Origin: Candidatus Frackibacter sp. WG13 | Lineage (GTDB): Bacteria; Bacillota; Halanaerobiia; Halobacteroidales; Acetohalobiaceae | Assembly: GCF_900114655.1 (NCBI RefSeq) | Contig: NZ_FOTT01000007.1 | Location: 1 to 64,000, forward strand | Length of the DNA stretch: 64,000 nt | Direction of reading: 5' to 3' | Part shown: piece by piece, positions 1 through 64,000 of the stretch | How positions within the stretch are numbered: the first letter of the stretch is position 1 | Layout of the letters: each line of letters starts with the position of its first letter | Program-made: the position numbers and the translations under genes | Notes under the pieces: model-generated | Seen by the model: only the letters and a program-made list of their open reading frames with translations | Told to the model about the DNA's origin: nothing | The model's database searches: none

Positions 1-2098
1 TTCTTTCTTCTTGCTCTTTATCTTGATTCTTAATACTGCCATACATTATATTCCAGTTAGGTCCAAAAAAATTAGGCTCTTTAGCAAAGAGACTATCTTC
101 TATCATAATATAATCATACTTCATACCATCCTGACCAAAGACATTGCCTACTAAACCTTCTTTTATAAACTTTCGATTATTATATTGATTTAATATCTCT
201 TTATAACTTATATCATCCTTTGCTAGATTTAGTCCATATTCTTTCGCTTCTTTGTTTAATAGGCTCTTTAATGAAACCATATGGTAATAGTCATTATCAT
301 ACCATGACTCACCATACCCTACTTCTATCCTCTGGCTTAATAACTTTCTTAAGTAATCTTTTGAAAAGTTCTTCTTTAATTGCTTTAAATATGGTTTAGG
401 TCTAGTCTCAACTTTTGTTTCAGTATTTGCTGCTTTATACATTTGGGCTGCGCCTGGGGCAGCTCTTTTAAAGTAAACTGGAGCAGTCCCTTTCTGTTCT
501 TTGGTTCGATAGACTACTATCTGATTACTTTTGTTTCTTTTATTGTAATGGATTAACCGGGGGATATCCTTAGCATGTTCTACTTCTTTATAAGCATATA
601 CTTGATATTTCTCTTTGCCATCTATTCTTTCAAAGGTATTCTCGATAATTCTGTCCATAATTGTTGTTGCTTTTTCTTTACAATCGAAAAAAGCAACAAA
701 TGAAAAGTCCTTATCTTTATCCTTAATAAACTCCCCAATCGTTGCTAATGATCCATAATGCATTGCTATATCTTTTAGTTTAGTTTCAACGTGATACTTT
801 TCTTCTAACTGTTGACCATAGGTTTGAGCATCAAAGGCTTTAATATCTTTACCTAGCACTAAATTTTCTAACTGAATAAATAACTTTTCAAATGGTCCAT
901 CTTTGATAAAAGCCTTCATACCACCGATTAAGCCAGGAGCATCTATCCTTCTTTCTTGAATTAGTGGTCTGTTATTATATTCTTGTCTTAAACAGAGATT
1001 ACTATCTCCTATGAATCTAGTCATATCGAACCATTCTACTATGTTATCGATTACTATCGTTGTATAATCCCCGAGTCTTAATTCGTTACCTTGGTCATTA
1101 TTCTCTTTGATTAATATCTCTTTTACCGAATTAGAAATAGGTTGAGCTAAAACCATTAAAATTAAACCAGCTACTGTCCCTATTGGTATAGTACTTTGAA
1201 TTAATAGTGACCCTAACATCATCATTGTTTCCATTACATGGGCTGCAATCCTGTTATACTTGGCGATTAATTGTACATCTTCTTTGAACTCTTCTATCTT
1301 CTTAGCCCTTTCTACTTTCCCAAGGCTTTGTAAATTATTATACTTATCCCAACCTTTTACCTCAACTATTGCTGGAGCCCAAACCGCAAAGAATGCCCCT
1401 AACTGTTCTCGACCAATTTTTTTTGTTTTAGCTAAGTCTTTCTCAAAATTTATCCTCTTACCTTTATTAAATTTATCATAGACCTTCTTAGCCTCATTGA
1501 TTGTCTCTGCCATACTATTAATATCTTCTACTCTATCCTTCGTCTTACTAATTACTGCCCCTACTATATTACCTGATATCCTTTCATTCACCACTTTGAT
1601 ATCTTCATCCTTAATCAAGCCACCTTCCACCTCTCGATTTGCTAATTCTACTTCTATTTCACTGTGTAATAAGGTACCATCTACTGCCTTTTCACCAACT
1701 TTAGATAAAATCGGATGCCCTTTAGAATAAGGGATGTAATTATTCTTTCCTATGCCTGTTCTACCTTTTAGTTGATATGGCTTCTTAGCAATATCAAATG
1801 TAAGTTCGCCAGTTTCTGTTATTAACTCACTAGCACTATTCCATGAATCTATAGCTGTGATACCTAAGTCAGTTAATGCTAAGAAGGCTTGTTGAGCTTT
1901 ATTCTGTTCTTCTTGTTGGATGTTGTTGATTGTTCTGGTGTAGAATTCTGCTTGTTTATTTAATTGGTCATTGGTGGCATTATTTGATAATGTATTGTGA
2001 GCAAAAAATTCACCCGTTTCTTTTACATAAAAACCTTCTTTCCCATTATATCTATCTTGTGCAGCATTACCATTTACATATATAATCTTTTTAATCAT
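1..2098 (-). CDS. Large protein of unknown function (3' end outside window)
   Basis: An uninterrupted reading frame runs from an ATG at 2098 off the left edge, giving 699 visible residues and no stop. A good ribosome site (AAGGAG, 6 nt spacing) precedes the ATG, which lies 1 nt after the stop of the upstream lipoprotein gene, so the two are probably translated together. The N-terminal third is Gln/Glu/Lys-rich and helical. A hydrophobic stretch at about residues 289-323 could span a membrane or act as a membrane-active segment; the rest is charged and soluble-looking. No signal peptide or recognisable family motif was seen. Size, tight coupling to a YD-repeat-like lipoprotein and accessory position would fit a toxin, effector or surface protein, but this is inference. 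Short plus-strand ORFs at 1260-1730 are shadows of this gene. Confidence 0.75.
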   Translation of the reverse strand, partial: MIKKIIYVNGNAAQDRYNGKEGFYVKETGEFFAHNTLSNNATNDQLNKQAEFYTRTINNIQQEEQNKAQQAFLALTDLGITAIDSWNSASELITETGELTFDIAKKPYQLKGRTGIGKNNYIPYSKGHPILSKVGEKAVDGTLLHSEIEVELANREVEGGLIKDEDIKVVNERISGNIVGAVISKTKDRVEDINSMAETINEAKKVYDKFNKGKRINFEKDLAKTKKIGREQLGAFFAVWAPAIVEVKGWDKYNNLQSLGKVERAKKIEEFKEDVQLIAKYNRIAAHVMETMMMLGSLLIQSTIPIGTVAGLILMVLAQPISNSVKEILIKENNDQGNELRLGDYTTIVIDNIVEWFDMTRFIGDSNLCLRQEYNNRPLIQERRIDAPGLIGGMKAFIKDGPFEKLFIQLENLVLGKDIKAFDAQTYGQQLEEKYHVETKLKDIAMHYGSLATIGEFIKDKDKDFSFVAFFDCKEKATTIMDRIIENTFERIDGKEKYQVYAYKEVEHAKDIPRLIHYNKRNKSNQIVVYRTKEQKGTAPVYFKRAAPGAAQMYKAANTETKVETRPKPYLKQLKKNFSKDYLRKLLSQRIEVGYGESWYDNDYYHMVSLKSLLNKEAKEYGLNLAKDDISYKEILNQYNNRKFIKEGLVGNVFGQDGMKYDYIMIEDSLFAKEPNFFGPNWNIMYGSIKNQDKEQEER

Positions 2099-2099
2099 T

Positions 2100-3113
2100 T
2101 CATTCTCCTTTCTTTATTTTTATTTTATCAAATTTATTTGTCCATATAGAAGTTACTTCCCCATTTTTATTCTTAAATTTTTTATTTATAATAATACCAG
2201 CATTATTATAATTGCTTACTATCCAAGAAAATAATTCTTTTTTATTGCTATTAATAAAGAAACGTTTATATTCTATTTGGTTCCCATCCTCATTATACTT
2301 ATATTCTTTCCACTCCTCTATTTGACCATCTTCATCTTTAACGATAAACTTTATTTTATTTCCTCTATTATCATATCGCCATTCATACCAAGTATTAATT
2401 CTTCTCCCATTACTGATACTCTTTATCTTTTGTCCTTTTTCATTGTATTCAGTAATAGTTGAAGCAACAGTTTCTCCATTATAAATTTCTTTTCTTATTT
2501 GCTTTTTTCTTCCTCCATTCTTATAACGCTCAATTACATATTCTATTTTAATCTCTTCATCATTTGAAGTTATAATCTTTCCACCCATTGGTTCACCCTG
2601 CTTATTATAATTTATCTTTTCAATCTCGCCAAGGTTATAATAATTAATTCTTTTTCTATACTTCAAATTCCCATTATCCCAATATCGATAATCAGCACCT
2701 TTTATATTGTAACCTGATTTATTTTTAGTCCGCCATTTTATCCTTTGACCTTTATCATTATATCTATAAACAAAATGCAAATAAGAATCATTAGTGTCTC
2801 TTATTTCTTCTAATACATTACCCTGTTTATCATATTTCCAAATCCGTTTTTCAATTATTTCTCCATTTTTATTATAATTTATTTCCTTTACACGATTACC
2901 ATATCTATCATACTGATACTTTTTATCTAAATACTTCTCTCCCCTTTTCAAATTTTTATAAATAGTTGTTGCTACCACATACTTCTCATTAGGACCTAAC
3001 TTTGACATATCTAACTCTGAGCCATCTAATAATTCATCTTGACATCCGGTAATCACCACTAAAATCATTAAAATGCTTAATACAAACGCTATTCTTCTAG
3101 TCTTTTTTCTCAT
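2100..3113 (-). CDS. Lipoprotein with YD/RHS-like repeats
   Basis: 337 residues. The N-terminus is basic, then hydrophobic, ending in a lipobox (ITGC, Cys near residue 24), so this is a predicted lipoprotein. The rest is about a dozen short Tyr/Asn/Gly-rich units of roughly 18-22 residues built around motifs such as YDxxGNxxE and YNxxGQxIK, resembling YD/RHS or YwqK-type beta-strand repeats. It overlaps the preceding small membrane gene by 17 nt, and its stop sits 1 nt before the start of the large downstream gene, so the three form one operon. Repeats of this kind occur in carbohydrate-binding surface proteins and in antitoxin-like YwqK proteins; the sequence alone does not choose between them. 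Confidence 0.8.
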   Translation of the reverse strand: MRKKTRRIAFVLSILMILVVITGCQDELLDGSELDMSKLGPNEKYVVATTIYKNLKRGEKYLDKKYQYDRYGNRVKEINYNKNGEIIEKRIWKYDKQGNVLEEIRDTNDSYLHFVYRYNDKGQRIKWRTKNKSGYNIKGADYRYWDNGNLKYRKRINYYNLGEIEKINYNKQGEPMGGKIITSNDEEIKIEYVIERYKNGGRKKQIRKEIYNGETVASTITEYNEKGQKIKSISNGRRINTWYEWRYDNRGNKIKFIVKDEDGQIEEWKEYKYNEDGNQIEYKRFFINSNKKELFSWIVSNYNNAGIIINKKFKNKNGEVTSIWTNKFDKIKIKKGE

Positions 3114-3279
3114 TTTCTATATCTCTCCCCATTTCAAAAATAGTGACCGTATAATAAATATATCCCGAAATCCCTATACCTCCACTATTTAAAAGTGCAA
3201 TAGATAAAACTAAATTAACCACAACCATTATAGACAGAATTCCTAATAAAGTCTTAAACTTTGAATTAAAATTAAGCAT
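3097..3279 (-). CDS. Small membrane protein, first gene of accessory operon
   Basis: 60 residues with a Lys-containing N-terminus followed by two hydrophobic segments (about residues 12-31 and 34-48) and a short acidic tail. It starts at an ATG with a GAAAGGG ribosome site and overlaps the lipoprotein gene by 17 nt, which indicates translational coupling. A strong promoter lies about 95-120 bp upstream in a 60-bp sequence that is duplicated ahead of the neighbouring nuclease gene. No family was recognised. It could be a membrane partner or immunity-type protein for the two downstream products. Confidence 0.6.
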   Translation of the reverse strand: MLNFNSKFKTLLGILSIMVVVNLVLSIALLNSGGIGISGYIYYTVTIFEMGRDIENEKKD

Positions 3280-3356
3280 TTGAATTTCCCTTTCTAATAA
3301 GCAATTAAAATTTTTGCTTACCCGCTTCTATTCTACCAAACTTAATTATATATGTT

Positions 3357-3416
3357 ATATAATTACAAATATATTATATTATAACTAGTTCTATCAATCA
3401 AGAAATTTTTACCATT
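3357..3416 (-). repeat. 60-bp promoter repeat, copy 1
   Basis: Near-identical (55 of 60 positions) to 4533-4592 in the same orientation. On the minus strand it contains TTGATT (3396-3401), a 17-nt spacer and TATAAT (3373-3378), a near-consensus sigma-A promoter for the accessory operon starting at 3279. An identical upstream block, AATGGTAAAAATTTC, precedes the -35 in both copies. Confidence 0.8.
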
Positions 3417-3450
3417 GAACCTAGAATAATTAAGTATATCTATAAATAAT

Positions 3451-3488
3451 AAAAACTCTTACTTATATCTCAATATATAAGTAAGAGT
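3451..3488 (-). terminator. Rho-independent terminator of Rpn gene
   Basis: On the minus strand ACTCTTACTTATA pairs with TATAAGTAAGAGT across an 8-nt loop and is followed by a T-rich run. It lies about 90 bp after the stop of the nuclease gene and before the promoter of the next operon. Confidence 0.85.
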
Positions 3489-3575
3489 CACAGTTAATTT
3501 TTGAATAGCAAACTATTAAATAAAATCAATGTAAATAATCGTCCAGTTCTTTACTCCTTTCTGATGTCTATCTTC

Positions 3576-4463
3576 TTAATTAGCTATTCTCCTCTTTAAT
3601 TCTAAAATCTTTTCTTTTGATAAACCAGTCGCTTCCTCTATTTCTTCTATATTTAAATTCATTTTTAACAAGTTCTTTGCTACATCTTCTCTAACTTCTT
3701 CCCTTAATTTTTCAGCGATAGTCATCAATTCTTCACTCCTTTCTGATGATATTTCTTTAGTTGCCTTTTCTAAATCATTAACACTCAAGTCTTCCTTAGC
3801 ATTCATCACATACCGAACTATAACTTCAAAATACTCAATTCCTTTTTCTTTCTCTTCTAGTTCTTCTAATACTCTTAAAGCTTTTTTAAAACGCTCTATA
3901 AAGTCTTCTCTAAATACTCCTCTTAAAATCTCCAGGAAGACTCTCAGCTTAGCTCCACCTCTTATTTCATCGTCACTATACCTCGACAAATCATAAATTA
4001 AATATTGATAATCGGGTACATACTTATCTACTACTTCTGATATATTTACTAATAAATCATTTAAGTTTAAAGCTCCATTCCATTCTCTTTGACCATGATA
4101 AATAACTAAGGGAATAATTATCGGCAAATTATCCTTCTTATCCTGTTTAAATTTTGATTCCCAGATCCTTAACATATATTTTAATAGCTGTAATGCTATT
4201 TTAGAAGAATGGTAACTTTTATGTTCGAATAAAAAGTATAGATAACCTTCCTTATCTTGAATCTCTACCTTATAAAGCAAGTCTGAAAATACTTCCTCTA
4301 ATTTATCATCAATAAAACTATCCTTTTCTATTTTTAATTTATCTATATTTATTATATTCAATAATTCCGATGGAAGATAATTTTTTATAAAATCTTTACT
4401 AGTCTCTAAGTCTCCCAAGACCTCTTTGAAGAATTTATCATGAGGATTATTGATATTACTCAT
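3576..4463 (-). CDS. Rpn family recombination-promoting nuclease / putative transposase (PD-(D/E)XK)
   Basis: 295 residues, the usual length for Rpn/YhgA-like proteins. The N-terminus (NPHDKFFKEVL) is the family signature. The nuclease core at about residues 60-80 has the pattern VEIQ...FEHKS (ExK), followed by a helical region and a PLVIYHG segment typical of the family. The C-terminus holds a short helix-turn-helix-like LSKEKILELKR motif. Rpn proteins are DNA endonucleases that stimulate RecA-independent recombination. The gene stands alone with its own promoter (4549-4577) and terminator (3451-3488). Its promoter copy is shared with the next accessory operon. Both the neighbourhood and the family suggest a mobile or accessory segment. 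Confidence 0.85.
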   Translation of the reverse strand: MSNINNPHDKFFKEVLGDLETSKDFIKNYLPSELLNIINIDKLKIEKDSFIDDKLEEVFSDLLYKVEIQDKEGYLYFLFEHKSYHSSKIALQLLKYMLRIWESKFKQDKKDNLPIIIPLVIYHGQREWNGALNLNDLLVNISEVVDKYVPDYQYLIYDLSRYSDDEIRGGAKLRVFLEILRGVFREDFIERFKKALRVLEELEEKEKGIEYFEVIVRYVMNAKEDLSVNDLEKATKEISSERSEELMTIAEKLREEVREDVAKNLLKMNLNIEEIEEATGLSKEKILELKRRIAN

Positions 4464-4532
4464 TTAACTCAATCCTTTCTAATTAAATTATACCATATAA
4501 CAAGCTATCTGTTAAAATAGATTAGATGATAT

Positions 4533-4592
4533 ATATAATTACAAATACATTATAATATAATCACTTCTATCAATCAAGAAATTTTTACCATT
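4533..4592 (-). repeat. 60-bp promoter repeat, copy 2
   Basis: Partner of 3357-3416. On the minus strand TTGATT (4572-4577), a 17-nt spacer and TATAAT (4549-4554) form the promoter of the Rpn gene, giving a 5' untranslated region of about 80 nt. The two copies diverge completely just downstream of the -10, so the conserved unit is the promoter with its upstream block. Confidence 0.8.
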
Positions 4593-4670
4593 TAAAGATA
4601 ATAACCCTACCTTTCCCTTATCTTTAGTCTGTGTCTGGTCTGTGTAAGTCTGCGTATAATTATTATAATC

Positions 4671-4700
4671 AAAAAAGCTCCCCGAATAAATCAGGGAGCT
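4671..4700 (-). terminator. Terminator of leuS
   Basis: Minus-strand hairpin AGCTCCC/GGGAGCT followed directly by six T residues, 13 nt after the leuS stop. Confidence 0.9.
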
Positions 4701-4712
4701 TCTACTCTCATC

Positions 4713-7196
4713 TTATTTTATAACTAAATTAACCAACTTTTTAGGCACAACTATTGTTTTAACTACTTCTTTATCTTCTAAATACTCTTGTACTTTATCT
4801 TGGCTTAAAACAATTTCCTTTAAGTCCTCTTCGCTAATATCTGCATCTACCTCTACCCTGTCCCGAACTTTACCATTAATCTGTACAACAATTGTGATCT
4901 CATCTTTTTTCAATGCTTCTTCATCGTAATCTGGCCATTCTTGTTGATGAATACTATCCCCATAACCTAATTCAAACCAGATTTCTTCGGTCATATGTGG
5001 TGCAAATGGTGCTAGTAATAAGATAGTAGTCTTGATTGCAGTTCCTAATAGCTCAACATTCTCTTCTTCAACATCGTTGAGGTAAGAATAGATAGCGTTT
5101 ACTAACTCCATAACTGCACTGATTGCTGTATTAAAGTTCTTTCGTTCATCTAAATCAGCACTTACCTTCTTAATTGCTTGGTGTATCTCACGATTAAGTT
5201 CTGCTTCTTTTTTATCTAAATCAGAGAGTTCTAAGTTATCTAAGTCTAACTCCTTAATTTGCTCTACATAATCAGAAGCTAATCGCCAAACTCTATTTAA
5301 AAATCTTGATGCTCCTTCTACTCCTTCGTCACTCCATTCTAAGTCTTTCTCTGGAGGCGCTGCAAATAAGATGAATAAGCGAGCAGTATCTGCACCATAT
5401 TTATCGATAATTTCCATCGGGTCTACTACATTACCCTTAGATTTGGACATCTTTGCTCCATCTTTAAGAACCATTCCCTGAGCAAGTAGCTTTTCAAATG
5501 GCTCTCTAGCATCAGCTAGCCCTAAATCATTAATAAATTTCATAAAGAAGCGTGCATATAGCAAATGTAAAATAGCATGTTCAATTCCACCGATGTACTG
5601 GTCTACGTTCATCCAATAATTAGACTTTTTAGAATCAAATATTTGCTCATCATTCTTAGGGTCAGTATATCTTAAGAAGTACCAAGATGAATCAACAAAG
5701 GTATCCATAGTATCTGTCTCGCGTTTAGCATTAGCTCCACACTCTGGACAGGTAGTACTTATAAAATCATCTGCTTGGGCTAATGGTGATTCACCAGCCC
5801 CTGTAAATTTAACATCTGTTGGTAGTTCTACTGGCAATTCTTCTTCTGGTACTGGTACGACTCCACATTCATCACAATAAACAACTGGGATCGGAGTTCC
5901 CCAATAACGCTGACGAGATACTAACCAATCACGCAGACGGTAATTAACCTGTCTACTACCAATATTATTCTCTTCCATATAATTTGCTATCTTTTCAAAA
6001 GCTGCTTCAACGTCTAAACCATTTAGGATATCAGAATTAACTAACACCCCATCTTCTGTATATGCTTCTTCTAAAGTTTCACCACTTAAATCTTTATCTT
6101 CAGGTTCTACTACCACCTTTATCTCTAAGTCATACTTCTTAGCAAAATCAAAGTCTCGCTGGTCATGAGCCGGTACCGCCATAATTGCACCTGTTCCATA
6201 ACCCATTAAGACATAATTAGCTACTAAAATAGGAATTCTCTCTTCAGTCATTGGATTAATAGCATACGACCCGGTAAAGACTCCTATCTTTTCCGACTCA
6301 GGTGAAGTTCTTTCTTCTTCATCCTTCTCTTCCATTTCAGCAACAAAGTTAAGAACTTCTTCCTCTTCTTCATTACCTGCTACTAATTCTTTTACTAATG
6401 GATGGCCTGGTGCTAAAACCATATATGTAGCCCCATAGATAGTATCTGGTCGAGTAGTAAATACCTCTAACTCTTCATCTAATTCCTCTAAAGGAAACTT
6501 AATCTCAACTCCTTCACTACGACCAATCCAATTTCTCTGCATAATCTTTACCCGTTCTGGCCATTCTTCTAATAGTTCATGGTCAGCTAATAGATCATCA
6601 GCATAATCAGTAATCTTAAAGAACCATTGTGCTAAGTTCTTTTCTATCACCTCAGTATCACATCGTTCACAAGCATCATTAACTACCTGCTCATTAGCTA
6701 ATACCGTTTCACAGCCAGGACACCAGTTAACAGATGCTGCTTCTTTATAAGCTAATCCTTGCTTATAAAGCTGTAAGAATAGCCATTGAGTCCATTTATA
6801 GTAATCAGGATGACAAGTCGCTACTTCCCGGTCCCAATCATAACTAATTCCCAAACTTTCTAACTGCTTCTTCATGTTAGCAATATTATCCCAAGTCCAG
6901 TTATTAGGATGGATATCACGTTCGATTGCCGCATTTTCAGCTGGTAACCCAAAAGCATCCCAGCCCATTGGATGCAAAACATTATAGCCTTGCATTCTCT
7001 TAAACCTAGCAATCACATCACCGATTGAGTATACTCTAACATGCCCCATATGTAGGTTCCCAGAAGGATAAGGAAACATCTCTAATGTATAATACTCTGG
7101 CTTGTCTAAGTTTAATGTGCTTTCAAATAAATCGTTTTCCTCCCAATGCTGCTGCCATCTTTCTTCAACATCTTTAAAATTGTAGTACTCTTGCAT
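4713..7196 (-). CDS. leuS: Leucyl-tRNA synthetase
   Basis: 827 residues, a normal bacterial LeuRS length. It charges tRNA-Leu with leucine in the cytoplasm. The class I signature HMGH is at about residue 49 ([11 protein letters not shown]) and KMSKS near residue 580. Between them are the zinc-binding Cys pairs (CPGC, CERC near residue 170) and the CP1 editing domain with its [19 protein letters not shown] segment. The protein is strongly acidic, consistent with a salt-in halophile. The start ATG has an AGGAGG-type ribosome site. It follows a tRNA gene with its own terminator and has a terminator directly after the stop, so it looks monocistronic. Confidence 0.98.
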
Positions 7197-7260
7197 CTAA
7201 TCTGCCTCCTCTATACTTATAGATGAAATTTAAATTATATAAATTAAATTTAAAATTAAA

Positions 7261-7310
7261 AAAATCCTCACCACTAACAACGAATCTTCATTGCTAGGGA
7301 CGAGGATTTT
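7261..7310 (-). terminator. Terminator of tRNA-Ala
   Basis: Long minus-strand hairpin. AAAATCCTC pairs with GAGGATTTT, with an inner CTAGCAATGAA/TTCGTTGTTAG stem and T residues after it. It begins 7 nt beyond the tRNA CCA end. Confidence 0.8.
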
Positions 7311-7316
7311 TAAATC

Positions 7317-7393
<77 letters not shown>

Positions 7394-7457
7394 ATACTTT
7401 TTCAATTCACACCCTACATTATAAGCCATCTAACCTAGCTTGTCAAGCAATTTTTGA

Positions 7458-7811
7458 TTACTCTTGCCAATCTAATTCTTTAGCATCGCCCCATAATCTT
7501 TCCAACTCATAATACTCTCGTTCTTCTTGATGGAAGATATGGACAATAACATCACTATAATCTAATAATACCCAGCGAGCTTGGTCCATACCTTCCTTTC
7601 TTGTTAACTCTATATCAAATTCATCTTCTAATTCATCCATAATAGCCTTAGCAATAGCTTTCACCTGAACATCCGTCTTACCACTACAGATTACAAAGTA
7701 ATCAGATAAGATTGAAATGCCAGCCAAATCTAAAACAACAATATCTAATGCTTTCTTATCATCAGCTGCTTTAGCTACTGTTTTTACTAATTCTTCAGTC
7801 TTTATTTCCAT
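7458..7811 (-). CDS. rsfS: Ribosomal silencing factor RsfS
   Basis: 117 residues, typical RsfS/Iojap/YbeB length. RsfS binds ribosomal protein L14 on the 50S subunit and blocks 30S joining when nutrients are short. Family hallmarks are visible: DIVVLDLAGISILSDYFVI near the N-terminus, then GMDQARWVLLDYSDVIVHIF and the C-terminal YYELERLWGDA. It is last in the order nadD-yqeK-LCP-rsfS, a cluster conserved across Firmicutes. Confidence 0.96.
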   Translation of the reverse strand: MEIKTEELVKTVAKAADDKKALDIVVLDLAGISILSDYFVICSGKTDVQVKAIAKAIMDELEDEFDIELTRKEGMDQARWVLLDYSDVIVHIFHQEEREYYELERLWGDAKELDWQE

Positions 7812-7936
7812 TAAATTAGCCTCCTACGTCTATTCTCAATAATACATTCCTATATTTAATAAAATTTCCCATTCTCCATATAAAGTATTAGTTACTAATA
7901 AAAAAATTCCTTTATAAAATTAGAATTAGACTATAA

Positions 7937-9178
7937 CTAATTTATATTTTCTCCTAAAATAACTTTAATATCGACTTCATTTTTATTTTTTTCCTCTACC
8001 TCTTGCCAAACTTCTAATTCTCCATGCAGATAATTAGCCATTTTTTCTGCATTCTGTTTAGCAGAAGACTTATAGATAACTTTAGTCTTAGAATAATCAA
8101 AGCGCTTAGCATTACCTACCTTAATAATATTATAACCAGACTGAGATAATAAATCTCCTATTTCATTAGCTAAACCTACTTTCCCATTACCATTCAGAAC
8201 CATAACATTCAATTGAGAATTATTTAGATAATCTTTACTTCTAATCAAACTTGAAGTTACTGCTTCTAATTTAGCTTTATCAGGAACCCAATAGCTGATC
8301 CCATCAGCATATTTAGGGGTGCCTGGTAGAGTCTCCATCTTAATCTTACTTCTATTAAAGTCTCTAATCTCATCAGTCAACTCCATGGCTAACTTAAGTC
8401 CTTTAGTCATTGGTAAGTCTGTCTCAATATTATCTGATAATTGCTTAATAAGTTTTGGAATTTTAAATATTACTTTGGGAGTTAATATCTTATCCATTAC
8501 TGCTTTTATGAATTTCTGTTGTCGTCTAATCCTACCAATATCACCTAATCTATCATGTCTAAATCTAATATACTCTAAAGCCTGTTGACCATATAAAGTC
8601 TGATTCCCAGCCGGAATATCTATATATAAACCTCCTGCCTGGTCAATATACTTTAAATCTTTAGCCACATTTACTTCTATTCCACCTAAAGTATTAATAA
8701 TAGACTTAAACCCATTAAAATCAGTGCTTATCGAATAATCAATAGGAACTTTAATTAACTTCTCTACCGTCTCCTTTATTAATTCCGAGCCACCATAAGC
8801 ATAAGCAGCATTCAATTTATGATAGCCTTCCTTCCCTGGAATCTGTACTCTTGTATCCCGAGGTAAAGAAAGAATACCTATTTGACCATCTTTTAAATCA
8901 ACACTAGCTACCATTATCGAGTCTGCTCTATTAATTCCTTGATTTAAAGCATCTGAACCTAAGATTAAAAAGTTTAATTTCTGTTCAACTAATAACTCCT
9001 GTTTATCACTAATCCCTAAGTCATTCATTAACCCAAATACGCCTACACTAACTATTATACTTAATAATATAACTAAAATAGACATTTTTAAATAAAGCTT
9101 CTTTCTAGCACGTTTCGTCTTACGTTCTTCTTGTGCTTTAAGACGATCCTTTTCAAACCGATTATACTTACTCATCAT
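7937..9178 (-). CDS. LytR-CpsA-Psr (LCP) family cell-wall ligase
   Basis: About 413 residues from the chosen start. The N-terminus is highly basic, with one membrane segment (about residues 27-50 from this start), so the catalytic part lies outside the membrane. The LCP core follows: NFLILGSD, then DSIMVASVD, LPRDTRVQIPG, the YGG segment and RFRHDRLGDIGR with catalytic Arg residues. A smaller C-terminal LytR_C domain (LNVMVLNGNGKVGLA) ends the protein. LCP enzymes transfer undecaprenyl-linked polymers to peptidoglycan or protein. The ATG at 9178 is preferred over an in-frame codon at 9202 because AAAGGGTGA lies just before it. It overlaps yqeK by a few bases. Confidence 0.93.
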   Translation of the reverse strand: MMSKYNRFEKDRLKAQEERKTKRARKKLYLKMSILVILLSIIVSVGVFGLMNDLGISDKQELLVEQKLNFLILGSDALNQGINRADSIMVASVDLKDGQIGILSLPRDTRVQIPGKEGYHKLNAAYAYGGSELIKETVEKLIKVPIDYSISTDFNGFKSIINTLGGIEVNVAKDLKYIDQAGGLYIDIPAGNQTLYGQQALEYIRFRHDRLGDIGRIRRQQKFIKAVMDKILTPKVIFKIPKLIKQLSDNIETDLPMTKGLKLAMELTDEIRDFNRSKIKMETLPGTPKYADGISYWVPDKAKLEAVTSSLIRSKDYLNNSQLNVMVLNGNGKVGLANEIGDLLSQSGYNIIKVGNAKRFDYSKTKVIYKSSAKQNAEKMANYLHGELEVWQEVEEKNKNEVDIKVILGENIN

Positions 9179-9743
9179 TTTCACCCTTTCTAAGAAAAGC
9201 ATTACGAGTAAGCAAAGTCTGGGGGTGAATCAATTTTTGGTTATTTAAATGGTACATTAAAGTATTATCACAAGCAATTCTAATAGCAAGATCAATATTG
9301 ACTTTAGCCTTCTTTCTTACTTCAATGATACCTGGACAACTCCGTCCTGGTTCTATATAATCTGCTAATAATATAACCTTCTCTAAAAGATTCATCTCTT
9401 CAGAACCTAAAGTATGAACCCGAATCGCATTTAATATCTCCTCATCATCAACCTCGAATTCCCTTTTAGCAAGTTCTGCTCCCACAGGTGCATGCAACAA
9501 AGCAGGCACCTTCTTTATGACACCGTCTATTACTATACCAAACTCATCGGCCATTTTCAATAGGTTATTGTTGGTTATCCCTTTAGCACAGTCGTGTAAT
9601 AACCCGGCTATCCTCGTCTTTTGGGGATTGACACCATATATTGTAGCCAAATCAATAGCTGTATCTCTTACTCCTAAACTATGCTCTAACCTCTTTGGAG
9701 AAATCATCTCTTTTAATTTATCAATTCTCTCAACCTCTAACAT
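9168..9743 (-). CDS. yqeK: YqeK-type HD domain nucleotide phosphohydrolase (Ap4A hydrolase)
   Basis: About 191 residues. HD-domain metal ligands are visible: His in EHSLGV, the HD pair in LLHDCAKG, then HAPVGAELA and the later LADYIEPGR. YqeK proteins of Firmicutes hydrolyse diadenosine tetraphosphate symmetrically. The ATG at 9743 has GAGGTGA 5 nt upstream; an in-frame GTG at 9752 is less likely. It overlaps or abuts nadD, matching the usual nadD-yqeK pairing, and overlaps the LCP gene downstream. Confidence 0.93.
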   Translation of the reverse strand: MLEVERIDKLKEMISPKRLEHSLGVRDTAIDLATIYGVNPQKTRIAGLLHDCAKGITNNNLLKMADEFGIVIDGVIKKVPALLHAPVGAELAKREFEVDDEEILNAIRVHTLGSEEMNLLEKVILLADYIEPGRSCPGIIEVRKKAKVNIDLAIRIACDNTLMYHLNNQKLIHPQTLLTRNAFLRKGENDE

Positions 9744-9748
9744 TGATG

Positions 9749-10372
9749 TCACCTCAAATATAGTTTTCGTTTCTTGATATATGCCTCGACCGTCTGAGGT
9801 AGTTGATACTTTATTGGTCTCTTAGCCCTAACCCTATTTCTAATATCAGTCGATGAAATTCCTAATCCAGGAATTTTCAAAAGAGAAATCTGGTCTTGGT
9901 ACTTTTCATAAAGACCGGTCTTAATTCTAGATAATGAATAACCTGGTCTAGTCGCAGCAATAAATCTACACTCTTTTAAAAGGGTCTCTGCTTCCTTCCA
10001 AGTAAATATTTCTAGTATAGCATCAGCCCCGGTAATAAAATAAATTTCTATCTCTTCAAATAATCCATTTACAGCCCTAACAGTATCTATCGCATATGAA
10101 GGGCCTTCCCTTTCTAATTCAATCCTCGATACTATAAATTTAGGATTAGTCATAGTAGCTAGAATAACCATAGTATACCGCTCCTCAGCATCAGTAATAT
10201 TCTGATTATTCTTGTGTGGAGGACTAGCTGATGGAACAAAGACGACTCTATCCAATTCATATTGATAAGCTGCCGCTTCAGCAGTGACTAAATGTCCATT
10301 ATGGATTGGATCAAAAGTCCCTCCCATAATTCCAATTCTCTTGATATCTTTATTAACTAAGCTTTTTAGCAT
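9749..10372 (-). CDS. nadD: Nicotinate-nucleotide adenylyltransferase
   Basis: About 207 residues, joining ATP and nicotinate mononucleotide in NAD synthesis. The nucleotidyltransferase motif GGTFDPIHNGHL lies near the N-terminus, PSASPPHK follows, and the second ATP motif ISSTDIRNRV is near the C-terminus. The ATG at 10372 is chosen because the GGGG ribosome site sits 8 nt before it; a TTG at 10381 would abut that site. First gene of the nadD-yqeK-LCP-rsfS run. Confidence 0.95.
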   Translation of the reverse strand: MLKSLVNKDIKRIGIMGGTFDPIHNGHLVTAEAAAYQYELDRVVFVPSASPPHKNNQNITDAEERYTMVILATMTNPKFIVSRIELEREGPSYAIDTVRAVNGLFEEIEIYFITGADAILEIFTWKEAETLLKECRFIAATRPGYSLSRIKTGLYEKYQDQISLLKIPGLGISSTDIRNRVRAKRPIKYQLPQTVEAYIKKRKLYLR

Positions 10373-10550
10373 TGTCTTCAACCCCTATAGTTATTATCTT
10401 CTATACCTATTATAATATAACAATTAACCTATTCTCTCAAGGAAATTTTAAAATAAAGAAGATATAATAAGAATGTTCTTTTTAAACTAATGAGTAATTA
10501 GTAACCTTCCTGGACAAAATAACATAAAATAAGTTAGAAGGTGATATTTA

Positions 10551-11429
10551 ATGTGCAGACGAAATGATTTCAGTTTTTCTATATTTGATTCATTGTATAA
10601 TCAACCGATGAATGAAATAGAAGAGAATAACTTTTATCTATTAAAGCTAGAAAAATTAATTAAAAATAATCCAAAAGAGACTTTAAACTATTTATTCTTT
10701 AACTACTATTATCCAAGAAGAAAAGACCTAAATTTAGAAAAGTTCGAGCGAATCTTGCGATTAGTAATTGACAGAACTTACTTACAAGTTATTAATTATA
10801 TTAATTATTTAGAGGAACCCTATAAAAACGCTTTAGAAAATTTTGACCAGTACCAATTACTTTGTAAATTCATTAAAAAGATTAGAAGTAAATTAAGAAG
10901 ATTATTAGAAGAAATGCTATACGATGAAGAAACACCCCGTGCTGTAAAAGGAGTAATTAAGAATGGAATATATAAGATGGCCAAGTTCGATGCTTATGCA
11001 AAACGAAAACTTCAAACTGCCGAGCATGAATTTGATAGTGAAGAAATAGTAAATAATATAACAGAATATCTCCAAAACTCTGAAACACTTGCTGACCTTG
11101 CATATTTTAGTCAATTATACTTTTCTCAATCTAAAATAAAACCTATTGAAAATCAACTACAAACTAAATCTCTTAATAAATTTACTCAACAATTTCTTAA
11201 AAAACAGTTATTAAATCCTCATAAGAAAGAAAAGATCCTTAATAGATTAAAGAAATTCATCGATGAATATCCTCTAAGAGAACAAGCCAAACAGGCCTAT
11301 GCTATTTATTTAACCCTAGGCAAATCTATTCCTTGGGAGAAGCATCCTTTTATCAAACGCCTCTTAATTAATAGCCATTTAGAAGCTAGAGTGAACAGAG
11401 CTAAACTATACGATATTAAAGACAACTAA
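10551..11429 (+). CDS. Conserved-looking helical protein of unknown function
   Basis: 292 residues, plus strand, with GAAGGTGA 8 nt before the ATG and its own terminator. The sequence is rich in Lys, Glu, Leu, Asn and Tyr, predicted almost wholly helical, without signal peptide or membrane segment. No family motif was recognised. One Cys near the N-terminus (MCRR) and one in LLCKF. It is transcribed divergently from nadD and lies before the hexaheme cytochrome gene, from which a terminator separates it. Asn-rich codon use is compatible with the host. Confidence 0.75.
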   Translation: MCRRNDFSFSIFDSLYNQPMNEIEENNFYLLKLEKLIKNNPKETLNYLFFNYYYPRRKDLNLEKFERILRLVIDRTYLQVINYINYLEEPYKNALENFDQYQLLCKFIKKIRSKLRRLLEEMLYDEETPRAVKGVIKNGIYKMAKFDAYAKRKLQTAEHEFDSEEIVNNITEYLQNSETLADLAYFSQLYFSQSKIKPIENQLQTKSLNKFTQQFLKKQLLNPHKKEKILNRLKKFIDEYPLREQAKQAYAIYLTLGKSIPWEKHPFIKRLLINSHLEARVNRAKLYDIKDN

Positions 11430-11438
11430 ACATGAACA

Positions 11439-11474
11439 AAACTGGTGGTTTAATAGTTAACCACCAGTTTTTTA
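11439..11474 (+). terminator. Terminator of the unknown gene
   Basis: AAACTGGTGGTT pairs with AACCACCAGTTT across a short loop, followed by TTT on the plus strand, 10 nt after the stop at 11429. Confidence 0.9.
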
Positions 11475-11479
11475 CTTTT

Positions 11480-11495
11480 ACTAATAAATATCATA
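11480..11495 (+). promoter_or_regulatory. Possible degenerate Crp/Fnr-type site before hexaheme cytochrome
   Basis: ACTAATAAATATCATA keeps 12 of 16 positions of the nap site at 55441-55456, including one intact half (ATATCATA). It is centred about 42 bp upstream of where transcription would start from a TATATA box at 11518-11523. One half-site is poor, so this is tentative. Confidence 0.3.
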
Positions 11496-11604
11496 TATTT
11501 TTTATCCAATGCAGGAATATATAAGACTTATATCTAATATTATGTATTGAACACATATTTTTATATAGGGGGTAAGTTTTATAAGTTTAAAGGGGGTGAA
11601 ATAA

Positions 11605-12111
11605 TTGAAAAAGAAGATTTTAATTTTAACTGTACTAGCTTTTGTATTATTACTAAGTAGTAATGTACTAGCAGCAGGTACACCAACAATCCCTAAGTCG
11701 CATCCCGTCTTTAAAGACAGCATGGATGCCACAAAATGTGCAGATTGTCACAAAGTTCCAGAAGAAATGAATACTAAGGACGGTGCATTCTGTAACCAAT
11801 GTCACCAGTTCGGCCCTGCACACAAGACAGGACCTAAGCCTGCTCACCAGGTAGAGCTTGACTGGAAGGTAAAGGACTGTGAAAATTGTCACCGTGCTCA
11901 TACGGGACCTAATCCGACTCACCAGATTGCTACTGACACTAAAAATGCTGATTTATGTGTTAAGTGTCACGTACCTGGTAACAGACCATCTAGTGAATTA
12001 GCAACAGCATTTTGTGCTAGATGCCATAACTTAGGTGACCCTAAGCAACATATTAGCCTTAAGGGTAAGAAGGCTAATGTCTGTGTAAGATGTCATAAAA
12101 GAGAAGACTAA
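11605..12111 (+). CDS. Exported hexaheme cytochrome c
   Basis: 168 residues. A signal peptide (KKK, hydrophobic core, cleavage near ANVLAAG around residue 23) directs export. Six CxxCH heme-binding motifs begin at about residues 45, 63, 92, 118, 137 and 160, filling the small mature protein; extra His residues (HKTGPKPAH, PTHQ) could be distal ligands. The start is TTG at 11605 with a strong GGGGGTG site 6 nt before it. The gene has no partner in its transcript. A GEMM-like RNA is encoded on the opposite strand just beyond the shared terminator. Probable role: periplasmic or surface electron carrier for the octaheme/barrel conduit at 14758-17596; this is inference from proximity. Confidence 0.92.
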   Translation: MKKKILILTVLAFVLLLSSNVLAAGTPTIPKSHPVFKDSMDATKCADCHKVPEEMNTKDGAFCNQCHQFGPAHKTGPKPAHQVELDWKVKDCENCHRAHTGPNPTHQIATDTKNADLCVKCHVPGNRPSSELATAFCARCHNLGDPKQHISLKGKKANVCVRCHKRED

Positions 12112-12137
12112 ACTCTCTTAAATTTTTATTATTTTAA

Positions 12138-12182
12138 AACAAAAGCCCTATTCCTCACTTATAAAGAGGAATAGGGCTTATT
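12138..12182. terminator. Bidirectional terminator between cytochrome gene and GEMM-like RNA
   Basis: AGCCCTATTCCTC (12144-12156) pairs with GAGGAATAGGGCT (12166-12178). A/T-rich flanks on both sides let it end the cytochrome transcript on the plus strand and the small RNA on the minus strand. Confidence 0.88.
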
Positions 12183-12342
12183 GTATAATATCACACCTAT
12201 ATCCCTTTCGGTAGTTTGACAATCATAGCTTTATACCTTAGATTCAAACCTTTGCGACTTTATCTTTCAATAAATGTGCCATTATCGAGGAATATCATAA
12301 GACTTTTATTTTATTGTTAATTCTACATATTTATTCTTCTTT
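12138..12342 (-). ncRNA. Stand-alone GEMM-like (c-di-GMP-I / cGAMP) riboswitch RNA
   Basis: On the minus strand, 12295-12199 folds as a GEMM aptamer. The closing stem is ATATTCC (12295-12289) with GGGATAT (12205-12199). A hairpin at 12274-12259 is capped by a GAAA tetraloop. The near-invariant GTCGCAAAG follows (12258-12250; usual form GACGCAAAG). A second hairpin GTTTGA/TCAAAC carries UCUAAG...UAUGA, matching the 11-nt GAAA-tetraloop receptor, then CTACCGAAA. A consensus promoter (12349-12377) lies upstream and a terminator (12138-12182) downstream, but no minus-strand gene follows for over 1.7 kb. Read-through would be antisense to the hexaheme cytochrome gene. Ligand class cannot be assigned from sequence alone. 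Confidence 0.8.
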
Positions 12343-12348
12343 TCTAAT

Positions 12349-12377
12349 ATTATAACAAATTACTTAGATTTTATCAA
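12349..12377 (-). promoter_or_regulatory. Promoter of the GEMM-like RNA
   Basis: Minus strand TTGATA (12372-12377), 17-nt spacer, TATAAT (12349-12354). Predicted start is near 12342, about 47 nt before the aptamer. Confidence 0.8.
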
Positions 12378-12402
12378 GCATTATTTTATCAAAATAGATA
12401 TT

Positions 12403-12436
12403 AAAAATCTCTGAGGAATATTCCTCAGAGATTTTT
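12403..12436. terminator. Terminator of MetF-like gene
   Basis: Perfect 34-bp palindrome, AAAAATCTCTGAGGAAT and its complement, 23 nt after the stop on the minus strand. Symmetric A/T ends allow termination in both directions. Confidence 0.88.
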
Positions 12437-12458
12437 AATCAAAATTTATTATATATTA

Positions 12459-14033
12459 CTAAGCCTTCTTACTTTTACCTTCGCTTTCACTACCTGGAGG
12501 CGTAATTCCCAATCTCTTTGCTGAATGATCACGTCCCATAAAGAAGTTAAGCCAAGAAGCAGTATGATGAAAATCCCAGTTAACCGGTGGAATCTGATAT
12601 TCTTGTAACTGCTTTTCTTCACCATATGCTTTTAATCTATCATAGACTCGTACATATAGACATTTCTTCTCATTAGGATATACCTCGCAATAACCATCTC
12701 TACTACCGCCACAAGCTCCGTTACGCTGATTTTTAGGGCATTGTGACATTGGACAGATATATGCTAAGTCGAATAATGCACAATCTCCACACTCTTGACA
12801 ATCATTAGAAACAGTTTTAATAACTCGTTCCATAAATTCAAATGGTTTTTCTAGTGAACTATCGTCAACAGATTTACATAGATACTGCATCGGCTTAAAG
12901 AACGGACTATCTGGTTCAAATAGAGCATGATGCATAACTCTAAATGTTCTATTCATTAAACCCTTGCTCGGTTTATGAGTTCTAGCAGCTGGCTGTTTTG
13001 TATTTAAGCCAGTTTCCTCGTCCTTTTCGAAGTAATAAAATCCGTCTTCCATTGGAAATTCAAATTCATGAATATAATCTTGCCAGTTAGGTGCTAGCTC
13101 TTCACCTTTATCTACAATAAACTCTACATCTTCAATCCCCATACCGTGTCCACCTAAGTGAACTCCAGCATAGCCCATACCTTTCATGTAAGCATACATC
13201 TTAGCTGCCCTCATTAAACGAGCATGCTTACCTTTATCATCAGCTTCTTTTTCTTCAGCCAATTTATCGACTAACTTATCAGTTACTACACAACCAGGAA
13301 TACGATTAGCGTTCATTGCTCTACTTGCGCCATAAGATAATACATAAACGTTACCAATAACCGGAATATCCCAATCATTCATTTCAATAAATTGAATTAA
13401 TTCATGAAACTTACGAGCATCGTATCCTAACTGAGGAATAATAAATTTAGCTCCTGCTTCTATCTTCTTCTTCAGCTTATAGTACTGAACCATCTGTTCA
13501 GATTCTAATTGCTTAAATGGTGAAACTGCTGCTCCTGGGAAGAAGTTAGTCTCTTGTAACTCAACACTTCTACCAAAAGCATCCTTATACTTTAATCCAT
13601 CATTCAAATCCGTAACCATTTCTAAAACTTGAGTAGGGTCCATGTCATATACAGGTCTTGAACGACTATCATATCCCCCCACTGGATAGTCTCCGGTCAT
13701 AACCAAAATATTATTAACTTCTTCCCTTTCTAGAGAATACAAAAAACTCTCCATCTGGTTACGGTTTTTGTCCTTACAAGTAAAATGCACTAAAGCTGGA
13801 ATTCCAATTTCTTCAGCCTTCATACCTAAGTATTCAGCTGAAATCGCTGGATTCCCTCCAGGATTATCAGTAATAGTTATCCCATCAACTTTGTCACTTT
13901 CTGCTGCCTGCTCTGCTCCTTCAAATATAAATTCTTGATTTGCTTCTCGTGCCCCTCGTCCAGGTACTAGCTCCCACGTTACAGTAAATTCATCCTTGTT
14001 AAGAATAGACTCCTTAAGCTTATTCTGTCCCAT
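12459..14033 (-). CDS. Methylenetetrahydrofolate reductase with C-terminal MetV-like Zn/Fe-S domain
   Basis: 524 residues. Residues of about 1-300 resemble the MetF TIM barrel (VTWELVPGRG, DGITITDNPGG, NILVMTGDYP, IPQLGYDA). The C-terminal quarter holds the Cys-rich MetV-like domain: CQECGDC, ICPMSQCPKNQRNGACGG and a further Cys in DGYCEVYP and KKCLY. MetF reduces methylene-THF to methyl-THF. In anaerobes MetV partners MetF in the methyl branch of the Wood-Ljungdahl pathway or methyl-group supply; here both parts lie in one chain. It stands alone with its own terminator. Electron donor and physiological direction cannot be read from sequence. Confidence 0.85.
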   Translation of the reverse strand: MGQNKLKESILNKDEFTVTWELVPGRGAREANQEFIFEGAEQAAESDKVDGITITDNPGGNPAISAEYLGMKAEEIGIPALVHFTCKDKNRNQMESFLYSLEREEVNNILVMTGDYPVGGYDSRSRPVYDMDPTQVLEMVTDLNDGLKYKDAFGRSVELQETNFFPGAAVSPFKQLESEQMVQYYKLKKKIEAGAKFIIPQLGYDARKFHELIQFIEMNDWDIPVIGNVYVLSYGASRAMNANRIPGCVVTDKLVDKLAEEKEADDKGKHARLMRAAKMYAYMKGMGYAGVHLGGHGMGIEDVEFIVDKGEELAPNWQDYIHEFEFPMEDGFYYFEKDEETGLNTKQPAARTHKPSKGLMNRTFRVMHHALFEPDSPFFKPMQYLCKSVDDSSLEKPFEFMERVIKTVSNDCQECGDCALFDLAYICPMSQCPKNQRNGACGGSRDGYCEVYPNEKKCLYVRVYDRLKAYGEEKQLQEYQIPPVNWDFHHTASWLNFFMGRDHSAKRLGITPPGSESEGKSKKA

Positions 14034-14419
14034 AATTAATAATCTCCCCTCTTGAGTTTAATAATTAATTTATTTAAAACTGCATTCCTTTATTATGCAG
14101 TTATAAACCAAAATACTTCCTAGTTAAATATTCTAACTTAGTCTCATAATAGAATATTTTGAAAATTATAATTTTCTGAAATTAATCTACCTCTTTTACA
14201 TATATGAGTAAATATTCCTTTATTTATTATACTTATTCTAGGGAGGGTATGCTTTATCCTTTTTTTATTGACTTTTTTATAAAAAAATTCTATTTATTAC
14301 TATCTAGAAGCAGATAATACAAATTAAACAAATCTCATAATTAAATTCTGAGCATAATTAAATACCTGTTATTTTTTAAAAGCTATTAACTAAAACTCTT
14401 GTATAAATGTTTTTGGAAT

Positions 14420-14592
14420 AACGTTACCCATTCTTTTTTGACTGGAAAAACAGTAACCAATTAAATAAGATTCATCTCACTCCAGGGACGTTTTCCAACT
14501 CCCTTCGGTCAAACAGAAAACGTCCTTATCTTCCGTTCAATAAATCTTATTTAATACTGTTTTTAAGGTCTGCAAAAGAACGGGTAACTTTG
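14420..14592. repeat. 173-bp imperfect palindrome (MITE-like or structured RNA), full copy
   Basis: Left and right halves are inverted copies around a 20-nt loop at 14496-14515. Paired blocks: GTTACCC/GGGTAAC at the ends, AAAAACAGTA (14446) with TACTGTTTTT (14555), ATTAAATAAGATT (14460-14472) with AATCTTATTTAAT (14543-14555), and GGACGTTTTC (14486) with GAAAACGTCC (14516). A related left-arm fragment occurs at 30494-30533. No coding capacity. Confidence 0.75.
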
Positions 14593-14679
14593 AGTAAATA
14601 AAAAATTAAACGTCACATTTATTTCAAACTTTCTTCATAGCTTCATCATATTTTGATTATACAATATAATTACAGAACA

Positions 14680-14713
14680 AAAAAGAAGACTCCCGCTGGG
14701 AACGAGAGTCTTC
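14680..14713 (-). terminator. Terminator of the barrel/octaheme operon
   Basis: Minus-strand hairpin GAAGACTC/GAGTCTTC with an extended stem and a TTTTTT tail, about 45 nt after the barrel stop. Confidence 0.88.
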
Positions 14714-14757
14714 AAATCGTACTTCTTACTTTATTTAACTTAGCTTAGAATTACTAA

Positions 14758-16797
14758 TTAAAATCCGCCTTCTAAGCCTAAAGTAATGATGTCTGCTGAA
14801 TAATCGTTAGCGTTTGTACCGTATAATGCTACATCACTTGGCGTCTCATCGTATTCAACACGACGTAAATCTAAAGTGACATCCAAGTTATCATAGATAG
14901 GTACAGCTTTAGTTAAGTTAAGACCAAAGTCTGTATACTCATTCTTGAAACTTTCATTATTAATATTAGATACAGATTCTTGACCTTCAATGTAATTACC
15001 ATAGAAATTGGCACTGAAGTCTTCACTTGCTTGATATGTTGCATTCACGTTATAAAGATCGTTATTGACTTTAGTAGTATATTCAAGGATTGTACCTGAA
15101 CCATCCGAGTTAAAACCATTTACTGCTTCGAAAGTTTGGTCAGAATAAGATAATCCCAAGTCTAAATTAACTACTGGCTGATAATTCACACTAAATGTTT
15201 GAATTTCATTTTCTCTTTTAGCATCCTCATAATGCCCTGCTGGATAACCAACATATGCTCCATAATGAGAGCCATCATCTTCTTCCTTTCTATATTTACT
15301 AGTTAATTTTAAATTGTCAAGTACTTCCCATTCAACTTCAAAATCAATTTCTTCATTATCAGCTATTTCTGTTCCTTCTTCTTCAATTGCTGTATCTTTA
15401 TAATCCAAGTCGAGTTTGACTGTCTCTATCGGATTATATAAAAAGCCTAGTTGATAACCATCTTCTGTAGTTTCTCCTGGTCCATGTGCTCCTTTATCTT
15501 TCTCTTTAGTATAAAGATAACCTACCTCTGCCTTTAGTTCATTATTTAAATAGTGTTCTCCTTTAACGTAATACTTATCTTTTTGATTATAGAAATTCTT
15601 ATTCAATTTCTTCCACTCACCTGAACCATCTCCTGGCCAAGCTGATATATGATCATCAGATGTGTCATTAGGGGTTCCATTATCAAAATAATAAGCAAAG
15701 TAATCAATGTTATTTTCTGTTTCTGTACTTTTATACCCACTGTGTAAATAAGTATCCTTATTAATTAATAACGTAGTGTCCATACTGCCTATGAAACTAT
15801 CTGAATTTGTATTACCATAAGTAGTCTTTCTTTCTTGAACTGTTTGTGTAGTATCCACTAAATTACCATTATTATCATATGCATTGTGACTATAAGCATC
15901 AATATATCCTGCTACAGAGAATGCTCCATCTCCTCGAGCATCTTTCAAACTTAATGTTACATCAAAACGATCATTAAATATCTTATGAACTTTTAACTGA
16001 TCAATTCCTCGGTCTAAACTTCTTGTTTCGTGATCTTGATACTGCCCATCTTTATCTCCTATATTATCTGTTCCCAATGCTTCCGCCGGTTCCTGTAATA
16101 CACTACCAGTATAACTATCTTGAGTATGAGCTAAATAAAAATCATATCCAGCATAACTAAACTCAGTACCTACAGTTGCATCTTGACTCGTTTCATTAAT
16201 TGGCGTATTCATTAAAAATTCAGCATGAGTTTCATATAAATCTTTTGTTAATACTGATATGCCTTCTCTATCTAACTTTCTTTTAGAAATAAAGAATTTA
16301 GGTAACCCTTCTGGAGTAATTGTCAAATGCATTGAGTCTTGTGTTCTAGTAAAATCATAAGTATGGTGGTCAGCATCAGCACCATTTTCATAGACATAAT
16401 CTCTTTCACTACGTTTAACTCCAAAATTGTAAAGACCATACTCTTTTAATTTCAATTCATAAGTAGGCGTTGGATCTCCTACATCTCCTAGACTGAAACG
16501 AGCTAAATCTAAATATCTATCAGCTTTATCAGTTGTTGGAACAAAAGTAGCATCTAAATTTAATAGACGTAAACCATCATCTAAATTAATGTCTGAATTA
16601 TAAACTCCTTTATTTCCATCAACACTGACTGACCGCAAACCTAATTTATAATCTACCGCTTCCAGCTTAAGTGCTGAAGTATCCAGTTTAGCGTTTGGCG
16701 TCCCTGCCTTCATCACATTAATATCTTTAGCATGTACAGGAACTACTAAAATACTTAAAACCAATATTAAAGTCAATGAACATTTTATTTTCTTCAT
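14758..16797 (-). CDS. Outer-membrane beta-barrel, MtrB/PioB-like porin of an electron conduit
   Basis: 679 residues with a signal peptide (MKKIK, hydrophobic core, cleavage near VHAKD, residue 24). The mature part is a long series of alternating polar/aromatic strands with acidic loops, and the chain ends in ...LGLEGGF, the C-terminal Phe expected of an outer-membrane barrel. Length matches MtrB/PioB-type porins (about 650-720). It follows an octaheme cytochrome gene by 28 nt in one transcript, the arrangement of MtrAB, PioAB and DmsEF systems in which the barrel holds the cytochrome across the outer membrane. The CxxC seen near the N-terminus of Shewanella MtrB is absent, so family assignment rests on context, size and barrel pattern. 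Confidence 0.7.
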   Translation of the reverse strand: MKKIKCSLTLILVLSILVVPVHAKDINVMKAGTPNAKLDTSALKLEAVDYKLGLRSVSVDGNKGVYNSDINLDDGLRLLNLDATFVPTTDKADRYLDLARFSLGDVGDPTPTYELKLKEYGLYNFGVKRSERDYVYENGADADHHTYDFTRTQDSMHLTITPEGLPKFFISKRKLDREGISVLTKDLYETHAEFLMNTPINETSQDATVGTEFSYAGYDFYLAHTQDSYTGSVLQEPAEALGTDNIGDKDGQYQDHETRSLDRGIDQLKVHKIFNDRFDVTLSLKDARGDGAFSVAGYIDAYSHNAYDNNGNLVDTTQTVQERKTTYGNTNSDSFIGSMDTTLLINKDTYLHSGYKSTETENNIDYFAYYFDNGTPNDTSDDHISAWPGDGSGEWKKLNKNFYNQKDKYYVKGEHYLNNELKAEVGYLYTKEKDKGAHGPGETTEDGYQLGFLYNPIETVKLDLDYKDTAIEEEGTEIADNEEIDFEVEWEVLDNLKLTSKYRKEEDDGSHYGAYVGYPAGHYEDAKRENEIQTFSVNYQPVVNLDLGLSYSDQTFEAVNGFNSDGSGTILEYTTKVNNDLYNVNATYQASEDFSANFYGNYIEGQESVSNINNESFKNEYTDFGLNLTKAVPIYDNLDVTLDLRRVEYDETPSDVALYGTNANDYSADIITLGLEGGF

Positions 16798-16825
16798 TAC
16801 TTAACTCCTCCTTCCTATTTTCAAT

Positions 16826-17596
16826 TTATTCTTCTAGCATCATGAAATCTTCATTAGAACCATGAATAGTTCCGTGACAATTTGTACAGTTAGCAAAATC
16901 AGTAGTGAAAGCTGCATTACTATCTACGGCAGGATTAGCATCTAAATAATAATAATGCCAGCTTTTTACTTCGCCGTGACAACTTAAACATAACGTGTCA
17001 GTTTTTTGATACTTTAACATAAATCGATTCTGACTACCGTGTGGCGTATGACAACTTGCACAACCCTCTTCAGCTACTACAGAACTATGTTGATTTACAA
17101 ATGGACCTTCTTTTTCAGCATGACAACTCACACAAGTTTCATTTGGAATGTCATTAGCTCTTCCAGCTAGTGGAGTATGCTTCTTTAATGACGCATTTAC
17201 GTCACCACCTGGACCTCCGTGTGGAGTGTGACAGCTTGAGCAAGTCATTTCACCACTCTCTAAGTTATGACTATTTCTCTGAGCAAATTTCAACTTCACA
17301 TCCTCGTGACAACTATAACATAACTCTGGCTCCTCCATCTTTAATGTAGCCTTGTTAGATTGAGTTGTCTTCTTGTCATGAGATTCGTGACAATCCATAC
17401 AATTCACATCATTTAAACTGTGCTGTGAACGTTTAAATTGGAATTGAGTCTTTACCTTACCGTGGCAGGATAGACAAGCTTCTGAAGCTTTTGCCTGAGC
17501 TTCTACATCTGCCGGCATCGCAACTACTGCTGCTAATGCCAATACTAAAACAAAACTAAAACTTAACAACAGATTAACTTTTTTAGTACTTTTCAT
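16826..17596 (-). CDS. Periplasmic octaheme cytochrome c, MtrA/DmsE-like
   Basis: 256 residues. Signal peptide with cleavage near VEAQA (about residue 34). Eight CxxCH motifs start at about residues 41, 66, 93, 119, 155, 179, 203 and 237. CxxCHTPHG repeats and paired distal His residues (SQHS, NSHN, NQHS, IHGS) are typical of the MtrA/DmsE/PioA family. Classical members carry ten hemes, so this is a shortened octaheme version. It is the first gene of a two-gene operon with the barrel and has a good AGGAGG site before its ATG. Two inverted repeats of a Crp/Fnr type lie about 320-370 bp upstream. Likely role: moving electrons through the barrel to an outside acceptor. Confidence 0.9.
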   Translation of the reverse strand: MKSTKKVNLLLSFSFVLVLALAAVVAMPADVEAQAKASEACLSCHGKVKTQFQFKRSQHSLNDVNCMDCHESHDKKTTQSNKATLKMEEPELCYSCHEDVKLKFAQRNSHNLESGEMTCSSCHTPHGGPGGDVNASLKKHTPLAGRANDIPNETCVSCHAEKEGPFVNQHSSVVAEEGCASCHTPHGSQNRFMLKYQKTDTLCLSCHGEVKSWHYYYLDANPAVDSNAAFTTDFANCTNCHGTIHGSNEDFMMLEE

Positions 17597-17914
17597 TAAT
17601 TAGTACCTCCTTTCGTTTTTAAAACCATACTTAACTGTGAACCTTTCCTCTCCATCTTTTAATTTATTATAATTCCTTTATTCCCCTATCCATTTATCCC
17701 CCCTTCATCTAACTTGATATTTATATTTAAAAAGTTAGATTCCTCTGGACAAACTTTTATTATAGAATAATGCTATCTATATCCAACTATCTAAAATAAT
17801 TAAAACTTCTAATATGCGATTAACTTTCTGTTATATGTATATAATATTCGGTTATAATACATAATTAGACATAAATGTCGTTAACCCTTTCACAAGTAGT
17901 TGTTTTTTAAAAAA

Positions 17915-17930
17915 TGTGACATTTGTCACA
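17915..17930. promoter_or_regulatory. Crp/Fnr-type operator, perfect palindrome
   Basis: TGTGACATTTGTCACA is a 16-bp inverted repeat (TGTGAC/GTCACA around ATTT) of Crp/Fnr geometry. It shares spacing and core with the repeats at 17948-17963 and 55441-55456. It lies upstream of the octaheme cytochrome operon. Confidence 0.75.
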
Positions 17931-17947
17931 TGAATACCATACGGCAG

Positions 17948-17963
17948 TATGATATATGTCACA
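17948..17963. promoter_or_regulatory. Crp/Fnr-type operator, second copy
   Basis: TATGATATATGTCACA matches the same TRTGAY-N4-RTCAYA pattern, with its centre 33 bp from that of the first site (about three helical turns). Confidence 0.65.
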
Positions 17964-18118
17964 TTCCATCTCTTTATACTTCTTTAGTTCATAAATAGTT
18001 CATATTTATATTTAAACATCTATCATATAAATTCCTGCAATTTTCTCTATTTTTCTCTTAAAAAAGAGAAAAAATATTAATTAATTGGGTATTTTAACCA
18101 AATTTTTATCTTAACATA

Positions 18119-18164
18119 CAAAAATCCGGATTAAATTGCACTATAATACAATTCAATCCGGATT
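18119..18164 (-). terminator. Terminator of trkA
   Basis: Minus-strand hairpin AATCCGGATT...AATCCGGATT with an inner AATTG/CAATT stem and TTTTTG tail, 36 nt after the trkA stop. Confidence 0.88.
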
Positions 18165-18199
18165 CAGTATATTAATCATATAAATAACTAATTAATAGT

Positions 18200-18868
18200 C
18201 TATTTTCGTAAATAATTAGCTGCTTTTTCAATATTTTCTCTAGTTGCCACTAGAAAGACTTTATTATTACTATTAATTCGCTTATTCCCACGTGGAATGA
18301 TCAATTCATCTACTTCTTGGTCAAAAATCCCTGCTATTACACACTTTTCAGGAAATCCTTTGCTATTTACTATCTCTGAAACTGTCAACCCTGAACATTT
18401 TGCTTTTTCTGGAATAGTAACAATCGAAATCTCTGCCTTACCATCTTCTAATGAAATAACCTTTTGAATCTCTGGTTGCTCAATATCCACTACAAATTTA
18501 TCGACCATCATCTCCATTGCGCCAGCAATATTAGTTGCTCCAGCCATCTTATAAGCACTTTCATACTCTGGCTCTCTCATCCTTACTAATATTCGTTCTA
18601 ACCCATAGTTCTTAGCTAATAATGAAAAAGCTAAATTATCAGCATCATTACGCATTACCCCCACAGCTACATCACATTTTTCAATTCCAGCCTCTCTTAA
18701 AACATCTATCTGGGTTGCATTACCACAAATACTAATTGCCCCATATTGAGAATAGATTCGCTCACAAATCTCGCGGTCTACATCTATAACTACTACATCA
18801 TGATTAGCTGCCAATCTTTTAGTTAGATTACGACCAACTATTCCACCACCAGCGATTATAATATACAT
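18200..18868 (-). CDS. trkA: Trk/Ktr potassium transport regulatory subunit (RCK protein)
   Basis: 222 residues: one RCK_N domain (NAD-binding GGGIVGRNL at residues 7-15, VVVIDVD, then CGNAT) and one RCK_C domain (about residues 140-220). It is the peripheral gating subunit for TrkH. The single N+C arrangement is the KtrA/CglK form rather than the doubled E. coli TrkA. It lies 315 bp downstream of trkH on the same strand. Potassium uptake is central to salt-in osmoadaptation, which suits a halophile. Confidence 0.93.
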   Translation of the reverse strand: MYIIIAGGGIVGRNLTKRLAANHDVVVIDVDREICERIYSQYGAISICGNATQIDVLREAGIEKCDVAVGVMRNDADNLAFSLLAKNYGLERILVRMREPEYESAYKMAGATNIAGAMEMMVDKFVVDIEQPEIQKVISLEDGKAEISIVTIPEKAKCSGLTVSEIVNSKGFPEKCVIAGIFDQEVDELIIPRGNKRINSNNKVFLVATRENIEKAANYLRK

Positions 18869-19183
18869 TATATATCACTCCTACTTATTATCTGCAGATT
18901 TTCTAATACCGTCTGTAAATTCGAGAGTTTTATTAAAATTCTCCCGTTACCTAACTTTTTTGACTAATATATTACTTTATAAACAATTTATATCAATTGA
19001 TTATGCGTGAAAGCCAACTCTTTAGCCGATATTACTCTACTTTAACTATAGACTATTAATTATCTCTGTCTTAGTCTTAACCTTATTTTTTAGTCTGTGT
19101 TTTGTCTGCGTCAGTCTGTGTCCAAAACTTTTTAAGGTTCTAATGTTTTTTCCTTAGCCTTAATCTAAACCTCAACCTAACCT
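18869..19183. other. Intergenic region trkH-trkA
   Basis: 315 bp. It has a short CGAGAG/CTCCCG hairpin near 18920-18946 and a tract rich in GTCTGTGT-like words at 19091-19122 resembling 4621-4656. No gene and no ydaO-type riboswitch was seen. Confidence 0.5.
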
Positions 19184-20671
19184 TTACTTCCAAGCCTGCT
19201 TAGTAAACAAAATAAATACCGGTAAAATCTCAAGTCTTCCTGCTAACATACCAATAATATAAGTTAACTTAATTACTGGTGATAATGAAGCCATCTTCTC
19301 CACACTAAAATAAAAAGGACCAATATTACCAACTGCTGAAAACATTCCGGAAAACGCCTGTAATGCAGATAAGTCGGAAAATAAAGCTGTAATCATACCA
19401 CCGATTAAAATTAGAACTAACCAACCAAAGAATAGAGCAGCAATCTTTAATACTTCTTCGTCTTCAATAATTCTTTTATCTAATTTCACCGGCAAAACTG
19501 CCCTTTTAGGCAAGTAGATCTTTTTAATTTCGCGAGTGAATAACTTATTTAAGATAGCTATTCTGATAACTTTAATACCACCAGCTGTTGAACCAACACA
19601 ACCACCGATTAACATTAACATAAGAAATAACTGCTTAGCTATCGCTGGAAAGAAGCTAGCCATTATACTTTCTGTTCCATAGCCGGTAGTAGTTATAATT
19701 GAAACTACCTGAAAAAGAATTGTTCTAAAATCAGATTCTAAATTAACTAAATCTAAACCTCCATTCTTCACTACTACTCCAACAAAGATTAATAAAGTAA
19801 CACCTAAAATTAATCCCCAAAAATATCTTAACTCTAAGTTATTAACTAATTCTTTAATATTCCCAGTTAATACTTTAAAATGAACTAAGAAATTAATTCC
19901 GCCTAATAACATAAAGAAGATTATTATATATTCAATAACTTTGTAAAATGGATGCCCTATCTGTTGAAAGTGCCCAATACTACTGTCATAATTAGAGAAT
20001 CCACCAGTTGATAGAGTAGTTAAGCTATGGATTAAAGCGTCATAGACTGAGACTTGAAATATAGTTAACAATATAATCTCTAAAAGAGTAAAGCCGATGT
20101 AAATTCCCCATAGGATCTTAACAGTTCTAAAAACATTAGGCACCGGTCGCGAAGTACTTATTTTATGGCTTTCAGCAGTAAATAGCTGCCAAGCGCCACC
20201 TTCACTACGAAAAGTAATAACTAAAAAGAAAGTTAAAATCCCTAAACCGCCTAACCACTGAATTAAGCTCCGCCAAAAGATAACCGATTTAGGCATCTGC
20301 TCTAATCCTTGAAAGACAGTAATTCCGGTTGTTGTAAAGCCACTCACTGCTTCAAAAAAAGCATCTATAAAGCTTTTTCCTAATCCAATTTGAAAGGGAA
20401 TTGACCCAATTATAGAAAATAGAAACCAACCCAAACCACAAACTACCATACTAGTAGTCAAAGTTAATTTCTGTTTTTGTTCAGTAGTCCAAGTTAATAA
20501 AATACCAATAGCTAATGATATTAATGCAGGAATTAAAAACGACTTATATAATAGCAAACCTTCCTGATATAAAAGAACTAATATAATAGGAATAAATAAT
20601 ACTATTCCTAAACTAATTAATAGAGAACCTAATAAATAAAAGATAGTGGAGAATTTCTGATTAATTACCAT
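19184..20671 (-). CDS. trkH: Trk-type potassium uptake channel subunit
   Basis: 495 residues, about ten hydrophobic segments. The four selectivity-filter loops are recognisable: SGFTTTGITVF, TLSTGGFS, ITTTGYGTES and the final SAVGNIGP, with the intramembrane GGCVGSTAGGIKV segment before loop 4. It imports K+ across the inner membrane with TrkA as cytoplasmic regulator. The ATG at 20671 has AAGGAG nearby. PHP gene upstream, trkA downstream. Confidence 0.95.
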   Translation of the reverse strand: MVINQKFSTIFYLLGSLLISLGIVLFIPIILVLLYQEGLLLYKSFLIPALISLAIGILLTWTTEQKQKLTLTTSMVVCGLGWFLFSIIGSIPFQIGLGKSFIDAFFEAVSGFTTTGITVFQGLEQMPKSVIFWRSLIQWLGGLGILTFFLVITFRSEGGAWQLFTAESHKISTSRPVPNVFRTVKILWGIYIGFTLLEIILLTIFQVSVYDALIHSLTTLSTGGFSNYDSSIGHFQQIGHPFYKVIEYIIIFFMLLGGINFLVHFKVLTGNIKELVNNLELRYFWGLILGVTLLIFVGVVVKNGGLDLVNLESDFRTILFQVVSIITTTGYGTESIMASFFPAIAKQLFLMLMLIGGCVGSTAGGIKVIRIAILNKLFTREIKKIYLPKRAVLPVKLDKRIIEDEEVLKIAALFFGWLVLILIGGMITALFSDLSALQAFSGMFSAVGNIGPFYFSVEKMASLSPVIKLTYIIGMLAGRLEILPVFILFTKQAWK

Positions 20672-20741
20672 TGTTTAAATTACTCCTTTCAATACATCTC
20701 TTCTCCACAAACCATAAAATTCCTCTGAAATTATGCTCTTA

Positions 20742-21623
20742 TTATCGGTTAGCCCTTCCTTTTAACCTAGTAAGTAGTTGATAGTCATTGCCATCGACCC
20801 CACCTAATTTAACTTCTGGCTTTAATTTACCATGAAAATCACTGCCAGCCGTAATTAATACCCCTTCTTCTTTTGCCCAAGTAGTAAATTTAATTACCTC
20901 TTTAGGAGAATGGTAAGTGCTATAAGCTTCTAATCCATCTAAACCTCTCTCAATTAACTTATATAAAATCTCTTCATTCTCATCTAAGCTAATAGCCGAC
21001 CCAGGATGCGCTAATACTGCTACTCCTCCTAAACTATGGATCAATTCAATTACTTCCCTAGCATCAGGTAATTCATTCTTAATATATGCTGGTTTTCCTG
21101 GTAAAAAGTAATCTAAATAAAAGTTAAAATACGGCTGACCACTTCTTTTACCATCTAAATAAGGTATTAATCTCTCATCATCCTCATTCAAACCATTATT
21201 GAGTAATACTTTAGCTATTATTCCTCCTACCGGAAGAATAGATGCTTCTTTCTCAACCACTTGCCAAGATAATTTAAATCCCATCTCTTGCAACAGTTTA
21301 ACTCTAGCCTTAGCTTGCTGATACTGACTATCACGAATCTGCTTAGTAACTTCATCTAACTCCGATGATTTCCAATCTAAATAATAACCTAAGATGTGTA
21401 GATTCTCTTCTTGGTATTCAGTATCAAACTCAATACCCGGCACTACTTCGATATTATATTCTCGTCCTGTTTTAATCGCTTCTTCTAAACCATCTACAGT
21501 GTCATGGTCAGTAATAGCCACTGCTTCCAACTGCTTCTTAGAAGCTAATTTTATAATATCTGCTGGCTTAAACTCTCCATCAGCACTATAACAAGTATGA
21601 ATATGTAGATCTATTTCTGACAT
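20742..21623 (-). CDS. PHP domain phosphoesterase (YciV/TrpH-like)
   Basis: 293 residues. The PHP metal-binding motifs are complete: HIHTCYSADG at residue 6, ITDHDT near residue 39, GIEFD, then VLAHPGS and SDFHG near the C-terminus. Relatives (E. coli YciV/RNase AM) remove nucleotides 5'-3' from RNA or 3',5'-bisphosphonucleotides; the substrate here is not fixed by sequence. It lies between the ccm operon and trkH on the same strand, 118 nt from trkH. Confidence 0.88.
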   Translation of the reverse strand: MSEIDLHIHTCYSADGEFKPADIIKLASKKQLEAVAITDHDTVDGLEEAIKTGREYNIEVVPGIEFDTEYQEENLHILGYYLDWKSSELDEVTKQIRDSQYQQAKARVKLLQEMGFKLSWQVVEKEASILPVGGIIAKVLLNNGLNEDDERLIPYLDGKRSGQPYFNFYLDYFLPGKPAYIKNELPDAREVIELIHSLGGVAVLAHPGSAISLDENEEILYKLIERGLDGLEAYSTYHSPKEVIKFTTWAKEEGVLITAGSDFHGKLKPEVKLGGVDGNDYQLLTRLKGRANR

Positions 21624-21680
21624 CTTATAACCACCTCTCTTCTTACATTAAAAAATAAACATAATGAGTTTTATAATTAT

Positions 21681-21717
21681 AAAAAGTCCACAAGAGTATT
21701 AACCCTAATGGACTTTA
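21681..21717 (-). terminator. Terminator at the end of the ccm operon
   Basis: Minus-strand hairpin AAAGTCCA/TGGACTTT with TTT tail, about 30 nt after the 203-residue protein gene, separating the ccm operon from the PHP gene. Confidence 0.85.
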
Positions 21718-21744
21718 TATTTAACATTCCCTTATTTAACTTCT

Positions 21745-22356
21745 TTATAAAACTTTAAAGATAAGACCCATTATAGCCGCCTCATCAACGCCTTTAACTG
21801 AAATCCAATAAGCCTTCTTACCTTTCTGATAGTAGTAATTATTCATTCCCATTCCTTTAGTCTGGAAGAAACGAGTTCCACTAACTTGAAATACACTCGG
21901 CTTGGCAAATACATCACTATTCTTCATAATCATTTCAGTCATTACCTTAATCTGCTCAGCAGCCTTTGCTTTTGTCTTAGCTTCTGAAAGCCAAATCTTA
22001 ACTTCCTTCTGCCCTCCACCATAAGTTGCTACATAACCATCTACTATATCTATACTAGTTCCGTGTAACTTTTCAATACTCTTAATTTCTTTTTGACCTG
22101 ATAAGAAGTTGTTTAGCTTCACACCGGCAACCTCTTTCGGAAACCCATACTTGTTTGTCTCAACCTTAACATCTGTGTCATGTGGAGATTTTTTTGAAGT
22201 TTTTCCTCCTTGTTGACCTCCTCCGCTTTGACCAGTAAGCTGTTCCATAGAAACTCCTGACTCCTCTTTTGGAGTCCAATTCGATTGATTAGTAGCAATT
22301 AAACCAACCAATAATAAAACAGCTAGACCTAAAATTATTAGTTTTTGCTTATCCAT
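21745..22356 (-). CDS. Membrane-anchored protein of unknown function in the ccm operon
   Basis: 203 residues. An N-terminal membrane anchor (about residues 6-23) is followed by a Gly/Gln/Ser-rich linker (GQSGGGQQGGK) and a soluble domain from about residue 65 to the end, ending in hydrophobic LIFKVL. No Cys in the whole protein, so no heme c or thiol chemistry. The domain pattern (EVAGVKLNNFLSG, GTSIDIVDGYVATYGGG, TRFFQTKG) was not recognised. It starts 41 nt after ccmD and precedes the operon terminator, so it is probably made with the maturation machinery and faces outward. Confidence 0.75.
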   Translation of the reverse strand: MDKQKLIILGLAVLLLVGLIATNQSNWTPKEESGVSMEQLTGQSGGGQQGGKTSKKSPHDTDVKVETNKYGFPKEVAGVKLNNFLSGQKEIKSIEKLHGTSIDIVDGYVATYGGGQKEVKIWLSEAKTKAKAAEQIKVMTEMIMKNSDVFAKPSVFQVSGTRFFQTKGMGMNNYYYQKGKKAYWISVKGVDEAAIMGLIFKVL

Positions 22357-22396
22357 TCTCTATTCCCCCTTAGATTTAATAATTCTTCCTTTAGAA

Positions 22397-22540
22397 TTAA
22401 TTTAATTTATCTAGAGTTCTTTTAATAAACTCCACTTCTTCTTCTAAGTTCTTCTGTTTCTTACCAACAAACATAGTATAACTAAATATAATAATCCAGA
22501 TTATTAAATAACCAGCAAATAAGTAATCTAAATTTTTCAT
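22397..22540 (-). CDS. ccmD: CcmD-like small membrane protein
   Basis: 47 residues starting MKNLDYLFAGYL, one membrane helix (about residues 8-25), then a basic GKKQK turn and an acidic/basic helix ending LDKLN. This is the usual CcmD layout. GAGGAGG lies 8 nt before the ATG. It follows ccmC by 31 nt. CcmD helps release holo-CcmE from the CcmABC complex. Size, topology and place after ccmC support the call; CcmD proteins have little sequence conservation. Confidence 0.8.
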   Translation of the reverse strand: MKNLDYLFAGYLIIWIIIFSYTMFVGKKQKNLEEEVEFIKRTLDKLN

Positions 22541-22571
22541 CCTAACGCCTCCTCAAATAAGCCTTAGTTAC

Positions 22572-23273
22572 TTAATTATATTGTAATTTTCGCAATTCTT
22601 CTTTCATTTCCTTAACTTGATTCTTTAACACTTCTACTTTAACTCTTCTTAATAATAAATAGAAGTAGATAAAAGTAAAAGCAGCAATACTAACTAATAG
22701 AGTCTGAACCATAGTAGGTGCTAAATTCATACCGCCACCTTCTATAACTTGAGGATGAATTGTTCTCCACCATCTAATAGACATAAAAACGATAGGCACA
22801 TCTACAAAACCAACTATCCCAAAGATAGCTGCAAACCGTGCTTTCTTTTCACTTTCATCTGCTGAAGCTCTAAGTATAATGTAAGCAATATATATAAACC
22901 ATAAAATTAAAGTAGTAGTCAACCGCGGATCCCAAGTCCACCAAGCATTCCAGATAGGTCTTGCCCAAATTGGACCAGTAATCAAAACGATAGTAGTAAA
23001 TGCTACCCCAATCTCTGCCGAAGCCAAAGCAATATTATCCCAGAATGTACTACGCTTCTTAAGATAGATGATACTACCGACAAAGACTACAAAGAAAGCA
23101 AAAAAAGCAATCCAGGCTGCTGCTACATGAAAGTAAAATAGCCTCTGAATATGTCCCATAACTCTTTCAGTTGGTGCATATTCAAAAACCATATAAAGAG
23201 CTACCGAAGTAACTAAAAAGGCTAACCAACCTAGAATATTGCTATATCTATTATCTTTATCAAATGTCTCCAA
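22572..23273 (-). CDS. ccmC: Heme exporter/handling protein CcmC
   Basis: 233 residues, six membrane helices. The Trp-rich WWD-type motif is present (AWWTWDPRLT near residue 117), with outward-facing His residues before (FYFHVAAAW) and after it (RTIHPQV). CcmC loads heme onto CcmE outside the inner membrane. A positively charged helical C-terminal tail follows the last membrane segment. It is 3 nt downstream of ccmB, so translation is coupled. Confidence 0.95.
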   Translation of the reverse strand: METFDKDNRYSNILGWLAFLVTSVALYMVFEYAPTERVMGHIQRLFYFHVAAAWIAFFAFFVVFVGSIIYLKKRSTFWDNIALASAEIGVAFTTIVLITGPIWARPIWNAWWTWDPRLTTTLILWFIYIAYIILRASADESEKKARFAAIFGIVGFVDVPIVFMSIRWWRTIHPQVIEGGGMNLAPTMVQTLLVSIAAFTFIYFYLLLRRVKVEVLKNQVKEMKEELRKLQYN

Positions 23274-23276
23274 TAT

Positions 23277-23954
23277 CTACACCTCCAAAACAAAATCAAA
23301 TAACATAAACGGAACCGTGATAAAAATTAAATCATAAATACCTAATACCTTCAACCAGGGCAGAATCTCACTCATTTCCTCACCAATGAAGATAGCCCCT
23401 GTCGATTCAACTGCTCCAATTACTAAAGGAACAATTACCGGAAAGAGAATAATTGGCAATAATACTTCACTAGTCCTAGTATTAGCAGTTAATGCTGCTA
23501 AAAAAGTCCCAATAGCAACAAAACCAAAAGTTCCTAACAAGATTACTAAAATTAATTTCAATATAGAGCCACTAAAGGAATAATCAAATAAAATTATAAA
23601 GATTGGTAAAGAAATGGCTTCCATAATCAACATCAAAACTAAGTTAGTAATCACTTTTCCAAAATAGATTGCACTTCTATCAGCAGGACATAACATTAAA
23701 CCATGAATACTATTATTCTGTTTCTCAGCTACAAAAGAACGATTCAATCCTAGAATCCCGGCAAAGATAAAAGCAACCCATATGATTCCCGGAAACACTT
23801 CTTTTAAAGTCTCATCCGTAGGATCAAAAGCAAAACTAAAGATTACTATTACTAAGAAAGCAAAAATTAACATTGAACTTAACATTTCTTTTGTTCGAAA
23901 TTCTGATTTCAAATCTTTCCAGACTAATGCTTTAATCTGCTTAAAGAAAGTCAT
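23277..23954 (-). CDS. ccmB: Heme ABC transporter permease CcmB
   Basis: 225 residues, six predicted helices. Family features: the amphipathic N-terminus (FKQIKALVWKDLKSEFRTKE), WVAFIFAGILGLNRSF and ERxNxSIHGLMLCP-like EKQNNSIHGLMLCPADRS. It forms the CcmA2B2 transporter that, with CcmC and CcmD, releases holo-CcmE. It begins 3 nt after ccmA ends and runs into ccmC. Confidence 0.95.
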   Translation of the reverse strand: MTFFKQIKALVWKDLKSEFRTKEMLSSMLIFAFLVIVIFSFAFDPTDETLKEVFPGIIWVAFIFAGILGLNRSFVAEKQNNSIHGLMLCPADRSAIYFGKVITNLVLMLIMEAISLPIFIILFDYSFSGSILKLILVILLGTFGFVAIGTFLAALTANTRTSEVLLPIILFPVIVPLVIGAVESTGAIFIGEEMSEILPWLKVLGIYDLIFITVPFMLFDFVLEV

Positions 23955-23957
23955 CTG

Positions 23958-24680
23958 CTACTCCCCTAACAATTCTTTATATTTCTCTTGTAATTCTAAT
24001 AAATTAAAATCATTACTTACCCCTTCAAACCTGACTCTACCATTAACTAAGATTAAAAAGCGATCACTTAAATTTAATCCTTGTTGAAAATTATGAGTAA
24101 TCATTACTATAGTTCTTTGAGTAGTATTAAGTCCATTAATTACTCTATTTAACATTTCGATAGCATGCTGGTCTAATCCTGTATATGGTTCATCTAATAA
24201 TAAAATTTCTGGAAAATGTAAGATAGCCCGCGCAATAGATAACCTTTGCTTCATTCCCCTAGAGAAAGTACGTACTAAATCATGAAGACAGAAGTTTAAA
24301 CCTACCTCATCTATCACATCAAAAATTCGATCTTTTAAATTATTCACTCCATACATTTCACCATAGAACTTTAAATTTTCGTAAGCCGTTAAATCACCAT
24401 ATAAAAAAGTATGATGGGAAATCACCCCAATATCTTTCCTTAAATGAATTGTATTCTCTACGACTGATTCGCCTGCAATCTTTAATTCACCTGTAGTCAA
24501 GTCAGTTACCGTAGAGAGCAATTTAAGGAGAGTAGTCTTCCCGGCTCCATTTGGTCCAAAAATACTTAACACTTCTCCTTGATTTAAAGAAAAATTGATA
24601 TCACTCAATATATTCTTCTTTCCTATATCTTTCTTTAATTCTTTAACTGCTAATAGTGGCTGATTCCCCATTGCTTTCAC
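23958..24680 (-). CDS. ccmA: Heme ABC transporter ATPase CcmA
   Basis: 240 residues. Walker A GPNGAGKTT near residue 39, Q-loop region VISHHTFLYGDLT, ABC signature FSRGMKQRLS, Walker B ILLLDEPYTGLD and switch His in MITHNF. It supplies ATP hydrolysis for holo-CcmE release. It lies between the small CcmI-like gene and ccmB with short spacers. Confidence 0.95.
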   Translation of the reverse strand: MKAMGNQPLLAVKELKKDIGKKNILSDINFSLNQGEVLSIFGPNGAGKTTLLKLLSTVTDLTTGELKIAGESVVENTIHLRKDIGVISHHTFLYGDLTAYENLKFYGEMYGVNNLKDRIFDVIDEVGLNFCLHDLVRTFSRGMKQRLSIARAILHFPEILLLDEPYTGLDQHAIEMLNRVINGLNTTQRTIVMITHNFQQGLNLSDRFLILVNGRVRFEGVSNDFNLLELQEKYKELLGE

Positions 24681-24692
24681 TCCTTAAGCTTT

Positions 24693-24971
24693 TTAACTAG
24701 CTTCTTCTTCCTTCATAACTTCTACAGCTAACTTCTGTAATCTACCTTTTAGTTCTTTATAATCATCTTCTGATAACTTATTCATCTGATAATCAAGCTC
24801 TATCTCACCTAACTCAGAAAAGATAGCTTCTTTTCTTAACTCTATATCATCTTCTAGAGTATTCACTCGTTCCCTATAATCAACTATATCTATTTCTTCT
24901 TCCGTTACAATCGGGTAACCTATTAAGTAAAGTACCATCGCTCCCAAAACGAGACCGGTTATTAAGCTCAT
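24693..24971 (-). CDS. Small CcmI-like membrane protein
   Basis: 92 residues. One N-terminal helix (about 1-19) and a coiled-coil cytoplasmic tail with the pattern ELDYQMNKLSEDDYKELKGRL, which resembles the first helix and coiled-coil of CcmI/CycH. The long TPR domain of proteobacterial CcmI, which binds apocytochromes, is absent. Position between ccmH and ccmA supports a role in heme ligation. The call is moderate because such short versions are mostly coiled coil. Confidence 0.65.
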   Translation of the reverse strand: MSLITGLVLGAMVLYLIGYPIVTEEEIDIVDYRERVNTLEDDIELRKEAIFSELGEIELDYQMNKLSEDDYKELKGRLQKLAVEVMKEEEAS

Positions 24972-24994
24972 AAGAACCCCTCCTTAAATCTATA

Positions 24995-25462
24995 TTATAG
25001 GTATTTTTTAAACTCTTCATCTAATTGTTCCTTGTATTCCTCTTCCTCTTCTTTGCTTAAATGTTCCGTTGTCTTATTACTAGTTCCAAACTCATAAGCA
25101 GCAGACCACTGACGAGCGAAGTAATAGATAACTCCTCCCCCAACAATAATGGCTAAGAAAGGCATAATCCAAGCAATCAGATTAAAGCCTTTTTTAGTTG
25201 GAGCTGCATAGACCTGTTCTCCATACTTTTCAATAAAGGAAGTAATTATCTCTTTTTTAGTCATACCTTTATCTACCATACCCGCAATAGTATTCCTCAT
25301 TTCATTGGCAGCATCAGTCCGACAGACTGAGACTAACATCTCACAACCTACCATCTTAATCTCTTTTGCTACATCTTTGACTGTTAAAGCATAGCTAACT
25401 GCCGAAGTAAAAACCACCATAATACTAACTAAAACTAAAATCGTAGCAATTTTCTTACGCAT
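24995..25462 (-). CDS. ccmH: CcmH-type apocytochrome thioreductase, unusual Cys spacing
   Basis: 155 residues: signal peptide (cleavage near SYALT), CcmH domain, one membrane helix (about 93-113) and an acidic cytoplasmic tail. Conserved CcmH features follow the Cys region: MRNTIAGMVDKGMTKKEII, FIEKYGEQVYAAPTKKGFN. In place of the usual LRCxxC the protein has GC40-EMLVSV-C47, a CX6C pair. Several anaerobes have CxCxxxxLxxC-type CcmH, and this looks like such a form lacking one Cys. It would keep the heme-binding thiols of apocytochromes reduced with CcmF. Its start overlaps the ccmF stop by 8 nt. Confidence 0.85.
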   Translation of the reverse strand: MRKKIATILVLVSIMVVFTSAVSYALTVKDVAKEIKMVGCEMLVSVCRTDAANEMRNTIAGMVDKGMTKKEIITSFIEKYGEQVYAAPTKKGFNLIAWIMPFLAIIVGGGVIYYFARQWSAAYEFGTSNKTTEHLSKEEEEEYKEQLDEEFKKYL

Positions 25463-27437
25463 CTTTATGCATCTCCTTTAGCAGTTCAATAGAACGCTGT
25501 CGGTCATCTGGCCAAACAGCAATTAAAGTACCAACAATCAAAATATTGATACCAAAGAATAACCAACTAACTAGAGGATTAATAACTACTTTTAAGATCG
25601 CCTGTGCTCCACTATCTGACCATCCTGCTAAAATTATATATAAATCTTCTTCAATTCCACTTTTAAAATCAACTTCAGTAACAGGTTCTTCCCAAGTCTT
25701 AAAGTACTGTTTAGCCGGTCTTAATGTGGTATATGGTTTTCCATTCTTCTTGACACTTAAGTTTGCATAAACAGTATCCTTATTAGGGTCCTTTTGCACC
25801 TTTAAACCATGGTAAGTAATATCATACTCTTCAAAATGAATGACTTCTCCTTGATTAACAGTTACCTCTCTTTCTAATTTATAAGCACTCGAACCCGTAA
25901 TTCCTATAATCATAATAACAACAGCTAAGTGAACTATATAACCACCATATCGACGACGATTACGTGAAACTAATCTAAATAGAGCCGTCATTAGTCCTTC
26001 ATCTGTCATCTTCATTCGTGCCTTAACACCACGATAGAACTCCATAATAATAGTTAAAAATACAAAGAATGAACTTGTTAAAGCTAATAATGGATAAATT
26101 TCATTAACTCCCATAGTTATATAAATCCCTGCTGCAAAAATGATACTTAAAACTAAAGGAGCTAAGAAGTTTTTCCTAAAGTTCTGCCATGAAGACTTCC
26201 GCCAAGCAATCAATGGACAGATTCCAGTTAAGATTACTAATAAGATACCAATTGGAACGTTTACCTGATTAAAGAATGGAGGTCCTACTGTAACCTTAAC
26301 ACCTCTTACTGCCTCAGAGATAATCGGATAGATAGTTCCCCAAAAGACAGCAAATGCTGAACCAACTAATAATAAGTTATTAAATAAGAAACTACTCTCT
26401 TTAGATAAAGTAGATTCAAATTCATTTTCACTCTCAAGGCTCTTACGTCGAATAGCAAATAAGTTAAGTGACCCTGCTAATATAACTCCCATAAAGATTA
26501 GGAAGTATAATCCAATCTGAGACTCGCCAAACGCGTGAACCGAAGATAAGATTCCACTTCGAGTTAAGAATGTACCAAATAGAGTTAAAGCGAAAGTGAT
26601 GATAATTAATAATACATTCCAAATCTTTAACATACCTTTCCGTTCCTGGATCATCACTGAATGAAAGAAGGCAGTACTAGTTAACCATGGCAATAAGGAA
26701 GCATTTTCCACCGGGTCCCAAGCCCAGTAACCTCCCCAACCTAACTCTACATAAGCCCACTGTCCACCAGAAACTATACCGATACTTAAGAATAACCAAG
26801 CAATGAGCGTCCATCTTCTTGTTAACTTAATCCAGGTAGCACCTGTCTTTTTTAAATATAAAGCCGCCATCGCAAATGCAAATGGTACTGCAAAACCTAC
26901 ATAACCAAGATAGGTCGTTACCGGATGAATTACCATTCCGACATTCTGTAACATTGGATTTAACCCTTGTCCATCTTGAGGTGTAAATCCTAACTGAGCA
27001 AAAGGACTCGCTTCAAAATTTAATACAAGTGCAAAGAAAAGACTAATAAACATCAATACTGCACTAGCATAAGGCCGCATCTGTGCACCTTCTGGTTTCT
27101 TAGAAGATGCAATAATAGCTGCATAAATAGATAAAACCCAATACCATAATAATAATGAACCACTATTCCCCGCCCAAAATGCTGATATCTTATAAGCTAA
27201 AGGCAGAGCAAAATTAGTGTAATGAGCGACATACTTAATACTAAAATCACTAGTAACTAATGCATACAATAAAGCAGCAGAAGCTACAGTAGTCAAAATA
27301 GCATTAGCAAAGACTCCATTCTCGGCACTCTTTAATAACCTCTTATTCTTCTGCTTTAAACCTAAAATATAAGCTACTATTGAATAAATAGTAACAACTA
27401 AAGATATTAATAACGCTATCGAACCAACTTCAGCCAT
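25455..27437 (-). CDS. ccmF: Heme lyase CcmF
   Basis: 660 residues, about fifteen membrane helices. The periplasmic WWD domain reads WGGYWAWDPVENASLLPWL (near residue 235), flanked by His residues: HPVTTYLGYVG before it, AFFHSVMIQ and SSVHAFGES after it. A further His, in YGGYIVHLAVVIM, sits near the C-terminal third. CcmF joins heme from CcmE to CxxCH motifs. Length matches the family. It lies between ccmE and ccmH. Confidence 0.97.
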   Translation of the reverse strand: MAEVGSIALLISLVVTIYSIVAYILGLKQKNKRLLKSAENGVFANAILTTVASAALLYALVTSDFSIKYVAHYTNFALPLAYKISAFWAGNSGSLLLWYWVLSIYAAIIASSKKPEGAQMRPYASAVLMFISLFFALVLNFEASPFAQLGFTPQDGQGLNPMLQNVGMVIHPVTTYLGYVGFAVPFAFAMAALYLKKTGATWIKLTRRWTLIAWLFLSIGIVSGGQWAYVELGWGGYWAWDPVENASLLPWLTSTAFFHSVMIQERKGMLKIWNVLLIIITFALTLFGTFLTRSGILSSVHAFGESQIGLYFLIFMGVILAGSLNLFAIRRKSLESENEFESTLSKESSFLFNNLLLVGSAFAVFWGTIYPIISEAVRGVKVTVGPPFFNQVNVPIGILLVILTGICPLIAWRKSSWQNFRKNFLAPLVLSIIFAAGIYITMGVNEIYPLLALTSSFFVFLTIIMEFYRGVKARMKMTDEGLMTALFRLVSRNRRRYGGYIVHLAVVIMIIGITGSSAYKLEREVTVNQGEVIHFEEYDITYHGLKVQKDPNKDTVYANLSVKKNGKPYTTLRPAKQYFKTWEEPVTEVDFKSGIEEDLYIILAGWSDSGAQAILKVVINPLVSWLFFGINILIVGTLIAVWPDDRQRSIELLKEMHKDA

Positions 27438-27460
27438 CTTAATTCCTCCTGACTATATTC

Positions 27461-27889
27461 TTATTCATTATTTTTTGCTTCTTTAACTCGTTCTGGGTTT
27501 TCCTCTTCATACTTAGAAGGACATTTAAGCATCAATTTATCTGCTTTAAAGTAACCTTCTTTAGTAAATGTTCCTTGTACAATAGCTGTTACACCCTCCT
27601 TAAAATTATCAGGTCTAACACCACTATATCTTACAGCCATAACCTCATTCCCATCTTTCTCTTTAATCTTAAAGTTTAGCTGTAATTCTTCTGCATTCCA
27701 ATCTATGGATTCACCTATAATTAAACCAGAAACTTTTAACGGCTTACCATAAACCTCCTTGCCTTGGGCTAACACTTCTTCAATAGTTAAAAAATAACTA
27801 GAAGAACTACTAATTCCAGAAAACATTAAATAACCAAATCCAATTAATAGGATAAGAATTCCTATTCCCATTTTAGTCTTTTGATTCAT
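27461..27889 (-). CDS. ccmE: Heme chaperone CcmE, Cys-type (CxxxY)
   Basis: 142 residues: an N-terminal anchor (about 8-24) and an OB-fold domain with VSGLIIGES and VQGTFTKEGYFKADKLM. In E. coli heme is bound covalently by His in an HxxxY motif. Here the same position reads C123-PSKY, so it is the CxxxY variant known from some sulfate reducers and archaea. It starts about 30 nt after the upstream unknown gene and precedes ccmF. It shuttles heme on the outer face of the inner membrane. Confidence 0.93.
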   Translation of the reverse strand: MNQKTKMGIGILILLIGFGYLMFSGISSSSSYFLTIEEVLAQGKEVYGKPLKVSGLIIGESIDWNAEELQLNFKIKEKDGNEVMAVRYSGVRPDNFKEGVTAIVQGTFTKEGYFKADKLMLKCPSKYEEENPERVKEAKNNE

Positions 27890-27920
27890 AATTATCTCCT
27901 CCTCGAAGATAAACTAGAGG

Positions 27921-28919
27921 CTAATTTTCATCTTCTATATCTTTTAATATATCTTTATAAGTCTTTTCACTAATCTTTCCATCTAATAATAATTGACGAG
28001 CTCGTTTCTTCTCTTCTGATGGATTTAAGTCATTCTTTAAATTAGCTTTAGACTTTGATTTAGATTTACGATTATTCTCTACAGGCTTAGACCTTTTAGA
28101 TTTATTATTACCTGCAGTAGCAGATTCATTATTCTGCATTGTATAATAAATAAAGTAACCCATAACACCTAAGATAGCTACTACTAAAATAATTACCATT
28201 GGATTATTGCCAGAACCTGCTTGAGTGGCTGGTTGCTGCTGAGTAACCGTTGGTTGTGTGCTTTGACTATTCTGAGCTGTTACTGAAGCATTAGTTGTAG
28301 TTCGGTCATAATTAACCTTTAAATCTACACTTGCCCCTTCTTTTAAATCTGTTAACTTATAAATATGTTCTTTAAGACCATATTGGTCCCTTTGAATTCC
28401 TACTTCCTCTAAATTAGCTGTAAAGTTACTAGCTTGGGATGGTTCAGTAATTCTAAATGTAAAGTTCTGCACTGGATAAGTAGTTACATAATTAAAATTG
28501 AATTCTCTACTATTATTGTTAATCTGTAATGGATTAAAATAAAACTCTAAATAAGCATGGTACTCTTCACCTGGCTGTAACTTACCTGTCTTCCAGACGA
28601 TTAATTTCTTATCTCCTTTAACTTTTACATCATATAACTGACAATTATGTTCTCCTGCGTCCGTTATTTCACAAACACTACCAAGATTAATATCTTTAGG
28701 AACTAAAAACTCAACAGTCCCAGAATAAGTTTTTGATGTTGTATTCTTTAGATAAGCATCATAAGTACCTAATACATCCGGACTATCATACTCTGGCTTA
28801 AATTGAATCTGCATAGTAGTTGCTTTTAATGATCCTTTAGCCTGAGCCGTAGTACCAATAATTAATGCCCCTATCATTAATAATAAGACTACAATACTCT
28901 TCTTTGATAAATTATTCAT
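27921..28919 (-). CDS. Exported membrane protein of unknown function heading the ccm operon
   Basis: 332 residues. Signal peptide (cleavage near TAQAKG, residue 28), then a beta-rich extracytoplasmic domain of about 180 residues with two Cys (GSVC, HNC). A Thr/Gln/Ser linker comes next, then one membrane helix (about 243-259) and a basic Lys/Ser/Asn-rich cytoplasmic tail. The tail ends in a helix, RARQLLLDGKISEKTYKDIL, like a SHOCT-type motif. It is the first gene of the transcript containing ccmE-F-H-I-A-B-C-D. Topology suggests a periplasmic binding module tied to the inner membrane. No family name was recognised and it is not a standard Ccm component. Confidence 0.8.
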   Translation of the reverse strand: MNNLSKKSIVVLLLMIGALIIGTTAQAKGSLKATTMQIQFKPEYDSPDVLGTYDAYLKNTTSKTYSGTVEFLVPKDINLGSVCEITDAGEHNCQLYDVKVKGDKKLIVWKTGKLQPGEEYHAYLEFYFNPLQINNNSREFNFNYVTTYPVQNFTFRITEPSQASNFTANLEEVGIQRDQYGLKEHIYKLTDLKEGASVDLKVNYDRTTTNASVTAQNSQSTQPTVTQQQPATQAGSGNNPMVIILVVAILGVMGYFIYYTMQNNESATAGNNKSKRSKPVENNRKSKSKSKANLKNDLNPSEEKKRARQLLLDGKISEKTYKDILKDIEDEN

Positions 28920-29133
28920 TTTCTTCCTCCTCTTTATTATATATCTTTGTAAATAAGGATGTTTAAAATAAATCTAACTAACCCAACACCTCCTAACTAT
29001 ACCTTATTATACCTCTCAGTACTTTAACTTTATCTAATCTACCACACATTATACCTTTCTTCACTAGTATAATTCTATAAGTCATATACAAATCCTTTAA
29101 AACGCTTTTACCTTTTTTGTGAAATTTTTGTGA

Positions 29134-29173
29134 ATAAAAAAACCAACCGACTTCAACTTGCAAATCGGTTGGT
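29134..29173 (-). terminator. Terminator of proA
   Basis: Minus-strand hairpin ACCAACCGA/TCGGTTGGT followed by seven T residues, 15 nt after the proA stop. Confidence 0.92.
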
Positions 29174-29187
29174 AGAATTACTACTAA

Positions 29188-30444
29188 CTATTCTCTAATT
29201 TGACCGCTACCATAGATAATAAATTTATTAGTAGTCAATTCATTAATACCCATTGGACCACGGGCATGAAGTTTTTGAGTACTAATACCGATCTCTGCTC
29301 CTAAACCAAATTGTCCACCATCGGTAAACCGAGTAGAAGCATTGACATAAACCGCTGCTGCATCTACTACTTTTAAGAATTCTTGTGCTCTATGATAATT
29401 ATCAGTGATGATTGCTTCTGAATGCTTAGTGTGATATTTATGAATATGGTCTACTGCTTCCTCCAAACTATTTACTGTCTTAATAGCTAAGATATAGTCT
29501 AAATATTCTGTCTCCCAATCTTCTTCAGTAGCAGCAATAATATCCAATCCCAAATCCTGAACTACCTCATCACCGTGAATTTCTACATTCAACTCTTGTA
29601 ATTCATCTATTACTTCCGGTAATAAATCTTCAGCGATATCTTCATGAACTAAGAGAGTTTCCATAGCATTACAGACACCAGGTCTTTGCGTTTTAGCATT
29701 AATAATTATCTCTTTAGCCATATTTAAATCGGCTTCATTATCGATATAAGTATGGCAATTCCCAACTCCTGTTTCGATTACTGGTACTTTTGAATTATTA
29801 ATTACAGCCTGAATTAAACCCGGCCCTCCTCGTGGAATTAAAACATCTATATACTCATTTAATCCGAAAATAACTTGCACAGCTTCCCGGTCAGTAGTTT
29901 CAATTAATTGAATAGCTCCTTTAGGAATTCCGTTTTTATAAGCTGCCTCAGCAATAATCTTGGCGACTACCTTATTAGAATTGATCGCCTCCGAGCCACC
30001 TCGCAAAACAATAGCATTTCCTGCTTTTAAACATAGTCCAGCGGCATCCACTGTCACATTAGGTCTAGCTTCATAGATCATACCGATAACACCTAAAGGC
30101 ACACGTACCTTACCAACCTGCATACCATTAGGTCGTTTCTTCATCTCTATAACCTCACCAATTGGATCACCAAACTGTTCTACCTCTCTTAATCCGTTGG
30201 CCATCTTTTTAATTCGCTCTTCAGTCAGCAACAGCCTATCCATTAATGCCTCAGATAAACCTTCTTCTTTTCCATATTCTAAATCCTTCTTATTCTCAGC
30301 CAAAATCTCTTCTGCATTATCCTCTAATGCATCAGCCATAGCCAACAATGCCTGATTCTTAACAGTAGTGTCTAAGTTAGACAAATTTCTAGCTGCAGTT
30401 TGAGCTGCTTTTGCTTTGGTAAGCACCTCTTCTTTGATACTCAT
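29188..30444 (-). CDS. proA: Gamma-glutamyl phosphate reductase
   Basis: 418 residues, normal length. It reduces gamma-glutamyl phosphate to glutamate semialdehyde with NADPH, step two of proline synthesis. Aldehyde-dehydrogenase-type features: VGKVRVPLGVIGMIYEARPNVT, LRGGSEA, IPRGGPGL and the catalytic Cys in QRPGVCNAMET. It lies 115 bp after proB, separated by a fragment of a repeat element (30494-30533). Confidence 0.97.
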   Translation of the reverse strand: MSIKEEVLTKAKAAQTAARNLSNLDTTVKNQALLAMADALEDNAEEILAENKKDLEYGKEEGLSEALMDRLLLTEERIKKMANGLREVEQFGDPIGEVIEMKKRPNGMQVGKVRVPLGVIGMIYEARPNVTVDAAGLCLKAGNAIVLRGGSEAINSNKVVAKIIAEAAYKNGIPKGAIQLIETTDREAVQVIFGLNEYIDVLIPRGGPGLIQAVINNSKVPVIETGVGNCHTYIDNEADLNMAKEIIINAKTQRPGVCNAMETLLVHEDIAEDLLPEVIDELQELNVEIHGDEVVQDLGLDIIAATEEDWETEYLDYILAIKTVNSLEEAVDHIHKYHTKHSEAIITDNYHRAQEFLKVVDAAAVYVNASTRFTDGGQFGLGAEIGISTQKLHARGPMGINELTTNKFIIYGSGQIRE

Positions 30445-30493
30445 CTGCTCATTACTCCCTTCATTTTAAAATTAACAACATCCAAAAATTTTA

Positions 30494-30533
30494 TAATAAC
30501 GCTCCTCATTTTTTGACTAAAAAACAGTAATCA
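30494..30533. repeat. Truncated copy of the 14420-14592 palindrome
   Basis: About 40 bp resembling the left arm of the 173-bp palindrome: AATAACG, then TTTTTTGACT and AAAAACAGTAA at near-matching spacing. The right arm is missing. It sits between proB and proA. Confidence 0.5.
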
Positions 30534-30559
30534 GGTAACTTCACAATTACTTAAGCTTT

Positions 30560-31684
30560 CTAAAAACAGGCCAAATTATCACGATGAATAACCTCGTCAT
30601 AATCCTTATAGCCAAGTTTAGCTTCAATTTCTGTGGACTGTAAACCTTTAATCATATCTACTTCATTGAAAGAATAGTTAACAATTCCTCGACCAATATG
30701 CTCTTCATTCTGAGTCATAATATCTACTACATCACCAGCTTTAAAGTCTCCTATTACATCTACTATTCCACAAGCCAAAAGACTTTTACCTTGACTTAAT
30801 AGTGCTTTAGCTGCTCCCTCATCTACAACTACTCTACCTTGTACTGAAAGATTAAAAGCAATCCATTTCTTGCGAGCCGCTAATTCTTTCTGTTCAGGAA
30901 TAAAGATAGTCCCTGGATTCTCTCCTTTAGCAATTAAGCGTAGAATATCGTCTTGACTACCGTTAGCTATCACCATAGGAATTCCTGCCTTAGTGCTTAT
31001 CTTAGCTGCTCGTACCTTAGTTACCATACCTCCGGTTCCACGGTCAGTTCCGGCTCCTTTAGCTAAACCTTCTAATTCATCATCAATCTTATGTACCTCG
31101 GGAATTAGTTCTGCATCTTCATCTTGGCGAGGATCACCAGTATAGATTCCTTCTACATCCGACAGTATAACCAGTAAATCAGCATCGATTAAGCTTGCTA
31201 CTAAAGCTGATAAGGTATCATTATCTCCAAACTTAATCTCATCTACTGCTACGGTATCATTTTCATTAATTACTGGAATGATATCATAGTCTAGTAATTT
31301 AAATAACGCATTACGTGAGTTCAAATATCGCTTGCGTTCTGTAATGTCACTTTGAGTTAATAAGACTTGGGCTAAAGTCTGACCATATTCACCAAAAATC
31401 TTCTCGTAAATCTTCATTAATAATCCTTGACCGACTGCCGCCAAAGCCTGTTTTTCTGGAATTGTCTGCGGAGACTTCTCTAACCCTAACTTTCCACGTC
31501 CAGCACTAATGGCTCCCGAAGTTACTAAAAGGACTTCTTTATCTTGATTCTTAAGGTCAGCTATCTGACGAATTAATAATTCGATTCGTCCTAAATTCAA
31601 TTTCGAAGTCTCATGAGTTAAGGTACTACTCCCTATCTTAATTACAATTCTTTTTGCTTCTTTTAAATCTTCTTTAATTGACAT
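30560..31684 (-). CDS. proB: Glutamate 5-kinase
   Basis: 374 residues: an amino-acid kinase domain (IVIKIGSSTLT, VTSGAISAGRGKLG, FGDNDTLSA, LSDVEGIYTGDP, GTGGMVTKVRAA) and a C-terminal PUA domain from about residue 280. It makes gamma-glutamyl phosphate, the first step of proline synthesis; proline also serves as a compatible solute. It follows yhbY by 23 nt in the obgE-yhbY-proB-proA order common in Firmicutes. Confidence 0.97.
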   Translation of the reverse strand: MSIKEDLKEAKRIVIKIGSSTLTHETSKLNLGRIELLIRQIADLKNQDKEVLLVTSGAISAGRGKLGLEKSPQTIPEKQALAAVGQGLLMKIYEKIFGEYGQTLAQVLLTQSDITERKRYLNSRNALFKLLDYDIIPVINENDTVAVDEIKFGDNDTLSALVASLIDADLLVILSDVEGIYTGDPRQDEDAELIPEVHKIDDELEGLAKGAGTDRGTGGMVTKVRAAKISTKAGIPMVIANGSQDDILRLIAKGENPGTIFIPEQKELAARKKWIAFNLSVQGRVVVDEGAAKALLSQGKSLLACGIVDVIGDFKAGDVVDIMTQNEEHIGRGIVNYSFNEVDMIKGLQSTEIEAKLGYKDYDEVIHRDNLACF

Positions 31685-31707
31685 TTAAATCACCAGCTTA
31701 CAATTAA

Positions 31708-32001
31708 TTAATTTGGTAAATTATATTTAGGGTCCTCGTCATTGCGACGATATATAAGACATACATTTCCAATTACCTGTACAACTTCTGCACCACATTT
31801 CTTAGCTAATTCTTGTGCTGCTTCTTTGGCAGTGTAGAGAGAATTATTTAAAATTCTCACTTTAATTAGTTCTCTTGCTTCAATAGTTTCATTCACCTGT
31901 TCTACAAGACTAGAACTGATTCCATCTTTCCCAACCTGAATTACTGGTTTCATTTGATTCCCTTTACTTCTTAAATAACTTCTTTGTTTCCCGCTTAACA
32001 T
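31708..32001 (-). CDS. yhbY: YhbY-type CRM-domain RNA-binding protein
   Basis: 97 residues, a single CRM domain: SGKQRSYLRSKG, PVIQVGKDGIS, ELIKVRILN and QVIGNVCLIYRRN. These proteins associate with pre-50S ribosomal particles. It sits between obgE and proB. Confidence 0.93.
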   Translation of the reverse strand: MLSGKQRSYLRSKGNQMKPVIQVGKDGISSSLVEQVNETIEARELIKVRILNNSLYTAKEAAQELAKKCGAEVVQVIGNVCLIYRRNDEDPKYNLPN

Positions 32002-32036
32002 CCTGCATCCCTCCTTAGAATTCTATCTATTAAAAA

Positions 32037-33326
32037 TTAATCTTCATGATATTCAAATTCTATACCACCAATTCTAACTGTATCACCTTCCTGAACTCCT
32101 TCTGCTTTTAAAGCTTCTTCAACTCCCATCTTCTGCATTGTTCTTGCTAGATGGTAGGCCGCATCTTCATTAGCAAAATTAGTCATTGCTACTTTTCTTT
32201 CTATCTCTTTGCCTTCAACTATATAGATTCCATTCTTCTTACTAATGAAGAAATTCTCTTCTTCATCATCAAGTTGAGGCCCTTTAATTACTACTTCCTC
32301 TTCTTCCTCATCTACCTCAATTATATCTTCAGCCTCTTGAACTAATCTATCAACTCTTCTAATCAGCTCTTTTACTCCTTCCCCCGTTACTGCTGAAATA
32401 GGAAAGACTTCGTAACCTTTCGCTTCTAATTCCTCTTTTAATCTTTCAATATTCTCCCGAGCTAAAGGTAAATCCATCTTATTAGCAGCTACTACTTGTT
32501 CTCGTTCCATAAGCTTTGAATTAAATTCTTCTAATTCTTGATTAATTACTTCAAAATCTTCTATCGGGTCTCTTCCTTCCATCCCTGATACATCCAAAAC
32601 ATGTACAATTACTTTAGTTCTCTCTAAATGGCGTAAAAATTCATCGCCTAAGCCAACTCCCGAATGAGCACCCTCAATTAAACCAGGAATATCAGCCATA
32701 ACAAAACTACTATAGTCTCCTGTCTTAACAACACCTAAATTGGGCTGTAACGTGGTGAAGTGATAATTACCAATCTTAGGTTTAGCAGCAGAAACATTAG
32801 AAATCAAAGTTGATTTACCGACGTTAGGAAAACCTACTAAACCTACATCTGCTAGCAATTTTAATTCTAACCTTAATCTCTTCTTTTCACCAGGCTCTCC
32901 GTTCTCTGAAAATCTAGGTGCCCGTCTAGTAGAAGATTTAAAGCGAGCATTACCTCGTCCTCCTCTTCCCCCCTCAGCAACAACTACTCGGTCACCGTCA
33001 TTTGTTAAGTCTGCTATTACTTCTCCGGTCTCTTCATCATAAACAACAGTCCCTGGCGGCACACTTATTATCAGATCATCACCGTTTTGACCATGCTGAT
33101 TCTTACTCTTACCATTCTCCCCATCTTCAGCTGTATAATGCTTCTGTTCTCGAAAATCTAATAGAGTATTTAAACCTTCATCTACTAATAAGACTACATC
33201 ACCACCTAAACCGCCATCACCACCATCCGGACCACCTTGTGGTTCGAACTTTTCACGTCGAAAGCTAGTCACTCCGTGTCCACCATTACCACCTTTAACC
33301 TCAATACTGACCTCATCAACAAACAT
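32037..33326 (-). CDS. obgE: GTPase Obg/CgtA
   Basis: About 429 residues from the preferred ATG at 33326 (an in-frame GTG at 33335 lacks good spacing). Three domains: a Gly-rich Obg fold (GGNGGHG, GGDGGLGG), a G domain (GFPNVGKST, DIPGLIEGA, NKMD, SAVTGEG) and an OCT C-terminal domain (about 345-425). It acts in 50S ribosome assembly and the stringent response. It follows rplU-prp-rpmA. Confidence 0.97.
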   Translation of the reverse strand: MFVDEVSIEVKGGNGGHGVTSFRREKFEPQGGPDGGDGGLGGDVVLLVDEGLNTLLDFREQKHYTAEDGENGKSKNQHGQNGDDLIISVPPGTVVYDEETGEVIADLTNDGDRVVVAEGGRGGRGNARFKSSTRRAPRFSENGEPGEKKRLRLELKLLADVGLVGFPNVGKSTLISNVSAAKPKIGNYHFTTLQPNLGVVKTGDYSSFVMADIPGLIEGAHSGVGLGDEFLRHLERTKVIVHVLDVSGMEGRDPIEDFEVINQELEEFNSKLMEREQVVAANKMDLPLARENIERLKEELEAKGYEVFPISAVTGEGVKELIRRVDRLVQEAEDIIEVDEEEEEVVIKGPQLDDEEENFFISKKNGIYIVEGKEIERKVAMTNFANEDAAYHLARTMQKMGVEEALKAEGVQEGDTVRIGGIEFEYHED

Positions 33327-33413
33327 AAAGAACACCGCCCTTTGTTACTACAGTTTATATGTAATCTGCCAGTTATTATATCCATCTATTAAAAAAGTTA
33401 TAGTCTATGATGC

Positions 33414-33445
33414 TAAAAAACTCCCAGCAGATAACTACTGGGAGT
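33414..33445 (-). terminator. Terminator after rpmA
   Basis: Minus-strand hairpin ACTCCCAG/CTGGGAGT followed by TTTTTT, 16 nt after rpmA. It separates the rplU-prp-rpmA transcript from obgE, at least partly. Confidence 0.9.
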
Positions 33446-33461
33446 CAAAAGTCTATCTTAT

Positions 33462-33764
33462 TTACGCCATCATTTCTAACTGCTCTTCAGTATAAACACT
33501 AACCTGACGAGTCTTCTTACCTTTTCTTTCGAAAGTAACAAAGCCATCAGACTTAGCAAATAATGTATCATCACTACCACGACCAACGTTCAATCCTGGC
33601 TTAAACTTAGTCCCTCTTTGTCTTACAATAATACTTCCGGCAGAAACATATTGTCCATCATGACTCTTAACTCCTAATCGCTTGGAGATACTATCTCGAC
33701 CGTTCTTAGAACTTCCTACTCCTTTTTTCTGAGCGAATAATTGAAGATTCATTTCCTTAAGCAT
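33462..33764 (-). CDS. rpmA: Ribosomal protein bL27 with cleavable N-terminus
   Basis: 100 residues from the ATG at 33764, which has GGAGG 8 nt upstream. The N-terminus [15 protein letters not shown] is the Firmicutes extension that Prp protease must remove (cut after LQLFA) before L27 works at the peptidyl-transferase centre. The rest, [11 protein letters not shown] and [12 protein letters not shown], is typical L27. It overlaps prp by 8 nt. Confidence 0.97.
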
Positions 33765-34101
33765 CGTTCCTACCTCCTTCCTCTTCAACTTCCTGTATTT
33801 TTAAATTATCTGGATAAGATTCTTCTGTCTTTTGTAATCCGGTAACCATCACCTCTAAAATTAAGCCTACCTCTTCTTTAGAGGCATATTCAGCTAAGCT
33901 ACAATCTAACCAACCATCATCAGTTTTAACTTCTACATCTAATGATAAGTTTTCAGTTAAACCAAAGATTGCAGTCTGTAAGATAGCTGATACTGCAGCA
34001 CAAACTATATCATGACCATGCTCATCATATTCAGCATGCCCCTTTGCATTAAAGGCAACTATTCTATCTACTTGATTACGCTTAATAGTTACAGTTATCA
34101 T
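33757..34101 (-). CDS. prp: Ribosomal-processing cysteine protease Prp
   Basis: 114 residues. The catalytic His and Cys lie in [20 protein letters not shown] (His22, Cys34 region), the standard Prp signature. It cleaves the N-terminal extension of L27 encoded next door. It starts 1 nt after rplU and overlaps rpmA. Confidence 0.95.
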
Positions 34102-34102
34102 C

Positions 34103-34414
34103 TTAAGCCTCTATCTTATCAATAACTACTTTAGTATAAGGCTGTCGATGACCTATCTTTTTACGGTAATTATTTTTAGGCTTATATTTAAAAACGATAA
34201 TCTTATCGCCTTTACCATGCTCTAATACTTTACCGACTACTTTAGCACCTTCTACTGTAGGCTGTCCAACTTGTAGTCCACCATCAACAGAAAGCATTTT
34301 AACATCACTAAATTCTACTTCTTCACCTTCGGCGGCATTCAACTTTTCAACTTCAACGATCTGTCCTTCTTCTACTTTATACTGTTTACCACCTGTTTGA
34401 ATAATTGCATACAT
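34103..34414 (-). CDS. rplU: Ribosomal protein bL21
   Basis: 103 residues starting [17 protein letters not shown], a textbook L21 N-terminus. The ATG at 34414 has GGAGGTG about 8 nt upstream; a longer in-frame extension to 34528 runs through the leader and is not credible. C-terminal [12 protein letters not shown] is conserved and binds 23S rRNA. Confidence 0.97.
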
Positions 34415-34530
34415 TATCTTGACACCTCCTATACCTAAGACTCGCCAGTAACTAGGCAAACATAACGTTATTTTAAGGCCCGTACTGTGCGGTTTTGGTA
34501 AAAAAACTATACCATTTAAAAATACCACTT
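34415..34530 (-). promoter_or_regulatory. rplU: rplU promoter and structured leader (possible L21 leader)
   Basis: On the minus strand an extended -10 (TGGTATAGT near 34510) is followed by a short CCGCAC...GTACGG-type hairpin and a CCTAG...CTTAGG stem that ends just before the AGGAGG site. This resembles the autoregulatory L21 leader of Firmicutes; the match is by eye only. Confidence 0.45.
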
Positions 34531-34594
34531 ACAGGTCAACATTCTAGCATATTTCAAAGCTAATGTCAAGTAATATCTAGGCTTTGCCCAATAT

Positions 34595-36271
34595 TCAATT
34601 AACAACTTCCGCTTTAGCATAAGTACGATAAACATCAGTAATCTCTACTTTAATAGTCTCACCTACTAAATGACCACCTTCAATAATATCTATAATAAAA
34701 CCTTCAATCCGAGAAATTCCATCTTGTTTATTCGTTACATGTGTCTCTTCAACATCTACTTTAATTGTTTCACCTACTTCTACCGGTGAAGCTAATTCAG
34801 CTATCTCTTTTCTTGTACCGATATCTACTATCTGAATATCCTCCATATGTAATTCCTCTGAACCTTTAACATAAATATGTCTATCTAATTCTTTTTCTAA
34901 TTCTTTAAGGTTATTTCCTCCTAAGCCAATTAAACGGGAAGCAACCCTTGGATGTACTTCTAATAGTACAGCATCGTCATCATGTTCATTAAAGAGGTGT
35001 CTCAACTTCCGAATTGCCTTCAATGCTACTGTATCCTCAGATAAGACCCTTCCTCGGCCTTCACAGTAAGGACAGGAGGTCTGTAAGAACTCTTCTACTT
35101 CTTCTTTTTCTTTTTTACGTGTCATCTCTACTAGACCTAATTCAGTTAAACCTAAGATCGTCGTCTTCGTCTTATCTTTTGCTAATTCTTCATCTAATAC
35201 AGATACGACTTCTTCTTTATCGGCTGCATTATCCATATCTATAAAGTCAATAATGATAATTCCACCGACATCTCTTAATTTAATCTGACGGGCAATCTCT
35301 TTAGCTGCATCTATATTAGTCTTGAGTACTGTATCTGCTAAATTAGTACTTCCAACATACTTTCCTGTATTCACATCAATGGCCGTTAAAGCTTCCGTTC
35401 GATCAAAGACAATATAACCACCACAGTCTAACCAAACTTTTCTTTGTAAAATTTCATCTATGGATGATTCAAGGCCATAATACTCAAATATCGGTTCATC
35501 CTTATCATATAATTTCACTTTTGACTGCAAGTGTGGTGAAATAAAGCTTAATAATTCTTGAATCTCTTCATACTCTTCTTCATCATCAATTAACATTCGA
35601 CTAATCCTATTAGTAAACTTATCTCTAACTAATTTGTTAACCAGACTCAAATCAGAATGAATTAAAGCCGGAGCACTACTATTATAATAATGATGAATAA
35701 TCTTCTTCCACAACTTAATTAAAAAATCTAAATCATGTTTTAATTCCTCTTTAGACTTATAAGCGGCTGCAGTACGAACAATAACGCCTTTATCATTAGG
35801 CTTGACCTCTTGTGCTATTGACTTTAATCTCTTTCTTTCAGCTTTATCAGTAATCCGTCTTGAAACTCCTACATGATCTACCGATGACATTAAAACTAAA
35901 TATCTACCAGGCAAGTTCAAATCACAAGTAGCTCTAGCCCCTTTCGTCCCTAAAGGTTCCTTGGTAATCTGTACCATAATCTTCTGTCCAGGTTGAACTA
36001 CATCCTGAATCGATAATTTCTTCTTCCTCTTCTCTGAACTCACCAGTGCTAACGCATCACTAACATGCAAGAAAACATTCTTTTCTAAGCCAACATCCAC
36101 AAAAGCAGCCTGCATCCCGGGTAAAACATCAGCTACTCTACCTTTATAGATATTGCCTACTATTATTTCATCATTATCCCTCTCAAAATATATCTCGGAT
36201 AACTCTTTATCTTCTAAAATTGCTACTCTTGTTTCGCGCGAATCAACATCAACTAAAATCTCCTTAACCAT
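34595..36271 (-). CDS. rng: Ribonuclease G/E family endoribonuclease
   Basis: 558 residues. S1 RNA-binding domain at about 36-125 (GNIYKGRVADVLPGMQAAFVD), an RNase H-like region, then the catalytic DNase I-like domain with TAIDVNTGKYVG and IIIIDFIDM carrying the two Asp metal ligands. The Zn-link CPYCEGRG follows, and a small C-terminal domain ends the chain. It cuts single-stranded A/U-rich RNA in rRNA maturation and mRNA decay. It is longer than E. coli RNase G by a C-terminal TRAM-like segment (about 495-555). Confidence 0.93.
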   Translation of the reverse strand: MVKEILVDVDSRETRVAILEDKELSEIYFERDNDEIIVGNIYKGRVADVLPGMQAAFVDVGLEKNVFLHVSDALALVSSEKRKKKLSIQDVVQPGQKIMVQITKEPLGTKGARATCDLNLPGRYLVLMSSVDHVGVSRRITDKAERKRLKSIAQEVKPNDKGVIVRTAAAYKSKEELKHDLDFLIKLWKKIIHHYYNSSAPALIHSDLSLVNKLVRDKFTNRISRMLIDDEEEYEEIQELLSFISPHLQSKVKLYDKDEPIFEYYGLESSIDEILQRKVWLDCGGYIVFDRTEALTAIDVNTGKYVGSTNLADTVLKTNIDAAKEIARQIKLRDVGGIIIIDFIDMDNAADKEEVVSVLDEELAKDKTKTTILGLTELGLVEMTRKKEKEEVEEFLQTSCPYCEGRGRVLSEDTVALKAIRKLRHLFNEHDDDAVLLEVHPRVASRLIGLGGNNLKELEKELDRHIYVKGSEELHMEDIQIVDIGTRKEIAELASPVEVGETIKVDVEETHVTNKQDGISRIEGFIIDIIEGGHLVGETIKVEITDVYRTYAKAEVVN

Positions 36272-36303
36272 AACTTCTCATCTCCCTGTTAAAATTCCAA
36301 CAT

Positions 36304-37023
36304 TTATTCTAAGGCTACTTCAAAAGGAGTAAGTAACTCTTCTTTGCGTTTAACATACATCCCCAAACGATGAACATTAGTTAGATTAAACTCTTCACTG
36401 ATCGGATATCTTTCTTTTAAAGCCTTAACTAACTCTTCCGGTCTTAAGTTACCACTACTTCCGGTTTGAATTAATGTTCTAATAAGAATACTTTCGTCTT
36501 TAACATCTGATAATCCTAATTTAAAAACCATCGGTCGCAAATTAAATTTTCGATCAGATTTATTTCTACGCTTACGTACAACTATAATCTCCTCTTCTTC
36601 CATAAAATCTTGTAGCATCTTTTCTATTTCTTCTTGTTTCACTTCTTCTTTAAGTTGTAGTTTTATTTTATATTCGGCTGCATTAATCTGTGCCATTAAC
36701 GATTTAGTCTGTTGAGGAATCTCTTCTACTTCTAAGACCTTAATTCCTATAGGTAATTCTAGATTTAATTCCTGTTTAAATTTAGCCACTCTATACTTTT
36801 CCTTTAATTCGAAATCGATATATTCACTAGAACTAGTAATCCCTACTGCTAGTGCTGAACCAAATGAAATTAACGGTCGCGGATTATATCCTTGTGAAAA
36901 TCCAATTGGAATTTTCGCTCTTCTTAATGCTCTAGTTAATGTATTCATTAAATCTAAATGTGAAATGAACTTAACCGGATCTCTTTTAGCTAATTTTGCT
37001 CTAATTTTCACTATACTTTTCAC
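36304..37023 (-). CDS. TIGR03936/DUF2344 family protein
   Basis: 239 residues. The N-terminus has the family pattern AKRDPVKFISHLDLMNTLTRALRRAKIP, FSQGYNPRP and SFGSALAVG. These proteins are always paired with, or fused to, a TIGR03960 radical SAM protein; the chemistry is unknown. Its start overlaps the 3' end of the radical SAM gene by 23 nt, and RNase G follows, the order seen in many Firmicutes. Confidence 0.88.
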   Translation of the reverse strand: MKSIVKIRAKLAKRDPVKFISHLDLMNTLTRALRRAKIPIGFSQGYNPRPLISFGSALAVGITSSSEYIDFELKEKYRVAKFKQELNLELPIGIKVLEVEEIPQQTKSLMAQINAAEYKIKLQLKEEVKQEEIEKMLQDFMEEEEIIVVRKRRNKSDRKFNLRPMVFKLGLSDVKDESILIRTLIQTGSSGNLRPEELVKALKERYPISEEFNLTNVHRLGMYVKRKEELLTPFEVALE

Positions 37024-38851
37024 CGCCTATTAAGCATTCATCAATAGCTAAATTCTGTAAGATACCACAGGTAGTACATTTGTCTGATCTGCAATCTGAA
37101 GTCAACTCAGCATCTAATGCCTTCTGATATTCTTCTTTTAAATAATCCTTTGTAACCCCGATATTGATATGATCCCAAGGCAGTCTAGCTCCTAAATCAA
37201 AATTACGATAAGTATAATCGTCTAAAGATAGACCAGATTCATTAAATGCTTTTTGCCACAACTCAATATCAAAGTGTTCAGACCAGCTATCAAACTTACA
37301 GCCTAACTCCCAAGCCTTAAATAACACTTCATTTAACCGGCGGTCTCCTCGGGCAAAAGCTGCTTCTAATAAACTCAAGTTTGGTTCATTCCAGCTTAAC
37401 GATAAACCTTTACCACGAAGATTTTTCTGCAAGTAATTAATCTTATCTTTTATTTCAGTTAATCTATTAAAACTAACCCATTGAAAAGGAGTATGTGGCT
37501 TAGGAACAAAGGTAGAGACACTGACATTCACCTTTATCTTCCCAATCTTTGCTACTTTTTTAGCAAGTGATACTATCCCGGCTAAATCCTCTTCAGTTTC
37601 TGTAGGTAGTCCCAGCATAAAGTACAATTTAACCCTTTGCCACCCAGAATCATAAGCAGCTTGTATAGTCTTTAATAGGTCTTCTTCAGTAACCCCTTTA
37701 TTAATCACATCTCTCAACCGTTGAGTTCCTGCCTCCGGCGCAAAAGTCAAACCTGTTTTACGCACTTTCTGTACTTTTTCTGCTAATTCAATAGAAAATG
37801 AATCAGTCCTTAAAGAAGGCAAACTGATACTAACCCCTAATTTAGAATAATCATCTACCAAATTACTAATCAATTCTTTCACTTGTGAATAATCACTAGT
37901 ACTTAATGAAGTTAAGCTCAATTCTTCATATCCGGTATTATTAATTAAATCAGAGCTTAATTCTTCTAACCGTTCTTGACTCTTTTCTCTCACTGGTCGA
38001 TAGATCATTCCTGCTTGACAGAATCTACAACCTCTAGAACAGCCTCTAGCTACCTCTAAGTTAATGCGGTCGTGGACTATATCCATAAAAGGAACTAAGA
38101 ATTCAGTTGGGTAGTATACTTCATCAAAATCTGTAATTACCTGTTTAAGAATCTCCTCTGGCACTTCATCATTTTCGACCTTTAAGCCTAATACTTCTGT
38201 TTTCCCATAATCTATCTTATAAAATTCTGGAATATAAATACCGGGAATTTGAGCTAACTCTCTTAATAATTGATCTCTTGTAGCTTCTCTATTCTTCCCC
38301 TCTTTGTATCTATCTATCAGTTCCTCAATTAGCTCTTCAGCCTCTCCAACTACTATTAGATCAATGAAGTCTGCTAACGGTTCAGGATTAACTGCACAAG
38401 GACCACCTGCTATTACTAGCGGGTCCTCTTTAGTTCTATCCTTACTCTTTAAAGGAATCTGAGCTAGGTCTAACATATTTAATATATTAGTATAGCTTAA
38501 TTCATATTGTAAAGTGAAACCAACAATATCAAATCTATTTATAGCTTCTTTACTCTCTAAACTGAACAAAGGGATCTTCATCTCACGAATTTTATCTTCT
38601 AAATCAAACCACGGAGCATAAACTCTCTCTGCTACTATATCATCTCTTCTATTAAGCAGATGATATAAGATCTTAATCCCTAAATGCGACATTCCTACTT
38701 CATATCTATCAGGAAAAGCTAAGGCAACACTAACCTTATCTTGACTAAATTCTTTATGAACAGCATTTAATTCATTCCCTAAATATCTAGTAGGCTTACT
38801 AACCTTAGGCAATATCTTTTCTAGTCTCTTCTCTATTTCTTGCCGTTCCAT
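37001..38851 (-). CDS. TIGR03960-type B12-binding/radical SAM protein
   Basis: 616 residues. The N-terminal part (about 40-190) has a B12-binding-like fold (VSVALAFPDRYEVGMSHLGIKILYHLLN). The radical SAM cluster motif CSRGCRFC lies at about residue 270, followed by SLTSLSTSDYSQV and the RTDSFS segment. A C-terminal extension has SDCRSDKCTTCGI (possible second metal site). Substrate unknown; its constant companion is the 239-residue gene overlapping its 3' end. Often annotated near rplU, hinting at RNA or translation, but that is inference. Confidence 0.9.
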   Translation of the reverse strand: MERQEIEKRLEKILPKVSKPTRYLGNELNAVHKEFSQDKVSVALAFPDRYEVGMSHLGIKILYHLLNRRDDIVAERVYAPWFDLEDKIREMKIPLFSLESKEAINRFDIVGFTLQYELSYTNILNMLDLAQIPLKSKDRTKEDPLVIAGGPCAVNPEPLADFIDLIVVGEAEELIEELIDRYKEGKNREATRDQLLRELAQIPGIYIPEFYKIDYGKTEVLGLKVENDEVPEEILKQVITDFDEVYYPTEFLVPFMDIVHDRINLEVARGCSRGCRFCQAGMIYRPVREKSQERLEELSSDLINNTGYEELSLTSLSTSDYSQVKELISNLVDDYSKLGVSISLPSLRTDSFSIELAEKVQKVRKTGLTFAPEAGTQRLRDVINKGVTEEDLLKTIQAAYDSGWQRVKLYFMLGLPTETEEDLAGIVSLAKKVAKIGKIKVNVSVSTFVPKPHTPFQWVSFNRLTEIKDKINYLQKNLRGKGLSLSWNEPNLSLLEAAFARGDRRLNEVLFKAWELGCKFDSWSEHFDIELWQKAFNESGLSLDDYTYRNFDLGARLPWDHINIGVTKDYLKEEYQKALDAELTSDCRSDKCTTCGILQNLAIDECLIGGEKYSEN

Positions 38852-39005
38852 AGTAATTGCTTCCTCCCTAAATGTAAAAAGACTAATTTTTAAGCTTAGT
38901 ATCTATTAATTAAAGATATTTTATTATTTATTTTTTCACTACTATCTGTTTACATTCTAGATTAATTTTGAAAAACCTTTATTTACCACTACATTTACTA
39001 CTACT

Positions 39006-39881
39006 TTAAATCAACTCTTTCATTGATGTATTAATCCCCAAGTCTAACATCCCATTAATTACATCTTCTTCAGTCAAAGTCGCTACTATATCTAAGTCAT
39101 AGTCTAAAATAACTACCGTATGAAAACATCTAGGTTTAAATTTCTCTATAATCTGTTTAATTAATGTATTTTCCATAACTATCAATTCCTGATTCCATAG
39201 GACTCCTTCTTCCCGCAGTCTATCTTCTTTCTGGGTTAAGTATCTTAACATTATGTAAATACTACTGCTGTCTTCTCGACAAGCAGAAATATAGATAAAA
39301 AAAGCAATTATCAATAATAAAATATTAAAATATCCTAGCCATAAACCAATAATAGCTAAAATACCAACAATTAAAGCCAAATATTTACTCAACTTAATTG
39401 CTAGCTTAGTTGCAGACCGAAAACCTAATCTTTTCGTTTTAAACGCTCTAAATATTCTTCCCCCATCCAGTGGTAAAGCGGGCAGTAAATTAAATAAACC
39501 AATAATTAGGTTACACTTAATAAAAAAGATTCCCCAATTAACTGAAAATAGAGAGTATCGCAAACAAATCACCATGCTAATAGCTAAAAACAGATTACAT
39601 AAAGGGCCAGCTAATGCAGTCTTAATCTCTACCTTAGGATTTAGCTCTAAAAGGTCACCATACTTAGCAACGCCCCCAAAAGGTAATAATTCAACTTCAT
39701 CGATAGGAACAGAATTATTTTTAGCTACAACCACATGAGCAAGTTCATGTATAAAAGCAACCCCAAAAGTAATTAATGCTTTATCTAAAAGACGTAAGTA
39801 TCCAAAAATCAAAATCACCAGTAAAAATAACAAGTTTAACTTAAACTTAATCCCTTTGACCTTAATTATATACATTTGCAT
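39006..39881 (-). CDS. M50 family site-2-type metalloprotease, SpoIVFB-like
   Basis: 291 residues with about six hydrophobic segments. Zinc motif HELAH (within FIHELAHVVVA, near residue 44) and the second motif LPLDGGR (near residue 135) are intact. Length and position between the cell-shape genes and the radical SAM gene match SpoIVFB homologues, which cleave membrane-bound pro-sigma-K in sporulating Firmicutes. The C-terminal about 80 residues look like a degenerate CBS-type domain. Whether this organism sporulates is not shown by the window. Confidence 0.85.
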   Translation of the reverse strand: MQMYIIKVKGIKFKLNLLFLLVILIFGYLRLLDKALITFGVAFIHELAHVVVAKNNSVPIDEVELLPFGGVAKYGDLLELNPKVEIKTALAGPLCNLFLAISMVICLRYSLFSVNWGIFFIKCNLIIGLFNLLPALPLDGGRIFRAFKTKRLGFRSATKLAIKLSKYLALIVGILAIIGLWLGYFNILLLIIAFFIYISACREDSSSIYIMLRYLTQKEDRLREEGVLWNQELIVMENTLIKQIIEKFKPRCFHTVVILDYDLDIVATLTEEDVINGMLDLGINTSMKELI

Positions 39882-39941
39882 TCCACCTTAATATACTCAT
39901 TCATTATAAATATATTAAGGTGGGATTTAGGTTATGATACT

Positions 39942-41069
39942 CTAAAAGAGTAATTTCTGCTTACGTACATTCACATTAATAATTAAACTAATAGCTAAGA
40001 TATTAGTTAATAATGAACTACCACCATAACTAACAAAAGGTAATGGGATACCTGTAATCGGCATAATTCCAATTACCATCCCGATATTTTCAAAGATGTG
40101 AAAAAGAAACATAGAAATAACACCCACTACTATTAACTGACCAAAATCATCTCTAGCATCTAAAGCAATCTTTATTGCCCTCCATAATAGAACAAAATAG
40201 CAGATTAAAATCACACTTGCACCTAAAAATCCAAGCTCTTCTCCTAAAACAGAAAAGATAAAATCAGTATGCTTCTCTGGTAAAAAACCTAACTGTGTTT
40301 GAGTACCATCAAAGAGTCCTTTTCCTAATAACCCACCAGAACCAACTGCAATCTTTGATTGAATTATATTATAACCATACCCTAATGGATCTAATTTAGG
40401 ATTCCAGAAGATAATCAATCGCATTAATTGATACTCTTTTAATGGAATCGGAACTCCGAACTGAAAGTGGGCTATTAACATCCCAGCAACTGAAAGGAAA
40501 GCCACTCCTACTATACTAAAATAATACTTGGCATTGGCCCCAGCAATATAAAAAACACCAGCAAAGATTGATAACATCACTAAAGCTGTTCCTAAGTCAT
40601 TCTGTAATAGCACAAGTAACATAAATGGAAGAAAATATAGACAAGCAAAGATAAAATGCTTTAATTCTGTTAACTTCTTTCTACGCTTAGCTAAAAAATC
40701 AGATAAACTAATAATTAATCCTAACTTAACCAATTCAGAAGGCTGAAAGTTAACAGGACCCAATTGCAACCAACTTTTTGAACCAGAAATTTCTGTTCCA
40801 AATATAAGAACACTAATTAGTAGAATAATGCTTCCTACATAAATTACATCAGAATAATCTCTTAGAATACTATAATCAAATCCTAAACTTATAATCAAAA
40901 ATATAATACCTAAGATAGTAGCAATTAACTGTTTAATGACAAACCTATTATTTAAAAAACTATAATCCTGGGTAGCACTATTAATGATAAGTATACCGCT
41001 TGCAATTAAGATAAGCACTGTAATTGGAACTAAATAGTCTAAATTCTGCAACAACCTCCTTGGCCGCAT
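39942..41069 (-). CDS. rodA: RodA/FtsW-type peptidoglycan polymerase (SEDS)
   Basis: 375 residues, ten membrane helices. SEDS hallmarks: GSKSWLQLGPVNFQPSELVK, the catalytic-region Asp in QNDLGTA, FLPEKHTDFIFSVLGEELGF and ITGIPLPFVSYGGSS. It polymerises lipid II during cell elongation with PBP2 and MreBCD, whose genes are just upstream. It follows minE with a terminator between. Confidence 0.93.
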   Translation of the reverse strand: MRPRRLLQNLDYLVPITVLILIASGILIINSATQDYSFLNNRFVIKQLIATILGIIFLIISLGFDYSILRDYSDVIYVGSIILLISVLIFGTEISGSKSWLQLGPVNFQPSELVKLGLIISLSDFLAKRRKKLTELKHFIFACLYFLPFMLLVLLQNDLGTALVMLSIFAGVFYIAGANAKYYFSIVGVAFLSVAGMLIAHFQFGVPIPLKEYQLMRLIIFWNPKLDPLGYGYNIIQSKIAVGSGGLLGKGLFDGTQTQLGFLPEKHTDFIFSVLGEELGFLGASVILICYFVLLWRAIKIALDARDDFGQLIVVGVISMFLFHIFENIGMVIGIMPITGIPLPFVSYGGSSLLTNILAISLIINVNVRKQKLLF

Positions 41070-41145
41070 TAATTCTACCTCCCCTAGATGACCATCTCCA
41101 TTATCAATTATATATTAATTTAATAGAGTAGTCTACCCATTAGGC

Positions 41146-41177
41146 AAAAAATCAGACCAGGTTCCCCTGGTCTGATT
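41146..41177 (-). terminator. Terminator after minE
   Basis: Minus-strand hairpin ATCAGACCAGG/CCTGGTCTGAT followed by TTTTTT directly after the minE stop. Confidence 0.92.
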
Positions 41178-41182
41178 ATAAA

Positions 41183-41455
41183 TTATTTTCTAGCTCTACG
41201 TTTTAATTCCTTAACAGGAATATTAGCTACTAAAGCTAATGCATCATCATCCTGTTCTTGGAAATCTATATCTAATTCATGTCTTTCAACTTCAACATAT
41301 TTAGAAACTACTGTAAGTAACTCCTCTTTCATATTATCTAATAGTTCAGGAGAAATACTGATCCTATCGTGAATTAAAACTAACTTTAAACGTTCTTTAG
41401 CTAAATCTTTACTATTGGCCTCATCACTAAAAAAACTTTTAATCTTGTCTAACAC
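41183..41455 (-). CDS. minE: Cell division topological specificity factor MinE
   Basis: 90 residues. An N-terminal amphipathic segment, the anti-MinCD helix (AKERLKLVLIHDR) and the dimerisation domain (ELDIDFQEQDDDALALVANIPV) are visible. It drives MinD oscillation or displacement from the membrane. Third gene of minC-minD-minE. Confidence 0.95.
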   Translation of the reverse strand: MLDKIKSFFSDEANSKDLAKERLKLVLIHDRISISPELLDNMKEELLTVVSKYVEVERHELDIDFQEQDDDALALVANIPVKELKRRARK

Positions 41456-41476
41456 TAAATATTCCCCCCTCTCAAG

Positions 41477-42268
41477 TTATGCTAGTCCAATCATTCGCTT
41501 AAACTTATTGACCAATCCTTCATCTAAAGACATTAACGGAACCTCTTCTCCTATAATTCTTCTCACAATATTATCAAAAGCTTGACCTGATTTTGCATTA
41601 TTATTTAAGACGATCGGTTCCCCTGTGTTAGTAGATACTACAATCTTCTCATCATCAGGTACTACCCCTAATAATTTGATTGCTAAAATTTCAATCATAT
41701 CATCAATATCCATCATATTGCCTTTCTTAACCATATCCATTCTAATTCGATTAATAATTACTTCTGGCTCTTTAATACCTTCCGCTTCTAACATCCCTAT
41801 TATTCTGTCAGCATCTCTTACAGCAGAAACTTCAGGAGTAGTTACAATAATAGCTCTATCAGCACCAGCAATTGCATTCTTAAAGCCTTGTTCAATTCCT
41901 GCTGGAGAATCAACAATTACATAGTCGAACTCTTCTTTTAATTCAGAACATAATTCAGCCATCTCATCTGGATTAACTGCTGTTTTATCTCTAGTTTGCG
42001 CTGCTGGTAATAAACAGAGACTATTATATCTCTTATCTTTAATTAAGGCCTGCTCTAATCTACAGTTACCTTCCACTACATCAACAATATCATAAACTAT
42101 CCTATTCTCTAACCCCATAACTACATCTAAATTTCTCAAACCAATATCAGCATCTATTAAAGCAACCTTATTGCCTAATTTAGCTAATCCAGTTCCTAAA
42201 TTTGCTGTGGTAGTAGTCTTGCCTACCCCACCTTTACCTGAAGTAATTACTAATACTTTACCGGCCAT
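41477..42268 (-). CDS. minD: Septum site-determining ATPase MinD
   Basis: 263 residues. Deviant Walker A KGGVGKTTTTANLG at residue 11, DADIGLRNLDVVMG, VDSPAGIEQGF, and the C-terminal membrane-targeting amphipathic helix (VNKFKRMIGLA). It recruits MinC to the membrane to block polar division. It lies 21 nt before minE. Confidence 0.97.
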   Translation of the reverse strand: MAGKVLVITSGKGGVGKTTTTANLGTGLAKLGNKVALIDADIGLRNLDVVMGLENRIVYDIVDVVEGNCRLEQALIKDKRYNSLCLLPAAQTRDKTAVNPDEMAELCSELKEEFDYVIVDSPAGIEQGFKNAIAGADRAIIVTTPEVSAVRDADRIIGMLEAEGIKEPEVIINRIRMDMVKKGNMMDIDDMIEILAIKLLGVVPDDEKIVVSTNTGEPIVLNNNAKSGQAFDNIVRRIIGEEVPLMSLDEGLVNKFKRMIGLA

Positions 42269-42295
42269 ATAAACTCCTCCCCTTTTTTAAGCTTA

Positions 42296-42928
42296 TTAAT
42301 TTCTTAAATCCTCAATTAAGATAGTATCATCTTTTACTGAAGCAATTTCTGGGTTATTAGGATGTTTCACCTCACCATCAGGTGCTCTACAAATCTTGTT
42401 ACCAATTCTTAATTGCGTAGGCTGTAAACGAAAAGCAACAATTGTTGCTTCATTGCTTCCATCTACTCCAGCATGAGCAACCCCACGGAAAACACCCATT
42501 ACTACAATATCTCCTTTTGCTACTACCTCTGCTCCAGGATTTACATCACCTATAATTACTATATTCCCATCATACTCAACTGACTGCCCAGAACGCAAAG
42601 TACGATGCAAAAATAAAGTAGATGTTTCAGGTTCATGCTCAATATTTTGAGCTTTATCTTGAAGATTACTTTGCATATCATCTCGAATAATTTCTATGAC
42701 TGACAAACCAGGTAAAGAAGCAAAAGTATCAATTAATACTTCCTTTTCTTCAAAACTTAATTCTCTTCTCCCAACTTCAATTTTAATCTTAGCATTTATA
42801 AAAAAATTTTTAGCCTTAGTCACTTTCTCCTTTAAGTCTTCCACTAAATAATCGAACCTTAAATCCTCATCTAAGGTAATTATTAAATGTCCTGCTTCCC
42901 ACTTAAAGAGAATCCTATCTTTCTGCAT
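42296..42928 (-). CDS. minC: Septum inhibitor MinC
   Basis: 210 residues. A variable N-terminal FtsZ-inhibiting domain (about 1-100) and the C-terminal beta-helix domain with LRSGQSVEYDGNIVIIGDVNPGAEVVAKGDIVVMG and RIGNKICRAP-type repeats that binds MinD. Usual length for Firmicutes MinC. It follows PBP2 and precedes minD. Confidence 0.94.
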   Translation of the reverse strand: MQKDRILFKWEAGHLIITLDEDLRFDYLVEDLKEKVTKAKNFFINAKIKIEVGRRELSFEEKEVLIDTFASLPGLSVIEIIRDDMQSNLQDKAQNIEHEPETSTLFLHRTLRSGQSVEYDGNIVIIGDVNPGAEVVAKGDIVVMGVFRGVAHAGVDGSNEATIVAFRLQPTQLRIGNKICRAPDGEVKHPNNPEIASVKDDTILIEDLRN

Positions 42929-43040
42929 AATCTACTTTCCCCCTGGTCTTAAATCACCATATTAAATCTCTTATATTTAATATTTCGTGAAAAAGTTTAC
43001 ATTCCCTTTTTTTATGCAGGAATTATTTGCTTTTTAGATA

Positions 43041-44915
43041 TTATTCTTCTTTTTCCTCCGATTTCATCTTTGAGTCTAAATAACTACGTAAAATCTTTTT
43101 AGCAATTGGAAGCGTATTACTACTTGAATCACCATATTCTAAAAAAACAGCTATCGCTATCTGCGGATTTGAAGCAGGAGCGTAACCTGCAAACCAGGCA
43201 TGATTATTTTTGCCAGGACCAGTCTGAGCAGTTCCTGTCTTTCCTGCTACCTTAAAATTAAAATCTTCAAATGCTGACCTAGCCGTTCCATAGGTTGTAA
43301 CACCTACCATCCCTCGCTGTAAAATTCTCAAAGTTCTATCTTCCACTGGCAATTTATTAAGAACTTCAGACTTGAAATCCTTGACAATATTACCTTTATA
43401 ATCGATTACTTTATCTACTATCTGTGGTGAATATAAAGTTCCTCCATTCGCAACAGTTGCTACCAAACTGGCTAATTGCACTGGAGTTGTTCTTAAATTC
43501 CCCTGACCAATAGAAAGATTTATAGTATACCCTGGTAACCAAATTTGATTAATTCGTTTATCAAAAGTCTTCTTTCTCCAAGCAGCATCAGGTACTAGAC
43601 CACTTTCTTCATTAGGAAGATCGATACCGGTTTTACTACCTAAACCATATTCCCTAGCATATTTTTGTAATAAACCTTTATCTAACTTATATAATCGATG
43701 ACCTAATTTATAAAAGACCGTATTATTAGAAAAGGCAATTGATTCAATAAAATTAAGAGACCCTTGTCCTCCAGTCCACCAGTTCTCAAACTTTATATTT
43801 CCTACTTTATAATAACCGGGATCATAGAAATGACTTCCTCCAGTTATTCCTAATTCTTCAATTGCTGCTGTCCCTGTAACTAACTTAAAGATTGACCCAG
43901 AAGGTGGAGTACTTCTAATCGCACGATTAAATAAAGGTCGTAGAGGGTTAGTATTTAGAGCACGCCACTTACTAATCGAAATCCCACCGGAAAAATATGA
44001 TAGGTCATATTCAGGAGCACTTGCTAAAGCTAGTACTTCTCCTGTCTTCGGATTCAGCGCAACTACTGCTCCTCCAGTTGGAGGTTGTACACCTTCATTC
44101 ACACTACTACTATCATTCTTCTCTCCTTGTGCCATCTCTTTTCGCAGTCTTTTCAATCCATTCTTTAAATACTTTTCAATAGCCTTTTGTAATTCAAAAT
44201 CTATATTTAATACCAAATCATTACCAGAAATCGGCTGATCAATACCTAAAGTCCGTATCTTCTGCCCTAAACTATTAACTTCAATCTGCTTTCTACCATC
44301 TATTCCTTGTAAGTACTTTTCATATTCTTTTTCTAAACCTGTCTTCCCAACAATATCATTAGCCTCATAACCTAAACTACTAAGTCTTTTTAGCTGTGAA
44401 GCTGATATTTCTCCTACATAGCCTAACATGTGACTACCAAAACTATTATAGACATAATCCCGCACTGGGACTTTATCAATAATTACACCTGGCAATTCAT
44501 TCTTTCTCTCTTCAATTATTACTAGTTCCTTTTGACTGATATCTCTCTTTAAAATAATAGCCTTATTTTTTAACTTATCATTAACCTTTTCTTTCATTTT
44601 TTCAAAATCAATATTTAAAATCTTACTTACTTTCTGTAAAGTTGAGTTTAATTCATCATTAGCTTTTTCAGGAATAATTGAAACAGTATAAGCTAAACGA
44701 TTCGAAATTAAAATCTTACCATTCTGTGCCCTTATCTTCCCTCGTGGAGCTTGAATCTCTCTAATATCAATCCGATTACCGTTTGCCAACTCTTGATATT
44801 TTTCACCTAAGACTACCTGTAAATAAAATAACCTTCCAACCAGAATTATAAATAAAAGAATAATTATCATTCCAAAATATTTTACTCGTTGGTTAAATCT
44901 ATCTTCAACATCCAA
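43041..44915 (-). CDS. mrdA: Penicillin-binding protein 2 (elongation transpeptidase)
   Basis: 624 residues: one N-terminal membrane helix (about 14-32), dimerisation/pedestal domain, then the transpeptidase. Active-site motifs: SxxK as SIFK near residue 341, SNN in FSNNTVFYKLG, and KTGTA near residue 558. It cross-links new peptidoglycan in the side wall with RodA. The mreB-C-D-mrdA-minC-D-E-rodA order is standard for low-GC Gram-positives, but a 204-bp palindrome (44966-45169) separates it from mreD. Confidence 0.96.
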   Translation of the reverse strand: MDVEDRFNQRVKYFGMIIILLFIILVGRLFYLQVVLGEKYQELANGNRIDIREIQAPRGKIRAQNGKILISNRLAYTVSIIPEKANDELNSTLQKVSKILNIDFEKMKEKVNDKLKNKAIILKRDISQKELVIIEERKNELPGVIIDKVPVRDYVYNSFGSHMLGYVGEISASQLKRLSSLGYEANDIVGKTGLEKEYEKYLQGIDGRKQIEVNSLGQKIRTLGIDQPISGNDLVLNIDFELQKAIEKYLKNGLKRLRKEMAQGEKNDSSSVNEGVQPPTGGAVVALNPKTGEVLALASAPEYDLSYFSGGISISKWRALNTNPLRPLFNRAIRSTPPSGSIFKLVTGTAAIEELGITGGSHFYDPGYYKVGNIKFENWWTGGQGSLNFIESIAFSNNTVFYKLGHRLYKLDKGLLQKYAREYGLGSKTGIDLPNEESGLVPDAAWRKKTFDKRINQIWLPGYTINLSIGQGNLRTTPVQLASLVATVANGGTLYSPQIVDKVIDYKGNIVKDFKSEVLNKLPVEDRTLRILQRGMVGVTTYGTARSAFEDFNFKVAGKTGTAQTGPGKNNHAWFAGYAPASNPQIAIAVFLEYGDSSSNTLPIAKKILRSYLDSKMKSEEKEE

Positions 44916-45235
44916 CCTTATTGCCTCCTATTCACCAAAATAATGAGTAAATAATATGGTACACCCACAAAAAGGTCACCTTTCGCGGCAGAATACATTT
45001 TTCGAAACATCTAAGGTTCGTATCCGCCAAAAATAAGGCTTCCTAATCTATAGGACGTCCTGTCCTGAGATTAGCTCACCACGTCCTGTGGTTCGGCCAT
45101 ATTTTCAGCTCCTACTCACCAAGATGTTGACCGAAAAATGTATGATTTGCTCAATATGACCTTTTTGTGTTCTAATCATTTATAGTCTTAAATGATTCAT
45201 TTATGCTTCATCTAGCTTTTTATGTTTCAATCATA
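44916..45235. other. Intergenic region mreD-PBP2 (320 bp)
   Basis: Almost entirely taken up by the imperfect palindrome at 44966-45169. No coding frame was seen. Confidence 0.6.
44966..45169. repeat. 204-bp imperfect palindrome (MITE-like or structured RNA)
   Basis: Outer arms CACAAAAAGGTCA (44966-44978) and TGACCTTTTTGTG (45157-45169) are exact inverted copies. Inner arms ACATTTTTCG...AACATCT and AGATGTT...CGAAAAATGT pair in register (45122-45141). Further in, AAAATA-GGC matches GCC-TATTTT. The centre has a CTAATCT/AGATTAG hairpin around the palindrome GGACGTCC (45053-45060). It lies inside the cell-shape operon; sequence unrelated to 14420-14592. Confidence 0.75.
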
Positions 45236-45724
45236 TCATTCTTCAAAATATTTATTATTAATAAAGTAAATAGTTGGATATATAGCTAAGGCTAATATAA
45301 GATGATAGACAGTTAATGGAAATATAATCTCTTTAAAATGGTTCCATAACTCAACCTTTAACATAATGTGATCTGTCAATAAAACAACTAAGAGTTGATT
45401 TAGAACTGTAGCTAATATCATAGTAAAAAGAGGAGTAATAATATTTCTATGATATATCTTCTTTTCTAAAAACCCAAATATATAACCTAGAAGCATTTTA
45501 GTTACTGTATTAATCCCAAATAAACCACTAGAGAATACATCCTGTAAAATACCAGCTATAAACCCTATATATGCTCCTTGTCGATAACCATTAAGTAAAG
45601 ATAAGCTAATTACTGTAATTAAAAGTAAGTCTGGAGTTATCCCCCAGACAGGATTAAACGCAAATATAGTGATTTGTAAAATCAATGAAATTAATATTAG
45701 CAGAATATATACTGGATACCGCAT
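45236..45724 (-). CDS. mreD: Rod shape-determining protein MreD
   Basis: 162 residues, five hydrophobic helices, with the MreD-type N-terminus and GITPDLLLITVISLSLLNGYRQGAYIGFIAGILQDVFSS motif region. It is the membrane component of the elongasome. It starts 17 nt after mreC. Confidence 0.93.
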   Translation of the reverse strand: MRYPVYILLILISLILQITIFAFNPVWGITPDLLLITVISLSLLNGYRQGAYIGFIAGILQDVFSSGLFGINTVTKMLLGYIFGFLEKKIYHRNIITPLFTMILATVLNQLLVVLLTDHIMLKVELWNHFKEIIFPLTVYHLILALAIYPTIYFINNKYFEE

Positions 45725-45741
45725 CCATCTGCCTCCTGTAA

Positions 45742-46581
45742 TTAAAAATCAGTAATAACTAACACTTCTTCAAAAGTACCTAAGTCAACAAAAGGTTTTA
45801 ACCTTGCTGAATGGGTTAAACCATAATCTTCAGGTTCTACCTTAACGACTTTACCTATCAAGACTCCTTTAGGGTAAAGCTTAGAAAGTCCTGAAGTTAT
45901 TACTTTATCTCCAACTTCAACATTAGCATCCCAAGGAAGTTTATTCATCTTTAATAAATCTGTTTCTGCTAAACTCCCATTAACTATTCCTATTTCTCGT
46001 GATTCTTTTTTAGCAATTAAGCCACCAATAGTAAAGTTAGAATCATTAAGCAATAGTACCTGAGCACTATAAGTAGAAACCTGCTCCACCCTACCTACTA
46101 AATAACCATTATAAGTAACTACTAACATCTTGGGTTCTAGCCCAGACTTGCTACCACGATTAATAGTTACTATCTGGGACCAGTTATCAGCACTCTTGCC
46201 AATAACCTTAGCACCAATAAAAGTAAATGGTTTTCGAATTTTGAATTCTAACAGTTCTCGTAATCTATCATTTAACTTTGCTGTTTCGTTCAATTGGTGT
46301 ATCTTCCAGTTCAACTTTTTAACTTTCTTTTGTAACCTGTTATTCTCTTCTTTTACTTCTTTGTAGTTAAGTAAAACATTAAGAGTATCATTAAAAGTAT
46401 CATTGACCCAATTTATCACACCTAAAAATGGGGCGACCGCATCAATGACTAAACCTTCTCCCCAATCTTTTTCAGGAGCCACAGCTCCAACCAAATTAAC
46501 CAAAGTTAAGATCAAAATCAGCATTACTAAGATTAAAATGAAACGATGATGTTTTTTGAATAAACCAGCCAAGCATACCAC
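45742..46581 (-). CDS. mreC: Rod shape-determining protein MreC
   Basis: About 279 residues: a short cytoplasmic N-terminus, one membrane helix (about 12-31), a coiled coil (about 75-105: KEENNRLQKKVKKL) and the beta-barrel domain (GKSADNWSQIVTINRGSKSGLEP). It links cytoplasmic MreB to the wall enzymes. The start is uncertain: GTG at 46581 or a TTG three codons later both have weak GGGTGG-like sites. Confidence 0.94.
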   Translation of the reverse strand: MVCLAGLFKKHHRFILILVMLILILTLVNLVGAVAPEKDWGEGLVIDAVAPFLGVINWVNDTFNDTLNVLLNYKEVKEENNRLQKKVKKLNWKIHQLNETAKLNDRLRELLEFKIRKPFTFIGAKVIGKSADNWSQIVTINRGSKSGLEPKMLVVTYNGYLVGRVEQVSTYSAQVLLLNDSNFTIGGLIAKKESREIGIVNGSLAETDLLKMNKLPWDANVEVGDKVITSGLSKLYPKGVLIGKVVKVEPEDYGLTHSARLKPFVDLGTFEEVLVITDF

Positions 46582-46606
46582 CCACTTTAAGATACTTTCT
46601 TATATT

Positions 46607-47647
46607 CTAGGATAAACGTTTAGGACTAATTAAAACATCTCGTAAAGTATTTAATTCATCTAACACCTTGCCAGTTCCATGCACAACACAATTAAGTGGG
46701 TCTTCAGCTAGATAGACCGGCATTCCGGTTTCTTCACATAGTAACTGATCTAACCCGGTTAATAGTGAACCTCCTCCAGCCATGATAATACCTCTATCCA
46801 TAATATCAGCAGATAACTCCGGAGGTGTTCGCTCTAAAGTATCTTTTACTGCTCTTATTATATCGTCTACCGGTTCTATTAATGCTTCTTTAATCTCTCC
46901 CGCACTGACCTTAATTGTCTTTGGTAAACCATTAACTAAATCTCTACCTCTAATATCTACTTCTTTATTCTCTTCAGTTCCATAAACCGAACCAATCTCC
47001 ATCTTAACAGATTCAGCAGTTCTTTCACCGATCATTAAATTATATTGACCTTTAATATAATTAACAATCGCCTCATCCATTTCATCACCGCCGATTCGAA
47101 TCGATTGCTTAGTAACTATACCGCCTAAAGAAACAACGGCTACTTCAGTAGTTCCTCCACCTATATCAACTACCATATTACCTGTTGGTTCATGAACAGG
47201 AAGTCCAGCTCCAATTGCAGCAGCCATAGGTTCTTCAATCAAATATGCTTCTCTTGCTCCAGCATGTAAAGCAGCATCAATTACTGCTCTCTTTTCTACT
47301 TCAGTTACCCCGGAAGGAACACAAACGATAATTCTAGGTCTTACTAATCGCTTTCTTTTATGTGCTTTAGTAATAAAATGTCTTAACATCTTTTCTGTAA
47401 TCTCAAAATTAGCAATAACTCCGTCTTTCATAGGCCTAATTGCCACAATATTGCCTGGAGTTCTACCAATCATCTTCTTTGCTTCATCGCCTACTTTTAA
47501 AACTTCTTGACTATCTTGCCTAATTGCTACTACTGAAGGTTCTGTAATTAAAACACCTTTCCCTTTAATATAAACCAATGTATTAGCCGTACCTAAGTCA
47601 ATCCCCATATCTCTAGAAAATGGCGCAGTTAAAAAGTTCATTACCAT
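46607..47647 (-). CDS. mreB: Actin-like rod shape protein MreB
   Basis: 346 residues. Actin-family nucleotide motifs: [51 protein letters not shown] and MAGGGSLL. It forms filaments beneath the inner membrane that orient side-wall synthesis. First of mreBCD. An ATG two codons in ([15 protein letters not shown]) is also possible. Confidence 0.97.
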
Positions 47648-47672
47648 CTTTATTTGCTCCTTTCTCCCAACT

Positions 47673-48380
47673 TTATTTAAAATGACCTCTCTCTTTAAGA
47701 CTAATATAATCTTTATTACCGATAATTAAATGGTCTAAAACTTCAATGCCAACTAATCTGCCAACTTCATATAATCTTTTAGTCACCTTAATATCTTCAG
47801 TACTAGGTTCAGGATTCCCACTAGGATGATTATGCGCTAAGATAATTGCTGCACTGCTACGTTTAATCGCAGGCTTGAATACTTCCCGTGGGTGAACAAT
47901 AGAATTATTTAAACTACCTACTGAGATCTCTTCTATAGAGATTACTTGATTCTTGGTATCCAACAATAGAATAACAAAGTGCTCCTTACCTAAAAAGGAT
48001 AATTTAGCTAATAGCAAGTTAGCAACATCACGAGGCGAAGTAATCACCTGCTTCTCGCTTTCAAAACTAGCCATCCTAATACGACGACCTAACTCGATAG
48101 TAGCAGTGATTTGAGCTGCCTTAGCTACTCCAACCCCTTTAACTTCTTTAAGTTCTTCAATACTCAACTCTTTTATGAACTTCAATCCACCAGCATGCGT
48201 CAACAATTTATTAGCTAACTCTACAGCTGTATCGGTCTTAGTTCCTGTTCTAATAATTAAAGCTAATAATTCTGCTGTAGACATAGCCTCAGGACCAAAC
48301 TTAACTAATTTTTCTCTTGGCCTCTCTTCTTTCGGTAAATCCTTAATCGTCAAATTATATTCCACCAAACATGTCACCAA
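47673..48380 (-). CDS. radC: RadC/JAB-domain protein
   Basis: About 235 residues. N-terminal helix-hairpin-helix part ([34 protein letters not shown]) and a JAB metalloprotease-like domain with [15 protein letters not shown], the zinc motif. Despite its name a role in DNA repair is unproven. Candidate starts are TTG 48380, GTG 48377 and GTG 48365; the last fits family N-termini best. It lies between maf and mreB, the usual order. Confidence 0.93.
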
Positions 48381-48387
48381 CCTTCTT

Positions 48388-48963
48388 TCAGACTAACCGA
48401 TAACCTAATTCTTGACAGATTACAAATAACTTTGTTAAAGGTAAGCCGACAACATTAGAGAATGAACCAGTAATCTTATCTACAAAGATTGCTCCTCTTT
48501 CTTGAATAGCATATGCTCCTGCTTTATCCATTGGTTCACCTGTTGCAATATAGTCCGAAATCTCCTGGTTGGTAAATTGACGCATAGTTACTTCTGTCAC
48601 TTCATAAATCACTTTCTGGTTAAGAGTATTAGTATCAATAACTGCTAATCCTGTTATTACTTGATGTTCTTTTCCACTTAACTTAGATAACATCGTAAAA
48701 GCCTCATCCTTAGAATTAGGCTTGCCTAAAACTTCGTCTTCATAAACTACAATAGTATCAGCACCAATAACTAAACTATTCCCTACTCTTTTAGCTACAT
48801 TCTTCGCCTTAGATAAAGCTAAATGCCGTGCTAGTTTAGTAGGACTTTTAATCCTAATCTGACCCTCATCTATATTACTTGGAATTGTAACAAAATCCAC
48901 ACCAATCTGTTCTAATAATTCTTGTCTTCGTGGTGAAGCAGAGGCTAGTACTATTTTTTTCAT
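48388..48963 (-). CDS. maf: Maf-type nucleoside triphosphate pyrophosphatase
   Basis: 191 residues from the ATG at 48963, which has GGAGG upstream. Maf motifs: LASASPRRQELL near the N-terminus, VIGADTIV, LGKPNSKDEA, and GEPMDKAGAYAIQ. It hydrolyses non-canonical or dTTP/UTP nucleotides and is linked to septum control in Bacillus. It precedes radC by a few bases. Confidence 0.95.
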   Translation of the reverse strand: MKKIVLASASPRRQELLEQIGVDFVTIPSNIDEGQIRIKSPTKLARHLALSKAKNVAKRVGNSLVIGADTIVVYEDEVLGKPNSKDEAFTMLSKLSGKEHQVITGLAVIDTNTLNQKVIYEVTEVTMRQFTNQEISDYIATGEPMDKAGAYAIQERGAIFVDKITGSFSNVVGLPLTKLFVICQELGYRLV

Positions 48964-49038
48964 TATCACTCCTCCATCTGCTATAAAAAAGACACTATTA
49001 AACTGACTTCTTCATTACTACGTAAATTCCTGTTTAAA

Positions 49039-49545
49039 TCAAAGATTTAATCTTAAATGTTCTTCTAAATAGATAACTGCTAAACCAATAAATATTCCCG
49101 TAGGTAAAGCAAATAATAATAGATAAGGTAAATAATAAATTATACCCCAGTTATCTATAATTAAATATGCTACTAATATTTGACCAACATTATGGGCCAC
49201 GGCACCTAACAAACTAACTCCTATTAAACTAAATTTATCATTTAAATACTTATACGCCAAAGCCATTAAAGTAAAGCTTAATAAACCACCAGCTAAGCTC
49301 AAATAAAAACTAGTAGTCATGAACGTACCAATTAAAAAGGAAGAGATGATAGTTCTCAATAATAATACCTGAAAACCAGCGCTGTAGCCAAATAATACCA
49401 ATGATAATAAGATCATAATATTAGATAGACCTAGCTTAGCTCCAGGTACTATGATTGAAGTAGGGATTAATGCCTCAATCATATGCACTACTACAGCTAA
49501 AGAAGCAAATAGAGATATATATAACAAACGTTTATATTCAATCAC
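49039..49545 (-). CDS. Gx transporter family membrane protein (HepT-I-like)
   Basis: 168 residues, about five hydrophobic segments. The pattern IEALIPTSIIVPGAKLGLSNI and VSLLGAVAHNVGQILVAYLI matches the Gx transporter family (often labelled heptaprenyl diphosphate synthase component I), an ECF S-component-like group. Substrate unknown. It frequently sits beside an ApbE-like or FMN-binding gene in Firmicutes; here apbE is about 8 kb away. Upstream of maf, same strand. Confidence 0.82.
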   Translation of the reverse strand: MIEYKRLLYISLFASLAVVVHMIEALIPTSIIVPGAKLGLSNIMILLSLVLFGYSAGFQVLLLRTIISSFLIGTFMTTSFYLSLAGGLLSFTLMALAYKYLNDKFSLIGVSLLGAVAHNVGQILVAYLIIDNWGIIYYLPYLLLFALPTGIFIGLAVIYLEEHLRLNL

Positions 49546-49660
49546 AATCTCCCCTTCTTCCTTCCTATTTATTATAACAAAACAAATTGAATAATAATCA
49601 AGTTTTAAATTATAATTGGAATTTATCCAACATAAGTAATCTTACTCTTTTAACCTAAAA

Positions 49661-50155
49661 TTATTTATCTATTACTTCTTGCACAATTAGGTCTACTACC
49701 TTATTGATTTCTTCATCAGCAAATAACTTGTTAGAATTATCCTTATTCTCAACAATAGTCAGTACCTTATCATCATCTAAGTCAAATAAAGGTTTAGCAA
49801 ATTTAGTTGGTCGAAATATCTCTATCTTTGGTTTATCACCTGTCTTATATCCTTCAGTTATAACCAAATCAATATCTTCACTGATATAATTAGCAAGTAT
49901 GTCATCTAAACCAACCTCTGTATCCAATTCTCTAATCATAGCTAATCTATTCTTAGCCGATAAGATAACTGTTTCAGCGCCAGCTTTACGATGTTTCCAA
50001 CTATCCTTTCCTGGCTTATCTATTTCAAAGTTATGAGCATCGTGTTTAATCGTTGCTACCTTATAGCCCCTCTTTATTACTTTAGGAATTAATTGCTCTA
50101 AAAAAGTAGTCTTCCCCGAACCAGAATTCCCTACAATAGATACAACCGGTAACAC
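49661..50155 (-). CDS. mobB: Molybdopterin-guanine dinucleotide biosynthesis GTPase MobB
   Basis: 164 residues. P-loop VGNSGSGKTTF near the N-terminus, then IKHDAHNFEIDKPGKDSWKHRKAGAE, a MobB signature, and VITEGYK. It assists attachment of GMP to molybdopterin for enzymes such as NapA. GTG start at 50155 with a GGTGGTG site. It follows the Fe-S gene of the nap cluster. Confidence 0.95.
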   Translation of the reverse strand: MLPVVSIVGNSGSGKTTFLEQLIPKVIKRGYKVATIKHDAHNFEIDKPGKDSWKHRKAGAETVILSAKNRLAMIRELDTEVGLDDILANYISEDIDLVITEGYKTGDKPKIEIFRPTKFAKPLFDLDDDKVLTIVENKDNSNKLFADEEINKVVDLIVQEVIDK

Positions 50156-50281
50156 CTAAAATCACCACCTATTAGTTCTAATAACACAAATTAGAATTTT
50201 AATACTTTAAACTCCATAAACATTCTTCTTCATAATTAGAGAAAATTCCTTTAAGTTATAGCTATTATTTAAAACAAATTC

Positions 50282-51412
50282 CTAGATTATCACTTCTGCT
50301 ACGTATTGACAATTAAAACAGACTTTTTGCTCATTTTTAGCTGTATAAAACTCATCATCACATTGTTGACATCTAGCCTTATATCCAGAAAATAACTCAT
50401 AATGCCTATCTAAATCATTCGCTGCAAGTTGAACCTTATTATTATTCTTAAAATCAGTCAATCTTACAGCATTATAGAAACAACTAATCTCACATAACTG
50501 ACACGAAGTACAAAATAATGGGTTAAATTTAAAAGTTAAACGCTCCTCTTCTTCTTCTACCTTAAGCGCATCGGTTGGACAAAGATGACTACAACCTTGA
50601 CAGAAATCACAGTCAGAACTAAATTCAAGCCAAGGCAAGTTAGTTGATCTTATATCTAAGCTTTTTATTAATTGTAATAATCTATCCTGTTTTGAAGGAA
50701 GAGCTCCCTTGTCCTTGAGCTGCTTAGCACTTGCTTGTCTAACTCCTTTTCTTAAGACTTTAAAAAGATCACGCCGATTAAAACTTTCTTCTGAAGTTTG
50801 GCTATTATTAGCCTCTATCTTATTAAATTTTAATGAACTTCTTTTTTCTTCTATCGGCTCATCATTAGTATAATAAATTCGGTTCTGAATGGAATTTGCT
50901 TGTAGTAAGTCTTGGCAAGTAGACAATACTTCTTTAAATAATTCTTCTCCAATTTGCATTTTACAATCTGTACAATCTGTATCTACAATCCAAATATCTG
51001 TTGCTCCTGCTAATAGACCTTCTAAGAGCAACTTCTCATCTAGTCTTCCTAAACATACTATTTCTAATCCATCCTTAAACTTCCTTTTATGTTGAGAACA
51101 ATAGATTTTAAGCCTAGATTCTTTATTTGCTAAATTCCTAATTTCACTAGTTAATTTAGCATTAGACCCTTCTAAGATATTAAAGACTCCTGTCGGACAG
51201 ACTTGATAACAGAATCCGCAACTGTTACAATTATCTTTTTTGACTATTAATTTTCTGCCTTCAACGTTAATTATACTATTAGGACAGACTTCAGCGCATC
51301 TATTACAAACCTTTTGCTTAAAACGATAATTCAGACATAATTCCTCTTTAACCTCTAATCGTGTTAAATTAAAATTACTAAATAATTCGAATATCTTTCC
51401 TAATCCTAACAT
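50282..51412 (-). CDS. Multi-cluster 4Fe-4S protein of the nap locus
   Basis: About 376 residues from the ATG at 51412 (GAGGAGA upstream; an earlier in-frame TTG is unlikely). Two N-terminal clusters (CNRCAEVCP, CNSCGFCYQVCP) are followed by a middle domain with CxDCxxC-like DTDCTDCK. An internal NRRDLFKVLR resembles a twin-arginine motif but is near residue 210. Two more clusters follow (CDFCQGCSHLCP, CTSCQLCEISC) and the chain ends in a zinc-ribbon-like CxxC...CxxC. No signal peptide. It starts 4 nt after the next gene's stop, so they are co-translated. Probable cytoplasmic electron carrier or maturation protein for the Nap system (NapF-like in context); function inferred. Confidence 0.8.
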   Translation of the reverse strand: MLGLGKIFELFSNFNLTRLEVKEELCLNYRFKQKVCNRCAEVCPNSIINVEGRKLIVKKDNCNSCGFCYQVCPTGVFNILEGSNAKLTSEIRNLANKESRLKIYCSQHKRKFKDGLEIVCLGRLDEKLLLEGLLAGATDIWIVDTDCTDCKMQIGEELFKEVLSTCQDLLQANSIQNRIYYTNDEPIEEKRSSLKFNKIEANNSQTSEESFNRRDLFKVLRKGVRQASAKQLKDKGALPSKQDRLLQLIKSLDIRSTNLPWLEFSSDCDFCQGCSHLCPTDALKVEEEEERLTFKFNPLFCTSCQLCEISCFYNAVRLTDFKNNNKVQLAANDLDRHYELFSGYKARCQQCDDEFYTAKNEQKVCFNCQYVAEVII

Positions 51413-51416
51413 AACC

Positions 51417-51926
51417 TTATCTCTCCTCAATCTTCTTCAAAATATAATTAGGCTTGATAACTCCTGAATTAGGTAATGAATTGTTCGCTATTAAATTTTT
51501 TTCTTTGTTAGATAATTCAACTTCTTGCTTTAATTCTATAGCCTGCATTAAACAACTCTCTACACATTTCGGTAACATCTTATTATTTAATCTATCTAAG
51601 CAAAGATCACATTTGTAAGTCTTCATCTTAGTTTCTGAAAAATAAGGTGCTTGGTATAAACATCGTTTGGCACAACGCTTACAGCCAATACATTCTTCTG
51701 AATTAACGGTTACTATCCCATCTTGTGGTCGCTTATTAATTGCATTAACTGGACATACCTCTTGACAAAGCGGTTCTTGACAGTGGTTACATGAAATAGA
51801 AATAGGATGAGGAAGTACTCTTCTTAATTGTCCATCTATTTCTTCGTTTTTTTGTACACAAGCAATTACACAACTGTTACATTCTGTACATAACTCTTGA
51901 TTAAAGATAAAATAATACTGGGTCAT
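51417..51926 (-). CDS. DmsB/NapG-type four-cluster 4Fe-4S protein
   Basis: 169 residues. Four Cys clusters in the DmsB/HycB pattern: CTECNSCVIACVQKN, CNHCQEPLCQEVCP, CIGCKRCAKRC and CDLC...CVESC. In this superfamily such subunits pass electrons to or from a molybdoenzyme. It has no Tat or Sec signal, so it is either cytoplasmic or exported with a partner. It follows tatA and is coupled to the next Fe-S gene. Confidence 0.87.
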   Translation of the reverse strand: MTQYYFIFNQELCTECNSCVIACVQKNEEIDGQLRRVLPHPISISCNHCQEPLCQEVCPVNAINKRPQDGIVTVNSEECIGCKRCAKRCLYQAPYFSETKMKTYKCDLCLDRLNNKMLPKCVESCLMQAIELKQEVELSNKEKNLIANNSLPNSGVIKPNYILKKIEER

Positions 51927-51955
51927 CTGTTGTCCCTTCCTTAATCTTTATTATT

Positions 51956-51989
51956 TAAAAATCCTACGCCTAAAATTTAGACGTAGGAA
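51956..51989 (-). terminator. Terminator after tatA
   Basis: Minus-strand hairpin TCCTACG/CGTAGGA followed by TTTTTAA, 26 nt after tatA. It lies between tatA and the Fe-S genes. Confidence 0.85.
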
Positions 51990-52014
51990 TTTTATAATTA
52001 CTTTTTATTATAGC

Positions 52015-52179
52015 TTACTCTTCATCTTTATCCTTTTCAGTATCAATCGCTGTTGCATCTTTAAATTCTCTAATTCCATCACCAACTGCTTTTCCTATCT
52101 CTGGCAACTTACTAGGACCAAAAATAACTAAAGCAATAACTAAAATCAAGATTAATTCTGTAGGGCCTAATCCAAACAT
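52015..52179 (-). CDS. tatA: Twin-arginine translocase subunit TatA
   Basis: 54 residues starting [13 protein letters not shown]. Short N-terminal helix, the [14 protein letters not shown] hinge, an amphipathic helix (DGIREFKDA) and an acidic tail. TatA forms the protein-conducting part of the Tat system, which exports folded cofactor-containing enzymes. Its place next to a Tat-dependent NapA suggests a dedicated copy. GGGGG ribosome site before the ATG. It has its own promoter (52289-52317). Confidence 0.95.
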
Positions 52180-52288
52180 TTTATTTCCCCCTTTGAATTT
52201 TAATTATTATTCTTTATTTGCTTCTTTCTAAAGTTAAGTAAGGTCATTAAACAACAAATTAGTCAAGTCAATAATATATGTTATCTTT

Positions 52289-52317
52289 ATTCTAACATAG
52301 GTAACCCTAAATATCAA
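52289..52317 (-). promoter_or_regulatory. tatA: Promoter of tatA
   Basis: Minus strand TTGATA (52312-52317), 17-nt spacer, TAGAAT (52289-52294). It lies downstream of the nap operon terminator, so tatA can be made independently. Confidence 0.7.
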
Positions 52318-52359
52318 TTAGTAAATATTAAAGATAATGTTAAGTTACTGCAGAGTTAC

Positions 52360-52398
52360 AAAAAGCTCTACACCTAAATACTAAGTGTAGAGCTTTTA
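52360..52398 (-). terminator. Terminator of the napD-napA-napB-like operon
   Basis: Minus-strand hairpin AGCTCTACAC/GTGTAGAGCT followed by TTTTTG, about 25 nt after the mini-NapB stop. Confidence 0.9.
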
Positions 52399-52418
52399 TT
52401 AGCCTACTTAGTTTAAAA

Positions 52419-52703
52419 CTATTCTGTAACGTGACAACTTACACAGTTAGGACGTTCTGGATGAGAAGTTACGGTTGCTCCCATAACTCCCTTTTCGTGA
52501 CAAGCTAAACAGTCTTGTCTATCTTCTATACTATGAGGTACAGTGGGTGGATACCCTTCGTTAGGGATAGCTTCTGCTTCTACTTTAAAATCTTTCTTCA
52601 ACGCTTTCTTTACTCTTGGGTCATCTGGGTTACAACCAGTTAATACTAATAAACCTAATACAAGAACCAATAGTCCTATGATTAACTTCTTATTATTTAT
52701 CAT
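52419..52703 (-). CDS. Mini-NapB: diheme c-type lipoprotein
   Basis: 94 residues from the ATG at 52703 (GGAGG 8 nt upstream; an earlier GTG is less likely). A hydrophobic leader ends in the lipobox LTGC, so the mature protein should be lipid-anchored. The remaining about 70 residues hold two CxxCH motifs (CLACH, CVSCH). They also hold NapB-type distal ligand contexts (PPTVPHS before the first, VTSHPERP before the second). NapB passes electrons to NapA; usual NapB is soluble and about 130-150 residues. This one is the NapB core alone on a lipid anchor. It directly follows napA (18 nt). Confidence 0.85.
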   Translation of the reverse strand: MINNKKLIIGLLVLVLGLLVLTGCNPDDPRVKKALKKDFKVEAEAIPNEGYPPTVPHSIEDRQDCLACHEKGVMGATVTSHPERPNCVSCHVTE

Positions 52704-52720
52704 CTTATTCACCTCCGGAG

Positions 52721-54973
52721 TTATGCCTTTTCGACTTTAACCGCACAAATTTTGAATTCAGGTTCTTTAGATTGTGGATCAAACGCATCTTTAGTTACTA
52801 AGTTAATTAAATGTTTGCTATCGAAGAATGGCACAAATAACATCTTTGGTTGTGGAACACCACGTCCACCAACCTTAGCCTTAATCTTTAATTCCCCACG
52901 ACGAGAAATTAATTTAACCATATCCCCACTCTTAATACCTAAACGTCTTGCATCATCCTTATGAATCTCGACATAAGCCTCCGGAACTGCTTGCTTCAAT
53001 TCAGGGACTTGCATAGTCATCGTTGCTGTATGCCAATGCTCTACAACTCGTCCAGTTGATAAGATGAATGGATACTTCTTATCAGCAGACTCTGCAGGTC
53101 CAGTATATTCCCGGGCATAGATAACTGCCTTTCCATCTGGTTTACCGTAGAACTCAATTCCTTCTTTTACATATGGATCATCATTTGCTACATAACGTCG
53201 GGTCGTTTCTTTACCATCTACAACTGGCCAGGTTAGCCCTCTTGTATGACGATAAGCATCATATGGTGCTAAGTCTTTACCAGTACCGAGAGTACACTTT
53301 CTATATTCTTCAAAGATCTCTTTCTCTGGATGGTCTTTATATGGGAATAGCTCACCATATCCTAATCTTCTAGCTACTTCTAAGAACTGCCATAGGTCTG
53401 GCTTAGCTTCACCTGGTGCATCAACTGCTTTTTCAAAATGTTGTGTTCTTCGTTCGGTATTACCAAAAAACCCTTCTTTCTCTACCCACATGGCTGATGG
53501 TAGTATTACATCAGCATACTTGGTGGTCTCTGTTGGATATACATCGGAAACTACTAAGAATACATCTTCTAATCCTTGGCGATACTTATTAAAGTTAGGT
53601 AGTGAATGGGCTGGGTTGGTCGTTGTTACCCATAATGCATTGATATCACCTTTATTAATCGCCTCAAACATAGCCATTGTATGATAACTCGGCTTAGGAG
53701 GAATCTTATCTACATCAACACCCCAGTGTTTAGCCATCTCTTCTCTATGTTCTTTCTTCATAACTACTCTATGAGCTGGTAACTTATGTGTAAATGTACC
53801 TACCTCTCTTGCCGTACCACAAGCACTTGGCTGTCCTGTTAAAGAGAGCGGGGAAGAGCCTGGTCGACAGATTTTACCGGTTAATAGGTGTAAGTTATGA
53901 ATGGCTTGGTTAATAGGTACTCCCTGTATCTGCTGATTGACTCCCATTGTCCATAGACTTAAACTCTCTCGCTTAGGGTCAGCAAACATCTTAGCCGCTT
54001 TTACAATATCATCTGCATCTAAACCAGTGATTTTAGCTGCCTTTTGTGGTGTATACTCTGCTAGAAACTCCTTAAATTCATTTAAAGTAATATCTCTTCC
54101 ATCCTGTTTTAGATTAGTATGGCTATTAATAAAGTCTTCATCGATTAAATCTTCTTCAATGATTACATAAGCCATGGCATTTAATAAGGCAGTATCAGTA
54201 CCTGGCTTAAATGCTAAATCTAAATCTGATATCTTATTAGTTCTAGTCTCACGAGGGTCAGCTACGATCACCTTTACATCTGAACCTTTTCGCTTTCGCT
54301 GTACGACTCGCGAATAAAGAATTGGGTGGCATTCAGCCATGTTCGCACCAATAATGAAGAAAAGATCGGTCTCTTCAAAATCAGCATAGGCTCCCATAGG
54401 TTCGTCTTTACCATAAACAGATAAGTAGCCGACTACAGCACTAGCCATGCATAATCTAGCGTTACATTCCAAGTTATTAGTACCGATAGCCCCTTTCATT
54501 AACTTACTCAATACATAACCTTCCTGAACAGTAGATTGTCCAGAAGAAAAGACAGCTACAGAGTCCGGACCATATGTATCTATAGACTCTCTATATTTTT
54601 TAGCTACTAAATCCAATGCCGTCTCCCAATCTGTTTCAACCATCTTTCCATTCTTGCGAATCATTGGCTTCTTTAATCTATCTTCTGTAGCATTCATTAA
54701 TTTTCCTAAAGAATAACCTTTGATACATAAGAACCCTTTATTTACAGGATTCTTCTTATCCCCTTTTACTGCAACTACTTTACCATCTTTAACGCCAACT
54801 AAGACTCCACACCCTGTTCCACAGAAACGACAAGGCGCTTTAGTCCACTTATCAACTTCACTACTTGCCTTCGCAACAGAAAGTAATGACTTCTCCTTAG
54901 GATTAACTCCTGCTGCTGTCATTACTGCCGCTGCTGCTGATGCTTTTAAAAAACTCCGTCGTGTAAGTTTCAT
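52721..54973 (-). CDS. napA: Periplasmic nitrate reductase-type molybdoenzyme NapA
   Basis: 750 residues. A Tat signal (RRSFLK at residues 5-10, AAAAAVM core) directs export after folding. 4Fe-4S ligands Cys48, 51, 55 and 83 (CRFCGTGCG, FLCIKGY). The molybdenum ligand is the Cys in NARLCMASAVVGY (about 175), a NapA hallmark followed by DEPMGAY and GANMAECHPI. C-terminal MopB_CT domain from about 640. It reduces nitrate to nitrite in the periplasm with Mo-bisMGD; relatives can act on selenate, so substrate is not certain. GGAGGGA precedes the ATG. It lies between napD and the diheme lipoprotein; no napC or napH occurs here. The Mo-ligand codon is TGC, not TGA. Confidence 0.9.
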   Translation of the reverse strand: MKLTRRSFLKASAAAAVMTAAGVNPKEKSLLSVAKASSEVDKWTKAPCRFCGTGCGVLVGVKDGKVVAVKGDKKNPVNKGFLCIKGYSLGKLMNATEDRLKKPMIRKNGKMVETDWETALDLVAKKYRESIDTYGPDSVAVFSSGQSTVQEGYVLSKLMKGAIGTNNLECNARLCMASAVVGYLSVYGKDEPMGAYADFEETDLFFIIGANMAECHPILYSRVVQRKRKGSDVKVIVADPRETRTNKISDLDLAFKPGTDTALLNAMAYVIIEEDLIDEDFINSHTNLKQDGRDITLNEFKEFLAEYTPQKAAKITGLDADDIVKAAKMFADPKRESLSLWTMGVNQQIQGVPINQAIHNLHLLTGKICRPGSSPLSLTGQPSACGTAREVGTFTHKLPAHRVVMKKEHREEMAKHWGVDVDKIPPKPSYHTMAMFEAINKGDINALWVTTTNPAHSLPNFNKYRQGLEDVFLVVSDVYPTETTKYADVILPSAMWVEKEGFFGNTERRTQHFEKAVDAPGEAKPDLWQFLEVARRLGYGELFPYKDHPEKEIFEEYRKCTLGTGKDLAPYDAYRHTRGLTWPVVDGKETTRRYVANDDPYVKEGIEFYGKPDGKAVIYAREYTGPAESADKKYPFILSTGRVVEHWHTATMTMQVPELKQAVPEAYVEIHKDDARRLGIKSGDMVKLISRRGELKIKAKVGGRGVPQPKMLFVPFFDSKHLINLVTKDAFDPQSKEPEFKICAVKVEKA

Positions 54974-55019
54974 TAACTTCCCTCCTGAATAAATATTGAT
55001 AGTTCTAGCTCTTATATAA

Positions 55020-55289
55020 CTAATTTAAGAGACTCATTTCATCATTATTCTTAAAGACTTCTTCTTCATAATTTATATATGAAGGAAATACACCAATAAC
55101 CTCATCTAAATCTTCTATCTCTTTTATCTTATCTTCTAATATATTAGTATTTTGTGCTTCAATAACAACTACTACTTTCCCAGTCTCCTCAGTCTCATAA
55201 AGAGTTAAAGCTTCTTTGTTCTTAAGTAAGTTTAAGACTCTTTTAACTAAATTCTCTTCATATTCAACTAAAGCTCCAGCTATTAACAC
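55020..55289 (-). CDS. napD: NapD-like Tat proofreading chaperone
   Basis: 89 residues. Ferredoxin-like fold pattern: MLIAGALVEY first strand, VVVVIEAQ and VIGVFPSYINYEEE. NapD binds the NapA Tat signal until cofactor loading is complete. GTG start at 55289 with a GGAGGGGG site 4-5 nt upstream. First gene of the nap transcript, 47 nt before napA. Confidence 0.88.
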   Translation of the reverse strand: MLIAGALVEYEENLVKRVLNLLKNKEALTLYETEETGKVVVVIEAQNTNILEDKIKEIEDLDEVIGVFPSYINYEEEVFKNNDEMSLLN

Positions 55290-55387
55290 TCAACCCCCTC
55301 CCTTCTAAAATTATTCTGCTAATATATGTGATAAAAAGAACTAAATTAAGTAAAATAAAACTGACTAACTAATTCAATACTCCTTTT

Positions 55388-55403
55388 CATGACTTATATC
55401 ATA
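55388..55403. promoter_or_regulatory. Second Crp/Fnr-type site in nap promoter
   Basis: CATGACTTATATCATA fits the same half-site pattern. It is centred at about +12 from the predicted nap start, a position more suited to repression or to another promoter. Confidence 0.5.
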
Positions 55404-55413
55404 TTTTAACTTT

Positions 55414-55419
55414 ATTATA
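55414..55419 (-). promoter_or_regulatory. napD: -10 box of nap operon
   Basis: TATAAT on the minus strand without a recognisable -35, as expected for an activator-dependent promoter. It gives a start near 55407 and a leader of about 118 nt. Confidence 0.6.
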
Positions 55420-55440
55420 TTATTTTCTTAGAAAAGTTCA

Positions 55441-55456
55441 TATGATATTTATCATA
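55441..55456. promoter_or_regulatory. Crp/Fnr-type activator site of nap operon
   Basis: TATGATATTTATCATA, close to a perfect 16-bp inverted repeat, is centred at 55448.5. That is exactly -41.5 if TATAAT at 55414-55419 is the -10, the classic class II activation position. Same pattern as 17915-17930 and 17948-17963. Confidence 0.75.
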
Positions 55457-55471
55457 ATTTTATCTAAAAAC

Positions 55472-55505
55472 AAAAAAACTCTACCATGAGTAGCCATGAT
55501 AGAGT
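55472..55505 (-). terminator. Terminator of the crp/fnr gene
   Basis: Minus-strand hairpin ACTCTATCATG/CATGGTAGAGT followed by TTTTTTTG, about 50 nt after the regulator stop. Confidence 0.88.
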
Positions 55506-55556
55506 CATTCAAAGAACTTCATATTTTGAGAAACTTACATAATTTTGTCTTTTTAA

Positions 55557-56249
55557 CTAACCTCCAGTCGTAACAGCTTCTAAACCAGTAGCATCTTTAA
55601 TAATTAAATGTTTGCCTTGACCAGCTATTAATCCTTCATCTTTAAAATCACTGATAACTCTAATAGCTGTCTCCATAGAAACACCTAACATCTCTGCCAT
55701 CTCAGCACGTGATAGACTCAAACTCAATTCCATTCCATCTATTAAAGCTTTATCGTCAGCTGTAGCCAAAGAAATTAATAAATTAGCTACCTTCTCTCTA
55801 GCAGTTTTGGTACCTAATAAGAAAATTCTCTCATAGGCAGTACTAACTTCTTCAGTCAAAGTTGCAATGAACTTCTCTGTTAAAGAAGGATTAATAGCAA
55901 ATAATTCATTTAATCTAGTTTTATTTAAATAACAGACTACTGAATCCTCCATAGCTTCAGCTGTATGGCCATAATTACTCTTCTTTCTTAAGGCACAAAG
56001 CCCAACTATTTCTCCTGGATTTATCACTCTAAGAATCTGACCTTGTCCAGCCGAGGAATGTTTATATAGCTTTACTCTACCAGATTTAACAATATAACAA
56101 CCATGCATCTTTTCGTTTTGACGAAAGAGAACTTCACCTTTTTTCAACTCCTGGTCAACTAATAATTCTTCTACCTTGACTAACTCTTCTGGAGTTAGAT
56201 CTGCTAAAATACTATTCATTCTAACTGAACATTGTACACATCTTCTCAT
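55557..56249 (-). CDS. Crp/Fnr family transcription regulator
   Basis: 230 residues: cyclic-nucleotide-binding fold (about 15-125), a long dimer helix and a C-terminal HTH (about 179-201, SRAEMAEMLGVSMETAIRVISDF). Recognition-helix Glu193 and Arg197 match the residues that read TGA in Crp/Fnr sites. N-terminal Cys4 and Cys7 (CVQCSV) and Cys106 (SVVC) line up with three of the four Fnr cluster ligands; the position of the remaining Fnr Cys is Ser. The protein may therefore bind a cluster in an unusual way or sense something else. It lies beside nap and mobA and is the probable reader of the shared 16-bp sites. Confidence 0.9.
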   Translation of the reverse strand: MRRCVQCSVRMNSILADLTPEELVKVEELLVDQELKKGEVLFRQNEKMHGCYIVKSGRVKLYKHSSAGQGQILRVINPGEIVGLCALRKKSNYGHTAEAMEDSVVCYLNKTRLNELFAINPSLTEKFIATLTEEVSTAYERIFLLGTKTAREKVANLLISLATADDKALIDGMELSLSLSRAEMAEMLGVSMETAIRVISDFKDEGLIAGQGKHLIIKDATGLEAVTTGG

Positions 56250-56279
56250 CTTTAAGCCCCCCTGCCTTTATTTCTTCTT

Positions 56280-56870
56280 TTAAAAAGATTCATTTACAAT
56301 TCTAAGCGCGCGGTTATAATCTTCTCTAGTATTCACATTAAAAAAAGAATATAGATTAGGACTAAACTCTCTAATCTTTTCTTCCTCTATATATTGTACA
56401 TCTACTTTAGGCCAAAATTCCATAATTCGATATCTATTTTGCTTAATAACTTCTTCAATGCTAGGAAGACAGTCTTTACTATAGATAGCATGCAACGGTT
56501 CAAAATTATTACCAACCCTAGGCACTAATATATCTGAAGCAGAATGGTTAAGCATATACTCTATTAGTTCTAAGCTTAATAACGGCATATCGCAACCTAT
56601 AATTAAATTATATTTATCAGGACTTGCTTGTAATCCAGCATGCATTCCACTCAAAGGACCTTGATGAGTAAAGAAATCATCAACAACAACTTTAGCCCTA
56701 CATTCATTATATAATTCCTTATCTTTAGCAGCTATAATTACTTTTGAAAATATTTCATTTAACTTATCTACTATGTGAGCAATCATAGTCTTTTCTCCAA
56801 ATTCCATCAAAGGTTTATTAGCCCCCTTCATTCTAGAGCTTTTCCCTCCTGCTAATATTATAGCGGCCAT
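56280..56870 (-). CDS. mobA: Molybdenum cofactor guanylyltransferase
   Basis: About 196 residues from the ATG at 56870, which has GGAGGAG 6 nt upstream (a longer frame to 56918 has no site). N-terminal nucleotidyltransferase motif AAIILAGGKSSRMKGANKPLM, then VDDFFTHQGPLSGMHAGL and GCDMPLL. It adds GMP to molybdopterin for NapA-class enzymes. It precedes the Crp/Fnr gene. Confidence 0.95.
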   Translation of the reverse strand: MAAIILAGGKSSRMKGANKPLMEFGEKTMIAHIVDKLNEIFSKVIIAAKDKELYNECRAKVVVDDFFTHQGPLSGMHAGLQASPDKYNLIIGCDMPLLSLELIEYMLNHSASDILVPRVGNNFEPLHAIYSKDCLPSIEEVIKQNRYRIMEFWPKVDVQYIEEEKIREFSPNLYSFFNVNTREDYNRALRIVNESF

Positions 56871-56918
56871 TAATTTCTCCTCCTTATTAATTAAGAGAAT
56901 TTCATAATTAAACTCCAA

Positions 56919-56962
56919 GCATAATTAAGACGGACTCTTCAAGCGTCAGTCATTAATTATGC
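56919..56962 (-). other. Hairpin between apbE and mobA
   Basis: GCATAATTAA (56919-56928) pairs with TTAATTATGC (56953-56962). It sits just after the apbE stop but lacks a clear T run, so it may be a weak terminator or processing site. Confidence 0.4.
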
Positions 56963-56967
56963 AAGCC

Positions 56968-57993
56968 TTAATTAGCTAATAAATCTTTAAACCCTGTGCT
57001 CTGCCATTCTTTACCACTAGTAGTCACCAACATTCCTTCAATATCCGCATGTTCCGCAATATACTGTTTTGCTTTATCAAAGCCTAAAAGGAATAATGAA
57101 GTAGAGAGCAAATCACCCTTTAATGACGAATCAGCAATTACAGTTACACTAGCTAACCCTCTAGCTGGATAGCCAGTATTTGCATTTAAAATATGATGAT
57201 ACCTCTTCCCGGCTTCCATAAAGTACCTTTCATAATCACCAGATGTAACCACATTAGTGCCTTTGACCTCAATAACCTTAAAGTAATTATCATTTGGGTC
57301 TTCTTCATCATCTCTTGGATTCCGAATACCTAAACGCCACTTCTCTCCATTATATTTAGTTCCAATAGTTTTTATATTCCCTCCGGCATTAATTAATACT
57401 GATTTTATCCCTTTATTTTTAAGAAAGTTAGCAGCTTTATCTACTATATATCCTTTCGCTACAGCACCTAAATCGATCTTCATTCCCGGTTTTGCTAGCA
57501 TAATAGTCTTTTCCTCTTCATTAATGATAATATCTTTATAACTGACTAACTTAAGCTTGTTCTCAATTGCTTGAGGTGTAGGCACCTTCTTCTCATCTGT
57601 TCCAAACCCCCATAGTTCAATTATTGGAGTAACCGTTATATCAAATCTTCCTTCTGTTAACCTACTATATTCTTTAGCTGTCTTAATCATAGCCAGGATA
57701 TCTTGGTCAACCTTAACCGGCTTTACTCCTGCTTGACGATTTATCTTACTGACAATACTTTCTGCTTTATATCTATCTGACTTATCTGCTATTTGCCGCA
57801 TTTTCTGTAGTGCACCTTCTACAGCCTTATCTGCATTCTCACCAGTAGCTTGAATCGAAATAATAGTATCCATAAAAAATTCTTTTGTTTGGTACTGATT
57901 AGGTTGTTGAATGCTTTGTACAAAGCCTATAGCTAGAATTATAATCATAATTAAGAAGATTATTCCTATACCTATTTTTTTCTTAGCCTTCAT
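56968..57993 (-). CDS. apbE: FAD:protein FMN transferase ApbE
   Basis: 341 residues. An N-terminal anchor/signal (about 5-27), then the ApbE domain: FFMDTIISIQATG, FDITVTPIIELWGFG, KIDLGAVAKGYIVDKA and the late SGDYERYF and HHILNANTGYPA metal/FAD region. It joins FMN to a Thr of exported flavoproteins (Rnf, Nqr, NosR, FMN-binding proteins). Its place in the nap cluster suggests a flavinylated partner nearby or elsewhere. Divergent from the CotF-like genes. Confidence 0.94.
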   Translation of the reverse strand: MKAKKKIGIGIIFLIMIIILAIGFVQSIQQPNQYQTKEFFMDTIISIQATGENADKAVEGALQKMRQIADKSDRYKAESIVSKINRQAGVKPVKVDQDILAMIKTAKEYSRLTEGRFDITVTPIIELWGFGTDEKKVPTPQAIENKLKLVSYKDIIINEEEKTIMLAKPGMKIDLGAVAKGYIVDKAANFLKNKGIKSVLINAGGNIKTIGTKYNGEKWRLGIRNPRDDEEDPNDNYFKVIEVKGTNVVTSGDYERYFMEAGKRYHHILNANTGYPARGLASVTVIADSSLKGDLLSTSLFLLGFDKAKQYIAEHADIEGMLVTTSGKEWQSTGFKDLLAN

Positions 57994-58262
57994 ATTGACC
58001 CACCTTCTATTTAAGTATTTATTCTCTTAATAATATTATCATTTATAATCCCATTTTACAAATCTTAAATGATTTTTCTCACTTAAGATTTTTGTATAAT
58101 TAATTGCTACCGCCCTAAAACTTCATCATAATTATGTTTGAATTTCAGTTATGAAATTCACTTATTTAATCAATTAAAATTTCAATTGGAATTCTAGTCA
58201 TAAACTTCCTACATACCATTATTTATTATGGAAATATTACTATTAGAAGGAGGGAGTTAAAG

Positions 58263-58448
58263 ATGCAACTTACTAATAAAGAGCAGAGTTATCTTCAAGA
58301 TGCTAAACAACATGAAGAAATGTGTATTAAAAAATACGGGAATTACGCTAATCAATTACAAGACCAAGAATTAAAGGATCTATTTAATCAAATCCAACAA
58401 AAAGAGCAAGAACATCTTAACACCATCAATCAATTTTTGAGCCAATAA
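58263..58448 (+). CDS. Small ferritin-like/CotF-like helical protein
   Basis: 61 residues, two helices rich in Gln, Glu and Lys: LTNKEQSYLQDAKQHEEMCIKKY and LKDLFNQIQQKEQEHLNTI. The spacing of QHEE and KEQEH resembles the CotF spore-coat family. AGGAGGGAG lies before the ATG. First of a two-gene plus-strand unit, divergent from apbE. Confidence 0.75.
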   Translation: MQLTNKEQSYLQDAKQHEEMCIKKYGNYANQLQDQELKDLFNQIQQKEQEHLNTINQFLSQ

Positions 58449-58480
58449 AGTTTATAAAATTTTAAAAAGGAGGAATAATT

Positions 58481-58693
58481 ATGCCCCAGAATATCACTGA
58501 TAAAGACATCTTAAATGATATGTTAATGACAGAAAAGTATGTCTCTAATAGTTATGAAAATTCTGTTTTAGAATCAGCTAACCCACAATTACGTCAAGCC
58601 TTACAGCATATACAGAAAGAAGAACAGCAACACGCTGAACAAGTCTTTAATGCTATGCAGCAACGTGGTTGGTATAATCCACAAAATAGTTAA
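58481..58693 (+). CDS. CotF-family spore coat-like protein
   Basis: 70 residues: DKDILNDMLMTEKYVSNSYEN and LRQALQHIQKEEQQHAEQVFNAMQQRGWYNP, the standard CotF helix pair and C-terminal WY motif. GGAGG 8 nt before the ATG; 32 nt after its partner. Such proteins occur in spores and also in non-sporulating anaerobes. Role here unknown. Confidence 0.85.
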   Translation: MPQNITDKDILNDMLMTEKYVSNSYENSVLESANPQLRQALQHIQKEEQQHAEQVFNAMQQRGWYNPQNS

Positions 58694-58725
58694 AAATATA
58701 TGAATAAAGTTAATATAAAAACAAA

Positions 58726-58784
58726 TTAGTGTGAGTAATGAGTATATGGTAGAACCTTTTCCCCATAACTCAAACTCACACTAA
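58726..58784. other. Hairpin after the CotF-like genes
   Basis: TTAGTGTGAGT (58726-58736) pairs with ACTCACACTAA (58774-58784), with an inner GAGTATATGG/CCCATAACTC stem. No T run follows on the plus strand, so terminator function is uncertain. Confidence 0.45.
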
Positions 58785-58834
58785 CATTCGAATTATATAG
58801 TCTTTTAACCTCAATCTTAACTTAAGCCTTAGTC

Positions 58835-59341
58835 TCAGACTGAAATTAAATTCCCAACACGAATAGATAATAGATCAATCAAACTAAAAATAATAATAAT
58901 AACTAAAAACTTATCCGTTAAAGTCGCTGCTATAAAACTAACAACTGCTACGTCAATGCTAGTAACAATTATTAAATTAACAAGTGCTGTAGTACTTTCT
59001 TCTTTCTGCTTTAAGACATCTTTCTCTTCTATATATTCTAATTTTAAAGTTCTTTTTGTAATTAGTTCTTTATTATTAGGTTCAGACATAATTATGTAGA
59101 ATACAACACTAATTCCACCTAATAATAAGATGCTAATTAGTTTAGCTATTTTCTTGCCAACTAACATAAGGGTTAAATGTCCTAATAGTACAGCAAGGCT
59201 GATCAGAGTAATAATATATATAGTTATAAGTATTAACCCTCTTTTCTTAATCTCACCCCATTCACGCTTATAAATTACTCCGCTATAAAAACTATCAATG
59301 CTTACTAATAACGCCATTAAAAACAGGGTTCCTGTTCCCAA
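58835..59341 (-). CDS. YtaF/MntP-like six-helix membrane protein
   Basis: 168 residues, six hydrophobic segments in two similar halves. Each half opens with an Asp-containing helix (LLVSIDSFYSGV and IVTSIDVAVVSF), as in MntP/YtaF/TerC-related proteins where paired Asp residues bind a cation. A charged loop (about 95-115) separates the halves. Function could be metal efflux or a sporulation role as in YtaF; not decided by sequence. Monocistronic. Confidence 0.65.
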   Translation of the reverse strand: MGTGTLFLMALLVSIDSFYSGVIYKREWGEIKKRGLILITIYIITLISLAVLLGHLTLMLVGKKIAKLISILLLGGISVVFYIIMSEPNNKELITKRTLKLEYIEEKDVLKQKEESTTALVNLIIVTSIDVAVVSFIAATLTDKFLVIIIIFSLIDLLSIRVGNLISV

Positions 59342-59435
59342 GTTAAGAACCTCCTTTACTTTATTCCACTACACTATTTATAGTATGAAAGTACTAGTAT
59401 AATCGTGTTCTTATTGCTTGGGAAATAGACAAAAG

Positions 59436-59483
59436 CAAAAAAACAAGTTAGTAGGGTAAATAATTTGCCCTGCTAACTTGTTT
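59436..59483 (-). terminator. Terminator of the heme operon
   Basis: Minus-strand hairpin AACAAGTTAGCAGGGCAA with its inverted partner around a short loop, followed by TTTTTTTGC, about 30 nt after hemL. Confidence 0.92.
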
Positions 59484-59514
59484 AATTATACTTTATAAGT
59501 TTTTAAAATCTTGC

Positions 59515-60816
59515 TTATATGCTTTCTTTCACTGCTTTTAAAGCATTATAGTTAGCTTCGATAGTCTTCTGAATATCTTCTTCTGTATGTGCTAAAGACA
59601 TAAATGCAGCTTCAAACTGTGAACAACCTAAATAGATACCTTGCTCTAACATTTTTCTAAAGTAAAGAGCAAACGCATCAGTATTACAGTCTTGAGCAGT
59701 AGCATAATCTACTACCTCATCCTCAGTAAAGAAGAGACTAAACATTGCTCCTTGCCGTGATTGATAGTAATTAAGACCTAATTTTGCTAAATTTTCCTTA
59801 ATACCTTCATTCAGTTTAGCAGACTTTTCTTCTAATTCTTCATATACTCCTGGTTGCTTAAGAAGCTTTAAAGTTTCAATACCAGCTGTCATAGCTAATG
59901 GATTCCCTGATAAAGTTCCAGCTTGATATACCGGACCATCTGGTGCAATATGATCCATGATTTCTTTCTTGCCACCATAAGCACCTACTGGTAGACCTCC
60001 GCCAATTATTTTACCTAAACATGTTAAGTCAGGAGTTACTCCATACTTTTCTTGCACACCACCATAGGCTACTCTAAAACCAGTCATTACCTCATCAAAG
60101 ATTAAAAGTGAATCATTCTTTTCTGTAATCTTTCTCAAACCTTCTAAGTAGCCATCTTTAGGTTTAATAACACCCATATTCCCGGTTACTGGCTCTAAAA
60201 TAATGGCGGCAATATCATCACCATACTCTTCAAATATCTCTTCGATAATTTCTAGATCATTATATGGGGCTGCAATCGTTTCTTTAGCAATATTCTCTGG
60301 TACACCTGGACTACCTGGAATACCTAGAGTAGTTACTCCTGAACCAGCATCAATTAGTAGACTATCTCCATGACCATGATAACATCCGGTTAATTTAACA
60401 ATTTTATTCTTTCCAGTGTAACCTCTAGCTAAACGTAAAGCACTCATCGTTGCTTCTGTACCTGAATTAACCATTCGTACTTTTTCAATTGAAGGTACAG
60501 CATCAACTACTAACTCTGCCATTTCAGTTTCTAATGCTGTAGGAGTTCCAAAGCTAGAGCTTCTAGCTACTGCCTCCTGTAAAGCTTCTACTACTTGAGG
60601 ATGAGCATGTCCTATAATCATCGGTCCCCAAGAACCTACATAATCAATGTACTCATTCCCATCAGCATCATACATCTTAGAACCTTTGGCTTCTTCAATA
60701 AAGATAGGGTCCATCCCGACTGAGCTAAATGCTCGCACAGGACTATTAACTCCACCTGGAATCACTTGCTTTGCCTCTTCAAATAATTCATTTGACTTAT
60801 TTGTGTTTAAACTCAT
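59515..60816 (-). CDS. hemL: Glutamate-1-semialdehyde 2,1-aminomutase
   Basis: 433 residues. It makes 5-aminolevulinate from glutamate semialdehyde. Family motifs: [47 protein letters not shown] and the PLP Lys in [16 protein letters not shown] (about 269). Last gene of the hemB-nirJ2-ahbA-ahbB-hemL run, 158 nt after ahbB with a hairpin between. Confidence 0.97.
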
Positions 60817-60892
60817 AATTTCTTAAATCTTCACCTCCAAAAGTTGATAAAAATTAAACTATTAACATTATGTAATCAGAAATTTTATTTCT

Positions 60893-60939
60893 TAAGATAC
60901 TAAGCTACGCTTTGAGAAGGAATCCCAAAGCGTATCTTA
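60893..60939 (-). other. Hairpin between ahbB and hemL
   Basis: AAGATACGCTTTG and CAAAGCGT...GTATCTT form a strong bulged stem on the minus strand. The run after it is A/T-mixed rather than a T tract, so partial termination or RNA processing is possible. Confidence 0.45.
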
Positions 60940-60974
60940 GATTTAATATTTATACTATAGAATCTCATTTTAGT

Positions 60975-61457
60975 TTAATCTTCACAGAAGTATTTCATAC
61001 TTACTTTCTTTAATTCTTCAGTACTATATAAAATAGTATAATCATTAATTCCAGTCTTTTGAGAAATATCTTCTGCTACTGCTTTTACATCTTCTTTACT
61101 TTTCCCATGAACCATACTAAATAGGCTATATGGCCAGTCAGGATAAGTAGGTCTTTGGTAGACATGACTAATCTCATCGTAAGTAGCCATTACTTGTCCT
61201 GCCTCTTCTCTCTTTTCAGGCGGAACTATCCAAGCTACCATTCCGTTAAAGTCATAGCCAGAGTTACGATGATAAAGAATAACTCCCATACGTCGTAGCT
61301 TACCTTCATCGTTCAATTTATTTAATCTAGTCAGCAATTCTTCTTCGGTAATCCCAAGCTTATCAGCAATTTTCTGGTAAGGACGCCTTTCTAATGGTAG
61401 TTCTTCTTGAATTTCTTTTACAATCTTTTTATCTAATTCACTAATTTCTGCAGCCAT
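60975..61457 (-). CDS. ahbB: Siroheme decarboxylase subunit AhbB
   Basis: 160 residues: N-terminal AsnC/Lrp-like HTH (LDKKIVKEIQEELPLERRPYQKIADKLGITEEELLTRL), then the decarboxylase domain with RRMGVILYHRNSGY and HVYQRPTYPDWPYSLFSMVHG, ending KKVSMKYF as in AhbB. With AhbA it converts siroheme to 12,18-didecarboxysiroheme. Its ATG overlaps the ahbA stop (TAATG). Confidence 0.92.
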   Translation of the reverse strand: MAAEISELDKKIVKEIQEELPLERRPYQKIADKLGITEEELLTRLNKLNDEGKLRRMGVILYHRNSGYDFNGMVAWIVPPEKREEAGQVMATYDEISHVYQRPTYPDWPYSLFSMVHGKSKEDVKAVAEDISQKTGINDYTILYSTEELKKVSMKYFCED

Positions 61458-61942
61458 TATGAATCCTCCCCACCTTTCTTTTCTCGCATATCTAGTTTAA
61501 CTCCTATTTTAAAGAAACGTTCTGCTGGGAGATTTCTTAAAACATTAATCCCTTCAAAGTCAGCAATTTCAGCTAACTGTTCTTCTAGTTTTTCTTCTGA
61601 AGGAGCAATTAATGTAAACCACAGATTAAAATCATGATTACGACGATAATTATGCGTTACACCATGATAAGCACTAATCTTATCAGCGATTTCATAAAAT
61701 TTATCTTCGTCTACTTTAGTAGCTACTAAAGTACTAACGTATCCTAATTTTTTTGAACTAAAGATACCGCCTAAACGTCGAATATAACCAGCATCTTTTA
61801 AGTCTTTTAACCTTTCAATCACTTCATCAGCATCAATACCTAGTCTATCTCCAATTGCTTTATAAGGCTCTGCAACTAAAGGGAAATTACGTTGGGTAGT
61901 AGTTAAGAGTTCCTGATCTACTTCATCTAATTCTTTTGCCAT
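61457..61942 (-). CDS. ahbA: Siroheme decarboxylase subunit AhbA
   Basis: 161 residues from the ATG at 61942, which has GAGAGGTGA 6 nt upstream (an ATG at 61948 abuts that site). N-terminal Lrp-like HTH (LDEVDQELLTTTQRNFPLV, YKAIGDRLGI) and the catalytic region RRLGGIFSSKKLGY and HNYRRNHDFNLWFTL, where conserved His/Arg act in decarboxylation. Partner of AhbB. Confidence 0.92.
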   Translation of the reverse strand: MAKELDEVDQELLTTTQRNFPLVAEPYKAIGDRLGIDADEVIERLKDLKDAGYIRRLGGIFSSKKLGYVSTLVATKVDEDKFYEIADKISAYHGVTHNYRRNHDFNLWFTLIAPSEEKLEEQLAEIADFEGINVLRNLPAERFFKIGVKLDMREKKGGEDS

Positions 61943-61965
61943 ATGCATTCACCTCTCTAAACTTT

Positions 61966-62961
61966 TTATGCACATCCACCACGATGACACCAAGGCTCTC
62001 CAGCCATATAATCTCCATCAGAGTAATAATAAGCCCTTGCTCGACATCCACCACATATCTTAGTATAACCACAACTACCACAACTACCATCATAATCTAA
62101 AGTCCTTAGTTCTTCGAAGATCTCAGCGTTCTCCCAAATCTCATCGAATGGCTTTTCTGTAACATTACCTACTTCTACTGGTAAGTATGGACAGATATGG
62201 ACTTCTCCATTAGGTAAGATACAACAATAATCAGTACCCGCTAAACAACCACGAGTGAATCGCATATCCATGTCCTTTTCTTTAGCAGCTGCCATAAATT
62301 GTGGTGCACAAGTTGGTTTTAACTCAATATCTACTTCTTTCTGCTTTTCTAAAATACGGTCAATCATCGCGTGATATCTCTTAGCTCTTACTGAATCCTT
62401 TTCAATCTCTTTTCCTCGTCCAGTAGGTACTAAGAAGAATGGATGATGGGCCTTAACTCCTAAATCTATAACAAAGTCTGTAATCTCTTCAAATTCATCA
62501 TAGTTAATATCAGTAATCGTAGTATTAATCTGTACCGGAATCCCTACTTCAATACAGTTCTTAATTCCTTCTACTGCCTTCTCCCAAGCACCTTCTACCT
62601 GTCTAAATTCATCATGTACTTCTGGGTCAACACTATCAAGGCTGATTCCCATACCAGCTGTTCCAGCGTCTTTTAATTTCTTAGCAATCTTCTTAGTAAT
62701 ATACATCCCATTAGAACCAAAGACTGGACGCATACCTAAGCTAGCTGCATGTTCTACTAATTCATAAATATCATCTCTTAATAACGGTTCACCACCACTA
62801 AAGATCATAATCTTAAAACCTGCTTTAGCGATTTCATCTAATAGCTTCTTGCCTTCTTCTGTGCTTAATTCATCATTCTCTTTTGCTTCTGGTCCTGAAT
62901 CTCGATAACAATGTTTACAATATAAGTTACATTCCTTAGTTGTATTCCAGGAAATAATCAT
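61966..62961 (-). CDS. Radical SAM heme-biosynthesis protein, NirJ2/AhbC-AhbD type
   Basis: 331 residues. The cluster motif CNLYCKHC starts at residue 11 and FSGGEPL follows; ISLDSVDP and a C-terminal SPASM-like Cys set (GCLAG, YCC, HICPY, CGSCGYTKICGGC, WCHRGGC) point to extra clusters. It closely resembles NirJ2, the radical SAM protein found with NirDL/AhbAB genes in Firmicutes. AhbC and AhbD remove acetate side chains and decarboxylate in the siroheme-to-heme route; which step this one does is not fixed. No second NirJ is in the window. Confidence 0.88.
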   Translation of the reverse strand: MIISWNTTKECNLYCKHCYRDSGPEAKENDELSTEEGKKLLDEIAKAGFKIMIFSGGEPLLRDDIYELVEHAASLGMRPVFGSNGMYITKKIAKKLKDAGTAGMGISLDSVDPEVHDEFRQVEGAWEKAVEGIKNCIEVGIPVQINTTITDINYDEFEEITDFVIDLGVKAHHPFFLVPTGRGKEIEKDSVRAKRYHAMIDRILEKQKEVDIELKPTCAPQFMAAAKEKDMDMRFTRGCLAGTDYCCILPNGEVHICPYLPVEVGNVTEKPFDEIWENAEIFEELRTLDYDGSCGSCGYTKICGGCRARAYYYSDGDYMAGEPWCHRGGCA

Positions 62962-62965
62962 TATT

Positions 62966-63943
62966 TTATTCCTCCCTTAACCATTTAGCTACATCTTTAG
63001 CAAAGTAGGTTAAAATTAAATCGGTTCCAGCTCTCTTCATGCTAAGTAACATCTCTAAAACTACTTCTTGCTCATTAATCCAACCTTTTTCCGCAGCTGC
63101 TTTAATTAATGAATACTCTCCACTTACATTATATGCAGCTACTGGATAATCGAACTCTTCGTTTAATTTCTGAATTATATCTAGATAAGATAGAGCCGGT
63201 TTTACCATTATAATATCGGCTCCTTCTTCAATATCTAAAGCCGTTTCTTTAACTGCTTCTTTACTATTAGCAGGATCCATTTGATAAGAACGTCGATCTC
63301 CTTCTTCTGGAGCAGAATGTGCCGCATCTCTAAATGGACCATAAAAACTAGAAGCATACTTAGCTGAATAAGCCATAATTGAAATATTACTAAATTCATT
63401 TTCGTCTAAGGCCTTACGAATAGCTCCAACTCTACCATCCATCATATCTGAAGGAGCTACCATATCAGCACCTGCTTCAGCATGAGAAACTGCTGTCTTA
63501 GCTAATAGCTCTAATGTCGGATCATTCTTTACTCGACCATCCTCTAATACACCACAATGTCCATGATCTGTATATTGACAGAGACAGACATCGGTAATTA
63601 CTAATAAATCCGGATATTCTTCTTTAATCTTTTGACAAGCTCTCTGTACTATACCATCATCAATCCAAGCACTAGAACCTTTTTCATCCTTAAACTCTGG
63701 AATTCCAAAAAGAATAATAGCCTTAATTCCTAAATCAACTAGGTTCTTTACTTCTTCCATAACTAAATCTAACGACCAATGATAATTACCAGGCATTGAT
63801 GGTATCTCTTCTTTAATCCCCTCACCATTAACTACAAATAGTGGATAGATTAAATCATCAACACTTAATTGATTTTCTCTAACTAAATCACGGATATTAT
63901 TATTCCTCAATCTGCGAGGTCTTTTAATTAGCTCTGGAAACAA
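62966..63943 (-). CDS. hemB: Porphobilinogen synthase
   Basis: 325 residues, condensing two 5-aminolevulinate molecules. Zinc Cys cluster [12 protein letters not shown] (about 125), active-site Lys in [16 protein letters not shown] and in [13 protein letters not shown] start at 63943 with GGAGGG 9 nt before it. It is the first heme gene in the window; upstream genes of the pathway probably lie beyond the right edge. Confidence 0.96.
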
Positions 63944-64000
63944 ATTTCTTACCCTCCTTCAACACAAAATCTACACAAAGCTTTCTGCATTATATACTAT

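Follow-up and report, generated by a model that had tools for sequence, protein, structure and literature searches.

A free-standing c-di-GMP-I riboswitch between convergent genes of Candidatus Frackibacter sp. WG13, probably a displaced Spo0E-type leader

The window analysed here is the 64,000-nucleotide stretch at the start of contig NZ_FOTT01000007.1 of Candidatus Frackibacter sp. WG13. Its minus strand carries a complete small transcription unit (12377-12136), situated between a methylenetetrahydrofolate reductase (MTHFR) gene and the 3' end of a convergent cytochrome gene. The unit and its surroundings comprise the following features:

11438..11471, minus strand: next terminator-like hairpin in the direction of read-through
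11605..12111, plus strand: convergent gene for a hexaheme c-type cytochrome of 168 aa, with six CXXCH motifs
12143..12179, minus strand: intrinsic terminator with a 14-bp stem, its U-tract running to about 12136
12196..12206, minus strand: P1 3' strand AGGGAUAUAGG, able to act as anti-terminator by pairing with the 5' arm of the terminator (duplex of -12.1 kcal/mol)
12199..12206, minus strand: P1 3' strand AGGGAUAU, forming an 8-bp P1
12207..12290, minus strand: c-di-GMP-I (GEMM-I) riboswitch aptamer, RF01051
12288..12295, minus strand: 5' strand of the P1 closing stem, AUAUUCCU
12349..12377, minus strand: promoter TTGATA-17-TATAAT with an extended -10 (TG), matching the consensus at 11 of 12 positions
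12400..12439, minus strand: terminator of the MTHFR gene itself, which isolates the unit from upstream transcription
12459..14033, minus strand: MTHFR gene, with a C-terminal DUF5981

In random 150-nt stretches of matched composition, a promoter match of 11/12 is reached about 1% of the time; once the TG is counted, for a score of 12, the figure falls to about 0.05%. Transcription would start near 12342 on the minus strand. At the other end of the unit, the terminator arms (12179-12166 and 12156-12143) pair at all 14 positions in standard fashion, with none broken. No co-oriented gene lies behind the terminator, as the next gene is that of the cytochrome on the plus strand, and a search past the terminator for a hidden small ORF with both a start and a ribosome site found none. 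The promoter, terminator and free-standing position proposed for this RNA in a preliminary description are all present in the sequence; the span given there, 12138-12377, encloses a real unit but stops just short of the end of the U-tract.

The same description had recognized a GEMM-type aptamer, and the Rfam covariance model RF01051 agrees, matching over its full length (1-87) and scoring 63.6 bits where the cut-off is 35 (E 4.1e-10). The conserved core elements GGCA, GCAAAG and UACCGA and the paired stems are present in the RF01051 alignment; the unit resembles c-di-GMP-I riboswitches in its full-length match, its P1, P2 and P3 stems, its core residues and its OFF-switch terminator, and differs in that no gene follows it. 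The folding energy of the unit lies at z -3.6 relative to shuffled sequences, mostly owing to the terminator; with the terminator removed, z is only -0.24, so that the aptamer assignment is carried by the covariance model and by covariation rather than by energy. When 43 pairs were compared across the window unit and five relatives, 12 had changed on both sides, and standard pairing was found in 89% of cells, as opposed to 40-56% for controls in which the partners were slid; the covariation score was 0.372, versus 0.10-0.17 with slid partners. The window copy contains just two non-standard pairs, one of them a G-A common to most relatives.

The specificity base, which corresponds to Vc2 G20, was located through the RF01051 alignment and a published residue list (PMC7288161); it is a G, at 12280 on the minus strand. 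A G20A change shifts GEMM-I riboswitches towards cGAMP binding (PMC7288161). Ten GGDEF matches were found in the genome, and the Asp of the motif (GD) is kept in all seven domains with a readable motif, the other three being unreadable at that position. We take this position to be Ser or Thr, in place of Asp, in Hypr enzymes; no Hypr-type GGDEF was present among the seven readable domains. In the solved GEMM-Ib cGAMP switch, the specificity base is an A. Because of the G at the specificity base and the canonical readable GGDEF domains, c-di-GMP is the likely ligand judging from sequence, and cGAMP specificity was rejected on the same two grounds. The proposed connection to the cGAMP-responsive GEMM-Ib switches of Geobacter consequently falls away: the likeness extends to the fold and to a cytochrome gene nearby, but those switches lead their genes and carry A where this unit carries G.

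The P1 5' strand AUAUUCCU recurs within the terminator 5' arm CUAUUCCUC, giving the P1 3' strand two alternative partners. The resulting anti-terminator duplex, at -12.1 kcal/mol, compares with a shuffle mean of -9.0, although 10% of shuffles equal it; at the related loci C2:20478, C18:284437, C33:13048 and G002:C16, the corresponding figure is 0-2%. When nascent RNA was modelled without ligand, the anti-terminator reached 0.53 and P1 0.05. In this model, the P1, anti-terminator and terminator strands compete in the manner of a transcription OFF switch, and class I switches are OFF switches in C. difficile (PMC11477304). We consider it very probable that an intact c-di-GMP OFF switch is encoded here. 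Upon binding of c-di-GMP, P1 would form, the terminator would fold and an RNA of about 200 nt would end near 12136. In the absence of ligand, pairing of the P1 3' strand with the terminator 5' arm would instead permit partial read-through, and the extended RNA, antisense to the cytochrome gene, would continue as far as the hairpin at 11438-11471.

The cytochrome gene ends some 30-35 nt past the terminator hairpin, its stop lying 96 nt from the end of the aptamer, and an RNA extended to the 11438-11471 hairpin would span the whole of it. That the unit points into the 3' end of a hexaheme cytochrome gene, as first described, holds: the two are convergent and all six CXXCH motifs are there. The terminator could be kept for ending the cytochrome mRNA on the plus strand, where its U-tract is poor. 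An 84-codon frame antisense to the cytochrome gene was considered as a conserved shadow ORF and rejected, because stop codons break it up in the sister genome (G002). Elsewhere in the window, an eight-heme DmsE-like cytochrome gene (16826-17596, minus strand) lies beside a gene for a 679-aa protein (14758-16797, minus strand) that has no Pfam, NCBIfam or PDB sequence match and an AlphaFold model with a pLDDT of 28.8; the two could form a porin-cytochrome pair.

Ten GEMM-I switches, the window unit included, were identified in this genome with RF01051. Four of the ten (at loci L077, L081, which holds two, and L082) precede ORFs, about 55 codons long, with a match to the Pfam Spo0E-like family (PF09388, E 1e-10 to 1e-11). 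The nearest relative of the window unit at the DNA level is the Spo0E leader C2:43260 (75% over 182 nt); the unit groups with the Spo0E leaders, and its P1 and terminator are laid out alike, yet no Spo0E-like ORF was found behind it. A separate leader in the window, that of ribosomal protein L21 (34428-34504, minus strand), matches RF00559 with 40.8 bits.

Among the 61 related genomes, the cytochrome gene occurs only in the window genome and in G002. The MTHFR-cytochrome locus of G002 is syntenic and its two genes are likewise convergent, but the gap between them is only about 90 bp long, with a single hairpin, and the riboswitch is absent. The cytochrome gene is therefore a poor candidate for a natural neighbour of the riboswitch, since the sister genome has the same gene pair without it; the comparison with this one sister would fit either a gain here or a loss there. 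At a different place in G002 (C16:26313; L118 1501-1720), a Spo0E-type leader is followed by what, read by eye, appears to be a spo0E remnant, RLDKKIDF; this looks like an orphan riboswitch in the making, orphaned by gene loss.

Free-standing switches of this kind form a minority. Sequences were read at 148 GEMM-I places with context in the 61 genomes, and by this reading 10 are clear orphans and about 4 doubtful. A published survey counted 152 antisense-facing c-di-GMP switches against 2,554 in sense orientation, the highest tendency of any riboswitch family (PMC9943018). The rule that GEMM RNAs sit before genes thus holds normally, but an orphan or antisense minority (152 versus 2,554; 10-14 of 148) is known. 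The window unit adds one more case to the c-di-GMP riboswitches already on record as orphans or as facing a gene in antisense. Antisense action has been demonstrated experimentally for a SAM switch at ubiG-mccBA in C. acetobutylicum and for a cobalamin switch at pocR in Listeria (PMC9943018). In C. difficile, an orphan c-di-GMP-I switch lies between CD2517 and CD2517.1 (PMC11477304), and the antisense antitoxins RCd11 and RCd12 are gated by c-di-GMP-I switches (PMC7699646); these share with the window unit a c-di-GMP-I switch that lacks a protein gene or has an RNA behind it, although RCd11 and RCd12 face prophage toxin genes and have a second promoter. Four further loci (L240, L246, L249 and L250) carry a c-di-GMP-I switch directly 5' of small ORFs resembling secreted peptides, which end in NPITVAGD or NPIAVAGK; each of these loci faces a larger convergent gene.

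A distinct set of orphans was found in a related family (f5), where one free-standing c-di-GMP-I switch is present in six of six genomes (L199, L277, L200, L203, L014 and L021, at G015:C4:13168, G018:C105:9179, G022:C30:101165, G024:C37:21661, G026:C80:15310 and G020:C159:41375, respectively). The order at these loci is riboswitch, terminator, AATTCCTCCTTATCAATCCTCCTTTCTA, second terminator and convergent gene, the last being presumably pgsA-like in five of the six, a name given from reading the sequence and not from a profile. This inserted segment of 28 nt, AATTCCTCCTTATCAATCCTCCTTTCTA, shows 99% identity within the genus and 96% across the family, compared with 82 and 78% for the aptamer and 52 and 46% for the sequence behind the segment. 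It holds two CCTCCTT modules that resemble the 3' tail of 16S rRNA, which reads GGCTGGATCACCTCCTTTCT in two complete relatives; the 16S-tail pattern had no match in the draft genomes. Each f5 genome has a single copy of its 22-nt core at up to one mismatch, always at these loci; the copies detected elsewhere in the class all have three mismatches, and a reversed control gave roughly the same number. Predicted accessibility of the segment is only modestly above that of the rest of the RNA. No Rfam family scored above its cut-off on this unit, and a full-text literature search returned no paper combining these features. From its sequence, the f5 unit is likely a c-di-GMP-gated sRNA with two anti-Shine-Dalgarno modules, and the set looks like an undescribed ligand-gated small RNA. 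A weaker parallel to it is seen in the second orphan of the window genome, a c-di-GMP-I-GGC switch (L078; G000:C31:44461-44537, minus strand) adjoined by a GGDEF gene, and in its sister-genome relative (L107; G002:C17:57245-57330, plus strand): in both, CCCCCTT follows soon past the terminator and a convergent gene is faced.

Because the window unit groups with the Spo0E leaders, because the sister locus lacks a riboswitch and because G002 retains what looks like a spo0E remnant, we reasoned that the unit descends from a displaced Spo0E-type leader, an origin that we regard as likely; in the simplest scenario, a leader of this type would have been copied or moved to this locus without its gene, or the gene would have been lost afterwards. 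The fuller reading, in which the unit is such a leader whose OFF switch now stands alone between convergent genes, is somewhat less secure but still probable, and among the options raised in the preliminary description the displaced leader is the best evidenced. Whether the unit still acts is a separate matter. A recently orphaned leader might be transcribed and switch while changing nothing, a non-functional relic; the restriction of the unit to one lineage among the genomes compared and the gene-loss intermediate in the sister genome both speak for this, but all helices are intact and carry compensatory changes at 25-37% divergence from relatives, which indicates constraint until recently at least. 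We hold the relic to be a substantial minority possibility. Slightly less weight, and only a tentative belief, is given to selection of the unit as an antisense-acting riboswitch that controls the cytochrome: at low c-di-GMP, read-through would lower cytochrome expression by way of antisense RNA or polymerase collision, and at high c-di-GMP termination would free it. The switch parts are intact, the distance from the unit to the 3' end of the convergent gene is below the 500 nt of the published definition, and c-di-GMP switches are the riboswitch family most enriched for facing genes in antisense (PMC9943018); c-di-GMP-gated antisense RNAs exist, moreover, in RCd11 and RCd12 of C. difficile (PMC7699646). 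Like the antisense-acting riboswitches of Serrano-Gutierrez and Merino (2023, PMC9943018), the unit sits on the 3' side of a convergent gene, with antisense read-through governed by a ligand-controlled terminator (predicted, in the window unit), but it departs from them in that the gene pair is not conserved, the sister species having the cytochrome without the riboswitch, and in having a multiheme cytochrome as its putative target. A leader that loses its gene can, besides, end up convergent by chance, and the same survey puts pseudogene and transposase cases down to fortuitous events (PMC9943018).

The ligand-controlled antisense RNA of the preliminary description accordingly keeps its geometry and intact parts, but with an unconserved pair it ranks below the displaced leader. 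A physiologically relevant antisense effect on the cytochrome is, from sequence, doubtful, and we think it unlikely that the unit serves as a functional antisense RNA gene under c-di-GMP control, tying a multiheme cytochrome to c-di-GMP as one of several uses that the class makes of free-standing c-di-GMP riboswitches as RNA genes, with conserved anti-Shine-Dalgarno sRNAs as another. If the displaced leader has any present effect, it would most likely be in cis, with c-di-GMP relieving the cytochrome gene of antisense interference. The nucleotide-binding sponge also suggested for the unit has a precedent in merRNA of Bdellovibrio bacteriovorus, whose reservoir role was inferred from extreme expression (PMC3627812). 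Both are free-standing non-coding RNAs in which the c-di-GMP riboswitch is followed by no ORF, and the window unit has a strong promoter; merRNA differs, however, in being 445 nt long and massively expressed. Two other GEMM leaders of the same genome, C2:43260 and C10:468, have promoters that match at least as well, and the genome contains nine c-di-GMP-I switches besides the window unit, leaving a c-di-GMP reservoir unsupported and, in our estimate, quite improbable. Less probable still, to the point of being barely tenable, is that the unit forms the head of a trans-acting small RNA as in f5. Such units do exist in all six f5 genomes, and possibly at C31:44461 of the window genome, but the stretch from the window unit to the cytochrome gene has neither a C-rich or anti-Shine-Dalgarno segment nor another terminator, and the only C runs are some 550-570 nt into the read-through; with an f5-type tail absent, this explanation is largely refuted by the sequence.

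The comparison with the Spo0E leaders and the sister genome exemplifies how a riboswitch loses its gene. Antisense control has been proposed for many c-di-GMP switches and tested in few; if read-through matters at this locus, it would put a candidate electron-transfer cytochrome under the control of a c-di-GMP switch by means of antisense transcription. The occurrence of c-di-GMP switches ahead of genes for Spo0E-like phosphatases, for its part, suggests a possible direct input of c-di-GMP into the entry to sporulation in this genome.

Follow-up and report, generated by a model that had tools for sequence, protein, structure and literature searches.

We analyzed a 64,000-nucleotide stretch of the genome of Candidatus Frackibacter sp. 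WG13 (here called the window), in which the gene for an exported multiheme cytochrome is followed by the gene for a barrel-type protein. The features at this locus, with coordinates and strand, are the following.

16826-17596, minus strand: exported octaheme c-type cytochrome of the DmsE/MtrA type, 256 aa (TIGR03508, PDB 6r2q_A, heme and histidine columns)
14758-16797, minus strand: predicted divergent MtrB-type outer-membrane barrel, 679 aa (hhalign, AF2 with an MtrB alignment, Foldseek)
14685-14713, minus strand: hairpin and T-run, likely terminator of the two-gene unit, with a 13-pair stem and then TTTTTT (consensus match only)
11605-12111, plus strand: exported hexaheme cytochrome with six CxxCH motifs, probable periplasmic partner
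12459-14033, minus strand: methylenetetrahydrofolate reductase (metF) with a DUF5981 C-terminus, conserved flank (Pfam MTHFR and DUF5981)
18200-18868, minus strand: TrkA-like gene, conserved on the opposite side of the insertion site (function from sequence only)
22572-27437, minus strand: cytochrome c maturation (Ccm, system I) genes, with CcmC at 22572-23273, CcmH at 24995-25462 and CcmF at 25455-27437 (Pfam/NCBIfam)

Both genes of the pair are on the minus strand, with the barrel gene downstream of the cytochrome gene and a gap of 28 bp between them. The hairpin (14713-14685) comes directly after the barrel gene, suggesting through its position and T-run that the two genes are probably carried on one transcript, and metF sits between the pair and the hexaheme gene at 11605-12111. 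An earlier note on this DNA had described an exported, MtrA/DmsE-like octaheme cytochrome and, next to it, a 679-residue barrel-type protein with a signal peptide and a C-terminal Phe. Both descriptions were borne out: the eight CxxCH motifs lie at 16826-17596, in a product matched by TIGR03508 (E value = 1.2e-52), and the open reading frame of the barrel was confirmed at 14758-16797. The order of cytochrome and then barrel was found in most of 80 homologous loci, and the pair occurs in the same order in a second genus (G002, a sister genus in the same family as the window genome, G000; G001, G003 and G004 are other family members). These results indicate that the adjacency of the two genes is not due to chance.

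The cytochrome is an MtrA homologue without hemes 1 and 2

The cytochrome begins with a Sec-type signal ending in VEA-QA, and its CxxCH motifs start at residues 41, 66, 93, 119, 155, 179, 203 and 237. For the search against the DmsE/MtrA families that the earlier note had proposed, the NCBIfam model TIGR03508 (DmsE) did match the protein (178.9 bits, model positions 65-257 of 258), although the score lies just under the curated cut-off of 192.2 bits and the first 64 model positions are missing. As a control, Photobacterium MtrA scored 322.4 bits with the same model. The best PDB sequence was 6r2q_A, the MtrA of the Shewanella baltica Mtr complex (E value = 1.3e-28); the molecule name displayed for it is wrong, and the entry is the Mtr complex.

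We compared heme and histidine columns across 83 sequences, including 81 relatives from many phyla. Heme sites 3 to 10 of MtrA were present in all 83, except that site 10 was missing from one, and sites 1 and 2, found in nearly all other aligned sequences, were missing from the window and G002 cytochromes. The cytochrome had been said to carry eight rather than ten hemes, unlike Shewanella MtrA, and the heme counts agree with this: ten in 78/80 homologues, nine in 2/80 and eight in the window and G002 proteins. Furthermore, eight distal histidines (59, 73, 110, 126, 170, 186, 214 and 245) were kept in 93 to 100% of the 83 sequences. Standing beside the CxxCH histidines, they match the need of eight bis-histidine hemes, and all eight hemes would be ligated in this way. 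On this sequence evidence, the window cytochrome is a clear DmsE/MtrA homologue that has kept hemes 3 to 10 and lost precisely hemes 1 and 2.

In the MtrCAB structure, the heme chain A1-A10 measures 80 Å, the membrane is about 40 Å thick and heme A1 reaches about 20 Å into the periplasm (PMC7198977). The octaheme chain keeps 7/9 of the heme steps of MtrA, which by simple proportion leaves roughly 60 Å, more than the thickness of the membrane. A cytochrome too short to cross had been named earlier as grounds for abandoning the assignment; since this length remains even with hemes 1 and 2 lost, the objection does not apply. What is missing is the end of the chain in the periplasm, at which soluble carriers come into contact with MtrA.

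Profile comparisons relate the barrel to MtrB

The barrel protein has a Sec-type signal ending in VHA-KD, its last residues are GGF, and it contains no CxxC. The search for MtrB/PioB homology that had been suggested for it gave a divided answer. None of the Pfam and NCBIfam models matched, the PF11854 threshold of 23 bits not being reached; the MtrBs of Ignavibacteria, Acidobacteria, Rokubacteria and Betaproteobacteria score 249 to 517 bits with PF11854. When profiles were compared by hhalign, the window and G002 barrels did match a profile of 73 MtrBs along most of the protein (Prob = 96.6%, E value = 6.6e-10, 521 columns). Controls in the same run gave 0.3% for the reversed query, 0.5% for the reversed target, 0.4% for two other barrel-like proteins of the window genome and 30% for an unrelated Halanaerobiales barrel-like protein. 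Against only 19 non-Shewanella MtrBs the probability was 82%, with the N-terminal third covered. A plain HMM scored 14.2 bits on the barrel, with a large bias correction, against at most 0.9 bits in 50 shuffles. Identity to known MtrBs is about 12 to 20%, and both ends of the barrel are MtrB-like in the alignment, e.g., the C-terminal ALYGTNANDYSADIITLGLEGGF.

Single-sequence AlphaFold prediction of the barrel was uninformative (pLDDT 28.8). AF2 with 18 MtrBs as the alignment gave a model with about 24 long strands (pLDDT 64, pTM 0.61), where a closed barrel large enough for the cytochrome would have about 26, and in this model 35% of residues fall below pLDDT 50; a 36-sequence alignment, its C-terminal half shifted relative to the HMM alignment, was not used for modeling. 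Foldseek ranked 6r2q_B (MtrB) first for the MSA-guided model (E value = 5.7e-16, TM 0.59-0.62), with TonB-type barrels as runners-up (1e-8, TM 0.31-0.46). Because MtrBs were themselves supplied as the alignment, the model is partly circular and serves as supporting evidence only. Taken over the profile comparisons, homology of the window barrel to MtrB is well supported despite the lack of a family-model match. The missing CxxC, which the earlier note had considered distinctive, is real but common in MtrB outside the Gammaproteobacteria: the motif occurs in the collected MtrBs of Shewanella, Ferrimonas, Photobacterium and Thioalkalivibrio and is absent from the examined MtrBs of Acidobacteria, Ignavibacteria, Rokubacteria and many Betaproteobacteria.

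The locus sits on a conserved backbone in two genera

The earlier attribution of the DNA to a diderm Firmicute is supported, as the genome clusters with Acetohalobium (Halanaerobiales) and has a gene for BamA (E value = 1.3e-97) adjoining a TamB-like gene, as expected in a diderm; the host would be a halophilic member of the family of Acetohalobium. The octaheme cytochrome was searched for in 59 genomes of the class and in a sample of 399 from the phylum, and was found only in the window genome and G002, between which the two proteins of the pair are 72% and 54% identical. No PF11854 match above the cut-off was found in the 399-genome phylum sample. A weak PF11854 match in G001, within a barrel-like open reading frame of 587 aa, was rejected as an MtrB, as this frame has an SLH-like start and lies away from any multiheme gene. 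Both carriers are rich in multiheme cytochromes, with 35 and 17 Paired_CXXCH matches in their genomes; the three other family members have 0. The earlier note had mentioned neither this large set in the window genome nor the hexaheme gene.

The trkA-like gene is syntenic in G000, G001, G002 and G003. In G001 and G003, which represent two other genera of the family, metF comes directly after it with less than 450 bp between them, and the conduit pair and the hexaheme gene are absent; in G000 and G002, the hexaheme gene lies on the far side of metF. The hexaheme gene is thus found with the pair in two genomes, and both are missing at the equivalent place in G001, G003 and G004, the last of which is also without trkA and ccm at this place. 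The ccm genes are kept in G000, G002 and G001. On this conserved backbone, the pair and the hexaheme gene are either both present or both absent; this points to a common function and speaks against contamination. Contamination or misassembly was rejected, since the locus lies in a backbone syntenic with four relatives.

We also scanned 84,980 species genomes with two peptide patterns. The 80 matches listed included Proteobacteria, Acidobacteria, Ignavibacteria, Bacteroidota, Gemmatimonadetes, Verrucomicrobia (Opitutaceae), Myxococcota and Rokubacteria, and none of these 80 was from Firmicutes. In the tree, the window pair lies on a long branch (3.77) outside all other sequences, which argues against recent transfer from any sampled donor; a recent origin from Shewanella or another such donor was rejected on this ground. 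The long branch reflects either early divergence or fast evolution, and the tree cannot tell which. A tentative and rather unlikely reading is that the pair is a separate, early-diverged MtrAB branch that diderm Firmicutes either retained or acquired very long ago, with the octaheme cytochrome as a minimal working trans-outer-membrane wire without a dedicated MtrC.

A proposed route for electrons and its alternatives

The earlier note had read the two genes as an MtrAB-type conduit, an assignment that appears to hold given the homology of the cytochrome, the profile match of the barrel and a gene order like that of other mtrAB loci. We consider it likely that this diderm, halophilic Firmicute carries in its outer membrane a minimal porin-cytochrome conduit of this type, formed by the pair, with a presumed outward route for electrons. 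The barrel, in the role of MtrB, would insert into the outer membrane through BamA, and the octaheme cytochrome, in the role of MtrA, would be threaded into it, so that a chain of bis-histidine hemes runs across the membrane of about 40 Å. Electrons from the quinone pool would enter via an NrfH-like complex or a membrane complex of cytochrome b and a multiheme cytochrome, the co-occurring hexaheme cytochrome would ferry them over the periplasm, and they would leave via the conduit to an extracellular acceptor or to a surface cytochrome encoded elsewhere. Complex formation, the outward direction, the partners and the acceptor are what we infer by analogy with known conduits. The locus suggests that this lineage may be able to breathe on, or draw electrons from, things outside the cell, and an iron reducer, Fuchsiella ferrireducens, is known within the family (PMC11683007).

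Candidates for the remaining parts are encoded in the window genome. Three NrfH/NapC-like hexaheme membrane cytochromes (L044:6713-8015 on contig C4 and L045:11390-11911 on C17) are candidates for quinol oxidation, and a heptaheme cytochrome is paired with a cytochrome b561 on contig C15. No MtrC/OmcA surface decaheme cytochrome adjoins the pair, and TIGR03507 nowhere exceeds its cut-off genome-wide. Two proteins are candidate surface cytochromes: one with 15 hemes on C10, which has an MtrC/MtrF-like domain match, and one with 14 hemes on C11; mtrC located apart from mtrAB is known in Desulfobacterota (PMC12133095).

Inward flow resembling that of PioAB/MtoAB, in which Fe(II), metallic iron, a partner cell or a cathode would supply electrons to the quinone pool or acetogenesis, is unlikely. 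MtrA, MtoA and PioA are not separated by function in trees (PMC8805035), the family includes acetogens such as Fuchsiella alkaliacetigena (PMC9387241), and metF is the next gene, all of which would fit this direction. However, metF occupies the same position in relatives that lack the conduit, so its adjacency reflects an inherited backbone, and no PioC/MtoD-type partner adjoins the pair.

An improbable alternative is a DmsEF-type conduit serving an extracellular molybdoenzyme (for DMSO, selenate, arsenate or similar) rather than minerals. DmsE is the best family for the cytochrome, and the window genome encodes six molybdopterin oxidoreductases, at least two with twin-arginine signals and one with a lipobox-like cysteine. 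The name DmsE does not decide the matter, as TIGR03508 also covers MtrA (see the Photobacterium control above), and no molybdoenzyme adjoins the pair.

A reading in which the barrel is a porin unrelated to MtrB, and the cytochrome encoded beside it by chance serves as a soluble, NrfB-like carrier in the periplasm, is very unlikely. The register of the barrel's C-terminal half varies between alignments, which, with the missing family match and the uninformative single-sequence fold, would speak for an unrelated porin; the hhalign match with its clean controls, the MtrB-like ends and the conserved pairing and order speak against it. Finally, the G002 barrel gene (L004:9945-12221) has an in-frame TGA at codon 176 next to an intact cytochrome gene, which may reflect a sequencing error, decay or something else, but a decaying, no longer working locus is most improbable given that the window barrel frame is open over its full length, the signal peptides are intact and the eight heme sites are kept in both genera.

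Comparison with known systems

The window pair shares with Shewanella MtrAB (MtrCAB, PDB 6R2Q) the gene order, the combination of an exported multiheme cytochrome with a barrel, heme positions 3 to 10 with their histidines and the profile match of the barrel; it differs in having eight hemes, a barrel of low identity that stays under the PF11854 threshold, no CxxC, no adjacent mtrC and a Firmicute host. Shewanella DmsEF (TIGR03508/PF11854) provides the cytochrome's best NCBIfam model, whereas the window pair has no DmsAB neighbor and scores below the model cut-off. MtoAB and PioAB are likewise two-gene conduits with no adjacent mtrC, but they are decaheme, Proteobacterial and accompanied by PioC or MtoD/CymA partners. 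The Mtr homologues of Acidobacteria, Ignavibacteria and Prolixibacteraceae (L105, L050, L089 and L047) are non-proteobacterial mtrAB pairs with CxxC-less barrels. Unlike the window pair, they are decaheme, their barrels are clearly recognized by PF11854 where scored, and they cluster together in the tree, apart from it. By score and heme count, the window pair lies outside the formal limits of the DmsE/MtrA and MtrB families; its homology to them is well supported, it would probably work as they do, and what is new is an octaheme, divergent variant of MtrAB.

The Mtr-type conduits described so far come from Proteobacteria and a small number of further Gram-negative phyla. One broad survey placed mtrCAB in three phyla, all in Gram-negative classes and with no Firmicutes (PMC8805035). 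That survey demanded an adjacent mtrC (PMC8805035), so a pair without mtrC would go uncounted. Moreover, as the barrel escapes Pfam, searches that require MtrB or MtrC will have missed such loci. In open-access titles and abstracts on Halanaerobiales and extracellular electron transfer, no such locus was described. If true, the presence of such a conduit in Halanaerobiales would add hypersaline anaerobes to the organisms with direct extracellular respiration, suggest a mechanism to be sought where Halobacteroidaceae reduce iron, and reveal which hemes of the MtrA chain a conduit can do without.

Other cytochrome and molybdoenzyme loci of the genome

Two related clusters, L037 (C10:5518-17106) and L039 (C11:33695-44426), encode 4- to 5-heme, 11-heme and 14- or 15-heme cytochromes together with NHL beta-propeller proteins and a barrel-like protein (652 or 550 aa). 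The two barrel-like proteins are 34% identical and have no Pfam match, and the two clusters possibly form a further type of outer-membrane conduit. Similar NHL/multiheme clusters occur in Desulfovibrio ferrophilus (DFE_0448-0451 and 0461-0465); these differ in kind from the MtrAB-like pair. Two further cytochromes with eight CxxCH motifs (L042:7336-8535 on C9 and L043:7149-8474 on C28) scored 82 to 86 bits with the hydrazine dehydrogenase family model, far under its cut-off. One molybdoenzyme (L139:613-3159 on C18) has a twin-arginine signal and a possible lipobox (GATGC) and may be a membrane- or surface-anchored protein. Within the window, a NapA-like molybdoenzyme is encoded at 52419-54973 on the minus strand (889 bits, cut-off 904). 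Its neighbors up to 57993 encode a 97-aa protein with two CxxCH motifs, a DmsB-like ferredoxin, MobA/MobB and an Fnr-type regulator, and the region 52419-57993 is probably a respiratory nitrate reductase locus.
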